The position numbers and the translations under genes were made by a program. 64,000 nucleotides of DNA, taken from NCBI RefSeq assembly GCF_964204645.1, contig NC_134028.1, positions 20,248,153 to 20,312,152 on the forward strand. Reading direction: 5' to 3'. This DNA comes from Tubulanus polymorphus. Taxonomy: Eukaryota > Nemertea > Palaeonemertea > Tubulaniformes > Tubulanidae. A model generated the notes under the pieces. The model was given only the letters and a program-made list of their open reading frames with translations, was not told the origin of the DNA and ran no database searches. This document shows positions 1 to 64,000 of the stretch, piece by piece (the first letter of the stretch is position 1; each line of letters begins with the position of its first letter).

Positions 1-172
1 CTATGGTCGACTAAGCAACTGAATACCTGATTTTGACTTAGATGTAAAATATTTACAACTTGAAAAGACTTAGTGTCCATTGTAAAGTTACAAATGATGA
101 AAAAGTGACACTATTGTTACAATAATCTGCGTTATGTAAAAATTTTAACTAATATTCTTACATTGTTTATAG

Positions 173-3100
173 TTGACCTACAGTAAAATAAGTGGTGATT
201 CCGGAGAACTATTCCGCGTTACAACTAGCAACAATCATTGTATTGTTGAAGTTAACAAACGTCTAGATCGAGACCAACTGAACTCAAATCATTCTGGGAT
301 ATTCACACTAGAGGTAAAATGTGGTGTCAGGATTAAGATATTGCAGTGAAAAATCAGGCTTGAGTACTGAAGCCCCTTGGTGACATACGAGATAATCTTT
401 TGACAATTTCGACTGATGATGTCGAAAGTCGACTTAATAAATTGAACTTCGACTTCTTATTTCGACTTATTATGTTGAATTATTAAGTCAAATATCGAGA
501 TAATAAGTCGAAATTTGACATAATAAGTCGAACTTCAAAATGACAACTTACACTTACTAAATTGAATTGGAAATACAACTTGGAACTTAAAAACAGAGAT
601 GACTTGCCATTGATGACTTAAGCGAGGCTGTATTTTCTGTGTGTTTGTGGTTATTTTTTATGTGGTTATTAAATGATTGATTGTAGGTTAGCGTTAATGA
701 TGGGAAATATACTGCTAAAACCGTCGTACGGATTCTAGTTGAAGACGTCAATGATAACGCACCTGTTTTTACCGAATCCCAATATACTAAAACAGTTCCT
801 GAGGTTCGTATGGTCGGTTGAAAACTGCTTCCCTGGTTTATTCGAGGGGATTTTGAGGCGTTAAATTCTGGATGTTATCATTACTCCATTATAGAATATT
901 GGTGCTGGTTTCGAGATTATACAAGTTAAAGCTACGGATGCCGATAAAGTTGATAAGAATAAAATACGGTATAAAATCATTCAAGGTTAGTACAAAAACC
1001 ATTTTCATAACGTACACACATATTTGATATCAAATACATAATAGGGATTAACGGAAAAACTTTATCAGCTGTAGACCCAATGAGGGAACCATGCACCCCG
1101 CTAAGGAACAACATAAAATAAATTAATTTTAACAATTAGAAAAATGAAAAATGAATGGCAGGATGAAGATGAATAAAATAATTTTAAAGCAATCAATCAA
1201 TGGTTTGCTCTGATTATCTTTTAGGTAATGATGCTGGTAGTTTTGAGATTAGTAAAACAACAGGAATGATTTCTCGATCAAATACTATCAGTTTAGATCG
1301 TGAAGCGAAATCATCTTATGAACTGACGATATTAGCTGAAGACTCCGGTAATAATAATGTAAGTTTTACTCGTTCGACAGATTTCAATCCTTTGAGATGA
1401 GACCGGAATTGATTGAATTAAAATGAACAGATTCAACTGAACTGACATCAAAAATATAAACATCTGTAAATGCTTAATTTTAGGCGACTGCTACAGTTAT
1501 AATCAGTTTATCCGATATCAATGACGAGAAACCGACATTTAAAAACTTGCCTTACAACGCAACCACTAAAGAAGGTTTGTAACATAGTAGTTGAACTGTT
1601 AATGGAACCTATCATCTTGCTTTGGCTGCTCTAGTCTAGTAGAGCCATGATTCCCAAACAATTTTGTTGTAGGGGAACCTGGACATCATCTGGTATTCAA
1701 CTAATGCTCATAATTCTCTTGGTTTCGGGTGCTAAATTTGACTCTTTCAAAGATGAAATTTCAAATAAATGTGTTAACGAACTCCTATCAAATGTTGACC
1801 ATGACTCTTGCACCATCTCAAGAAATAAGATATGCAACCTCAACGTTTTAGAATATCCTGACCACAAATTCTGAACCACATTAGGAATTAAAATGTCTGA
1901 CTTCTTTTCAATGTTTTAGGTACAGACAGTCTATCGCTGGTGATAACAGTTTCCGCGACCGACGCCGATGCTGTTGGCAATAATTCTAAGATCGTTTATA
2001 GTATTACTGAAGGAAATAAAGATCAGGAATTCAAAATACAAACAGTGAACTCGCAGGTGTGTGTTTTAAAATACCAGGTGCAGTAGTCAGATTGATGTGA
2101 AAAATCTGTGAAATATCCATGAAATTGTGTGAAAGATTCAAGAAAAATGTCAGTCGTAACATTTTGTTCCCCTTTTATGCCATGGAGTTTAGAATATATA
2201 CATCTTTATTTGCAAAGGATCGTTTACGTTCTCAAAGAAATAGAAAAGTAAAAGAAAAATAGAATTTACATCAAATTCAGTAGTCTACAATTTCTATTTT
2301 GATCTGTCCAGATTGTGTTCAGTAGGCCTAATAACTTATGTTCTAGTGTCCTGACATTAGAAAAAAAAACTCGAACATGAAAACTGGAAGATGTGAAAAT
2401 TTGTGAAAATTCTTGAGTTTCTGAACCTGACCCCTGCAGGTGTATTGGAGCCAGTAACATTGATTTAATTCAAACATAGTGCCAATTAAAACTGATTTTA
2501 ACTCGCTAATATAGTCATACCCAATCAGAAGTGTAAAGCTGGGTCTAGATGGTTAACTTTTACCAACTTTTCAGCCCGTGAAGGGCTCCCAGAATTTTAC
2601 TCTTCAGGAATTTTATGCAGTTAACTCTGAGTATAGAAGCTACCATTTAATGTACCCCATATTGTTCGATCTGTATTTTCAGGGTGTGATAAGTGTTGTG
2701 AAAATGTTAGATCGAGAGAAACCAGGAGTCGAGCTGAGAAATGGTCGTGCAATCTATAAACTTAAAATCGAAGCTAAAGACAATGGAATTCCACAGCTAT
2801 CGGCCTCAGCAACTGTGAGTACTACATTTCACACTTAAACAGTTCATTCAAAAAATAGCGTTTTATTGTTTTGTGAGAGAAAGGTTTTGTTGGGCTAGAT
2901 ATTTTCAGATTCGTCTATTCTAAGAAATAGTCTAATAATCTACAAGTATCGGGATTAAATATAAACAATTACTTCGAACTCTCAAAAGTGCTATCAAAGA
3001 TTAAAAAGATGTGAAGACTAAAATTGGATACCACTGAATTCCATCGAATGATATTGGAAAACCTTGTTTCATCAATGGGCATTGAAATTTCTAACCAAGT

Positions 3101-6100
3101 ACAAATTTCTAGGCTAATTGCGAGTCTACTGTATTTTAATAATTCATATTTCACTAGTGAAAATTGTTTTATTTCATTTCAGGTTACAGTCTATGTAAAA
3201 GATATCAATGATCAACCGCCTAAATTTGATAAACAGCAATATGTGAAATCAGTATCCGAAGGTTCACCGATTGGATTTATAATAACGACTGTTTCAGCCA
3301 CGGATCCAGATTTAGCGCTTAATACTCAACTCACATACACCATTGAACCCAGATCTAATACTGATAGTGAGTTTCACATTTCAGTGCTCGGAGATAAAAG
3401 ATAAAAACCCACAGTCATCTGTGTATTTCTGTATTTTGCCCTCTGTATTTTCCAACCCTAAAAAAGATATTAATTTCATTCCTGAATAGATTACAAATAA
3501 TTATGGAATAGTAATAAGCTTTATGAGATACATGAATTTCATAAAAATTACGGTTCTATGAAGAACTGTAATAGACCAGCAAGGTTTCGCAACAAAGCTT
3601 GAAGCTTGAGGCTTGTAGGCCCTGAAACCTTATTTACACTACCCTACCCTAAAACGACAAATACTTGTGATGAATTGGAAATAACCTAATAATAATGATA
3701 ATTATTATTGTTTCTTGAAGTTGAAGTGGCTTCTCTACTAAATTAATGATTACATTCAAATGTATTTTCAGATATGTTTGCAATCAACAATGTTACTGGT
3801 GAGATAAAATTGATTGGAAATTTGGATATATCAAAACAGAGCTTCTATAACTTACAGTTAGTTGTAACGGACTCTATGCACAAGGCTACAGTAAGTTATA
3901 ATTCGGGGAGAAGGACAGGGTAGGGGGAGCAAATTCCCTTTCACTGTGCCGAATTGAGCCCAATCCTTCTGATTGGTCTAGAGCTTCACATGAATATGAA
4001 AATTACCAGTTACAACAAAATGAATTATAAAAAAGACTTATCAAATAGAGTCATGAAATATGTTTAATTACAAAATAGATGCCATAATTCGCAATTGTTG
4101 TGATTTTATTTTGAAAATTCCCATATTGATGACGTAGTTGACATCTACTTACACAATACCCCCTTAAATAATGCATAGTAATTAGGCCTACCAATAAATA
4201 TTACTGCATTGGTTTTTACGGCATGAAAAACAATGCACATCTAAATCTTGTGATTCATTCAAGCAGACACTCAAAACAGTTTTATTCCCTGCTAGCTGCA
4301 CATAGTTTCTAGAGGAGCGCATTTGAATTTTCATAAGGAGCATTGCGCTATATAAGTGACAATTTGTTATTATTATTATAAATCAAATAGATTGATGATA
4401 TAAATAGAAAAATTTTACACGAGAAATATTTGTGAAATTTCAGGCTCAGATGAGAATCCAAGTGGTTGATGTGAATAACAACGATCCCGTTTTTACGAAA
4501 CAAGTTTATCGTTATTCGGTCGCAGAGAACGACGCGTCGCAACAGACGGGTCAGTTCGTCGGCACGGTAACCGCTACCGATCGAGATTCCGGCCTAAACG
4601 GACAGATTAATTACAGTATAACTTCGCGGAACGCGCTGGGACTATTCGCTATCGACGATACGGGAAATATCACGACGAACGCCACTCTAGATCGCGAGAA
4701 ACAGGATCGATATTTGATTATCGTCACGGCAACCGATAAAGGAAAACCAAGTCGGCGGGTAAGTTTTGATACGAACATTTTTCGATTAATTACTAGAATA
4801 TTTGGAAAACGTAAACAGCGTGGCTACTGACCTAGAACTTGGAAAACCCGAGGAAACAGAAAGATCTAGAAAAATCGGGGAAAACTTGGGAAATTTGACA
4901 GATTTTACCTAAAACCTTAAAAACTTAAAGTGGGAATTTGGATAATGCTAGTGGCCACGTGTTTTTTTAATGTGTGCATGATTCAATGAAAAATGAATGA
5001 ATTGAAACCCAACGCTCTCCTCACCATTGCCAAGTACCTCATCAGGACAAACTCGCAACTTCTTCTACAGATACAGCAACATTTTAAAGGAATTTCTCTG
5101 ATTCACTTGGGGGGAGAGGGGATTTGTGTAATCACATTGACAAATCTACGAAAACTCTGGGGATTCGTAAATGGGTGGCAAGTGGCCAGCCTGGTAAATA
5201 TTACGTGTCTACTGGGAGGGAATGAAAGATGATAGATGATTATTACCATACTTCAAATCACTTAAAATCACAATATCAGTGATGCAGTAATAAGACGTAA
5301 CGTCATTGCCCAATTGTATATTAACTAAAAAGTTTATTGAAAAATTATTAGAAATATTTTGGGTGGTTACGGCCGATCAATTACGGTGGTTAAGGGTGGT
5401 AATAACCACTCGAAATATTACTTATACATGTACTAAATCAAAATCCATTATCTCAACAAAGTATTGTAATAAGACATAAAATCCCACTTATTGACTTAAC
5501 TGATGAATCGCGATGACACACATTATCCGTGTAAGATGAATATACAATATAATCCCACAATATATCAGACAAAGATGAAAAGTTCTAAATATGTATTCTT
5601 TTACTAAAAACTTTTCATCGTTGGCTGAATTATTGTGGGATTCATGGGCTGCGGTGTAGACGCACTATAGTGGTATTCCAGTTATTCAACACACTATGGT
5701 GGAATTTTTCAAAATGTTCAAATTATCCCCAGCACTATAGGGTATTGATTAGTCAGCACTAAAAGGGTTAACCACCGTAATTTGTTTCGTAATTATTTTC
5801 CAGGGAACAAGTGAAGTTGAGATCAGTTTAACTGATGTAAATGATAACGCGCCTGTATTCACGGCAAACTCATATACAGGAACTGTACCGGAACATTCTG
5901 TACTCGGAACAACCGTCATCGTGGTATGTTATATTTCTCTTAGCTGCGTCCTATCCGTCTTTCTTCGAGAAACGAGTGTTCTATATTTGTGCATGTCTTG
6001 TTTTTTGTGTAGAAACCGGTAATCGGTGTCACCGATGCTGATGATGGTTTGAATAAAGCGATCAGATACAGTCTATCGGGTGTAGATAGTTCATCGTTTA

Positions 6101-9100
6101 CTATTGATGCAACGACGGGAACGGTTACTGTGGCTACGACCGATAAAACCAAGTTAGATCTTGAAGTTCAAGAATTCTATAACATTCAGGTAAGAGATAT
6201 CAAATGTCTGGAGCCCACCTGTACAGTAGTGCTAATCAAGTCCGATAGTTATCTTGAGACGGGTTAGTTGTACAGTCATGGCATAGAGTTAAGATCGGTC
6301 TAAGACCAGATTAGATACATAGCTAATCTAATCACATAAGACCAGCCCTAAAATCTAAGACCAATTTTGGACTTAGTGCAAGTGAGTGCTGGTCAAAAGT
6401 TGCTAGGTTGGCTATAGAACTGAGATGGTCTTAGACTGGCCTCAATGTAAGCCTTCACTATGCAACCTAGCCCAGAACAAGGAAAGAAATATCCATTTAG
6501 CCAATATCAAGTTAACGAAACTGTAATAATGTAATGTTGTATTTTCTCAGGTCATTGCTATGGATAGGAATGGAACTAGCGGCTTTTTGTCCAGTTCAGC
6601 GAATCTACGAATACAACTGACGGATATCAACGATCAGTTTCCGATATTCAAACGAACTTCTTATCAATTCAACATTTCCGAGAATTCACCTTCAAATAGT
6701 TTCGTCGGAGAAGTGTCCGCTACCGATAAAGACAGAGGATCGAATGCAGTGATTCAATATTCAATCTTGTCCGGACACGACGGGAAATTTTACATCGATA
6801 GACTCTCTGGTAGGATTTGATTAGAATTTCAGTTTCATACATAAGCAAATTCAAAACCTTTGGCTGATTCAATATGTCACTACGGTACATTACAAAAATC
6901 ACAAAAATTGCTTCTTTTTTTGAATGCCATTTTATATTTCCAATTCGATTTACTAAGTAAGCTTATAAGTCGTCATTTAGACAACCCATCAACGTAATGA
7001 TTGTCCAAACTTTGTTTGACAATGATGTAGCGCATCCTCCCCTGGCAGGGATTCAAACCCAGTGGCATTGAGACTCGGCACGGTACAAACCCTCTCACAC
7101 TAGTCCAAGTGCGTAGCTTAGACGATATGATTATTAACCAGAGATTTATCAGATATCCTGTTTTATTTAAACCTGGGTTTTTCCATGTAGCTTAACCGGG
7201 AAATTTGCCTCAGCGATTGTTATACAACGGGCAATCTGATTGTACGTATGTACCTGGCACCCTTTCTAGTATGGCAGGGTTTACTGCCAGGGTGATGCCA
7301 TCAGGTTCGAATCCCTGGTGGGGGAGGATGGATGATGCGAGGCCAGCTGGAAATTTCGAAAATAGTTTTAACGAATTGTCAGTGTAGGGCTACTGCATCT
7401 GTGGCTTGTTTCAATAACCGTAAAGATAACCTATCCTGATCATCCTGATCTAGATTAAATTTCCATATAAGTCGAACCAGTTGGAAACAGTCAATGTTCT
7501 CTGTTACAGGTAAACTGTATGTGACCGGTGGATTAGACCGAGAAACTAAACCCGCTTACGATTTGAATATTTCTGCTCAAGATCGCGGCGTTAATCCGTC
7601 ATCTCTCGAGCAGTTCGTCGGTGTTAGGATTAATCTATTGGATTATAACGATAATCCCCCGGTATTTAAACAATCCGTAATTACTGTGACAATTCCGGAA
7701 GAGGAATCCCCCCCGTTGTTTGTGACGAATGTCAACGCTACGGACCCCGATTCCGGGGAGAATTCTAGGATCACGTATTCAATGAATGATTCAGGTGAGT
7801 TTGTTGCAATATCGATGATGAGGACTTAATGCCACCAGCTCTTCCTGGAGGGCAGCGTATCAATGAAAATTCATTCCATTTTGAATTAACATTCATCATG
7901 ATTTCTCTGATGTAAATATCTGAGTTAAACGGTTATCTCCAAGTTAAGCCGTTATTTCTGAGTTACAAAGTTATATCTGAGTTAAATGGTTATCTTCAAG
8001 TTAAGCCGTTATCTCTGAGTTACATAGTTATATCTGAGTTAAACGGAACAATCTCTGAGTTAAACGGTTATCCTCAAGTTTAGCCGTTATTTGTGAGTTA
8101 CAAGGTTATATCTGGGTTAAACGGTTATCTTCAAGTTAAGCCGTTATCTCTGAGTTACAAAGTTATATCTGAGTTAAACGGTTATCTCCAAGTTAAGCCG
8201 TTATTTCTGAGTTACATAGTTATATCTGAGTTAAACGGCACAATCTCTGAGTTAAACGGTTATCTTCAAGTTAAGCCGTTATCTCTGAGTTACATAGTTA
8301 TATATGAGTTAAACGGAACTATCTCTGAGTTAAACGGTTATCTCCAAGTTAAATGGTTATCTCTGAGTTACATAGTTATGTCTGACTCAAAGTTAAATGG
8401 TTTTCTCTGAGTTACACAGTTATCTCTTTAGTCAAACGGTTATCCCAGAGTTAAACGGTTATCTCTGCGCTAAACAGTTTCTCTGAGTTGAATGCTTAAC
8501 TCTTAAGTTAAATGGTTATCTATTGAGTTAATTGGATCTCTAAAAAAATGAGTTATACCTGAGGTAATAAGTTATCTCTGAGTTCGGTTTTCTCTGAGTT
8601 AGATGGTTGAATCTCTGAGCTGGTTAGATATGAGTCTACTGTAATTGAAGGTCGCTTATTCATTTTCTTCAACTCTATTATTCTTTTACGTAGTTCCATT
8701 CAGTATAAATCAACAGGGCAACATCACGACGAACAAGAAACTGGACCGCGAAACTACGGCGCAATACATATTCCGTATCTACGCGACCGACCACGGTAGC
8801 CCTCAACAATCATCGGTGGCCGTGGTTACCGTGAAACTTTCCGATATAAACGATCACATTCCGAAGTTCTTGGATCCGGTTTATTACGTCAGCATTTTAG
8901 AGAAATCTCCCGTTAATTCGGTGATACTGTGGCCGCAAGTAACCGACCTGGATACGGGCAACAATGCTCGAATAACGTACTCGTTGTCGGGTGCGGGCAG
9001 TGATTTGTTCTCCATGGATACTAATACGGGATTAATCCGGATTAAACGCGTTATAGACCGGAGCAAACTGATCCAGCAGAATCTGATCGGCCGACCGGTG

Positions 9101-12100
9101 CAGATTAGCGCTAACGCGACGGATAATTCTACTCTGAGATTAACTCTAAGCGCGACTGATCACGGATTACCGGCTGCTCTTACCGGTAATGCGACATTGT
9201 TCGTGAAAGTGGACGAGATCAGCGACGATACTCCGGTGTTTACTAACACTACTTATCACGTTCGAATACCGGAGGAACTTCCTAAAGGTAAAAACAGTTT
9301 GGGATATCATCATTCATGGGGCTTTTCTTTTAATTACTTGGAGTACGGATCCGCCTCCGGGAATTCCACAAAAAAACCCGTAAAATTGAAAATACATATA
9401 TCTTTAGTCCATTGTTTTTTCAGCACAATTTTTCGATGTAAAAAAAGATAAGAATATTTAATAAAAAGAAATTTTTCCTGTTCCAGTTTTGAAATATCTG
9501 TGATGAAAAGAAAGTTTTTCTTTTTGACCCCAAAATTTTTTTCTTGAAACGATCCAAGTAATTGAAAAAAAAGGCCTTACCCTGTGGTTTTGTACATTAA
9601 TTAATTCTATACATTTATAAGACTCCTATAGTTCGTCCTCAAACATTTTCGTATGTACACTATACATGTACATCACTTAGACATATTAGACTTAGATGTA
9701 ACAGATTTTACTCGTTGGCACATTCATATATTACTGTAGCCGGTAACTCCAAAAAACTGATGTACACGCATAAATTTTGTTTCGTTTGCATACGTACTAC
9801 ATGTATAATGTACAAAATGTACATTGGTATATACATATGTACATGTAGTACATGTATAATTGATTCTTATTTGAAGGTACCCATGTGACGACTGTAACTG
9901 CTCGAACTAAAGATAAAACTATATCTTTACAATACACATTGACTCAACCTAATCAATACTTCCAGTTGGATCCAAACTCTGTAAGTATTTGTTGATAATA
10001 ATGATAGTGATAATTTTATTTTTTTATGAAGCTATTTTCTAAAACAAATTGCATGCTTATTTTGAAATAACTTTCAATACAGGAGCATTGGAAGCAATTT
10101 TTGATTGCCGCGGCTAATTGCCAATTTTTTACAGGTTCTGATATATTGCTGCGGCGAACTTACTTCAATTTCTTCAGAAACATGGTGTATTAAAAAAAAA
10201 GAATCGTCATTCAGTAAATTATTGCTGCAGATTTCGCCGCTGCGGTTCTAACGTCACTGCGATCAGAAATTGTGTTATATAATTCTACTCGTTTGATTTC
10301 CTGGTTTTGTATTTTATAGGGTAACATTACAACTACCGGAAAACGATTGAATCGTGAAATACAGGATGTGTATTCATTTACTGTTCGCGTTGGAACGGCC
10401 AATAGAATACCAGAAAGAGCCTCATTTTCTGTTGTAAGTCTATTTCAATATTCTAATCCGTATTTAGACGATACGGGAATTTTCAATCAGATCAGTCCTC
10501 AATAACCCGAGCCCCCCATTTTATGCATGTTTCTTTATAGAATGAATATTGTACTTTTCATATGGATTATTATTATTATTATTATTATTATCATTGTTAT
10601 TATTATTATTATCATTATTATTATTATTATTATACTTTTCACGCTTTTGCTTCGATAAGACAATTAGGTCCTTTTTCGGGCCCCCACGCAAACTAAATAT
10701 TTACTTAATCAAAACAATATTTAACAGCATGGTGCATTTTGCTTTAATTTTCAGTGCTTGGTGAGCTATATTTATATCTTATGAATGGTTTGTTAGAATT
10801 TCATTGCTAGTTTCGGGCCACACTGAATCCCTATTGCCTTGACGCACTGTTTCCTACTAGCAGAAACTCGCACTTTAATAAGATCAAGAGATCACTTTCT
10901 CACGGCACTCTCAGTCACACAAATACAGCTATTTTCAAAAATTTTGAATTGTAAATCTTTATCGAAGGATGATGAAGCCTTCATAATTTGTATCCGTGAG
11001 ACTCGGAAGTTGTACATTTCTGATTTTAGTTCTGATGTTAGACTGGCCCTGGTTCAACAGTTGAGAGTTGAAATTTGACTCTACTTCGAACTAATTGAAA
11101 ATGAAATAATTTGATTATAAGAGTCAACATAAATCATGAACTGTGGAACTGGAGCCTGGCCAGCAACAGTGTATAGATATACACTGTTGCTGTTTGCACT
11201 AATAATTCAGGGGTGGATCCAGGGACCACTGTCGAGGGTAGCACAACTTATAAAAAGGGCATTTTGAAATTAAAAAGGGCATTCTGAAATTTTGAAAATC
11301 TGCTCTTTGTTGCAAATTCCAGGCAATTAAAGCCCTGGTGCGAAGTGATTTCTAGCATTTTAACTGCATTGAGATGTAGTTTCCAGGTAATAAAGACAAA
11401 ATCTTGAAGAATTTTGTGCTTTTGTTTTAAAATTATCTACCTCGTCTCGTTAAAAAAGTGCTTTTTTCTACTTTGGGCATGAAAAAAAAATGAGTAAAAA
11501 GGGCACAAGACTTTCGCAACGGTAGCACATGCCTACGGTGCTACCATCTGAATCCACGCCTGTAACTTGTCAGCCTGAAGAATTCTTGAATAATTTCTTA
11601 GATATATCTTAAATGTCTTTACATAATTTTCAGGTTACGGTCACTCTAACAGATATTAACGATCACGCGCCAGTATTTCAGTTGTCTAGTTATGAATTCA
11701 CGATTAAAGAGGGCGCTACTATCGACAAAGCAATCGGAGTGGTCCACGCTACGGACAGTGATGCTGGAAAAAATGCTGAAATTCTCTATTCATTTGTGAC
11801 ACCAAATATCGGTGAGATCCATGAATTCAGTCCAGAAATTGACCATTGATTCCGAAAATCAATGGTCTTAAATCATAAAACTGGTATTAAGTTGTTAGAT
11901 TGGCTAGAAAGCCCACTTACACTTAGACTGGTATTAATCAGACCAGAAATTGACCATTGATTCAAAAAATCAATGGTCTTAAATCATAAAACTGGTATTA
12001 AGTTGTTAGATTGGCTATAAAACCCACTTACACTTAGACTGGTATTAAAAGTTGATAGATTGGTTATAGAACCAAAATGACTGGTATAAAGTTGGTTAGA

Positions 12101-15100
12101 TAAGTTCTACATACAGTGTAGAACCAAAAACTTTAGACTGGTCTTAAGTTGTTAGATCCCAGTTTATTAGGCTAGTCTTATGGTTTAATTTGAAAGTTCA
12201 TTAGAATTTCTTAAATCTAGCTAGTATTATTGGTAATTATTTCAGGTATTATTTGTATACTTTCAGCTGGAATATTTAGCATAAATTCAACCACTGGCAA
12301 TATTGTATCATTAGTTAATTTGGACTATGAACAGAAAACTAAATATGACTTGATTGTAATGGTAAGCATTTCACAGATTTCAGAAAATTTGTTTGGAAAC
12401 TTCAAATTTATCCCAAAAAAACAGTATGAAACAATATGAGATTTAACGTTTCAGGGTAAAGATAGCGGAAGTCCAGCCAGAAACAGTACTGTATCTGTGA
12501 CAATATCTATAATAGATATCAATGATAATTCCCCCGTGTTTTATGGAATACCTTATACTGCTACAGTGCAGGAGAACGGCAACCCTGGAATATTGGTAAA
12601 TATCTAAAAAAATAAGTACAATCTAATGGCTTATTTACACCTCGTATGTGTCCTGATGTGCGGGACTTAGAAAATTCTGGGAAAGTGAGAACAGAGTTAG
12701 AGAAAGTAGAGCGGATTGAGCAATATCAGTATACTGCCAGAGCAGCATCTTTCCACCGGACCACTTAGCTTGTTGAATCCATCTGAATGTTTCAAATAGC
12801 ACTCAGCCTTACCCTAACCCTCTGGACCCTCTAGATCCTACCCTATCTTTGTTAATATATCTTATTATATATAGATGTCAGAAAGATGGTGTTTACTAAA
12901 ATAATACTGCGTTGGCAAAGTATCCATCCTTTCAAAAGTAGGGAGAAATTTCCAATTTCTGACCCCTCATTCCATGGATGCATTCAGTGAATGACCTGTG
13001 TGGCTTTATTTGATGACTATTATTGGCTGATTTTTATTCCACAATAGGTAGCTACAGTTCTAGCTAATGACACTGATTCAGAACTCAACGGTCTGATTGG
13101 ATATGAACTGAAAAACTTTCTGAGTTCATTCTTCATTCAACGAAAAGGTTTGTATGAAAATATTCCGATATTAGGACTAGAAGTTAATTGCTTTCGAATG
13201 AACATATGAGATATTACATTATTCAAGATTCAGATATGATTGATCTAAGTTCAACAATATTTGCAATTAATTGTCAGGTAGTCAGGTGAAGCCACAAACA
13301 GTTTTGACTATGAGATATTGACTTACTAAACTAACTCCTAGGCAGTTGCATAATCATGGCTTAGATTTGAGACAAGTCAGACGTTATGTTATTCACCTCA
13401 GGTGACATTATTTGTGAAATAATATCTTGACTCTTTCAGATGGAAGTGCCTTAGTGAAGACTCTAGGTCCGTTAGATTACGAGACTCATCCTACATACGA
13501 CATCAAAGTAGCCGCCTATGACCTCGGCACACCCCAAAAAACAACAATCGCTTCGATAATCGTCACAGTTATCAATATGAACGATAACATGCCGCGATTT
13601 CTACAACGATTATTCGAATTGTCAGTTAGAGATGATACACCAATAGGTGGCAGTGTCGGTACTCCCATTCCAGCAGGGCTCGGCAATTATACCTACAATG
13701 TGTCAGGTAATGATGAAAAACCTTATGATTCACACATGTTTAGGAAATTATTTTGTTTATCAATAATATTGACTGATTTGAACTGTACATGGTGTAGACT
13801 GGAGATGTTTCTTTTAGTAGAAATACAGAGGGAAGGGGAAAGGGAGTGAAGGACACAGATCTTAAGGATCTGCAGAGAGAGTGAAGGACACAGATCTTTA
13901 GGATCTGCAAAGAAAGTTTAATCTTTTCAGTGCATGACCTACATTGCAATGCAGTGTATAAATGGGTAATGGACTATGCTTTTGTACCCTGCATTGCAGT
14001 GTATTGATGTAATTAGTTGTTATCTATTGAAAGATGGCAGCGCGTATCAAATTTTGTGAAATATTAGTATTTAAGATACACCGCACTACAGTGTAGAATG
14101 TACTGGGGTGAAATTTTTCAAAATTCAAAATCACTTTCCACATTTAAGAGTACTGAGAGGGTTAATTAGGCCTAATATTACAGTGACTCATCCATGATTC
14201 ATATCCGAAATAACTCGGATTTATCACTATATCGCATGCGTGTTGGAAGCAATTTTTGATTGCCACGGCCAATTGCCGATTTTGACAGGTTCTAATATAT
14301 ATTGCCGCAGCAAATTTACTTCAATTGCCTCAGAATATGGTATTCAATGAAAGAAAAACATCATTCAGTAAATTATTGCCGCAGCATTCTTCCAACGCTA
14401 CTCTATACAGATCCAAATGCAGTGTAAAGTGATCTGTGGTCAGATGTGTAATAATTGAAAAAACTAATCTAAGAAGTTCTTTCAAAGGCCAATATCTTAT
14501 GTTCCAATGTAATTTACTCTTCAATTTCTGTGTAAAATGATGGTTGATGTTTCAGGTGGAGACGGTGTCGATGTATTTGCTGTACATCCAAACGGACAAA
14601 TCTATCTACTGAAACAACTCGACAGTCGAAAGAAAAACTTGTACGAAATAGAAGTGACCGCTTCAGATTTTCATCAACCTCCGGCATTTGATACGACCAA
14701 AGTAAGTAGCAATCTGTTCCGTCCACTTGCTAATCTCAGAACAGGATCCAGTTTCTGATTCTTCACTGTTTTCAGGATGCTAACGCGGTTTTGGATGTTA
14801 TTTTACAGGTGAAGATATCGATAATAGACAGCAGTCCTATACCTAAATTCACTCAGGCATCTTATACAGCCGTCTATAATGAGAATGTCGCTCCCCCTCA
14901 TGTCGTAATAGACCTCAACTCTACTGATGAAATTCTAGCGCGTCCCGTGGTTTATACCATCGTAACGGGAGGAGAAGCAGGTAGGATAACGCTACGAATG
15001 TCCGAAGTATTTTATGAGTTCTCTTGCTTATAAGTTTACAAAACTAACTATTTTGACTTGACTTGATAAATGGCGGTCACTTTTCTGTTCGCTGAACTGC

Positions 15101-18100
15101 ATCTCATTGCCCTATCCCACACAACGTTTAATTCTTTCCCTAACCCTCATCTGTTAGCAATCTATTTGTAGGTTTATTCACGGTAAACAGTTCGAACGGG
15201 ATGTTGATTTGTCACAGAGCTCTCGATCGGGAATCCGTCAGTAAATATGAGATCATCGTTGCCGTGGAGAGAGTTAACAATACGGTACAACCGACCGGAC
15301 GCAAACGTCGGGGTAAGTACCATTCTCAGGGAGATCTCTTATCTCAGTTTCATTTAAGTGCCGAGTTTCGATGCCATCAGGTTCGAATTCCTGCCAGGGG
15401 AGGATGAGTGAAATAGCAGTTTCTGAGTTTGTCTCTGATCCTGGGTTTTATGTAAGAAACTTTATCCGAGTTTGACCTATGACCTCATATCGATGTTCGA
15501 GCTGAGATTATGAGGTCATGAATTTCTAGTAGGCCTATTTTTGTATGTTATGTAACGAAATGTTTGAATATTTTTGCAGCATTGAAAGCGAATGAAGCGA
15601 TCGTTACGATAAATGTAGGTGATAAGAATGATAATCCTCCAATATTCAATGATATCACTGTCGGTGTGCCTGCTGATGCTTCGTATAACTATCTTGTTAC
15701 TACTCTAAAGGTGAATATATAATCTTAGCATGGTTCAATTGAAACCCTGTTCGACCGTTCATGGCTATAAGTTATATCTGGCCCCAGGGACAGCCCTAAA
15801 AACCTGGACCCAGTTTTACAGTTCTTCATTTAAAATTGATTTTCATTTCATATTCAATAAGTCCATCTCTATAGTCGCGTAACTCAATGCTGTAGAATTG
15901 AACTGAGTCCTGATCGCAAGATAATGCATACAGGGCCAACTTCGGTTATCAGAGTTTGTCAACTAGATGCGAACTAATTGAAAGCGATTGTCAGTTAGTT
16001 GAAACTTTAGTCTGGAAATAGTGAACAACGCAAGCTCAGTCGCTGATGCACTAGACCAGGCCTAGATGGCTGACACTGTGAAATGCGTTAAGACTGAACT
16101 AGTGTGTTTGGTTACAATCACTAGTCGACTAACTAAGAAAACCAAAGTTTGCCCTTGCTGCTGAAACTATGTACCTAATTATTCAGTGCTCAATTATTTG
16201 TCAGGGGTCAGTTGCTCAAAAGTTGGTTAAAGTTAACCATCAGGGGCTGGTTGCTCAAAAGTATAGGCCTAATAAGATAAGTAATAAGATAAGTAATAAA
16301 AGATAAGTACCATGATAAGAATACAGTTTTGATTGTCACTATGCCAGTTATCCACTGGCTTACTTCAACCAATTTTTGAGCAGCTGCCGCCTTCTGCTTT
16401 ATTTCATTGTTGTAAGTTGTGGTTGTACGTATACTATTTGTCAGGCTACAGATCGAGATACAGGAATCAATGCTGTTATCCATTATAAAATCACCGGTGG
16501 GCCGAATAAAGCTGATTTCCTCGTCGAAGAGAAAACTGGGAAAGTTTTATCAAGGGTAGACTTCAGTTATTTGACGGCTACAACTTTACAGTTTACGGCT
16601 AAAGCTACTGACGACGCGGGGAAAGGTCTTAGCGATACTGCTCAAGTTAAGGTAGGCTCGGCGAAAAATAGGATCCGCGAAGAGATGCTTCCAATTCAGT
16701 ATAATCGAATCACCAGCATTGGATCCAGGTCATAATTGGGCCTCAATGGAGTCTTGATTTTTTGCACCCTTTGAAAGATACAGAACTATGAACTGCACAA
16801 ATCAGCAAACGCTTCAACACATGATGCAACAAATGTTAGATCACCTCGTGCAGCACCCCCAACCGTTGGTACCCATCTTGTCGGAGATACAAATGATGCC
16901 CTTTTCAATCATCTGTCGCAGCCGTGATTGAGCTGCATGATTGGGTATAATACTGTCTAGGAAAACACTGCTGGATCCAACCCTGGAATCTACATATCTT
17001 TATGAAGCTTTCTGTAGGCCTATACACTCGACCTAAATAATAATTAGTGTGTAGAAGTATTTTTAGTTAAGAAATGCTTGTATGTTAAATATGTTATATA
17101 CATGTATGTCAATTAGTCCATAGAAGTATTTTAAGTTAAGAAATGCTTATATGTTAAATATGTTATATACATGTGTTATATATTTCACGGAAGTTCAAAG
17201 CAATGATTTCCACGAATGGAAACCTGAATATTTTCTCGTTTGTTTCAGGTTTATAAATTAACGGTCAATCAGAGGGCGATTCTCATCGCAAACGTTGACA
17301 AAGCAACATTTCAGAGCAATCAGAATGATATAGTTGGGTAAGCTAGGGTTCGATTGTTTCGTGTGAGTTTAACTTAGAGAGAGAAAGACCTGTTATAATT
17401 TCACCCTCCGATATATTTGTAGGAATTTGAGTAAAATACTAGGGTTTAATGTGATGCCGTTGAAAGTCGAACCTCATATCGAGAAAGCTCAGAAGAAAGT
17501 AGATCCATCGCGGAGTGATATGTATTTCTATGCTATAAACCCAGCAGACGGACGAGTGGTTGATAAAGAATATCTACTTGAGTAAGTTTTGATTTTACTA
17601 AGTGTTCAAACATAGACGAAGAAAACATGGAGCCGAGTGTTAGAACTTATGTCCGAAAATATTTGAGAATTTGCTCGATTCAAATTTTACCCTAGAACTG
17701 TGAAACTAAGTGTAGATATGAGGAACTAGTTACAGAACTATGTTACTGGATCTAGATGGATTGTTCTTTCTCCTCACTCTCAAGTATTGAATTATTGACT
17801 ATACTTTCAGAGCTATAAAGCTGAAACAGAAAGAAATCGACGCATTTTTCAAACGTTATAATTTAGCAGGAGTGAAAGCGATTCCTGTTTTGAACAGCGA
17901 ATATAGAATCGGGTCGGAAATCGGATTATTGCTGTTAGCGATAATTATCATCATAGGCTGCATTCTAGGAATTATAATAGTATTCATCTCGTGGAGAAAG
18001 TAAGTATAATTTTTACATGACAGATTGCACTCAAGTGTGAACTCGATGGACTGTGAAAATTTGTCAGACTTGAGAGTGACATCTTCGCTGGATGGTGCTA

Positions 18101-21100
18101 ACATCTTAGCAAACATCAGAGTTAAACAGTTATCTCTGAGTCAACCCTTTTAGTTCTGACTAATTAATACTCTAAAGTGCTGGAGATAATTGGAGAAATT
18201 TGGAAAAATTCCATCCCATTGTGTTGAATAACAGGCATGTTGCTATAATGCATCTACACCGCGGTGTGGAGTATCGTTAGTTATTGATGTATGACTGTTT
18301 GACAGGTGTTGCCATCTTTTATTACACCACAGTGCAGTGTAGTGTACTAGCAGTTCGTAACCGATTTATACACCGCACTGTGGTGTAGATGCACTGAAAG
18401 GGCTAAACAGTTATCTCTTGAGTGAAAAGGTTATCTCTGAGTTAACAGCTATTTTCAGTTAACAGTTATGAGTTAAAAGGTTATCGCTGAGTTGCACGGT
18501 TATCTCTTTGATTATCTCTGAGTTAAGCAGTTGTCTCTTTAGTTGATCAGATGTGACTTAAGCCGAGTCTACACTAATTTTCATTTTCATGTCAAGATAA
18601 TGATTTCTTAATTTGAATCAATTAATCGTAAAACCTGTACAGAATTTCCGCTTATTTTGTCTGAATGTTTGTTTCAGACGGGAACAAGCTCGTCGAAGAT
18701 TAAGTATATTCGCAACGCCGATGTCGAAAAAGAATCCTGAACATCATCATCGGGGTAGCTCCAGTACGGGCAGCGGTTTATATTTAACCAATCCGCTGTA
18801 CGCTGAGAGTAACATAGAAGAAGAAACCGGGGAACCTTTACCCATGTAAGTATGTCTCCCTAAACACTGATTTGATATAAAAACCGACTTAACAAATGGC
18901 GGACTTAACGAAGACTGACTTGAATTCACTTCTTTTTAATAGTTGATATAGACATGTACAGAAAAGATGACCGTGTCCATAAATCCCCCAATGACATCAT
19001 CAAATTGATTAAGTGTTGATATAAACATGTACAGAAAAAAAGACCGCCACCATAAATCCCCCAATGGACATCATCAAATATAGACATGTAAAGAAAAGAT
19101 GATCATGTCCGTAAATCTCCCAATGACATCATCATCAAATTGATACAGTGTTGATGTAAACATGTACAGAACGGATGACCACCTCCATAAATCCCCCATC
19201 ATCATCAAAATTCTTATTTCAAACACTGCAATGATTCAGCTCTAATGAAGATGGGTTTATAATTTTTAGGACATTTCAATCAAACAGGTTTGTGTTTAAT
19301 CTGTAATTTCTAAGCATGTTTTAGAGAGTGTCAGTGGGTATGTTGTGTGTGTGTAAACACTACGTATGAGTTATATCAGAGCACAAAGAAAACAGAATTT
19401 ATTTGGAATTTGCGGTGGTGAAAGTGGTGATGGTTGTCTGAAAATGGCTCGTAGAATTGAGTCGAAACATCGCTACGGTTTTAGTTTTTCTTCATAATTG
19501 CGAGTTTTTCTTCATTTTATCAACTCTTTCAGTGCGTCTACACCGCATTGCAGTGTATAAATTGGTGATGGATTTTGCTAGTACACTGCATTGCAGTGTA
19601 TCCATGTAATCAGTTAGTTCTTACATCAATTGAAAAATGGCAGCATCGTAAAAGATGGTGAAATATTCGCAACTAATGGTACAACGTGCCAGGGTGTAGA
19701 CACAATAGAGCGGTCTGCCCATTATACAACAAAATTGGGGAAACTTTTTTAACTTTTCAAATTATGTCCAGCACTTTTGGGTATCAGATAGTCAGCACTG
19801 AAAGGGTTAATAGACATTCACTTGTCCACAGAAACCACAGTGGTAAATGGTTGTGTCCTATTTTTACAGAGTTGATTTGAATATGGAGGACTTTGATAAA
19901 GCTTCTTCTATGTAAGAGAAACTTGAATTCAATTGATTCAATGATAAACGTCTTTTAATCGAAAATTTTCATCAATTTTTTCTCATGATTTTCTTTCCGT
20001 TGGTTTCGAGTTTCTGCAAACTAAACACACACACATCGCGTCCAAAAAAACACATTTAAAGTTTTGATAATAAGGATATCTATTTCATCATCAATTTAAA
20101 AAGAATACAAAATTACAAACGGAATACATGGAATGAATTGTAGAACTATGAAAACTGTGTTTTCGAATGAACAGTTAGCTTAGTAAAAGATGAATAATAT
20201 AACGATTATATATAACATAATGATTATGATTCATTGTCTTATATAGCGGCGTACTAATTGAATTTCATCGCAGCGCTTTACTGAGTATAAAAACATAAGA
20301 ATCATTAAATCATTAAGATACAATAAAACGATGAGAAATTAAGTAGATATAGTAGATAATCACACTTCAAATCCTGTTCTAAAAAGGTAAGTCTTAAGAG
20401 AACGTTAGAAGTCATCAATTGGCTTTCCCTGATAGTTTGAGGAATAGGTGAGGTGCTGAGATCATAATTAAAAAGCTCTACTTCTATAATTTTGTATCGG
20501 CAAACATTTGACGTATGTTTTACATTGTTATTTTTTCGTAGATGTTATTTAAATCAATACGATGAGATGATGTATTATTTAAGGTAAAACATTGTTATGG
20601 GTTTTAAGGTGACTGAGGTGGCTTGCTCCCCCACCTACAATACCAGGTGACTGACTCCCTTGCTAAGGTGCCCTGGTTAATTATCCCCATTCTGGATTGG
20701 ATTTCAGACGATTCCTGATATTTTAGATTTTAGGTGTTTTTAGAATATGATCTTAGTTTATGTTAAGTTTAGCTTTTTCAGAACATTATACTTGCTTATG
20801 GCACTTATATTTTGGTTTGATTGGGTTATTTTGGGATTGATGGGCTATTTTTTCGTATCAATTTCCAATACTTTGCTTTCATTTTTACCTTGGTCTTTAT
20901 CATCATCAATTTTAGATTTTAATTTTAGATTTCATTTCATAACATTGTTTGATATTGAAAGCAGGAGAAACTGTATTTTTTGAGAATTCTTACTTATTAC
21001 TGGTGGTTTTGAAATTCAAATTTCTCATCATTCTCAAATCCTAGTTTTCTATATCTCTGATGAATATAGGGTTGTTTATAGATACTGCAGCTTATTATGG

Positions 21101-24100
21101 TTGATATGAATTTAGATCCTGAAACAAGAGTTTCACAGTCATGGCTTAGATTTAGATTTAAGACCAAGTTTAAGCCAATTTTGGTCCTTTGACCAATATA
21201 AGCAGACCAGTCTAAGCTCATTTTCGTTCTATAACCAATTTTAACAACTTGAAAGAAGTCTAAGCTCATTTTCGTTCTAAAACCAATCTAACAACTTAAG
21301 ACCAGACTAAGCTCATTTTTGTTCTATGGCCAATCTAACAGCTTAATCCAGTCTAAGCTCATTTCGGTTCTAAGCCAATGTAAACAATTTAACGACTAGT
21401 CTAAGCTCATTTTGGTTCTATAACCAATCTCTAACTACTTGAAACCAGTCTATAAGCTCATTTCGGTTCTATATATAACCCATCTACGAACAAGACCAGT
21501 CTGCACATTTTTGGTTCTCTAGCACACAATTTAAGACCAGTTAAGATTTAAGACCAAGCATTTGCATATTAAGTCATGACTGCAATAAGGCCCTGGGGCC
21601 AGTTGCACAGTCGTGACTTAAGTCTTAAAGTGGTCTTAAATCTTAAGACTGGTCTTAAGTTGTTAGATTGGCTATAGAACAAAGTTGGTCTTAGACTGGT
21701 CTTAAGTCTAAGCCGTGACTATGCAACTGGCCCCTGGTTCTTAGAGTTGATTAGTTGGCATTTAGATTGAATGTCGGGACCGAGATCAAATTTAATTTCT
21801 CGCACATTCTCACGATTTCTGTTTTTATATTTCATTTTCTATGTAAATTCACCGTCGCTAGCGATGAAGATGGCAATCCAGTGATTATAGTGAATAGTGA
21901 CACGGACATAACAACTTCGGACATCGAAACATTACGTTCAGCGGCTGCAGCTACATCTATCAATCGCAACGGACATGCACCTGTGTAAGTTCAGTTCTGC
22001 GCACCTGATTTAAGTTTCTAGTTCCAGTTTTAAACGACTCTTTATATCCACGATGTGTGGACTTGCCCAATTTTGTCAGGACAGTGGATAACTGACATAG
22101 TGATATATATAGCCAAAACTGCTTTGTTATCGTTATCATGGTGTTTTTCGGCAAACTGAGAGACCGAAATATTTGTTCTTTTCTAGTATCGACGCTTTAT
22201 AAGTAAATTCTAGAAATTACTGTTTAGATACAGAATTTCTTTATGCGGTTGGTACACGCAATAGTTAGGATGATTTTAAACATTGCAATACGTACTCGTA
22301 TGATTGCCAATTGTTAACTGCCTCTCCCTCTGCCATTTATGTGTATAATGTATGTGCATACTTTCGACGGTTTCTAACCCTTCACTGAATTCGTTAAGAA
22401 TAGTTTCAAGTGTGTGTAAATCAATGAACTGATTTGTTAATGTATGAATTGTTTCACGGCTGCTTGTGCTTGATACAGTGAACAGGAATCTAGCTCCGGT
22501 GATGAAAATACACGATTATGAAGTACGTTTGAATCGAACTAAACCTATGGATTCGGTTCCATAGTTGCGACTTACGCCGCGATCGCATAAAGACGATTTG
22601 GCCTGTGCCAGATTCGCGGCCCGTATCAGGACCGAGTCAAATACTGAACGATGCTCAAACAAAGGGTAGTGAGTCATTTTCGGAACCAGTAGCAATTCTC
22701 AAGTAATTTGACCTGTACTAAAATTAGGTTGTGATCTGACGTTTTTGGTTGGGCCAAACACGCACGGGCCCATTTGGCACCCCCGGGAACAATTGTTCAG
22801 GAACTAAGTTGGCACAGGACAAATCTGGCCCAGGCCAAAAATGCTGGTGTTATTGGGGCTTTTGAGTTAACTCAGAGTCAAGACGAGTTCATGATTCAAC
22901 ATTAGAGTCAAATTATAAGCCGGAACTTTGGAACTGGGTTCTGTCGTCAAACTCAACCCAAATCACCCTTTTTCGAATCATTTTTCGACAGATTTTCAAT
23001 GGTTATTTTTACTTTGCTCTGATAATTATTCGTTGTAGTAAAAACACATCACGTGTCGAGATTTATATTTTCAGCCATTGTCGTCCTGAGCGCAGTGGTA
23101 TCTCTGTGCTGGTGTATCATACCTTCAAATGGCTATACTGGGTTCAGGTGTTCAAACCAAGATAGATTTTTGTCTGAATTATTAATCTGTCTATTGCTTG
23201 AATGCGTCGAATTGCGAGTAATTGAAGGTATGGTATGCGTAAGAGTACCAAAGCCTCGAAGTTTCAGCATGGACACTACAAACAACACCCCTCCCTAAAA
23301 TTGATCTGCATGTTCAATTTATATGTATGTGTTCACACTTGCCAGTTATATACATTACATAAAACATTTTGAGCCAGGAACACCCTACCCTGGCCCCCGC
23401 CCTGTAGCCCTCCCCTCATACATTTTGGAGCCCCCAGCCCCGAAGCTCCTCTGACTTGAGCCTTTTTCCCATGCGACTTTCCGAATTTTGAGCTACGTAA
23501 GTCCCCCAAATCCCCCAAAGTCACCCTCTCCTCATGAATCTCAGTTCTCCATCGAAATTCACATAAATTGATTCATTGATTTATTTGCTGTTATTCTAAA
23601 GGTTCTCAGATATTCCCGAATCATTCGAGCAGAAACTTGTGCTGCCATCTATTATCATCAGTAAAACTGCTGATAACGATTGGCCGACGATTGCGCGTAA
23701 AATGGGCGTAACCGAGGAAACGATCGATACATTGTTGTCGAGCGATTACGATAGTTGCCTGTTGTTAGATACGATTACGGAATGGGACATGAGACGTTTA
23801 GGGCTCGTTAAATCGCAACGTAAAATAATCCGAGGTGTCGTCCAAAAATTACGCGCTAACAACGGCAAAACAAAGATGGCCGCCGCGATGGCTAAATACC
23901 GCCAACGTGACGTTATGATTGGTAACGTTTTTTTTTTGTTTTTCGATGTCTTATTTCTTTATTTAGTGTTTTATTTACGATGCATTGTTGCCAGAATGTT
24001 GTGTATAGATTGTTGGACTGGTTCAGTCGGTCATTGCGCTAGGATCGGACTGGTCACCAGTTATTGTCATCAGTATTCTCAATTTCAGTTATACTGAAAA

Positions 24101-27100
24101 ATTCTGGATCCAGTTCAACAGTTGTAATTGTAGATACCTATACTTATTGCAGTGGGCCTTATTGAAATGAACACATTTTGGGTCCTGAACCAGGCCTGTT
24201 CCGAGTTTTTTTGAGGGGCTGTTCTATTTCTAAGGGCACTTTGTCACCATGAAAGGGGCACTTTCCTATTGAAAAAAGGACATCTTACATATGAGTACCT
24301 GAATGAATCATTTCAGAATGGATTACTTTTCATTTTCCAAAAAACATCAAAATTGTATACAAATTTTGAAATATCTTGACAAAAATTTTTCAACACTGAT
24401 TTTTTGAAGGGCACTTTGAAAATTTTATGGAGTTTGTTCGCTACCCCCAAACTGTCTCTCGGCGCGGGCCTGTGAACTGGGTCCTGATCTAAATAAGTGA
24501 ATTTTGAGAATTCTGATCTATTTTCTAATCTCTATTTCGTCTCTCTATCTCCTTCTCTTTAACAAACTGTTTTAGCCGCTGTAGAATAAGTGACTCTTTT
24601 TAGGTTAAGGTCAGGGATGTGACACTGCGAGTTTCTTTATTTGTACAACAGTCAGTGATGGAAAATTACGCGATTAGGAACTTCAATTTCAGACTGAATG
24701 ATAGATACGTGCTGTATATCTTCAATGAGAGGCTTGATTTTTGTTAGAACAGGTGCATAAGATTCACATTACATAGAGTAGACTCCACCTAAACCGGTAC
24801 CGTCTATCCGGTAATACGTTCAATTCGGTAAAATTAATATATATCCATTTTCTACTGTTTTTCAATACAGATATCACCTAATGTTTGGTAATGTAGGCAT
24901 GGAAACATATTTTTAAACTTTCAAATTATGGAGTCAATTTTCTCTTTTTTAACCCCTTTCAATGATGACTTTTTGGATATCCTTCAATGAAGTGAAGAAT
25001 GGATTGAAAATCCATGATTGAAAATCCATGTTTTAGGTCCACTGCCAGTGCTTTCTGGTCCTAATAAGACTTCTATGAGGTATGTTCCACCACAAAACTG
25101 ACTGAGATGCCACCTAGTATGCTCTCAAGTCAAATTGAAATAGACATTTGTCCGGTATCACTCTATTCGGTAATCCGCCTCATCCGGTAAAATGTTGACT
25201 TCATTTCGGCCGTTTATTCAGCATCTAAAGTGGTAAACCGTAAGGGCACTTGACCAAAATTACAACGCTATCGACCTTCTATCTCTGTCGGTGATTCATA
25301 CTAGGCCCTATGTTACTACTTCATTGATCTGTAGTTTTCATTCATACGCAATCGCGTCAGGAGTGAACCAAAGCGAAGGAAAGTCTCGTGAAATGCATGA
25401 AATGCGAAGACTTTTATAGCAAGGACTTGTGTCTGAAATTTAATATAACGAAGCAAACCCGCAGCGATTCGCTAATATCTGATCGTATGAGATACTGAGG
25501 ACCGCTGTTAGGTTCAATGATTCCATATTTTTATCCATTGATCGATTTTCGCGGTTCTTCAAATCAGTAACCGTTTAATTCGGTAAAAAATGATGGTTCC
25601 AACTTCACCCGATTAGGCGGAGTCTACTGTAGTGTCTCAAACATGGATGTACCCCCAACCTGGATGCACGTATCCCTCCCATGATGTCCGGTTTTCATCT
25701 GTTTTTACTAATCAACTTTAGGGCTCTTTATTTTTGCAGCCGGGCTAAAAATTCCCTAAATCCCGTCGCGCGATCATCCGATTCGGAGAAACGCCGTCGC
25801 GATTTTAAATGCCCGCCATTAGTTCTCTGCTGCATTTGTCGTCGGGAACAACGATCTGAGAAATCCGATACGGTTGCGACAGTTACGTCGCCCGTTGAAA
25901 GCGCGTCCGGTTATTTCGAACCGGAGCCCGATTACGACGAGGTAGTTTTAACGATATCCGTCCGCTTTCAGTCGTGTGATCGTTTAGTAACGCCATCTAT
26001 TGTCTATATTGTACGTTATATTTTACAAATTCTTACGTATCATAATTTTCAAATCGCATTTTTCTGATTCTGATTCTGTACCCAATCTTTGAAATAATCG
26101 AGTTTTTCCCTAACCATTGCTGTTCCACCATCAACATGATTAGATCTTATACTTCATTATCAAAATATTTCTTATGGTAATCAATGTTCTATCACATTTT
26201 TAGGATTCCATTTAGTACATGCGGTTACACTACAGGCAGTAACTGGACTACCATATCGTCACTTTAAAAAGTCCATTCGAATCAACCCCGGTAGTTTAAA
26301 CAGATTGCCACCCCCCCCCCAAAATCATTATTCAATATCAAAATCAACTGGTTTTATATTCATAAATGTTCTACTACAGTCACATTTTATTCCCTTTAAT
26401 CAAGTTTGTTTTTCTCACAAATATCAAATATTTTTGGAACATTCTCTTCATTCTCTTCGCGTCATTTTGTCTCTTTTCTGATATGTAATCAACATTTTCC
26501 ATTTGTAAGATGTTTATATTCGATGAAATGGTGCCTTGCCGCCATCTTTAATTTGATATAATTTAATTCACCGTATGGAGATGTACCCATTTAATTCACC
26601 TATGGAAACACGATTCACTGATATTGCATGTCAATTTTTCATGTTATTCTGTGTTTTCAACAGGACAATTCTGTGAGGTAAAATAAAATTCAAATCCATG
26701 TTACTCCTTCCACTTCACATTACGACAATTCATTTCTACGTTTCGAATCGTTCCGATTCAAGATACGGAAATGAATTGTCTTGCAGTCAAACCTCGCTTA
26801 AGTCGTCATCAAATGGTACGATAACCACACTCAAACGTGGTGAACAGATGATAAGATAAATCCCACAATTTACAAATTAAAAGAAATCTAAAATCGAGAA
26901 TTATTTATTGAAACAATCTAAAATATAAGAACACAACGTTTCGATCTCACACTAGAGATCATCGTCAGATGTGTGACTCATCTGATGACCATGATCTGTA
27001 GTGTGAGATCGATACGCCGTGTTCTTATATTTTAGATTGTTTCAATAAATAAATTCTCGATTTTAGATTTCTTTTAATTTGTAAATAGTGGGTTTTTATC

Positions 27101-30100
27101 TTATCATCGTCATCAGATGAGACGTCATATTGTCGAGGTCGTGTTTATTTTTGAGACGGATTTTAGTCGGAATTTGGATAAGATGCCATCCAAGGCTTTA
27201 ACAATGACAACTTAGGCTTCAGTTTGACTGTTTAAAGAGTATTTTTAGAAGCTTCGCTTTGGTTTTAATGTCATTCTGCTGAAACGGTGCTTTAGAGTAA
27301 CCGATGCTTTTAACCGCTATGTAACCGAGTATAAACTGTCGCTTGTGGTGCTCGAAGTTTTCAACTCGTAGTTTTTGGGAACGGAGTACATTTGTCTAAT
27401 TAGGGTCTTCCTGCCCGGTATAGGGCAAATTCCAGTTTGTACAATTTTGGTGGTTGAGTCTGTTCATTTTGCTCAAGTGATATGTGTTTTTGTTCTGTAT
27501 TGGTTTAGTTTATTCAGCATCAGGCTACAACTAAAAAGATCTCGGATATTTAGATCTTTAACGCTTTTAATTTATTGAGTAAGTTACCCAAAGTGATCAA
27601 ACTTTTGAATCTGTGGCCACCTGACGTACCTACGTATAGGTTTTGATTGGTCTTATGTCACCTGATCCACCCCTAGGGTTAGTCCGTATCCGTACAAACT
27701 AACCCTGGGTTTAGTCAGCTATTGTAACCCTAGCTGCATCAGTTCCAGGCCAGTGTACTTAACCCTAGGGTTAGCCCATTGCTGGTCATTGCTGACCCAT
27801 TGCTACCATCCGTAGGGTTATTGAGTAACCCCAGGCTCATTCCATCAGTGTGGAGGCGGTATAGTTAGGGTTACACTAGCTGACTAACCCTAGGATTAGA
27901 CCATCAATCAACTTGATCAATCACACGATACAACCTGACCACACTTGCTAGAATTACCCTCTCTTGAAGAAGTCAACATCTTGGCTTAGATCCAAAAGAG
28001 AAACCCAAATTTTTTAACTAAGAGTTAAACATATGTATAGTTATTTGAAAATGTTAATTACCTATGTAAATATTGATTTACATATTAAGTGGATGTGATT
28101 AATAAAACTAAACTGATGGCAGAGTGGCCACTGACCCGGAAAACCTGGAAACTTAGGGAATAAGAGAAATCAAGAAAAAATCAGGGAATTTGACAAGTTC
28201 AAATTTCTCTGATTCACTCACTGAAATTTTGTGTAATCACATGGAAAAAATCAGGGAAAACTCAAGGGATTTGTGAATGGGCAGAAAGTGGCCGGCCTGT
28301 ATAGCTCAACTCATATTCCCCTGTTCAGAATTAACAAATGACGTTTTTTTAGTGAACAAGAGTGGAAAGAAATATATTCTAATTCTTGATCCTATTTCTA
28401 TTAGTCAGAGAATCCGAAATCATTCACCAGGTGAAATAATAGAAACTACGTTCATGTTTATGAACGTTCCCGGCCAATCAGGTTAGGTTTATGATAATCT
28501 CCCGAAGCGTGAGCGTTCATTCGATTCATAACAATCAATATCAAATCATTTCAATAATACTGATTAATCGTGATTTATTTTATTAGTTAATTGAACGTAC
28601 TGAATTTTAAGTGATTTCTTCCTGTAAATTCGTAATTATGATTTTTGTTATTTATCACATCATGAAATCAAAGAATCATTTGTCAGATCTAATCAAATAC
28701 AGTGGACTATGTTTCTTGCTTGTATTTGGACCAAATCTAGCCAGGGAAGGATCCAGCGTGCCCCTGTATTTTTTGGTGAGGAAAGAATTTTTTCACTATT
28801 GTCAGAGCCACTATATACACTGTGTACAAAAAGCTAGTTTGCTGTAGCCACAAATTTGAATTGCAAGAAGGAGGATTGACCGAATCTTCTTCATCTAATG
28901 AATTATTTTCCTTCTTAATGCATGAATGACTATGCTCAGAATGCACCCCATTGAGCATCTATTATTCCAAAGTTCTCTAGGGGAGGGCGCCAAACCCCCC
29001 AATCAAATACAGTGGACTATGTTTCTTGCTTGTATTTGGACCAAACCTAGCCAGGGAAGGACCCAGCGTGCCCCTGTATTTTTTGGTGAGGAAAGAATTT
29101 TTTCACTATTGTCAGAGCCACTATATACAATGTGTACAAAAAGCTAGTTTGCGCCGAACCCCCCCCCCCCCCCCCATGGCTTAGTGCCTCTCGGTGCGGA
29201 ATGGCTTGCCATTCAAGTAGCGCCTAAATGCTTACATTTGCGCACCCTTTTTCAAAATGCTGGGTCTGCCCCTGCTAGTAAGAGTTTGTGCGATACACTA
29301 GTAAACTGAGTCTCCACTGAGATTGGATGGAATGAATACCCCGCGAAAGTTTTAAGAAATTGACTTGATTAATAGCATTTTACATCTGTATTAATCCAAT
29401 AAGTAATAATAAATGATTTACAATGAGAGAATGGCGTTTTAATGAACCTAAACTGTGGTGGTATTTACAGATATTATATATTTTGGTATAGGCAGTGATA
29501 GATGGTTTGAAATAGGTGAAACTAAGGTTTAGAAGGTAACTCCTATATTGAATAGATCCTGCAATCAATGAACAATCATTACGAATTCATTAAAAATTTT
29601 TTTTGAATATTAGCTTTTCCGTAATTTAGGGATCGAGGGGTCTAAATGAATAAAAAAGCCTGATTTAGTGTTTGCCTCCCTATAGACTCCTATGATACGT
29701 AACCTGCTGCATGTTTCTAGTTTAGAATTTAACTGTTTTATATCTTATATTTTATGAATTAATCGTTTGCTTATTAATGACCGCTTGCTTGGGTTACATT
29801 TATCAAAGCAGTTTCCTAAAAGAAATCAAAATTCACCTTAATTTCTGGTAAGTCAAACAGTAGACTGCGCGCTTGCCTCGAAGCAGATTGTCGCTGTTTA
29901 TCGTGTGCCAGGGTAACCAAGTACTAACAATTTTCCTACTCCAATTCATGTCATGAGAACCCATATCATCGCTCCGACTGCCCCCGAAGCAAGCGCAGAC
30001 TACATCATTTTCGAAATGTCCAAACAAGAGTTATTGGCTATTCCGGGATAAACTTCTTTTGAAAATCGCACGGAGTTGATAATAATGTGAAAATATACCC

Positions 30101-31472
30101 TACATACCAGGCACGGATCCAGGATTTTTTCCAGGAGGGGGTTCACAAAAAATATTAATGTTAAACTTCCGACTAATATCTCTAATGATAGGGGGCCTAT
30201 ATGGCATATTGTTTGGCCAAACATTAGCTGATATGGTACCGATTACCTGGCACTGTCCGCCCGCTTTGTCTTGAGTACGTTTCTTCAAGAAAACAATTTT
30301 TTGGTAGCTGAGCAGGGTCACGACCTGAACTCCACCCCTCTGGATCCGCGCCTGCATACGGGTCAAAATATCTAATATATAAGTATTTTAGATTCTTATT
30401 TTAAGATTTGTCTATGGGTATTTCATTGTTATGTTAACTCGGGGCCAGTTATATAGACCGGTATCAACTTTAACCCGGTGTTTAACTCGATTGAAAGTGA
30501 ATTAAGTTAATCCCCGGGTTAAAGTTAACAACGGTCTATAAAACGGCACTTAGGTTTATATTATTTATTCATTCATCGAAACTGCTCTGAGTTTTTAAAT
30601 CCGTGTCTCTATCATAGTTCTCTCAGTAGTGGCTTATCTACGAATTTTAGCCTCTTTCCGTGTTGTTTCAATTCCCAAGTAAAGTGTAAATTCCGTACAA
30701 AATTCCACATTAATTCATGCCTCAAAACTAAGATTTACTCAAGTGTTGAACCCGAGTGAGATTACATTATAATTCCAAGCATGAACGAAATGGAGGCATT
30801 TTAGAATATTAGAATATTGGAAATAAAAAAAAGATGTTTTTTGTAAAAAGTGAAAAAGCTGGCACCTTGAAAATATTCGATTCTGCTTTAATTGATATAT
30901 TTTTTATGAATCATTTTTTTAGCTATGCCAGAAATAAACTGTTAGCAAAACGGCAAAGTTTCGAAACGCAAGAAATTCGAATGGACCTCGAACACGATTA
31001 CTACGAGACGTCCACCGATCCGGCCCCGCTGTCGACAACGCCACCTATGTACGCGATCGCTAAGGCGAAAATACCGAAGGATAAAAAACGATCGAAAGTA
31101 GCTTTTAAAGACGACACCGGGCGGCGCCCTGAGCACCCGGTCCAGACGCGAGCCGAGGCTCAAGGCGTAGTGGAAGATTATACTTACGAGAATCCTAGTT
31201 TTACCGATAATTCGGGTTTGATTACCGCCGGATGTTCGGGGACTCCTAAAACCCAATCAGCACCCCCTATACCACCTGTCGATTATGATAATTCAGTGAG
31301 TGATTCACCATTGAACTCATCACAAGGCTTAGGAGGGTGTTCTACGGACCACAGGCCCCCACCAAGTCCTAATCATATGCCTAATTCACAGAGTATATTT
31401 CAGCCTGCTATTATTCACAGTAGCACTACAGGTATTAATATTGAACTAGATGAAGGTATTACCCATCTCTAG
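173..31472 (+). CDS. Large cadherin, cadherin-23-like, 5'-truncated by the window edge
   Basis: This is a single-pass calcium-dependent adhesion protein at the cell surface. The window holds one partial and 14 further EC repeats, a membrane-adjacent domain, a transmembrane helix and the cytoplasmic tail. A phase-consistent serial chain is 27 EC exons, 17249-17337, 17423-17581, 17811-17999, 18678-18845, 19870-19911, 21862-21984, 25740-25941, 26664-26677 and 30923-31472, giving 2086 codons and ending in I-T-H-L. Every junction joins in frame. Vertebrate protocadherin-15 has 11 EC repeats and cadherin-23 has 27; both carry a ferredoxin-like MAD domain before the membrane and PDZ-ligand C-termini. 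At least 15 repeats here argue for cadherin-23-like over protocadherin-15. The 5' end, signal peptide and first repeats lie left of the window. Exact orthology is inference. Confidence 0.88.
420..560. repeat. AT-rich inverted repeat around the TTCGACTTATTA motif
   Basis: The intron between exons 173-313 and 687-803 holds copies of a motif like ttcgacttattatg, first in one orientation (about 440-485) and then inverted (about 500-535). It can form a hairpin. Nothing else is recognised in this intron. Confidence 0.5.
4816..5193. repeat. MITE-like repeat, CAGxGTGGC ends, copy 1
   Basis: Starts cagcgtggctactgac and ends agtggccagcctgg, so the ends are inverted (CAGxGTGGCyACT against AGTGGCCxxCCTG). 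The interior has ggggaaaactt and aaatgggtggcaag blocks. Related copies occur at 28120-28299 and about 45838-46115. CAG...CTG ends resemble non-autonomous hAT elements, which is a tentative class. Confidence 0.55.
5550..5774. repeat. Hairpin next to a truncated piggyBac-type MITE
   Basis: Positions 5551-5568 (aatcccacaatatatcag) and 5625-5642 form inverted arms, with further pairing inside (gatgaaaagtt against aacttttcatc). Immediately after, 5650-5774 matches the right half of the TTAA-flanked MITE seen in full at 53108-53390, ending gtcagcactaaaagggttaa. Both lie in the intron before exon 5804-5923. Confidence 0.55.
7033..7330. repeat. Repeat with tRNA B-box-like inverted ends, copy 1
   Basis: Left end catcctcccctggcagggatt and right end ccctggtgggggaggatg are inverted copies, each carrying a pol III B-box-like ggttcgaatcc (right) or its complement (left). 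The interior has agatatcctgttttattt and cctcagcgattgttataca blocks shared with copies at 41756-42244 and about 50575-50830. Fragments of one end occur at 15370-15406 and 63612-63650. It may be a SINE dimer or a MITE. Confidence 0.6.
7905..8620. repeat. Minisatellite of GAGTTAAACGGTTATCTC units
   Basis: About 700 bp of roughly 18-19-bp units alternate between gagttaaacggttatctc, aagttaagccgttatctct and gagttacatagttatatct, fading into divergent units at the 3' side. It lies in the intron before exon 8694. A diverged array of the same motif is at 18110-18560. The reading frame open through part of it is a by-product of repeat length. Confidence 0.85.
10565..10640. repeat. (ATT)n microsatellite
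   Basis: An interrupted run of att trinucleotides with occasional atc lies in a cadherin intron. Confidence 0.9.
11161..11192. other. Perfect 14-bp-arm hairpin
   Basis: Arms cagcaacagtgtat (11161-11174) and atacactgttgctg (11179-11192) are exact inverted copies around a 4-nt loop. It sits 15 bp before a hAT-like MITE and is not explained by any coding feature. Confidence 0.8.
11208..11562. mobile_element. hAT-like non-autonomous element (MITE), copy A
   Basis: Ends caggggtggatccag and ctgaatccacgcctg are imperfect terminal inverted repeats with the CAG...CTG ends common in hAT-type MITEs. The interior is AT-rich with no transposase. Another element with related ends is at 30108-30354. Confidence 0.6.
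11815..12180. repeat. Tandem copies of the GACTGGTCTTAAGTTGTTAGATTGG motif
   Basis: Includes two direct copies of a roughly 115-bp block (gaccagaaattgaccattgatt to agactggtatta), followed by shorter units. The same 40-bp-scale motif recurs at about 6290-6470, 21130-21740, 31530-31720, 33810-33900 and 34340-34430, in either orientation. Confidence 0.65.
13918..14165. mobile_element. piggyBac-type MITE, divergent copy
   Basis: Bounded by TTAA at 13918-13921 and 14162-14165, with degenerate ends tcttttcagtgc and gtactgagagggttaa. The interior has the hallmark gcattgcagtgtat and aatggcagcgcg blocks shared with 19520-19810 and 53108-53390. It lies in a cadherin intron. Confidence 0.6.
17249..17999 (+). 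other. Cadherin membrane-adjacent (MAD-like) domain and transmembrane exons
   Basis: Three exons (17249-17337, 17423-17581, 17811-17999; phases 0 to 2, 2 to 2, 2 to 2) follow the last EC repeat. They encode about 110 residues without cadherin motifs, including F-Y-A-I-N-P-A-D-G-R-V-V-D. From memory, the ferredoxin-like MAD domain next to the membrane in protocadherin-15 has a comparable Y-A-I-D-P stretch followed by a helix; the helix here is K-L-K-Q-K-E-I-D-A-F-F. A hydrophobic run of about 22 residues rich in Ile and Leu then ends at F-I-S-W-R-K, a basic stop-transfer. The MAD assignment is a motif-level call, not a structural one. Confidence 0.8.
18110..18560. repeat. Diverged GAGTTAAACAGTTATCTC array split by a MITE fragment
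   Basis: Units like those at 7905-8620 flank a piece of the piggyBac-type MITE in inverted orientation (about 18240-18405, ending gatgcactgaaagggcta). All of it lies in the intron after the transmembrane exon. Confidence 0.6.
18678..18845 (+). other. Cadherin juxtamembrane cytoplasmic exon
   Basis: This exon has symmetric phase 2-2 and encodes 56 residues. It begins with the basic run R-E-Q-A-R-R-R directly after the transmembrane helix. It also contains N-P-L-Y and ends in an acidic E-E-E-T-G-E-P segment. Acceptor gtttgtttcag and donor gtaagt are both strong. It is separated from the transmembrane exon by a 678-bp intron that contains a minisatellite and part of a piggyBac-type MITE. Confidence 0.82.
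18940..19210. repeat. Tandem repeat of about 70-100-bp units
   Basis: Four imperfect copies of a unit contain gatatagacatgtacagaaa, ccataaatcccccaat and gacatcatcaaat. They lie in the intron between exons 18678-18845 and 19870-19911. Confidence 0.7.
19520..19810. mobile_element. piggyBac-type MITE, near full length
   Basis: Left end ctctttcagtgcgtctaca and right end gtcagcactgaaagggttaa are inverted. TTAA is intact on the right (19807-19810) and mutated on the left. It lacks any coding capacity. It ends about 60 bp before the 42-nt microexon. Confidence 0.65.
19870..19911 (+). other. 42-nt cadherin microexon, phase 2-2
   Basis: A 42-nt stretch is bounded by acceptor tttttacag and donor gtaaga. 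Read in phase 2 it encodes an acidic 14-residue insert (VDLNMEDFDKASS plus split codons). Both flanking cytoplasmic exons also use phase 2, so it can be included or skipped without changing frame. It lies just after a piggyBac-type MITE. No transcript evidence is available; the call rests on splice sites and phase. Confidence 0.6.
21130..21740. repeat. Inverted cluster of the AGACTGGTCTTAAGTTGTTAG repeat
   Basis: About ten copies of a roughly 40-bp unit run in one orientation (gaccagtctaagctcattttg and similar). They are followed by copies in the opposite orientation at 21630-21710. The cluster ends with cagttgcacagtcgtgactta and its complement, suggesting a foldback layout just upstream of cytoplasmic exon 21862. 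Confidence 0.6.
21862..21984 (+). other. Cadherin cytoplasmic exon, branch point for alternative tails
   Basis: A 123-nt exon with symmetric phase 2-2 encodes a sequence starting DEDGNPVIIV and ending G-H-A-P-V. The donor is gtaagt. Three downstream acceptors match its phase: the short terminal exon at 22479, the SAM-like exon at 23602 and the exon at 25740. That makes it a plausible splice branch point. Confidence 0.75.
22479..22521 (+). other. Alternative terminal cadherin exon ending in class I PDZ ligand
   Basis: After acceptor gatacag, 43 nt in phase 2 encode EQESSSGDENTRL and then TGA at 22519-22521. The C-terminus T-R-L fits the class I PDZ-ligand rule (S/T-x-hydrophobic), like the C-termini of cadherin-23 and protocadherin-15 that bind harmonin-type scaffolds. 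No canonical AATAAA was seen close downstream. Use of this exon would give a tail of about 120 residues. Confidence 0.55.
23602..23921 (+). other. SAM-like domain exon of the cadherin tail
   Basis: A 320-nt exon (acceptor ttctaaag, donor gtaacg; phase 2 to 1) joins in frame to the 21862-21984 exon. It encodes about 106 residues. The C-terminal part, I-T-E-W-D-M-R-R-L-G-L-V followed by R-K-I-I-R-G-V-V-Q-K-L, matches helices 4-5 of SAM domains (L-T-E-x-D-L-x-x-L-G-I, then R-x-K-I-L-x-x-I-x-x-L). The N-terminal part (D-W-P-T-I-A-R-K-M-G-V-T-E-E-T-I) is also reminiscent of a death-fold helix, so the class is SAM-like at best. The phase-1 exit does not fit exons 25740 or 30923, so it must lead to its own ending. 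Candidates are 24579, where a few codons reach a stop, and 28329. Confidence 0.6.
24191..24472. mobile_element. MITE with CAGGCCYGT ends, copy 1
   Basis: Starts caggcctgttccgag and ends ctcggcgcgggcctg. Another copy is at 51107-51375 (caggcccgtgttgagc to cgacctgggcctg). Both carry ttttttgaggggc, a grey zone of gggcactttc and a terminal ctacccccaaac block. Confidence 0.65.
24775..25632. mobile_element. pogo/Tigger-like non-autonomous element
   Basis: Ends tagactccacctaaaccggta and taggcggagtctactgta are inverted and match the CAGTAGACTC style of pogo/Tigger termini. The interior repeats aattcggtaaaa. A partial inverted copy lies at about 54679-54960. No transposase frame is seen. Confidence 0.6.
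25740..25941 (+). other. Cadherin cytoplasmic exon, cysteine- and arginine-rich then acidic
   Basis: A 202-nt exon (acceptor tatttttgcag, donor gtagtt; phase 2 to 0) encodes 67 residues. It contains E-K-R-R-R-D-F-K-C, then C-C-I-C-R-R-E, and ends Y-F-E-P-E-P-D-Y-D-E. It can follow 21862-21984 or, equally in phase, the transmembrane exon directly. Its GC content and codon use stand out from the AT-rich flanks. Confidence 0.72.
26664..26677 (+). other. 14-nt cadherin microexon linking phase 0 to phase 2
   Basis: GACAATTCTGTGAG lies between a good acceptor (tgttttcaacag) and donor gtaaaa. Its length (4 codons plus 2 nt) is what is needed to join the phase-0 end of exon 25740-25941 to the phase-2 start of exon 30923-31472. 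It reads D-Y-D-E, D-N-S-V-S, Y-A-R-N. A similar D-Y-D-N-S-V-S string recurs later in the terminal exon. Without it these two exons do not join in frame. Confidence 0.55.
26818..27108. mobile_element. Palindromic MITE, copy 1
   Basis: Long near-perfect inverted arms run from gataagataaa (about 26850) to tttatcttatc (about 27107), including cgatctcacactagagatcat and its partner. The outer tip has cgataaccacactcaaacgtggtg, itself a small hairpin. A second copy is at 32627-32826. Confidence 0.7.
28120..28299. repeat. MITE-like repeat, CAGxGTGGC ends, copy 2
   Basis: A compact copy of the 4816-5193 family, starting cagagtggccactgacc and ending aagtggccggcctg, with terminal inverted repeats clear by eye. 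Confidence 0.6.
28329..28430 (+). other. Possible cadherin tail exon (weak)
   Basis: After acceptor ctgttcag the sequence is open in the frame needed by the SAM-like exon (phase 1), reading LTNDVFLVNKSGKKYILI and onward. It either ends at a gtgaaa donor (28430, phase 1) or runs to a stop at 28484-28486. It sits immediately after a repeat element ending at 28299. Only phase and openness support it, and it may be chance or repeat-derived. Confidence 0.25.
28690..29153. repeat. Direct duplication of a roughly 150-bp segment
   Basis: Segments 28692-28842 and 29004-29154 are nearly identical (from aatcaaatacagtggactat to aaaaagctagtttgc, with only a few differences). They are separated by about 160 bp and the second copy abuts a poly-C tract at 29159. 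This is recent compared with other repeats here. The intron between 26677 and 30923 shows no other firm gene feature. Confidence 0.8.
30108..30354. mobile_element. hAT-like non-autonomous element (MITE), copy B
   Basis: Ends caggcacggatccagga and tctggatccgcgcctg are inverted with CAG...CTG tips. It carries a ggaggggg / cacccctc inner pair. No transposase. Confidence 0.65.
30923..31472 (+). other. Main terminal exon of the cadherin, C-terminal PDZ ligand
   Basis: A 550-nt exon after a strong polypyrimidine acceptor (cattttttttag) encodes 182 residues. It has a basic start (Y-A-R-N-K-L-L-A-K-R), tyrosine motifs (D-Y-Y-E, D-Y-T-Y-E-N-P), a proline-rich centre (A-P-P-I-P-P, P-P-P-S-P) and the terminus D-E-G-I-T-H-L. 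T-H-L is a class I PDZ ligand, like the I-T-E-L I recall for vertebrate cadherin-23. It could also join straight to the transmembrane exon in phase, giving W-R-N-Y-A-R-N-K. Confidence 0.82.
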
Positions 31473-32465
31473 ATATTTCAGGGTTCAAAACCACGCCCTG
31501 TGAATGGAGGTATTCATGCCCTTGATTCAGTTGGCTCAGATGCAAAAAGTCTTTTAAAGTTGTTACATTTGGCTATACAACCAAGATGAGCTTAGAGACT
31601 GGTCTTCGTCGTTAGATAGACTATGAAACCAAATTGGGCTTTGACTTGTCTCAAGTTGTAGAACAACCAAGATGGGCTAAGACTGGTCCAAACAGTTTAA
31701 GCCTTGGCGGTGCAACTGAACCATAATGCCATAATATTAAGGATTTCATCTAATCTACAATTTATGATTACTCTTTTCAGTTCTGCGTATAAAATGTATT
31801 TATCACAATTTGTTACATACTTTTTCTTGTCACTTTTAAATTATTTCGCATGTCATTCGTTACAAGTTATAAGTTGATGTATTTTAAACATACAGAAACA
31901 TTCCAGATTTTGATCTCACTTTTTTCCGTGTCTTAAACTTGTAAAAAAAGTGTATTGTTAACGTCTTGTATATATATATACATAGAGTGTAGATTCAGCC
32001 ATTTTATTTGTAATAGGGGTCATTATTATTTTATTTTTATTATTTATTATGTACGCATTAGGGGAGGGGAAGGGGTCAGTGCAATTGCGTCCTGTAATGC
32101 ATAATGTATATGAAAAAATGGCCGATTTTGCGTACAGAGGGGGAGGGGGTTGAAAAATTCAAATCTTATACGTACGTAATAAATGAATGATCCCATACCA
32201 GTAATCTGTTAGTTATTTGTCCAATGTGAATATATTCAAATTAAAGATCTGATTTTATTCCTAACTTTACAACTATATTTATTCATATATGTATTTAATG
32301 ACCATGATATTCTATCGATGAAAGATGTAAATAGTATTGAAATTGTTTAAAGTTATAGAAATGAATTATGGATCTGTAAAAATTTTATATGAAGCTGCAT
32401 TTTTATAATAATCATGCGTTTTATTAAAACATATTTTACAAATAAAATTGAAATAATGAATCCAT
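31473..32465 (+). other. Cadherin 3' UTR with inserted MITE and polyadenylation signal
   Basis: AT-rich sequence follows the stop. A degenerate group of the gactggtcttaag-type repeat lies at about 31530-31720, and a short inverted-repeat element at 32016-32194. A canonical AATAAA at 32441-32446 in a T/A-rich context is the best candidate end. The element at 32016-32194 itself carries AATAAA in its terminal repeat and could supply an earlier site. Confidence 0.5.
32016..32194. mobile_element. Short inverted-repeat element in the cadherin 3' UTR
   Basis: Ends ggggtcatt...tacgcattaggggagg and acgtacgtaataaatgaatgatccc are inverted. A second copy at 53457-53620 has the same ends and the same central aaaatggccgat. 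Each end supplies an AATAAA. Confidence 0.6.
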
Positions 32466-32626
32466 GAGTGAAATTGTTGTATGGGTTTATCTAAAGAATC
32501 TGAGGATCAATATAAATTGTGTTTTACATAGTTATCTTTAATCAACTGCATCACGTTTATATATTTATAATTATATTATATGGTAGACTACTTCTAAATC
32601 GGTACTCCTGTTTACATCAATAACTG

Positions 32627-32826
32627 TTAATAAGATAAAAACTCACTATCTACAGATTACGATAATTTAAAAACAAGAATTTATTTATTCAATCTAAAAT
32701 ATAAAGAATACACGACTTTTCGATCTCACCCTAGAGATCATCGTCAGGTGTCACACCTGACAATGATCTAAACCAGTTTTTATCTTATTATCCGTTCACC
32801 ATGTTTCAGTGTGGTTATCGTTCTAT
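32627..32826. mobile_element. Palindromic MITE, copy 2
   Basis: Shares ataagataaaaac, tctaaaatataa, cgatctcaccctagagatcat and the tip gttcaccatgtttcagtgtggttatcg with 26818-27108. One arm is shorter. From here to 34769 nothing else is recognised beyond two small clusters of the gactggtcttaag repeat (about 33810-33900 and 34340-34430). Confidence 0.6.
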
Positions 32827-34769
32827 CAGTAACTGTTACTTGATAGGGTACCATAACAAAAACATCCTCCAAGTTCTAACTGTACTGATTTAGGCATTGT
32901 ATTACAACTTAAAGAGCATCTAATTGCCCATTTCTCAATGTTTTCTCAGAGTTTGAAAGGAATTTCTGAATTTTGCTCAAAATAAAGGAGTTCTAAGCCT
33001 CTACAAATGCATTTTCCGTTGGGAAGCAGTTAAGGAATCAAGGAGTTGTAGGGACCCTACCTTAGTTACACTACAATAGTATCATCTTTACCTATTGTAA
33101 TATAGTTTATGAGAGACAGAAATTATAAATAGGGATTACTGTTGGTCGCAGGAATTTGTGATCAACAGGACCTGTGTTTCGAGTGGGCAGTGATGGAAAC
33201 CAGACAAGACCCACCTAGAGAGGGACAAAGGGGGTCGCACCAGAGATCTTGTAGAGGCAATATGTATTTAAGAGAGCCTTGACATTTTTGTAAGAATACA
33301 TACTACATCGTCAAGTATAAAATATATCGAAATAGATCTTACTAAGAATGGAGTATTATTACGAGAAAGGCAACTAACATCTAACAAATGGACCGAGGAC
33401 ATCGAGGATCCCTATTTGCCAAAGAAACCCCAGCCAAACACGACACTATTAAAAACATCCGTATTTCCATTCCTCTGAGTTGCTATTCAACTTCCCGATT
33501 TATCCAGAACATTCACACAGATAATTCCATACAAGCGAAATAGAATCAAATCAGAAAAGAACTAGTTAAGACAATGAATTTTTATCTATTATGATATTCA
33601 TTTTATTAGATTAAATTTGAACACATTTTATCTAATGTAACAGTCTCTCACACATTCACTGATTTTTCAGTACTAGTTGCTGCCTGTTTCAAAACTCTAT
33701 ATGATAAAACAAATCACTTAAGATATGTAGAAAATCACTATTGATTTATATACACTATTTAACCCTGGAGTATATACATGTTGTTCCACAGCCGAGAGAT
33801 AAGTCCTAACATTCTTTATCTATTAGATTGGCTATAGAACCAAAATGAGCTTAGACTCACTGGTCTTAAGCTGCCTAAAATTGGCTATAGAATGACGGTA
33901 AAATCAAGGTAAAATCCAAGTTCATCACGGTACCGAATAGCTCATTTGCTGTATATTACATGCATTACAAGTTTGTGTTATTTTGCAGTTATAGTAAAGG
34001 CTTTCATATGATGTAAGATTTGATGAGGTGGGCCACCAAAATAGTGTCCTTTTGGCCCCCGAAATTCACCAAAAGTTACTTGGATTTGAAGTTAGCGCTC
34101 AGATGTGTCATGTTCATACTCGAAAAACTCGAGAAATTGAAATAGGAGGAAGTTGATTTCTATCAGGTATTTCGAGGACTTGGGTGTCTAGTTTATCATA
34201 AGCTATTGGGTTCGAATCCCACTATAACCGTTTTCGTGCGGCATACGAAAAAAGTGCCGGGGCAGATTCGGGCGGCTTGAGGAGTAATAAGCAGGGCAGA
34301 TACGGGCAGCTTGTGTGCTAATGGGTAAAATCGGTTGTAAGCTGTCTTAGGCTGGCTATAGAATAAAAATCAATTAGACTGGTCTTAGATTGGCTATGGA
34401 ATCAAAATGAGCGCGGACTGGTCTTCGAATCAAAGCAGTGATTGCGACGTAAACTGGGCCTGGTTTTATCGATTGGTTAAAAAACTATAACACAGGACCC
34501 AGTTCCACAGTTCTGAGTTACGTAAGATTTCGCTCAAAGAGTTTACTCATTGAAAACTCAAACTCACAACTGTGGAACTGCTGGTAGTCTTTTAAGTTAA
34601 CCCCTGAGAGGAAGATTGTCATAGGAGTTACAACTCTGAAACCTTTGTCATTATACGTAAATGTAGGCCTATTAGAAAGTTAACATTTGACAATACACAC
34701 GAGCTATTATCGTATTTCATATTAGAGCTATAGTTAAGTATATTCGTTATAAGACGACGGCAATTTCTA

Positions 34770-37700
34770 TCAAGTTTTCTCTACTGGTACCAGTAATTGT
34801 GTCTCTTTCTCCGTATTTTTTTCATCGTTCTTATTTTTCTTACTAATAAACATCAGCAGCAGCAGAGCGGGAATATGAATCAGACTGAATCGGAAAAGTT
34901 TACGCGACGTTCCGCTGTCCGCTCGTTTATAAAACCTCCACGCTAGGTAACTGCAATACAGATTCAGCGGTAGAGAGTCGACCGCGAACGTCCACGTCGT
35001 CACGTCTAATACCGGCGCCAGGCAACATAATCCTATTAATCCGACGCTGTGTCGCAACGCGACGCGTTTACATAATCCGGGATTAACTACCGACATCATC
35101 TGATACCCGGCTCTCGAATAATCCGGGCGTAAATTCCAACTCAACGCGTTGAAATGAGGAAACTGCCAACTGTAGAGAATAGCACCGAGTAACAGAGCCC
35201 CTGAAAATAAACAATCGCTAAATCAGTAGTTAGAATACTTACTAGATGTATTAGAAACTGTCTATTGGGGGATTAAGGGTAACAATGGGGTGTTGCACTA
35301 GAGGTGTAATCTATGGTATTTAGTCATTTTATCAGTCCAACCCGTCAGATCCTGGTATTCACTTTAGGGGGCTGTGAGGAGATACAAGGGTAGAGAAGTC
35401 ACACTGGTATGTGTGGAAGGTACATAAAGAGTGGTTGTGGAGGAGTTGTATGAGTGGGGAGAGTGTGTTTAGGTTGAAGGTGAGTATATGGGGGTTAGTG
35501 TAGGAAGGGGTTTATTGAAGGGAGGTGTAAACGTAGGAAGACACGTGTAGGAAGGGGGTGTTAGTATGAGGGGGGTTAGAGTGGGTGTTACGGAAAGGAA
35601 GGGGGTGTTAGTGTAGGGATTGGGTGTTACTGAAAGGGAGCGGTGTTAGTGTAGGGAGTGGTTGTTAGTATAAGGGGTGTTAGTGTAGGGAGTGGGTGTT
35701 ACTGAAAGGGAGGGAGTGTTAGTGTAGGGAATGGGTGTTACTGAAAGGGAGGGGGTGTTAGTGTAGGGAGTGGGTGCTGCTGAAAGGGAGGGAGTGTTAG
35801 TGTAGGGAGTTGAGTAGGTGTTACTGAAAGACTGAAAGGGAGGGAGTGTTAGTGTAGGGAGTCGAGTAGGTGTTACTGAAAGACTGAAAGAGAGGGAGTG
35901 TTAGTGTAGGGAGGGGATGTTGCTGAAAGGGAGGGAGTGTTAGAGTAGGGAGTGGGTGTTACTGGAAGGGAGGGAGTGTTAAGTGTAGGGAGTCGGTGTT
36001 GCTGAAAGGGAGGGAGTGTTAGTGTTGGGAGGGGGTGTTACTGAAAAGGGAGGGAGTGTTAGTGTTGGGAGTCGGTGTTGCTGAAAGGGAGGGAGTGTTA
36101 GTGTTGGGAGGGGGCGTTACTGAAAGGGAGGGAGTGTTAGAGTAGGGAGCGGGTGTTACTGAAAGGGAGGGAGTGTTAGTGTAGGGAGCGGGTGTTAGTA
36201 TAAGGGTGTTAGAATAGGGAGTGGGTGTTACTGAAAGGGAGGGAGTGTTAGTGTAGGGAGTGGGTGTTAGTATAAGGGTGTTAGAATAGGGAGTGGGTGT
36301 TACTGAAAGGGAGGGAGTGTTAGTGTAGGGAGTGGGTGTTAGTATAAGGGGTGTTAGAGTAGGGAGCGGGTGTTACTGAAAGGGAGGGAGTGTAAGTGTA
36401 GGGAGTGGGTGTTAGTATGAGGGGTGATAGAGTAGGGAGCGGGTGTTCCTGAAAGGGAGGGAGTGTTAGTGTAGGGAGTGGGTGTTAGTATAAGGGGTGT
36501 TAGAATAGGGAGTGGGTGTTACTGAAAGGGAGGGAGTGTTAGTGTAGGGAGTGGGTGTTACTGAAAGGGAGGGAGTGTTAGTGTAGGGAGTGGGTGTTAC
36601 TGAAAGGGAGGGAGTGTTAGTGTAGGGAGTGGGTGTTAGTATAAGGGGTGTTAGAATAGGGAGTGGGTGTTACTGAAAGGGAGGGAGTGTTAGTGTAGGG
36701 AGTGAGTGTTACTAAAAGGGAGGGAGTGTTAGCGTAAGGAGGATGTATTCATTACCTGCATCCAGTGATCCGGTACATGCAGTCCAGCCGATCATTGGAG
36801 GAACTGCTCCAACTAACGCTCCGATCCATGTGTTCACTATGTGTGACCTCTTCATCGGAGTATAAATGAACGAATATAAACCGTAATTAAATAATCCTAG
36901 ACTAGCTGTCAATGGGTTTAATCCTAGGTATAATGTAGTTAATCCTAGAGTACCGCAAATCCCAGCGAATGTAACAGCGTGAAGAGGACTGAAAATAAAC
37001 ATAGATAAATATAGAATACTAACCCAGTGATTGATAGCAGGGTGGGGTGAATATTCAGTGATTGATAGCAGGGTGGGGTGAATATTCAGTGATTGACAGC
37101 AGGGGTGGGGTGAATATTCAGTGATTGATAGCAGGGTGGGGTGAATATTCAGTGATTGACAGCAGGGTGGGGTGAATATTCAGTGATTGATAGCAGGGTG
37201 GGGTGAATATTCAGTGATTGACAGCAGGGTGGGGTGAATATTCAGTGATTGACAGCGGGGGTGGGGTGAATATTCAGTGATTGAAAGCAGGGTGGGGTGA
37301 ATATTCAGTGATTGATAGAGGGGGCGGGGTAAATACTCAGTCATGAACAGCAGGGGTGGGGTGAATATTCAGTGATTGATAGAGGGGTGGGGTGAATATT
37401 CAGTGATTGACAGCGGGGGTGGGTGAATATTCAGTGATTGATAGCGGGGGTGGGGGTGAATATTCAGTGATTGACAGCGGGGGTGGGTGAATATTCAGTG
37501 ATAAACAGCAGGGGTGGGGTAAATATTCAGTGATAAACAGCAGGGGTGGGGTGAATATTCAGTGATTGATAGCGGAGGTGGGGGTGAATATTCAGTGATT
37601 GACAGCGGGGTGGGTGAATATTCAGTGATAAACAGCAGGGGTGGGGTGAATATTCAGTGATAAACAGCAGGGGTGGGGTGAATATTCAGTGATTGATAGC

Positions 37701-40700
37701 GGAGGTGGGGTGAATATTCAGTGATAAACAGCAAGGGTGGGGTGAATATTCAGTGATAAACAGCAGGGTGTGGGGTGAATATTCAGTGATTGATAGCGGA
37801 GGTGGGGTGAATATTCAGTGATAAACAGCAGGGGTGGGTGAATATTCAGTGATTGATAGCGGAGGTGGGGTGAATATTCAGTGATTGACAGCAGGGGTGG
37901 GGTGAATATTAATTCAGGGATTGACGGCGGGGGGTGGCGTGAAAATTCAGTGTGATTGACCTGGATCTCACCTGACAACACCTCGTACTAAAACACGATT
38001 CTTGGTTCGGTTCATCTGTGAATCGTACGGAACTTCTAAAAACTACAAACAAACAAGATACACAATCATCATTTATTGATAGTATACATGATCCAATTCT
38101 AAAATTCAGGACCTACTTTCACAGTTCTGAGGACAGGTAAAACGTATGTAGGAAATGAACTAATTTCAAGTTAAGTTAAACATAGAACTTGAGTTCAGAA
38201 CTTTGGAATTGGGTTTAGAACAGTGAAACTGGATCCAGAACTGTAGAACTGAATCTTGAACAGTAGAAATCGGTCCAGAACCCAGGAACTGGATCCAGAA
38301 CTGTAGAACTGGGTCCAGAACTGAGGAACTGGGTCCAAACCTGAGGGACTGGGTCCAGAACTGAAGTAGAACTGGATCCAGAAGAGTGGAACTAAGTCCT
38401 GAGGTGCCCTGTCTTACTGTCCGTACCTGATTGGTCGAATTAGCAGCTGCTGATAAAAGTCCAGTGCCCACTGAACACAATATAAAATCGATTAAATGAA
38501 AAGTTTCTGGTGCCATTCCGTAACCAGCCATTGTTGTTAAAACTACCAGACCTGAAATCATACCAATCAAACAGTCAAACTCTTGTCCAACAGATGACTA
38601 AACCAGGATCCAGCTGCACGGTTTTCGGTAATGATTTACACTTAAGAATAGATTGTGAATTTCCAATGTCAAATACTAACCTAGAATCGGGTCCAGAACT
38701 GCAGAACCAGCTCCAAAACCGTGGAACTGGATCCAGAACTGTGGAACTGGATCTAGAACCGTGGACCTAGATCCATAATTGTGGAACTGGATCCAGAACT
38801 GCAGTACTAGATCCAAAACTGTGGAACTAGATCCATAATTGTGGGACTGGATCCAGAACTGCAGAACTAGATCCAAAACTGTGGAACTGGATCTAGAACT
38901 GTGGAACTAGATCCATAATTGTAGAACTGGATCCAGAACTGTTGAACTAAATACAGAATGCAGAATTGGATCCAGAACTATGGAACTGGTTCTTGAACTG
39001 TGGAACTGGATCCTGTACTGTGGAACTGGATCCAGAACTGTGGAAACTTGATTTACACTGTTACCTGTTAATCTAGATTTAGATAAACCCAAATAAATAG
39101 AAGCGAGATCTTTAGTATTAATAGTCTGTTGTTTCCACATGACGTCCTCTATAGATTCCACGGTGGGCATGCCTTCAGATTCCGCAGTGGGTAGTGCCCC
39201 GGGACTGGGCACCCCCGAACCCAGTGTTTGATCTAATTGATATTTATTTATGATGTCACTAGCATCATCTCTACTCATTGTGATTAAACTGTTTCGCTGT
39301 TTATAATACAGAGATATGTGCACATCTTCCACTAGTTTACTGCTATCCACACCGCAACTATCCTCTGTTTCCACTTTATCCACATCATCGCTGCCGCTGC
39401 AGGCATCACATTTTTCACTGATTATTCGAGGTTTACCAGTGACTCGTCCATACTGAAATATATAAATACGCCTTGAGATCCCACGAGTACAGACATAAGC
39501 GGGGCCACTAAGAGTAAGACTATGAAAGCTGGGTCCCAGACCAGCGTACATATAAACGGGAGCTCAGGGCCCGGGAAGTGGAAGGACAGGGCCCCAGAGC
39601 AAGAAGAACCCACCTGGGCGGTTATGGATAAGGTTTCAGGTCAAAACGTTCTCGCTTTCATCGGTCAAAACGTCCTCACTCACACCAGAATAACTTAATA
39701 AATTCCTTAAATGCATGGTTCATTACTACTGTTTTATCGACTGAGTTATAAGCTTTAATATATGACCTTTTAATATATGAAATTTGAGGGGTATTTGAGG
39801 GGCTTTTGAGGGTATGATCACCAAATTTGAGAGTCATTTTTCACGACAAAAACCTAATTGATACATAAAACAGTACCTATGAAACGCCTTGTGAAACCCC
39901 TGTAAGTCACGTTACAGGGCGTTACAGCCGTTACACCCTTGTTACAGGGTGTTACATAGCGTTACACATATTTCACTTTTAGTTACTAGGGTTTCACATG
40001 GTGTTACAGGGCATTATTGCCTGTTACAGCCTTGTTACAGGGTGTTACATAGCGTTACACATATTTCGCTTTAGAGTTACAGGGGTTTCACGTAGCCTTA
40101 TAGGGCGTTACAGCCTGTTACACCCTTGTTACAGGGTGTTACATAACGTTACACATATTTCACTTTTAGTTTTACTAGGGTTTCATATAGCGTTACAGGG
40201 CGTTACGGCTAGTTACACCCTTGCTTGTTACAGATATTTCACTTTAGTTACTAGGGTTTCACATAGCGTTACACTACAGGGCATTACAGCCTGTTACACC
40301 CTTGTTACAGGGTGTTACATAGCGTTACACTTATTTCACTTTGACTTACAGGGGTTTCAGACTGTAGTGTTACTGCATTGCCATTAGGATATTTGCATTC
40401 TTTGACAGTTTCGCAAAGTAGATTATATGAAGTTACAACGCGAAAATATCCTTTTGGCTTTCCAAAAATGAAGTACAACCTAATGTAACATGTTACTTGT
40501 AACTTGATGAGAAGTTAAGCATTTCTCTGTCCCATTTTAAGCCTTTAATAAACCAACCAACCAAATTCCAAAATCCAATCAGTTTTAATGTTACCTTCCT
40601 ACTGCTAATGCTGCTGCTGATAGATGCCGTACTTGAAAACCCTAGCAGTAGCCTCTGATGTTGATACTGCTGTATCAAATATTGACAGTATCTAATCCTG

Positions 40701-40729
40701 CTAACATTAAACACTAATCTAAACATCAT
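34770..40729 (-). CDS. COX10: Protohaem IX farnesyltransferase, mitochondrial
   Basis: Makes haem O from haem B and farnesyl diphosphate in the inner mitochondrial membrane, a step towards haem A for cytochrome c oxidase. Exons on the minus strand: 40595-40729, 39065-39452, 38427-38551, 37972-38042, 36756-36988, 34770-35200. All phases match (0, 1, 0, 2, 1), giving 460 aa against about 443 in human. The first exon gives a basic, serine-rich N-terminus suited to mitochondrial import. The UbiA-type motif [14 protein letters not shown] spans exon 4. [14 protein letters not shown], typical of COX10, opens exon 6. Several transmembrane helices follow from T-G-L-V-V-L-T-T-M. The divergent region in exon 2 is acidic and cysteine-containing. 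It is convergent with the cadherin and divergent from CCNF. Confidence 0.96.
35270..36750. repeat. Minisatellite in COX10 intron 5 (about 39-bp unit)
   Basis: A core unit near gggagtgttagtgtaggga plus gtgggtgttactgaaaggga is repeated for about 1.4 kb, irregular at the left and highly regular from about 35690. Strongly purine-rich and G-rich on the plus strand. It runs almost up to the donor of exon 36756-36988. Confidence 0.92.
37025..37960. repeat. Minisatellite in COX10 intron 4 (about 31-bp unit)
   Basis: Roughly thirty units of ggtggggtgaatattcagtg plus attgatagcag, with variants attgacagcggg and ataaacagcagg. It fills nearly the entire intron between exons 36756-36988 and 37972-38042. 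Confidence 0.93.
38185..38400. repeat. Minisatellite in COX10 intron 3 (about 20-bp unit)
   Basis: Units like gaactgggtccagaactgag lie in the 384-bp intron. It is the same family as the array in the next intron (38680-39055). Confidence 0.88.
38680..39055. repeat. Minisatellite in COX10 intron 2 (about 20-bp unit)
   Basis: About eighteen units of actggatccagaactgtgga, with variants actagatccataattgtgga. It ends within about 10 bp of the donor of exon 39065-39452. Confidence 0.92.
39880..40375. repeat. Tandem repeat in COX10 intron 1 (GTTACA-rich, about 110-bp unit)
   Basis: About four higher-order copies combine ccttgttacagggtgttac, atagcgttacacatatttca and ctagggtttcacatagcgtt. The higher-order unit is itself made of gttacag-type subrepeats. 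Confidence 0.85.
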
Positions 40730-41197
40730 CTCATCATTATTTGATTATATATATAGGAATCAATTTTCAATAAAGTAAATTCAATTCAATGTGGTGTGTG
40801 ACTCGTTGTCATTCTTCAGAACCTGTTCGAATCATTGGGCCGTACCCATCTATCTATTAAGTGGTAAACACTCTGCAGCCCTAACAGGCCAATTAACTTT
40901 ATTTCTACAATTTGATTTTCACTGGCTTTGATTTCATGTGTGTTTATTTTACTACAATGATGGTCAATAAAGTGTACCTCATTGAATTTGTAAAACGCGG
41001 ATTAGGATTATAGGACTAGTTTTAAGTCCAAAACCGATTTTTAATCAGTCAGTCCCACCTAGCGGTTAGTTTGAACGAATCAGCAACTAGTAACCGCTAG
41101 ATGTAAATAGATGAAACTGATACATGAATTATTTTGAAATGTTTATTGAAAACTAATAGTTGGAGCACTGACCGACTGACAGCAGCATTCATTCACA
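40730..41197. promoter_or_regulatory. Shared head-to-head promoter region of COX10 and CCNF
   Basis: Only about 470 bp separate the two inferred start codons. The segment contains ctagcggtta (41059-41068) and its exact complement taaccgctag (41091-41100), each a MYB-type core (TAACCG). Between them lies TTTGAA (41070-41075), the core of the CHR element used by DREAM/MMB complexes in G2/M genes. Human cyclin F is G2-regulated, so this fits, but function is inferred. Part of this span is 5' UTR of each gene. Confidence 0.5.
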
Positions 41198-41204
41198 ATG
41201 AAAG
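41198..41204 (+). other. CCNF: Candidate 7-nt first coding part of CCNF
   Basis: ATGAAAG followed by gtaaga leaves phase 1, which is what exon 43211 needs (M-K-V-I-A-A-N-V-K). A long intron 1 of about 2 kb follows, filled with repeats. Another start upstream cannot be excluded. Confidence 0.5.
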
Positions 41205-44200
41205 GTAAGATGAATGCCTTTCATTATCCGCTAACAACGTTGTCGTTAGTTATAACGACAACGTTAAGAATGAAGAAAGTCATTAATTAATGACTATTCT
41301 ATTTTAATTCAACTTTTTTTGTAGTCTACTAACTAATGTCTATTTATTAATTGATGAGACCTGTTTTTCTGGGATATTTTGCTTACTTTTTGGGGCACAT
41401 ACCTCATTTATGTCTTAACAGAATGCCAAAAATCGCGGACAACAACTGAATATCCGATATTATTCCAGTTCTGTACCGATTAGATGGATTGGCAAAAAGA
41501 CTCCTTAAGTCCAGTTGAATGAGAGAGAAAATCCTCCATTTTGTGAAATTTCTTGGATTTGAACATTGTTACCATGCCTACGCCACCCTGATTTAGTTGT
41601 TGAGACCCCACAAGAAAAAAAACTTCATTTTGTAGGCATGGTGACAATGTAAAAATTCAAGAAATTTGGGGAACAACAGCCGCCTAGCTAGAGGTAATTA
41701 GGCTAGTAGACTACGGTCGGGTTAGTGTAGTAGTAGTAGGTAGTAGTAGTACACCATGATCCTCCCCCTGCAGGGATTCGCACCTGGCGGCATCAAGATT
41801 GGCACCACAGTACGAAACCCTTTCTGCCCTCACTAACTAGACCGAGTGCGCAGGCTGTTACATGCGCAGCTTAGATGATGTCATTATCAGCCAATCAGAT
41901 ATCCCGTTTTATTTTAGCGCGGGTTTTCTCATTTATTTTAGTTCTTCCGTGAAATTTACCTCAGCGTTTATGTGACAAGGTGTATAACAGCATCCCCGCT
42001 AGCTGAGCTATTCCTTACGGCTCAGCGGAAGAGCGTTGGCCTTGGACGCCAGGCATCGAGAGTTCAAATCTCGGAAAGGACAGATATTTCTTGCTGTTAC
42101 ATTTATACAATGAGTAATCTGATTGGTGCCGCAAGTTTTCGTGCGCTTGTACTGGCGCATCCGTTCACTGCGGTAGAGGTTTGTTCCGTGGCTGAGTGTA
42201 GTGATGCCATCAGGTTCAAATACACTCCGAGCCGAGGGAGGATGCATGATAGTACACAGGCACTCGTCGATGGGCTTGGGATACAGTTCCTTGGGTTTTT
42301 GATAGTGTATAGATCTGTGTTTTCAGTGGTTATTCTGCAATAAATCAAAGAAAAAACATCTTGCTACTGATACGTTTAAAAAGATAATGGCCATTGGCAC
42401 CACGCATGGCCACATCACGAAACACTAACAAACTTCACTTTTCAATCTAAAATTAAATTTTATTTTATATGACACTTAGGCCTACTTGTGATATAACAGT
42501 TATATATCCTATAATTCCATCCGACTGTGAGACACTATCAATTAGTGAAACGTCTTTAGTAATATAAAAGACATTAAAGACGTTTCACAAACTTACTTAA
42601 TCCTCTTCACCCCTTCAGGGACATAGGCCTTCTGGGCCTAAAGGCCGTGACGAACTTCTTCCACTTGGACCAGTCCTTAGCTGTGTGTTGAGCCTGGTGC
42701 CAGATAAGACCAGCTGAAGACAGTTCAGTGGTGATGGTGCGTTTTCTGGGGCAGCCATGCTTACATCTATAGGGAGGGGTCCATCTCAGTGCATTTTTTG
42801 GGATACGAGACTGATTCATCATCCTGAGGGTGTGTCCGAGCCGATTCATTCTTCTACGCTTAATCTTAACTCTAGTAGTGGTATGCTGTTCCTTTGCAAG
42901 GTAAAGGGCAGTTATGACAGCTATGTCAGAGAAAACCCAATGTTGAAACTGCTCTAATTGCTTACGATGAGGTGTGTTGCTGTCATTTAGGATCTTCTGA
43001 GATTTTGGACGCTGAGATATGCTACAAGATTTCCTCAATCAGGCTGTATAATTAGTAGGAACGGCTTAAGGCCCTAAAAATAGGCCTATAGCACTTCTTC
43101 ACATTCCCCACTCTCTAGTTCAAGCTTGAAGTTTTGATAACTCTTTAGAGAAGGCAATCGCCATTGAAAATTCTGTTGTAATTACTTGTTTTCTTTTTGA
43201 TATTCTTTAGTTATTGCGGCAAATGTTAAATGTAGACTAACAAATGCTGGCAGCAGTTATCGTAAATCTCTCACCGGCCCTCCGACCCCTGCAGCATCAA
43301 CGCCAGAATGTGGCTCCCCCGCTGCGAGACTGACTTGTATCTGGAATTTACCCGAAGAATTAGTCGTTCAACTTCTCAAATCTTTACCTATAAAAGACTT
43401 ACTAAATATGAGACAGGTAAGTCCCCCCCTCGCCAGGGTAGGCCTGCTCGGTCGGGAGAGCCGAAATTTCTCTTGGAGTGGTAAATAGCTGATGTATTCA
43501 TTGACTTTATTTTGTAGGTTCATCGCGGGTTTCGCGATTTGATAGATAATAATTCGATTCTTTATCAAACTGTTTGTTTTTACGATCAATGGCCGTCGTC
43601 TACAAACATAAAACACTTCGAATTGGCGGCAAAACACAACAATCTGCAAGCTCTCATTAAATTAGGAGTGGCTTATCTGTATAACGAAGGCTGTAAGTAT
43701 TGAATTAATATCATGGAACTTCCTGGCTATACAGTTTACTGGGACTTAGTGACTTTCGAATTCATGATGTTTCCCAGTTTGGAAATATTTTGGAATTTGA
43801 CAAATTTTCCTCTAATCGTGGAAATTCATTTTAAACTTCATTTAGGACTTCTAGCATAGTTCTTGCGCAAGGGTATCTTTCTTCGGCAATTTTTTTTCTT
43901 TAATAAACCTTAGTCCACCAGTCCTCTGTTGACATCTCTATGATGCTATGATGGTGTATTTCCATACTTGGGAAACCCATGAAATATTTGGAACAAACTC
44001 GAGAATTTTGAATTCATGATGTTACTGACTAGAAACGATGTATCGTATAAAAATCACTGGTGTTTTATGCCAAAGCTGGTTTATAGTTAACTGGTAAATA
44101 TTGATGTATTTCAGTACCGAGTGATGTGGAAGGGAAGCAGATATTCGCTAATGGGATACAAGCTGCCAGGTTATTCTGTCACGCCGAGAGTTTAACGGCG

Positions 44201-47200
44201 AATATCGACGCGTTCACCTGGTTATTTATCCGTCCGCCGTGGTCGAACACCGGGGCGTGTTGTAAAGAGTGCGTCTTCAAAAACATGGTCAACTACGTGC
44301 ATGAGGTAAACTGATGGGATAGACGAATCACCTGCGTAGGGAGGCATGGGGCAGTTAAGCGGGTTACGACAAACCATCCGAAAAATGTCTGCATTCAAGA
44401 AAAAAAAATAATTTTTCCAAAATCGAATAAAACCTTGGATTTCTGTCCTGAAGATGCAGTGCTCTCCACTACAGGTGTTAGAGGGGTGGGCACCCCTTTT
44501 CATTTTTACATCAACCCCTCTAAAAATCAGCCACCCTTTATAAGATATCTGCCTGCCCCTACCAGAGTGGATTTCAATGTTCTGCTGAACGTTGCCTTGA
44601 TTTTGAGATATATTGAGCTACTGTGAAAAATTCTTTAAATATTACCCCGAAATGAAGCTTAATTTTCTGCATTTTGGGGGAGAGTCGAAAGTCTTGCTAC
44701 TTCAGCATCCCCTTCGAAATTCCAGTATATGGAGAACACTGCTATGTTCTTCTAGTCCAATAGGCCTATACTAAAGACTGTCATTGAACTATACAAAGGA
44801 AGCCTTGAACTTTAAGCGTTGCAGTCAAAACGCAATGTTATTACCTTGAGGCATTTTGAAAAGGTGCACATTTTAAGCTGAAAACAAACTGCCCAACTCA
44901 GTCAAGCAACAGGCCGGAGTATCGTCCATGTTCTTAGCCTATACACTTATTCTATATCAATTTCAGACTAATGATGCCGGCGTAGCGATGTGCGTCAGTA
45001 AAACTCTCAGTTTATTCGCCGATGAAGACAGTTTTAAACGAATGAACAGTTATTTACTGCGAGCGGCCAATCAGAGATCGCAGTCGGCATTGTTTACAAT
45101 TTGGAAAAATAAATATCACAAAAAGGTACGCACCATCAACATATTACCATAGTTACTCATTGGTATCAGGACAATTGTCCCCCAGTTAAATCTTTTTAAT
45201 CTTAAAGTAACACAGATATTTACTTCTAATTAATTACACAAAGTGAACTAACTCTAGCTAATTAGGGCAGCTAATTACTCTAGGACTGATTTAAAGTTTT
45301 TGATTGGCTGAAGTAACACAAACTAATTCCAATAAATTAGCCAACGTTAACTAATGCACTAATAAGTGGACTAATTAAATTTCCTTTAATTTTGTAAGTG
45401 AATTGTAATTACTCAAGGGCTGATTTAAAGTTTTTGATCTGCACACAACATATCAGTACATCTATATCTTATAAATCTATATTCAATTATATGCAAATGA
45501 ATTTCTAAATAAAGTATTTAGGTGGTGTTATTCCAAATCAAAAAGGATTTTATTCGGGGGGAGGGGGGGCAATAGAATCTTACCCTGTGTTGCGCAGTGT
45601 TACTGACTATGGTCTCCACTATAACTGGTAGGTGCACTCTTTTGTCACTGTTGTTTTGTTTGTTTCTGTCTGTTATATCTTTGAACCCAGGACTGAGTTG
45701 ATTATACCGTAGAGAACAAATAATGGAATATGATACTTTTTGAGATCTTTATTCAGACGCAGACAATGGCGTCCACACCAGTTCTACAAAAAGCCTCGAC
45801 ACGTGACCCCTATATCACAAAATCGATTGAACCCTGTGGCGGGGGGGCACTGATGCGGAAAACTTGGGGAATCAAAACAATCTTAAAGAAAATCGGGGAA
45901 AACTCAGAGAGAATAGAATTTGACAAATTTTAACAAAAATTCTGGGAATTCGAATTACTGTTAACTAATACTACATCGATATGTGATTTAATGAAAAATG
46001 AATGAATTTTAGCATTTTAAACCTAGAAATTTCTCTGACTGACTCCGGGCATTTTGCTTAATCACATGGAAAAATCCGGATTTGTAAATGGGTGTCAAGT
46101 CAGTGGCCACCCAGCTGTGGTAACTAGTTTATTGCCGGTTTCTCGCCGTAACTTGTAGTTCTGCGTTGTCGTTACAGGTTCTGGACCGCGGTGCTGAGTT
46201 GATGATCATGCGCGAGTTGAGAGACATAGCCGCGATGGGTTATACCCCGGCTCAATTAGCTCTCTGTCGCAACTACGTCTGCGGTAACTACGCCGGAATA
46301 CCCCGTAATCAAGCCGTTTCAACCGTGAAGAACTTCATACAATCATCTACAGCTACTAGAATTAATTCATGTTATAAATTGAATAAAGATTTAACGCATT
46401 CGATGAGGTAAATATTTTTAAATCTGAGCATAATCTATAAGGAAGAAGATACTGATAGGATAGTTCTGGTTGATCGTTGATATTGTAGCTAATGTTCTGG
46501 TTGAATATTTGTGTTGCAGTTATATTCTGGTTGATTGTTTATATTGTAGGTATATTTTGGTTGCTTGCTTATATTGAATTTAATTTATAATTTGGTCATT
46601 TGTTTATATTGTAAGTATAATTTGATCAATTGATTATGTATTGGTTAGGTATATTCTGGTTGAGCATTTATATAGTTACGTATGGCTGCTTGTTTATAAT
46701 CTAGGTTTAAAATTCTGGTTGTTTATATTATGGATAGTTTAATATTTATGGATAATTTGGTAAATTGTTAACATTGTAGGTATGTTTTGGTTTATTGTTT
46801 ATATTGTAGAGGTATATTCTGGTTGTTAATTTGATCAACTGTGTATTTACATCATTGATTCATAGGTATATTCTGGCATCTAGTTTGAATTGTAGGGATA
46901 ATTTGGTCAATTCTTTATATTGTAGGTATATTCTTGTTAATTGTTTATATTGTAGGTACATTTTGGTAGTTTGTTTATATTGTAGGTATTATTCTGGTTG
47001 ATGTTATGTTGAATCATATTTTGTTTGTTTGTTTATATTAAAGGTGTAATTTGCTCAATTGTTTAATTGTAGGTAATTCTGATTGATCATTTATATTGCA
47101 GCTTTTATATTCTGGCTGCTTGTTTATCTGGTTGATTGGTTATATTGTAGGTATAATCTGGTCGATTGTTTATATTGTAGGTATATTCTGGTTGACTGGT

Positions 47201-50200
47201 TAGTAGAAGTTGCCAGTATGAAGAAGTTCTCCACCCGTACTCTACATGTGGCTATCAACGTCGTAGATCGATTTTTAAACGTTCATGATTTATCTCGGGA
47301 TAAACTTCAACTGCTCGGTGTTTCAGCGATGGTCGTCTGCTCCAGGTATTACTATATCCTACAGTTACCGGTATCCGTCCTCGCCCAGGCCCGCCAGTGG
47401 CAAAATGGCAGAGGGGTGGCCCAAAATCTAAAAAATAAAGGTCTCTCCCAGATGATTTTTCATGCCAGGAAATGTCGTTTTTAGGCGCCCCAGAATTCTC
47501 ACGCTGCGAAACATCAATTTATTCGCAATTTTCCAAACAAACTCAGACAGTTCATTGTCTGAGACGGAAAATGTGCGCAGTGACCTTCATATCTGAATAG
47601 TCTGCTATATCTTTATGCTCATCCATCGTAACACCAGCAACCTATAGTGTGAAGCAGCATCTCGCTATTCTGAGCAGAAAAACATGTTTTTGAAAAAAAA
47701 AAAAACTTCAACCCTGGCCTTCCCCTTCCGACTGCCTTATCACTGAGCAAACTTTTTTTTGTAGATATTTAGGCAAGGACATAATCACGATAAGGGAAGC
47801 TGCTTGGTTAACGGACAATACCTATAAATATGAAGATGTGGTGAGGATGATGGGTGAAGTTGTGGCGACTTTAAAAGGCAAAATACAGGTGACATAATCA
47901 GTGATGTGCAGCGACTCTGATAACAGTATCGATTGCTGATGTCTCTAAGATTTGTGTTTTTATTTCAGGTTCTTACGGTTTATGATTATCTAGAGTTATT
48001 CGAGAATCTGCTCAGCGATAGTTTCACCGATAGATGCCGATATCTCGCCGAATATATCAGCGAATTGATAATGCTACACTGTCAACTCGGTTGCTATAAA
48101 CAATCTCAACTCGCCGCCGGTGCTATTTTACTCACTAATATATTCAACAAAACCGGTAAGTGACTTCACCGCGCGAAGCTAAGCAATTCGCGACCTGTGG
48201 AGGTGGCTCGCGGCTGTTGCGAACTGAGGGGGTATCAGACTACTTAGTCTGAGAGGGCAGCTTTGGACCACAGATCTATACAGTAGACTGCGCTGATTTT
48301 TTCGCCTGACAAAAAAATTCCTTGAAATTCCCCTTCTCCAATTCATGTGACGATGACCTTTCATCGCTTGGACTGCCCTGGAAATCCTGTAAGATCGGGG
48401 GCGAGCAGAGTCTACTGCCAGAGTGTTTGGTATTTTGTAACTAGCCGAGCGCCCAAGCCAGGGATGAGAATTTGTCGCTTTTTGGTGGTTTCCCGTTTTC
48501 GGTTATACCAATAGGAAATAAAAATTATGAGTGTTTCCCATATCATCCAACTCCGTTGAGAAAATGAGGGTAGGTTAGTGTGGTTAGTGGAAGCTAAGCT
48601 GAGTGATTGTCGACGTTGTTTCGTTAAGAAGTTCGGCAAGAATTAACTTCATGAGCGTTGAGTGCAGTGAGTCACTACACAGTCTGCTAGACAAGACAAA
48701 ATCAATACTTGGTACTTGAGGCAATCGAGTGTATTCATTTTGTAGGCATTATACGTTATATCTTCTTAGTTTGCTACGTACGTGTGGGACTTCGATCAAC
48801 ACTGTTGAGAGTAAACAAAACAACGACCAATCAGCGTCCTCCTTACATTTCATTTTGATTTATTGTTGTAAAGGACTCTAAAATCGACCTCAACGCATGG
48901 CATATTCACATATTTTCGAGGCTTCGCTGCAGCGCAAAGAATCCCTGGTTCTCATCCCCGCGGACGGTGCGGTCACTCCCAACATTTGAAAGACTCGATG
49001 AATGCGTTACGCACCTCTTTACCCAGTAGCAGATAAATATAGAAATTCACGCTGTAATTACAACTCTGTAACACGGAGAATCCGCCCAGTATAACGTCTC
49101 TGATATCCGACGGCATAGTAATGAATACGGTAGCGGTGCTGGGCATCGTCGCTGCAATAAACACTACCGTTACGGTAACCAGCATCACCGTCGTCTGTCG
49201 AGTCTTCGCCGATTTACCGCCACCCGAACCGAGGTCGGATTGTTTGAATAATCTCGCCACGATCAGTACGTTGAACGCGGCCGTCAGCGATATCGGAACC
49301 ATGAATAGATACACGACCGAGAACGTGAATACGATCTGCTGTTGCCGGCGGTGGTCGTAATGACACCCGGCTTTCAGCGAAAACCTCATCAGAATTATAC
49401 TCTGCGGAGTGCAGACGAGCCAGTTCGCGACGAGCACGATAGCGACGACTGCGCGGGCGAACCGGGGCGTGCAGACGACGCGCGTCGACAGCGGAAATAA
49501 AACGACCATCAGACGCTCGAAGCCGATTACCACGATCAGCCACGAGCTGCAGAATACCGACAACCGAAACGAGAACTCGTACAACGAACACTGGGCGAAA
49601 CTCGTCAAATGCACTTTCGCTAAGCCGGCGACTTCAAACACGTAGCGCAAAACGGGCATCAAACACAGTCCGATCGACGTGCCGAGATCGCATGCGGCGA
49701 GCGCGGCCAGATAATTGGAATACGAGAAACGCCGAAACCGTTTTCTGGTCATTATTAGAAAACTGGAGACGTTGCCAAATGCCCCGAACGCGAATATAGT
49801 CGTCGACGCGATCGTCCAGATTCGAGTGTCTCCCGGCAGATGAGATAAACCATTCAATACGATCGACGAGATATAGGCGTGAGCTATAGATGAGGGAGGA
49901 GAGGATGATGAATTCATGTCTGAGTTATCTGCTGCTGGTGTTAGGATAAACTCCTCAAATTCACTCTGAATCTCTCTCGGTTATCAATTAACATACTCTA
50001 AAATCTTTTAATCGAAATCAATCTCAACATTCAACGAAAGCACTCAACGCAAATCAATATTGATTTCTAAATGCATTTGACTGTTTCTTTAAAATGGTTT
50101 GATCGATATTGCTTGAAGTATAGAACTCTCTAAAAGTGTTTTAAAAATCATAGAAATATTAATAAGTATCAATGGATAAAAGCTAGACTTCTTCAGTGCG

Positions 50201-52389
50201 GACAAATAAGCCATGTAGTAGCATCCAATCCATGGGCCTGGTGGAAGAACTTGAGCCATGTTTTAGTTTTTACACATGAGGGTACCCAAAGCCACCTCTT
50301 TCACTAAAATCTAGTTCTAGGTGGACTTCGTTTTCACATGGGCCCAGAATGTTTTATCAATGTATGTTTGGTATAGACATATGAAGTTTGTTTGTTTTTT
50401 CTTTTTAGAATGTTTCTGGTCGAACAAACTGCGGGAATTTTCCGGATATTCGATAAATGATCTCGTGAAATGTGTAATACACATACATGACAAATGGTAC
50501 GTTTTACAACAGCAGCAAATTCTATGAAATAAGGCCAATTACTGCACCCAATTTCTTATATTCTCTCGGCAAAGAATGCTAACCTGATGGCATCGAGACT
50601 CATCAAGGTATGATGAATGCGCAGCACAAGACAAGGTGTGCAGGTGCATTTGCGGTCATTATTAGCCATTCACATTAAGCCTGGGTTATTCCATTTGTAG
50701 TTTTTCCTTAGCGATTATACAACAGGTTAACCTGGGTACTTGGGCAAATTAGGATAGGGTTTTTGCCATAGCAATCCCGATGCCATGGAGTTCTCGGTCC
50801 AGAACCCTCTGCAACTAGGCGGTTCTAAACTTCCCTTCTCGGCGCTGGTATCTGAATTTAAACTGGATCATTTATGTTCATTTTAGTTTTGTGAGTAGTA
50901 AAATGTTAGATCACAGATCGGTTGAATTGAAGGCAGTAAAACAGCGATATTCGGATCTATCATTGAACTGCGTCAGTGAAATTCAACCACTTCAAACCGA
51001 TGACTTATGCAATCTGCTCACCACACATAATTACATGTAAGTATTCCAGTGCGTGAACAGTGGTTGGGAGAGTTAGTAGATGAAATCCTATACAGTGGTA
51101 GTTCGCCAGGCCCGTGTTGAGCTTTTTTGAGGGGCAGCTCTATTTCAAGTAAAGGAGGGCACTTTACTATTGAAGAAGACAGATCTTGAATATAAAGTGC
51201 CCGGGTACAATGAATCATTTGAGAATGGATACTTTTGAAAAAACATGATAATGGTATCCAAATTTAGAAAATCTTGATCAAAAATTTTTTTACACTGACC
51301 TTTTGATGGGGAACATTGAAAATTTTAGGGGATTCGTCCGCTCTACCCCCGAACCCCCTCCTCGACCTGGGCCTGTACGCTGAGGTCGGGGCAAGATCGT
51401 CAACAATCCTTCACCCACCTTTTGGAAATATCAGAAAACTGAAACATACCTGTTTACACTGTTTACTGCACTACTTAAAAGCACCTTTGAACATTAAATC
51501 AGTAAAATTGGTGACATATAAATATCATTTCATCATGATGATCATCATCATAGTATTTCATTAAGTAATATGAATTTTGATTATAGGTCTCCTAGTAACA
51601 TTAGTGAAGGACACGTGTCAGTAACACCTCAAGTATCGAGCAGCGGTGTATCAAAGGTGTCCTGTGGTAGTGTATCTAGTAAGGTATCCGGCAGGGAATC
51701 CTCGGTATCCGGCTACGATGCTGATTACGAAGATGAATCGTGTTCAATCATGGAATACGAGGGTAAATGAAACATTTCAATCTTCCGAAAATCTCTATAT
51801 AAACAATCTCTCATTTCATAACGATCTGTGACTTGATTATTTTGCAGATGAGGATCCTTTGGTCGATATTCGCGAGAAACACGACTCTCCGACGGAAACA
51901 CACGCGAAGGCTCGCGAGAACGCAACATTCCACAACATCCACCATTCCTCCTTCGACAGATCTCAAACCGACCAATCAGCCGCGAGTAGCTCAATTCAAA
52001 TCGACCAATCGCCCGTGTCGCCTCGTCAAACGAACCAATCGTATTTGAACATACATCGTCAGCTGTCGCGATCTATCACAGCGCCCCCTACCTCGTCGTG
52101 CGTAACTACTCCCGTTTCGATGGAAACGAGTCGAGCGTCCATAAACTGGTCTCCGCATCCGGCGGTTGACGACGCCGACGAACGCGATATTCTGAACGAG
52201 TTGTCAACGGTAGCGTTTTCACCCGCGCGTCGTGACAATACCGCGTCGTCCCTCGGCGACATATCCGGTAGACATAATATACCGGCGATGAGGCTCGCCG
52301 AGGAGAGTCAGCGGACAACTCATCATCAAACTCAATCCGTAAAACGCAAATGCTCCGTCTCATTCGATGAATCGTCAAACTGTCCGTGA
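41198..52389 (+). CDS. CCNF: Cyclin F, F-box substrate receptor of an SCF ubiquitin ligase
   Basis: Cyclin F recruits substrates to SKP1-CUL1 for ubiquitination during S/G2. Exons: 41198-41204, 43211-43416, 43518-43692, 44115-44305, 44967-45125, 46178-46407, 47181-47345, 47765-47888, 47969-48155, 50409-50496, 50887-51036, 51587-51762, 51848-52389; phases agree throughout, 799 aa (human about 786). F-box: I-W-N-L-P-E-E-L-V-V-Q-L-L-K-S-L near residues 40-75. L-F-I-R-P-P-W-S-N-T-G and A-Y-L-Y-N-E-G are cyclin F signatures. The cyclin box has M-R-Y-I-L-V-D-W-L-V-E-V (hydrophobic patch) and R-E-A-A-W-L-T-D-N-T-Y-K-Y-E-D. V-K-Q-R-Y-S-D follows. The C-terminal third is Ser/Thr-rich and low complexity. 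The 7-nt first coding exon (ATG AAA G) is inferred from phase and a gtaaga donor. Confidence 0.95.
41230..41271. other. Inverted repeat in CCNF intron 1
   Basis: Arms aacaacgttgtcgtta and taacgacaacgtta pair around a short gtta loop, 26 bp after the inferred first splice donor. No transposon assignment. Confidence 0.7.
41756..42244. repeat. Repeat with tRNA B-box-like inverted ends, copy 2
   Basis: Left end catgatcctccccctgcagg and right end ccgagccgagggaggatg, with gatgccatcaggttcaaata (B-box-like) at the right. The interior aligns by eye to 7033-7330 (cagatatcccgttttatttt, ttacctcagcg). It is larger than copy 1 because it contains a second, separate tRNA-like sequence at 42012-42082. Confidence 0.6.
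42012..42082 (+). tRNA. tRNA-like sequence, probably degenerate or a SINE head
   Basis: Can be drawn as a cloverleaf: acceptor tccttac against gaaagga (6 of 7 pairs), D arm gctc-agcggaa-gagc, anticodon arm ttggc-cttggac-gccag (anticodon TGG, proline codon CCA, if real), and T arm cgaga-gttcaaa-tctcg. The T loop is one base out of the normal register and there is one base too few between acceptor and D stems. Pol III A and B boxes are recognisable. A pseudo-tRNA or SINE promoter is as likely as a working gene. Confidence 0.35.
42607..43038 (-). pseudogene. Non-LTR retrotransposon fragment, C-terminal region
   Basis: A 143-codon open stretch contains R-M-N-R-L-G-H-T-L-R-M, then R-I-P-K-N-A-L-R-W-T-P-P and later W-H-Q-A-Q-H-T-A-K-D-W-S-K-W. 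This arrangement (R-x-x-W-L-G-H-x-x-R-M, then I-P-x-x-A-L-x-W) is familiar from the end of LINE reverse-transcriptase polyproteins in animals. No polymerase catalytic region is left. It lies antisense in CCNF intron 1. Confidence 0.65.
46430..47185. repeat. Degenerate array built from the exon 7 splice-acceptor sequence of CCNF
   Basis: About 25 imperfect units of tttatattgtaggtatattctggttgat fill CCNF intron 6. The last unit is the true acceptor (tatattgtag before 47181) plus the first 15-20 nt of exon 7, which encodes Y-I-L-V-D-W. Many units keep a ttgtag or ttgcag acceptor-like core. Confidence 0.85.
48156..48972. repeat. CCNF intron 9, left part: inverted-end repeat
   Basis: Ends cagtagactgcgctgatttt (about 48281) and ggcgagcagagtctactgcc (about 48400-48420) form terminal inverted repeats of the pogo-like CAGTAGACT type. 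A related sequence lies at about 29850-30000. No host exon is seen here. Confidence 0.45.
48973..49917 (-). CDS. Class A (rhodopsin-like) G protein-coupled receptor, intronless
   Basis: A 314-aa seven-transmembrane receptor at the cell surface, probably for a neuropeptide. The N-terminus is Ser-rich with an N-S-S glycosylation site. TM1 has G-N-V; TM2 L-A-A-L-A-A-C-D; TM3 starts after a cysteine (Q-C-S-L-Y-E-F) and ends G-F-E-R-L, an E-R-L version of D-R-Y; TM4 has N-W-L-V-C-T-P; ECL2 has the partner cysteine (A-G-C-H-Y-D). TM5 has V-P-I-S-L; TM6 lacks C-W-x-P but keeps T-M-P; TM7 reads S-C-N-Y-S-V-N-F-Y-I-Y in place of N-P-x-x-Y, then G-K-E-V-R-N-A-F of helix 8. The TM7 variant is common in invertebrate peptide receptors (FMRFamide/myosuppressin-like). 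The gene sits antisense inside CCNF intron 9 and is visibly GC-richer than its surroundings. The ligand cannot be named. Confidence 0.9.
   Translation of the reverse strand: MNSSSSPPSSIAHAYISSIVLNGLSHLPGDTRIWTIASTTIFAFGAFGNVSSFLIMTRKRFRRFSYSNYLAALAACDLGTSIGLCLMPVLRYVFEVAGLAKVHLTSFAQCSLYEFSFRLSVFCSSWLIVVIGFERLMVVLFPLSTRVVCTPRFARAVVAIVLVANWLVCTPQSIILMRFSLKAGCHYDHRRQQQIVFTFSVVYLFMVPISLTAAFNVLIVARLFKQSDLGSGGGKSAKTRQTTVMLVTVTVVFIAATMPSTATVFITMPSDIRDVILGGFSVLQSCNYSVNFYIYLLLGKEVRNAFIESFKCWE
50575..50830. repeat. Repeat with tRNA B-box-like ends, degenerate copy 3
   Basis: Contains ctgatggcatcgagactcat, aagcctgggttattccattt and ttagcgattatacaac blocks in the same order as 7033-7330, then atgccatggagttctcggtcc near the right end. 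It lies in the intron before exon 50887. Confidence 0.45.
51107..51375. mobile_element. MITE with CAGGCCYGT ends, copy 2
   Basis: Same family as 24191-24472, intact ends, located in CCNF intron 11. No coding capacity. Confidence 0.65.
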
Positions 52390-52530
52390 AATTTAATAAA
52401 ATTGCAATAACCGAACTTCAGTAGACTCTGTGCGAGAAACTCGGATATCGCTGAATTCGGACACATTTTTTTTAACGGTTCCGGACGATCCGACGTCACT
52501 TGAGCGAAGTCTACTGTATTAGTGAATCAT
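52390..52530. other. CCNF 3' UTR start, with a pogo-like MITE
   Basis: An AATAAA occurs only 5 nt after the stop (52395-52400). A roughly 100-bp inverted-repeat unit follows, from cagtagactctgtgcgagaa (52421) to cacttgagcgaagtctactg (52517), resembling pogo/Tigger termini. The true polyadenylation site could be here or further downstream. Confidence 0.5.
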
Positions 52531-53107
52531 GTTTTCGTCTGTTTCCGGTTCTATTCAAGCAGCAGTTGGTCGAAAGTTGATCGAAGTTAACCAGCGGATA
52601 ACTGACATAGTGATATTTAAAATTGTATCTACGTGTCATATTTGCTCCCAGCTAACCCCCTGCTCAGTAGATTATGTCTGTGTTGCATGTGATTAGTAGT
52701 TTGATAATGAAATGAATGTTGAATGCACCTCTTCTTGTCCATTCGTGTAATATTGGGAAATGTTTATGGTGAATGAATAATGTTTGCGTCGCGTTTTTTT
52801 GATAATGCTGAAAAATGAATGTCGCTTTTGAGTTGAATCATAAATTTCTATAATCTTTGTACAGTCGACTCTCGATTATCAGCCACCCTCAGTTTCGCCT
52901 AAATTTTAAATCTTTGTAATACAAAAATGAGAGTTGTGAATTAAAATGATGTTTTTTTATCTGCCACCCTCGACTATCGGCCAATAAGGTGTAGTAATAT
53001 TAATATTTTATTCATCAATATATGTACGATATCTTAAAAGATTGTTGATTTGACATCACCGGTTCTGCATAATTGAAGGACATCCCCGAGTCTTAAGGCT
53101 GCAGCGT

Positions 53108-53390
53108 TTAACCATTTCAGTGCGTCTACAGCACAGTGTGGTGTATGAATCGGTGATGGATTTTGCGAGTACACTGCACTGTGGTGTGTTGGTGTAATTA
53201 TCTCTCTTGAAAAATGGCAGCACCTGTCAAACATAGTGAAATATTAGTAACTAACGATACACCACACCGCAGTGTAGAAGCACTATAATGGTATTCCCGA
53301 TATTCAACACACTAGGGCGGAATTTTTCAAAATTTTAAAATTATCTCCAGCACTATAAGGTCATATAGTAGTCAGCACTGAAAGGGTTAA
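53108..53390. mobile_element. piggyBac-type MITE, best full-length copy
   Basis: TTAA at both ends (53108-53111, 53387-53390), with terminal inverted repeats accatttcagtgcgtctaca and cagcactgaaagggt. piggyBac elements insert at TTAA and their ends begin CCC(T/A)... The interior has gcacagtgtggtgtat mini-palindromes. The 283-bp length leaves no room for a transposase. Confidence 0.75.
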
Positions 53391-53456
53391 GGGAGAACGC
53401 TCTAAAAAAGAAAATACAAAATCCACCTCTAATCGAGGTCAACAAAACAATGTTTA

Positions 53457-53620
53457 GGGATCATTCATTTATTACGTACGCATAAAATTTGAATTTTTCA
53501 ACCCCCCTCCCCCTCTATATGCTAAATCGGCCATTTTTTCATATACATTAAGCATTACAGTACGCAATTTTACCTACCCCTCCCCCTCCCCTAATGCGTA
53601 GGTAATAAATGAATGACCCC
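53457..53620. mobile_element. Short inverted-repeat element, copy 2
   Basis: Ends gggatcattcatttattacg and ggtaataaatgaatgacccc are inverted. Same family as 32016-32194. Confidence 0.65.
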
Positions 53621-55300
53621 TTACAATTACAAAAAGTGAAATAATAATAAGATATGCAAACAGAAAACAAATAATGATGATTATAGATATTATATGTACC
53701 CGCATATTATGATGATTTGCAGCATGTCCCAGCTAACGTATACGTATCAATCCAAATTTGGATTAGACATTTAATACGATAATTTCACTTTTACCCATAA
53801 AATTCGTATTAATGAGGCTCTACTGAGTGATCATTCGTCTCAACCGTGGCGAGTAACTGAGAGTTGACTGTAACTCATATTTTGATATATTTTTTTTTCA
53901 ATGATAGTATGATTGTATTAGTTTGCGCAGGATGCATTAGTTTATTCAATGCTGTATGTTTTTTCTACTAAATGTTTATGAATTCGATTGATTTTGAATT
54001 TGAGTCTTGTATTAATATGATTATTGTAGCCAAACATGAAAAAAAAAACATTAGGATTTCGTCATTCTTTATTTTGTTACGAATAAAAAAATGAAAAATG
54101 TGTTCGAAGCTATTGCAGTGATTTTGTTTTCGTCGGATTTCACAGATTGTGATTGGGTTTTACAGTGGGCTCTGCCTAAATTTGGGACCTTCATTTTTCT
54201 ACCGAACTATGCAGCTACAGGTTTGAAGAACCGCGAAAATCGATGGATAAGAATAGGGCATTTTTTTATCCTAACGAGGGGGTCAAGTGGCATCACTTAA
54301 TTTCGGACATCGGCCTTCTTCAAAAACCATATATTTTTACCAGGTTAGGATACACATAGGTTTTGTATCCTACTTTTCACAAGTAAAATGAGAATAATCA
54401 GTGTCAAACTTCGCATTCATAGTGTTCAACGGTAACGCACGCTTTAGTGGAGCGTGATTACATGAATTAACAACCAACAAAGTACGCGAGATAGATATAA
54501 ACTACATGGACCTAAACCACGTCAGTAAAGCCAAGGGGGCTATGTTCGCACCCGATTTCCCTCATGAATGTTTTCTAAGCTTTCGTTTTAAAAACAGACC
54601 AGATGTGATTGTCTCTGTACATAATACATGTACTACGCTTTAGTTTCAACGCAATGTGCATTTGGTTTAGTTTAGTTCAGTTGACTCCGCCTAAACCGGT
54701 ACAGTGTTGGGACTTCATTCTACCGAATAAACGGTTTGAAAAAGCGCAACATCCGAACGAGTCCTTTTATAGACTTGACGTTTTACGTTCTCATAAATTT
54801 CACGACACTATCCTCCGTTTCGGTTCACTTGTGATGCACTTTCGTAATGAAAATTATGACCAAATTACGTCCAATGAGTGACAGGGCCTGATATGAATCA
54901 CTAACACAAATAGAAGATCGATAATGTTGAATAATACAGTATCGAAGGTGAGGAGCCGTTATGGTTTAGTCGCAGAATCCTGGACAGAAATGTAGTCAAG
55001 ATTATGACAGATACCGGTACAGGGACGGATTTAGGGGAGCACCGGGGCACGTGCTCCTCCCCTAAAAGTGTCAGTTAAAAAATCTGGACCAACCTAGGTG
55101 CAAATGTAAATATGTTGTTCTAAAAAAGATTGATACTATGATCTTGTTGTTTTTTGCCCGTTAGTGGATGGTTGTGTATTTAAAGGATAATGACATCAAG
55201 ATGCCTATAAAATGCATCCAGTGGGCTTCATCTTAAAAGATCCCCTGGCGAAGGTCCCCCAGAACCCCCTTTCTGACCAGAGATAATCTGCCCGAGTTCA
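53621..55300. other. Intergenic stretch, repeats only
   Basis: No gene recognised. Positions 54679-54960 are an inverted partial copy of the pogo-like element at 24775-25632 (gttgactccgcctaaaccgg and cgtttcggttcacttgtgat). The rest is AT-rich with short random open frames. Confidence 0.4.
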
Positions 55301-55303
55301 TTC

Positions 55304-55740
55304 GTGCTTCCCCCCCTAAGTCACCACCTTTTTAATCCGCCCAGGATTAGGCTAACTGCGATAACACCGAGCCATTTTCTACTCGGCAAGACGAATCTGA
55401 ACCTTCCGCCCGAAGTGTTTGACAATGATGATTTGAACGCCAGAAAGCGATGGCGACAAGCCCAGGCACTTACTAATCAGTACTGGGCCCGCCGGACACG
55501 GGAGTATATACCGACACTTGTCCAGCGAACCAAAAATGAAAGACTGCAAGCCGAGACCTACAAATCGACGATGTGGTACTACTCGCCGATGACAACCTGC
55601 CACGTGGCCAGTGGCCGCTCGGACGCATCATCAATGTCCACCCTGGAACCGATGGACATGTCCGGTCAGTGTGGAACTCAATACGACAAGCGGAGTCGAC
55701 AGGCGACCAGTGACGAAAGTTAACCGACTCGACGCCTGAA
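55304..55740 (+). pseudogene. BEL/Pao retrotransposon relic, integrase C-terminal region
   Basis: The frame contains T-P-S-H-F-L-L-G-K-T-N-L-N-L-P-P, then R-K-R-W-R-Q-A-Q-A-L-T-N-Q-Y-W and R-E-Y-I-P-T-L. These are hallmark motifs of the domain following the integrase in BEL/Pao Pol proteins. The downstream coding sense switches to another frame near 55560-55570, a frameshift. No upstream protease, reverse transcriptase or integrase core is visible, so it is a decayed 3' end. Confidence 0.75.
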
Positions 55741-55947
55741 CTGCTTGCCTCGTCACTCCGATAACTTATCGCGAACTCTCGATATTGGACCGATCATCGA
55801 TAAACCGCCGATTGTCAATATTTTCGAACAATAACGCGTGTTCGTGTATTTTCTTGATTTTCCGCATTTAGACTATACCCGACTTTGGCGCGGGAGGATG
55901 TGGTAACCGTTACAACAGTGTTCTCAAAACCAGATGGCCACAGTCCA

Positions 55948-56014
55948 CGTGGACCTGGTTGCCACCGAGATTGCGTGTTAGCGTGGACCTGGTTGCCACC
56001 GAGATTGCTTGTCA
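55948..56014. repeat. 34-bp tandem duplication
   Basis: Two copies of cgtggacctggttgccaccg plus agattgc, exact over 27 bp, at 34-bp spacing, just before the foldback element. Confidence 0.9.
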
Positions 56015-56061
56015 ACTATGCAATCTATGCCGTGCGTAATGTGAACCCGCGTAATATAATC

Positions 56062-57365
56062 GTTTACTACGGTGGCTGATTCGATTCGGGCCAAGTAAGA
56101 AAAAAATTCCGTGCAATATGCCGCGCAAAAAAATGTATTGCGTCGTTTCTGCGTCCGCTTCTGCGCGCCGCAGAAACGCGCCGAAACGGGCGATTTCTCG
56201 TTTTTGGCGCCCCACCGAAACGAACTTCGTTTCTTCGCCCGTTTCTTCGCCGCGAAGAGACGAATTTTACCGCGCATAAACGCGCCAAAACGAGCGCAGA
56301 AACGAACTTTCGTTTTTGCACCCGTTTCTGCGCGGTCATTTCTCGTTTCGGCGACCCGCAGAAACGAACTTCGTTTCTTCGCCCGTTTCGTTTCTGCGCA
56401 GAAACATTGCTGTTTTACCACGTGACACAGTTCCGGGGCCAAATACGAAAATCATCAAAAAATCATCGAATACTTCTAAGATCAGCTTTCTCACTAACAA
56501 TTGATTAACTAATGAGAAAAGCTGATTCGAATTTGATTGAAATGAAGCGGGAAATTGAAGCAAGGTAACCCAGTGCCACTGGCGATCCTAGTGGATCATC
56601 GCAACTGTAGCGATGCCGGTATCCCATTGATTGAGTTTAGGTTTTTTTTTCAATAAAACTTCCTTTAATCGATGGTTTATTTATTCTCCGCTAAAGTCAG
56701 CTAAATGTATCCTTTGCAAATGATTTAATTCAAATTCATTTTATTCTCACTAATTGACGAAAAGGCGGTTGGTTACTAGTACGTTAAAATATTCGAGTTG
56801 GTTTGTAAGGGACGCTCAATCCAAAAATCAAACGAAATTAACCATCCAAAATTGAAAACAGGGATGATCCCTATTTTAAGATCAAAATATTCGAGTTAAA
56901 AACTACGAAAAATTAAAGATAATTTTACTTTACTAGTCTTTCAATTTATTGTTAAAGACATTCGGCAATAATATTCGATTTCGGGAACAGATACGCCCAG
57001 CTTGGTAAAGTAAAGGGCACTTTAGCAGGCTGCGATTAGAATGAATTATTGAAATTTGGAAATGACCTTACAACGTCACGTGACGTTGTGATCTACTTAT
57101 CGAGAATACACGTGCCATCGGGACTCATGCACCACGTGGTAAAACAGAAATATTACCGCGCAGAAACGAAACGGGCGAGGTTCGTTTCTGTGAGCGCAGA
57201 AACGGGCGCACAAGTGCAGGTTCGTTTCTGCGCCCGTTTCTGCACGGTAAATTTCGTTTCTGCGGCGCGCAGAAACGGACGCAGAAACGAAGCAATATAT
57301 TTCATGCGCGGCATATTGCACGGAATATTTTTTTAACTTGGCCCGAATCGGCTACCATAGTTTAC
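56062..57365. mobile_element. Foldback-type element with long arms built of CGCAGAAACGAAA motifs
   Basis: The left arm 56062-56424 and right arm 57133-57365 are inverted relatives. Outer tips read gattcgggccaagt and acttggcccgaatc, next come gcaatatgccgcgc and its complement, and the inner ends are ctgttttaccacgtg and cacgtggtaaaacag. The arms are made of short repeats such as cgcagaaacg, gtttctgcgc and cgaaacgggcg in both orientations, strongly GC-rich against AT-rich surroundings. The 708-bp middle (56425-57132) has no convincing reading frame. Foldback (Galileo/FB-like) transposons have long, internally repetitive inverted arms, which this resembles. Confidence 0.65.
57070..57089. other. 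Perfect 20-bp palindrome with E-box and CRE-like cores
   Basis: acaacgtcacgtgacgttgt is self-complementary over its full length. It contains CACGTG centrally and TGACGT on each strand. It lies within the loop of the foldback element, about 45 bp from the right arm. Confidence 0.85.
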
Positions 57366-57640
57366 ACATGTATAATATTGCTTCTTAACGAGTTTAAGAC
57401 TGTGTCTGTTCTCGCGATCGTTTTTTTTTTTGTGTGCTTTATTTAGTAACATTTTGACAGTTCTGTAAAGTTCTGTAACATTTTTAACAGATTGCAATCT
57501 TAATTAGTTTCTAGCCAATTTTGTATAAAAGCCGTAGCAATTTCTCTGTAAAATCAGTTCATCTTTGTAAGCCCGATGGTGCGCGTCTCTGCCAAATAAA
57601 TAGCTCTCGTCTATACTCCGAAGAAAGTCTTGCAGTTACG

Positions 57641-59578
57641 TAGTAATTTCATGACCAAGTGACAGGACGACGACTCTGCCTTGCTTTGCAGCTTCAAGGG
57701 ACAGGACGACGACTCTGCCTCGCTTTTGCTGCTTCAACCGGGGAACTCTCCGGGTTGACTCTGTCCGACTCGCTAAATTGCCTCTGCCTGGTGACCCGCC
57801 TGGCTTCTGCTTACCTGGTGACCCGACTAGCTTCTGCTTCAGCCCGACTTTGCTTTGCTTCTGTCCGAGAACTCATACAGTCCTCCTCGCTCAATCGTTT
57901 CCTTCGCTCCCCATCGACTGTCAGTGGAGTGAGCCCGAAACCCCAGGTGAAGGACCGAGAACCCTTCCAACATTAACTGGTAAGCCGCGAATGTCTGTTT
58001 GTATGCTTCTGCCTTCGCTGGGTGACGAATCAAGGACTTATCGGTCGTTTCTAATCGGCGGTAGGCCATGAAAAATGATCCGTATTTCATTCTGGTCCCT
58101 CCAAAATGGAAATCACTTAAAAAGATGTCCATTCAACGAAACATTTCACTTCTGAAAAATCCCTACTACTCAATAGAATTAAAGGATTGCCACGCGCGCG
58201 AGCGATTACCTGTGTTTTTACCGTCACCCAAAACAGAAAAATCACATCAAACATGTGGTTATCGAGATATGTTTTATTCAAGTTTTAAAAGTTTCTCTGT
58301 AAAGTTTATTCAAGTTTCTCTGAGAATCCAGTTAACACAAACAAAACAGTCACAGTATGAACTGAAGCTCACCGAGAAACATCGACAACTACAGATAACT
58401 AACAATGACACGTTCAAATCGTCTACCATTTCTCCTGATTTTCACATATAAGTAAATCGTTATTTACGATGGTAAATATTTAGTTTCGTTAAGTAGAGAT
58501 AAAAGAAATTTTTTTAGTTTAGATATCCAGAAAAAAAATTTGAAGTTGAAAACATACGTCGAATATTCGATTGGCGCGTAATCTCAAACTTATCGCTTAC
58601 ATGTGTTGACTATCCGGTTTGATAAATCTTAAATCTACCGTATTTGTAAAAAGAAGGTGTTGAGATAAACCAGCTAGTAACTAAAGCAATAAATCAAATA
58701 ACATAAAATCTAAGTTACTTAATACCTTATGATGAGTAAAAGAGAGAATTAACCAATGAAAAAAGAATAGTAAGAACTGAACAAATGATTGAATGAAATT
58801 GCATTAGAACTTCGTTACATCGAACTTCACGGGACCTGAAAATCTGTTCGTTGTAACCGATAGTTCGTTATATCCAGTATTAAACTAGTTTAATTGTCCG
58901 TCTTGGGACAAAATTGTTATATCCGAAGAATCGTTGTATCCGAGTTCGTTGTAACGAGGTTTCACTGTAATCCTAAGTTACAAGATTGAATTAGAAAAGT
59001 AAACAATTGAATATGAATCGTAACTTGCTAAAACATATTTCGAGATTATTTCAAATTTTCAATTCTTGACTCCGATAAACGTTACGAGAATGATTTGTCC
59101 GATATCGAACGTACAAAGAGAAGCGATTCGTGGCATCCGCATGCGGTATCCATTATGCGGGAACTGGAAGCCACGATCCAAGATGAATTGGCCCGGGATT
59201 TACTGGTCCGGTTCTCAGTGAGACCAGAGTCGAGTTTGGCCCGTGTCTAATTAGCGTGTTCACGCGTTAACCACTCACTCAATACTTAAATGCTATCAAG
59301 ATGCTGTGGCAAGCGAGGTGAGTAATTTCCAGAACCAAGTAGCATTAACAGAGGGATAATCAGACCCGTGCTGAAATTCGGCCGTGTTATAAACCTGTAC
59401 GGGCCGATTTGGGATGTGCGAACGGTTGGCCCGGGCTAATCTGGTACGGGTCAAACTTGGCGCGGGTCAAACAAGCTCGTGTGATCGCGACAGTCCATTC
59501 ATAAACTTGAACCTACCATTAACCGATGAAGTGTATATTGAAATTTTGAGGAAACCAGCGAAAATCATTTGCCACATT
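57641..59578. other. Intergenic stretch with short duplications and a pogo-like MITE
   Basis: 57659-57738 holds two copies of gacaggacgacgactctgcc, and 57785-57835 two copies of ctggtgacccg..cttctgctt. 58803-58972 has ends like ttagaacttcgttacatcga and gttgtaacgaggtttcactg, typical of pogo/Tigger-type MITEs. The open frame at 58068-58451 shows no recognisable domain. No host gene is supported. Confidence 0.45.
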
Positions 59579-62500
59579 TTAATCTGCACTGTTATTCTGC
59601 AGCCAATCGCGCAGTTCACCGAGGTTTTTATCTACCCAAATTTTGTTACTATACGCTTTGTTGAAAGCTGTGTCGAAGAGGTGCGCGTCATCACCGATAT
59701 CCTGCTTGTTATCATCGAAAAACTTTTGCAGCTACAAAGATATCAATAAACGAGAATTAATCGCGGCGTCAATTATCCTGAACCCAGTTCCGACTTTGAG
59801 ACATATTCTAATTCCCTCTTAATTTGAATGACTAGTTGATTCGTTTTTGTGAAATCGGGTCCAGAAGTGACACGAAAATCCAAATTTGAGATTGAATCTT
59901 TGTTTAGGTATAAAGATATATGAGAGTTTAGTGGGCTCAATACATTAATGTACATAGAACATACCTTATCAACTTCATCTTGTGATCGCATATTCTCTGT
60001 TATTGAATCTACGATTATTAACATTAAAAAACCATCGGCATCTCTAAAAATAAACGATATCAATCATTGATTCTTGTGTTTGCAAGACGATACATCTCAT
60101 ATATCCGGGTCTGAGGATATACTATTTCAAAAGGTTCTCGTGGTCTAAAAATGATTCATAGAGATATGGACTGCCTATACCATTGGTCACGACAGGTGTC
60201 TTTCTGTCAAGCCATTTTTTGCCTTACCTTTCTTTGATAGTGTCAAAATTGTCAACAAAAAACGTCCACGCCAGTTCACGTCCTAACCTGCTTCTCCAAG
60301 CGACGTGTCTGATGACGTCATACGCATATTGAGAATCGATTATATTTGTATCTAACGAGTACTTCAAATATCTAAAAACGATGAAGATAATAGTTAGAGA
60401 TACCATCAACATAGATCCAGTGAGTCGATAAGACACAATATCCGAGTATGATTATATAATTCCAGTTAATTTCAATGTCTAAGTGACCTTCAAGATAGTA
60501 TGAACTTTTGTTTAAAGAGAGGTGAGTTCATGTAAGGTCAATAAACAGATGCATTATTTGGCAAGACTAGACGCAACAAAATGATTCTCAGGATTTCATA
60601 GAGGCTACGTAGATAATGGAGACCGATATAAACGATATAGATTAAGACAACTAAAAAACAGGAGTTAATATTACGTAATTGATTTCTAACTCGCACAGCA
60701 AGTTTGTGGATTCGAATCAAAGGTGATAACTTGGCTATAAAGGTGAAGGCATACAGTGTTCCCTGCCCTGGCTACTTCCCTACCATTCCAGTGTTTCAAG
60801 TTAAATGATTAGGGCCGTGGTAGTTTCAATTTTAATCAAATAATTGAATGATATTTGAAACATTTGACTGAATTTGACCAAATTGTACCTGGTTAGAGTA
60901 TCTTGATCCTGGCTACATGTTAAGGCACGTCTGTATGTTTCTTTTTCCTCTCCATTGTCCGAAGCTACCATTTGTTCATAAACGAAATCCCAATCCGCTT
61001 TCGAGCCGAACCTGATGGCATTGCAGTAAGCTATATCCCTTAAGTCGGTGTCAATGCTACAGGTAGAAGAAATGGAGCACCTTTATCCAGTACCGGGTAC
61101 TGATAATATGAAGAAGGCAACTGAAACTGACTAGGCTGTATAGGTCTACATACGTGTTAGAGTTTGGATCCTTTTTCCACGTTCCAAACTTTTGACTCAA
61201 CACCGACAAACATTTCCAGTGACCATTTCCACAAGTCATCGAAATCATCGACCTCCTCAATTTTCTGAAAGATGAAAGCTTAGATTAGGAGAAGCTTTCA
61301 AAATCAACTCCCCGGTTTCGGTCACGGCATGTGTGGTGGGTATCTGTTAGGGGAAAATCAAATACCTAGGTTAATAAATAAAATAAAATCAATCACATCG
61401 ACAGAGGGAAAGTAAGCCATCTGTGCTTCAAATAAATAAAGGAACAATAGCTTAGGCTGGAGGATACTTACTTAATGGGGTGGGTTGATAAACTAGTTTC
61501 AATTAAAATGATTCTAATCATTCTAAAATGAGACTCCTAGGCGACGAATTATGCTTGAGAGCTTTATATATTATTGGTGTCGAAGAATTGATTCTTATGT
61601 CAATTGTCAATGTTGGGACATTGCTAGATATTAACTCACTTGGTAGAAGATGAATCATTTGGCTGCGCCTCCCAGCCTAGTACATCGTAGTTACTCTCTG
61701 CTTGCTCTCGTAACATTTTCTGTAAATAGATATTGTCTTTAAACTATTTTTAAGGGCATATACCAAAATGAATTCTTCTTTCCGTGATTAACAAACCAAA
61801 CGCTACTTTTGTATATAAATAAAAAACTGAGATCTGACTTCGAAATAAAAAGATTAACGATAAGCCCTGAATTAACAAGTTATCTATTCTTCGCTTTGTT
61901 TACGATACGAGCAAATATCTCAACTTGATTGTTCGTAGGCTTCGTAGTTCACCTACAACCCGCAGTCGGTGCTATTCATGACGGTATCTCTGTGAATAAA
62001 CACAAGGACGCGTGTTCACCGAGGACGCGTTAGCCTATTGACAATCTATAAAATCAACATCATTTGTTCACTTAAATCACGGCTATACACTACCGAATCA
62101 TATATGTTTATCGTGTCATGGCAGCAAAAGTATATAATAGATTATAATTCATAATTCAAACAATCTTCCAAAAACGAAACCCCTTACGAAATTTAGTGAA
62201 ATGAGGCCGCGTCAGTAGCTCAGTGAGATAAGGCGTGATGCTATTGCATCCACTATCAGCGCTAAGTGATAAGTGGGTTGCTAATGCATCCACTGTCAAT
62301 GATGAGTGCTGAGTTATAAAATAAATATTCATTTGGCGTGCCCTTTGAAATATAACCTGATTTGCATCCTTTCATTTTCATTCTTTCAGATGTTGAAACA
62401 ACCTTTCAGTTACTCATAAGACGGTGTCAACCATGGTTGAATGACCCATCGAATGTGCTTAAAAACTAGGGGCACAGGAACACCATGCCCACTCGGAAAT

Positions 62501-63916
62501 TGGTTTCAAATGCTCAACAAACTAACAATTTCAATATTCAACGCCCTCTGCTGACCATATACAAAAACCATGAAACTTGGCCTTGAAACCTACCACAATC
62601 ATAGGACATGTCAGAAGATGACATTTATGCGTGTGATGACATTTATGCCTCGGTACCACTATAATAACGATATACTAACAACGCCCCTTGGTGACCATAT
62701 AGAATAACTAATGACCTTAAAACTCATCACAATCATAGACAATGTCATAAGCTACAACTTTGCAATTGATTATGGTGACAAAATATGCATAGGTACGGAC
62801 ATAATATCGAAATACAAAGTTATTGTATTATTCAACGCCCCTGGTGGCCAGACATAAAAACCATTGACCATAAAACTCACCACAACCATAGGAAATGATA
62901 TCAGCTTCAACTTTCCAATCGATTGTGGTAACAAAATATGCTTGGGTATCAACTTGATGTGGTAAAACATTTTTCCACATACGAATGAGTACTGATGACA
63001 CCAATAATCGCGTGGTAATTGGCTGATCAAACATACCTGTCTCGGGTACTAAAGATCCCTTTCCATAGCCACCACAAATATAAATGAAAATGGCAAACCA
63101 GCAGGAAGCTACAGTACTGAGAATTTGGGCCAACATTGACATTTTTGGGCACAAAAAAGGTCACATCAGGACGGCCACCTTGAGTCCGATCGACCAGATC
63201 TTTCTTATGCTGATGAACCCTTGGGGGATACATTTATATACGATAGATCAAGAAGATTGATCAAAGCGTCTTCCAAACGGCCCTCGAAAACTTCAAAAAT
63301 GTGTAAAAAGTGCTTATTTTGGCGAACAACAATGGCTGCCAGCCGGCCATCTTGAATCTGACAGGGCCAGTTTTTGGGCTGTAGATACGTCTAGAGTAGA
63401 TACATGTATAAACCAAATATAAAGACCTTACATTGAAGAGTCTTCAAAGCTTCCGAACACAATTGGATTCCGTCTACGGACGGTCGTACGGACGAACGAC
63501 GGACGAAAAGGGTACGCAATAGCCAGCTGGGACTAAAGTCCCAAGTGGGCTTAAAATCTGTAAACGTCCGATGGACAGCACCCTTTTTAACTGCCACAGC
63601 GAGGCAAGGTAAAATGCTATCAGGCTCGAATCCCTGCTGGGTGACGAATCAGCCCTGTAAACTGGCATTTAATAGTTGACTGTACTGAGATGGTACACTT
63701 TGATCAACTTACCGAATATAAGTGGTAATCATCATCCCCGTCTAACATCGCAGTAATGTACCCTAGGTTTTGCCCGTAAAATGTCCACGGGTAATATTCG
63801 TTGTCCTCTCCGATGTATTTCACCAGATCAAACGCCACAGATATTGATAGTTTATGAGCACGATTCAAGTTAAACGCATCGTCGATCAGTGATCCTCTGT
63901 TGATCACGTGGATTAC
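59579..63916 (-). CDS. M1 zinc aminopeptidase (aminopeptidase N-like), C-terminal part, runs off the right edge
   Basis: Minus-strand exons: 63713-63916, 61640-61719, 61154-61264, 60889-61056, 60228-60371, 59965-60043, 59579-59731 (stop at 59579-59581). All phases match and give 312 aa. This is the helical C-terminal domain (ERAP1_C type) of M1 peptidases: I-D-D-A-F-N-L near the start, W-T-F-Y-G-Q-N-L-G-Y, L-G-W-E, R-S-M-I-S-M-T-C-G-N-G-H, D-L-R-D-I-A-Y-C-N-A-I, W-D-F-V-Y-E-Q and Y-A-Y-D-V-I. The last exon ends G-E-L-R-D-W-L-Q-N-N. The catalytic H-E-x-x-H and GAMEN exons lie beyond the window, so substrate and membrane anchor cannot be judged. Intron 61720-63712 is repeat-rich. Confidence 0.9.
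62529..62970. repeat. Tandem repeat of three roughly 150-bp units in an aminopeptidase intron
   Basis: Each unit starts near caacgcccctggtgaccata and continues with aaactcaccacaatcatagg and aacaaaatatgc. The units are about 80% alike by eye. The rest of the intron (61720-63712) holds a B-box fragment at 63612-63650 and a cggacggtcgtacggacgaa block at 63477-63510, but no exon. Confidence 0.65.
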
Positions 63917-64000
63917 CTAAACAGTCAAAAATACATATTAGAGTCATCTTGGTTATTGAAGACCTCAATTCCTTCAACGATTCCAGGGGTGAATCTGGGG

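Follow-up and report, generated by a model that had tools for sequence, protein, structure and literature searches.

Cadherin-23 (CDH23), a protein with about 27 EC repeats, and Protocadherin-15 (PCDH15), members of the adhesion-protein family that makes the tip link of hair cells, are the closest described counterparts of the gene considered here. In published accounts, PCDH15 has three tails, CD1 to CD3, which differ in their C-terminal part (PMC4119359), and exon 68 of CDH23 is a cytoplasmic, alternatively spliced exon of 105 bp encoding 35 residues (PMC7397384, PMC10018040), so that variation of the tail is already known in the PCDH15/CDH23 class. Docking of CDH23 on harmonin through its C-terminal PDZ ligand has been published as well (PMC10018040). 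With respect to invertebrates, a CDH23-like giant cadherin of a sea anemone exceeds the vertebrate number of repeats, with 44 predicted (PMC3899209), and one gene of a planarian has been named cdh23 (PMC12626421); CDH23 has been reported as restricted to deuterostomes, from a sample including just two protostomes (PMC10734073). In literature listings, no CDH23-like protein that switches between two PDZ ends came up, at most a single title was returned on alternative splicing or PDZ ends of the CDH23 tail in invertebrates, and the titles returned for SAM domains in cadherin tails were not on point, none of which implies absence from print.

The locus lies in a window of 64,000 nucleotides, the whole stretch of DNA analyzed, from the nemertean Tubulanus polymorphus (GCF_964204645.1, NC_134028.1, positions 20,248,153 to 20,312,152, forward strand), and the genome in which it was searched comprises 267.8 Mb in 77 contigs. 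According to an ab initio gene model, the tail region forms the 3' end of a single giant cadherin gene on the plus strand, which extends some 23.6 kb beyond the upstream edge of the window and whose modelled N terminus is the uncertain part. Coding scores of the model were trained on nine long cadherin open reading frames (7,992 codons) from this genome; its splice matrices started from a general consensus and were then retrained on this very gene. When the modelled protein was cut into four pieces covering the ectodomain, 31 PF00028 stretches were recognized (6+10+7+8), and the encoded protein is predicted to consist of about 31 EC repeats followed by a membrane-adjacent domain (MAD) of the PCDH15/CDH23 class. 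The MAD is modelled on two plus-strand exons, 17249-17337 (phase 0 to 2) and 17423-17581 (phase 2 to 2), and ends in exon 17811-17999, also on the plus strand, which carries the transmembrane helix and exits in phase 2, as the preliminary description of this DNA had stated. The joined MAD matches the Pfam family PF23206 (PCDH15_12th) at E 5.8e-11, above the family cut-off; thus, a MAD12-type domain as in Protocadherin-15 is found, and it precedes one single transmembrane helix, as in Cadherin-23. In a hydropathy scan of the modelled protein, the helix of 17811-17999 was accompanied by one other hydrophobic stretch, which a wrongly placed acceptor at 21766 produces as an artefact. A genome search for a second MAD gene, in which matches come exon by exon and so do not establish absence, found this gene alone.

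The gene had been described as cadherin-23-like, which is only partly right, because the membrane-proximal part matches PCDH15 better than CDH23. The number of repeats suggests CDH23, its 27 repeats standing against 31 stretches here, and very many EC repeats, a MAD, a C-terminal PDZ ligand and in-frame tail cassettes are shared with that protein. PCDH15, in contrast, is described with 11 EC repeats (PMC10018040), and resembles the present gene in having a MAD beside one helix (PF23206) and a tail spread over several exons, as well as in giving the best membrane-proximal match. Against solved chains, the last repeats plus MAD matched PCDH15 at E 2.8e-38 (6c13) and 3.6e-32 (6eet) but CDH23 at only 3.6e-17 (8tri), 8tri and 6eet both being 474 residues long; the very long CELSR1 chain 8vy2 heads that list through its many repeats. 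With a query that began at the end of the last repeat and continued past the MAD and helix into the tail, PCDH15 6c14 reached E 3.9e-9 versus 0.0017 for CDH23 8tri, the latter lacking any match to the helix. Taken by itself, the MAD is slightly nearer CDH23 (E 0.056 versus 0.33 for PCDH15, both weak). Among solved chains, the expectation that the membrane-proximal sequence is nearer CDH23 than PCDH15 came out negative. Searches of the PDB with blocks of EC repeats were rejected as a guide to orthology, being undiscriminating as many cadherins match. Since a repeat number suggestive of CDH23 is mixed with a PCDH15-like membrane-proximal part, we call the gene a MAD cadherin of the PCDH15/CDH23 class and a member of neither family. 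The sea anemone protein, for which three helices and an outside C terminus are predicted (PMC3899209), differs from the present one, which has one helix and a predicted intracellular tail. If the model holds, a protostome possesses a long cadherin of the tip-link class bearing a membrane-adjacent domain.

The mir-2 family marks protostomes, and hairpins of this family were observed in the genome in two clusters (C2:21716367-21717689 and C3:4553143-4554909) along with one single match on C4; 7 of the 12 listed matches exceed the gathering score of the family, 60 of 59,543 candidates having been scored. On this evidence the genome is probably that of a protostome.

Downstream of the helix, the acceptors at 18678, 19870, 21862, 22479, 23602, 25740 and 30923 all accept phase 2, as previously claimed. 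From 17423 on, this holds for 8 of 8 acceptors (17423, 17811, 18678, 19870, 21862, 23602, 25740 and 30923, leaving out 22479, which is also phase 2, and two small bridge exons of phase 1 and 0) versus 5 of 59 upstream (Fisher 2e-7), the upstream intron phases coming from the same gene model; for the tail alone with the bridges included, the count is 6 of 8 (p = 1e-4). The sharing of phase exceeds chance. It would permit in-frame skipping of 18678, of 19870, of 21862, of 23602 with its bridge, and of 25740 with a microexon at 26664, and of all the arguments for alternative tails it is the strongest, but it may equally reflect inherited intron placement. The earlier proposal that 18678, 25740 and 30923 could each come straight after the helix holds for these three exons, and equally for all seven because one phase is common to all. 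That many tails are possible in frame, however, holds at the entry side only. Exons 18678-18845, 19870-19911 and 21862-21984 are symmetric and exit in phase 2, whereas the 320-nt exon 23602-23921 leaves in phase 1 and the 202-nt exon 25740-25941 in phase 0, and consequently neither of the latter joins its downstream neighbours in frame. Direct joins of 23602 to 25740 (...DVMIAGLKIP, then stop), of 23602 to 30923 (AMPEINC, then stop) and of 25740 to 30923 (LCQK, then stop) all run into a stop within a few codons, and the two joins to 30923 were rejected; a tail containing 25740 must therefore have an extra exon before 30923, and the junction from 25941 named in the preliminary description needs one as well.

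The individual exons, all on the plus strand, are unequally supported, good acceptors and positive coding scores occurring together in 18678, 23602, 25740 and 30923. The juxtamembrane exon 18678-18845 contains NPLY (acceptor 6.6, donor 6.1, coding 6.9 bits). The 42-nt exon 19870-19911, VDLNMEDFDKASS, has a coding score of -2.5 bits and is left out by the gene model; its sites score 5.2 (acceptor) and 3.1 (donor), and no pair as good occurs on 16 kb of the reverse strand. The acidic exon 21862-21984 can be accepted on its coding score of 28.0 bits despite a very poor acceptor (-8.5), in place of which the model favours 21766. The basic, cysteine-rich exon 25740-25941 (acceptor 7.1, donor 0.2) scores 32.9 bits, but its other two frames also score high (30.1 and 20.2), so that the coding score does not fix the frame; only one of the frames is open. 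The model favours donor 26010 over 25941, both of phase 0. The last coding exon, 30923-31472, encodes 182 residues (acceptor 6.6, coding 56.8 bits) and ends in ...DEGITHL before TAG 31470-31472, a C-terminal class I PDZ ligand as in Cadherin-23, with AATAAA downstream at 32178 and 32441; its end was wrongly split by the gene model, and the whole exon was retained in the final model run. In searches with the three exons 23602, 25740 and 30923, protein copies elsewhere in the genome were absent, each exon finding itself alone.

A frame-keeping link between 25740 and 30923 is provided by a 14-nt microexon overlooked in the preliminary description, 26664-26677 on the plus strand (phase 0 to 2; acceptor 2.8, donor 2.7), which with donor 25941 reads ...DYDE-DNSV-SYARNK...; no other 0-to-2 bridge in 25990-30880 has both sites above 0. 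The stretch matches itself alone in the genome, and a bridge as good arises in 33 of 200 dinucleotide shuffles, with 0.24 expected from the reverse strand; accordingly measured, the evidence that it serves as an exon is moderate, not strong. The helix exon followed by 18678, 19870, 21862, 25740, 26664 and 30923 forms one open frame with a tail of 367 residues ending in ITHL. A TGCATG, the Rbfox-type element, stands 39 nt upstream of the microexon (within 26600-26663). If the donor of the microexon is not used, the frame continues as DNSVR into a TAA stop at 26679, with AATAAA immediately behind it at 26682, and 26664-26687 is a possible short 3' end.

The DNA is most simply read as the end of one giant-cadherin gene with one main tail, ending in ITHL, and optional phase-2 cassettes, a reading to which we give a modest balance of probability. 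Alternative tails are not needed, because the well-supported exons other than 23602 chain into one ITHL frame; what stands of the alternative-tail interpretation is that the gene is a MAD-class cadherin whose introns allow in-frame skipping, which falls short of requiring such tails. In the one-tail reading, the MAD and helix would carry tension from the ectodomain, and ITHL would dock the protein on a harmonin-type PDZ scaffold. The cassettes 18678, 19870, 21862 and the pair 25740 plus 26664 could each be kept or skipped while the common C terminus remains unchanged, and would tune other contacts; 23602 would be attached via a small, low-confidence exon or used as a frame-changing alternative. 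Against this reading, 23602 fits only via a repeat-borne bridge, and the gene model skips 19870, uses 21766 for 21862 and 26010 for 25941, and splits the last exon. In favour of it, a single path of the model takes in 18678, 23602, 25037, 25740, 26664 and 30923 together with the 3' part of exon 21862. Should the model hold, the phase-2 tail would be a concrete case, testable with RNA, of tip-link-type proteins varying their intracellular attachment.

Exon 23602-23921 on the plus strand (phase 2 to 1) is the piece that is hardest to place. It has a coding score of 38.4 bits, with negative scores in both other frames, an acceptor of 6.3 and a donor of -0.4. Its helical product resembles a SAM domain, an identity to be treated as a lead rather than a result. 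No Pfam match exceeds its cut-off, the Death family coming up at E 0.0094, below cut-off, and none of the Pfam SAM models is listed for it at E up to 10, in a search whose HMMER filters drop most weak matches; the best solved chain has E 0.31. A SAM profile was built from 11 domains found in this genome (of 24 listed matches, 12 were taken as loci, and one of these, L027, was left out). Against this profile, hhalign gave a score of 21.9 and a probability of 22%, a score reached by none of 300 shuffles (highest 19.3), and in hmmsearch 11 of 1000 shuffles scored higher than the exon. AlphaFold predictions made without relatives had four helices each at a mean pLDDT of 50 and 56, too poor to be a basis for a fold search. 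With regard to the link from 23602 to 25740, the doubtful 43-nt candidate 25037-25079 on the plus strand (acceptor 3.9, donor 4.8, coding -6.3) stands alone among in-frame bridges in having both sites above 0, and a tail including 23602 and this candidate would have 488 residues. A bridge as good is found in 46 of 200 shuffles, with 0.28 expected from the reverse strand, and the surrounding stretch has at least 43 further genome matches at E up to 0.01; lying in a dispersed repeat, 25037-25079 was rejected as a confident bridge. The tandem acceptor 30946, into which 23602 with its phase-1 exit could splice without a bridge, scores -6.7 and was likewise rejected.

Among the competing explanations, the one that fares best is that of true alternative tails as in PCDH15, with short NTRL, SAM-like and long ITHL forms chosen by tissue, which we nevertheless regard as unlikely. 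Beyond the run of phase-2 acceptors, it draws on the different exits of 23602 and 25740, which make exclusive use natural, and on their weak donors, equalled by 4 of 59 upstream donors, which would suit regulated exons. The membrane-proximal part is also nearer solved PCDH15, a protein for which CD1-CD3 tails are described (PMC4119359). NTRL, the residues before TGA 22519-22521, fits the class I ligand pattern, and two TGC triplets, at -18 and -12, precede the 22479 acceptor, another standing at -16 before 23602. These triplets resemble the UGC element of SRRM4-dependent exons, and the genome contains two sub-threshold matches to SRRM_C (E 0.028 and 0.2). However, a short NTRL tail depends on 22479-22522 (plus strand), a candidate exon of 44 nt that is no better than chance pseudo-exons. 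Its acceptor (-2.4; donor 2.7) lies below those of all 59 modelled upstream exons, the lowest of which is -0.7 where sites down to -12 were allowed, and only the acceptor of 21862 is weaker still; its coding score is 3.2 in frame versus 6.5 in another frame. On 16 kb of reverse strand, 23 site pairs 12-150 nt apart score at least as well (1.44 per kb). Among such pairs enclosing a stop upon phase-2 entry, a class I-like end occurs in none of the 47 reverse-strand pairs and in 8 of the 51 forward-strand pairs, 22479 included; for both strands together the count is 8 of 98, all 8 forward. An acceptor shifted by 7 nt, 22486, scores -5.8 and was discarded.

Polyadenylation speaks against separate tails as well. 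Neither AATAAA nor ATTAAA occurs between 22500 and 26682, where the first AATAAA stands, and for this reason a stop at 22519 would precede further junctions; the gene's own terminal exon, in contrast, is followed by such signals. An end of the PCDH15 CD type, in which a tail has its own stop-bearing exon end and a usable 3' end, was found neither at 22519 nor after 23602, so the known CD tails have no parallel in poly(A) signals near these two candidate ends. Site-pair density and acceptor rank argue against taking 22479 as a proven exon, and it is most likely a chance pseudo-exon rather than a tail. The earlier claim of two stops after class I PDZ ligands is borne out as far as the letters go, TGA 22519-22521 following ...NTRL and TAG 31470-31472 following ...ITHL, but the exon bearing the former is doubtful. 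The sequence gives no support for a second PDZ tail, a result which keeps a plausible, unproven isoform out of the annotation.

If 22479 were used, a lowered output of protein would be more likely than a second PDZ tail. As a poison exon, its inclusion would destroy the transcript and thereby regulate the level of the protein, given a stop placed one base before the donor (GTACGT at 22523) with junctions still to follow at 23921 and beyond and no poly(A) signal until 26682. This explanation is more improbable than that of alternative tails; it requires the same doubtful exon and a rule of nonsense-mediated decay that is inferred for this animal. Still less probable is that 23602 forms an alternative C terminus without a PDZ ligand, by intron retention or by a frameshift into 25740; its phase-1 exit, the direct reading AGLKIP followed by a stop, and the position within a repeat of the sole in-frame bridge with both sites above 0 are consistent with such an end, but the stop would precede two more junctions, and with the repeat masked the gene model still bridges in frame, if more weakly (24089 plus 24604, or 25335). 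Just as doubtful is a tissue-regulated switch at 22479 by which, on a protostome tip-link-type cadherin of about 31 repeats, a short PDZ tail with NTRL would alternate with a long tail bearing a SAM-like domain and ITHL; such a switch, if true, would be an alternative-tail system mixing the length of CDH23 with the membrane-proximal part and tail choice of PCDH15.

Dispersed repeats at 24960-25120 and 22573-22720, in introns of the tail, have at least 40 further genomic matches each; 22479-22522 itself is unrepeated, the latter repeat beginning at about 22573. The last intron contains a direct duplication of 152 nt (98%), 28691-28842 and 29001-29152, and a hairpin-like inverted repeat, 26858-27096, of which related copies lie at 32630-32826 in the 3' flank. 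Downstream of the cadherin, on the opposite (minus) strand, 34773-37179 holds exons of a UbiA prenyltransferase (PF01040, E 4.6e-9 and 5.4e-10), which by eye we take to be probably a COX10 gene. Further along the window, also on the minus strand, a rhodopsin-type receptor of 335 residues (7tm_1, E 1.7e-17) is encoded by a single open frame at 48976-49980.
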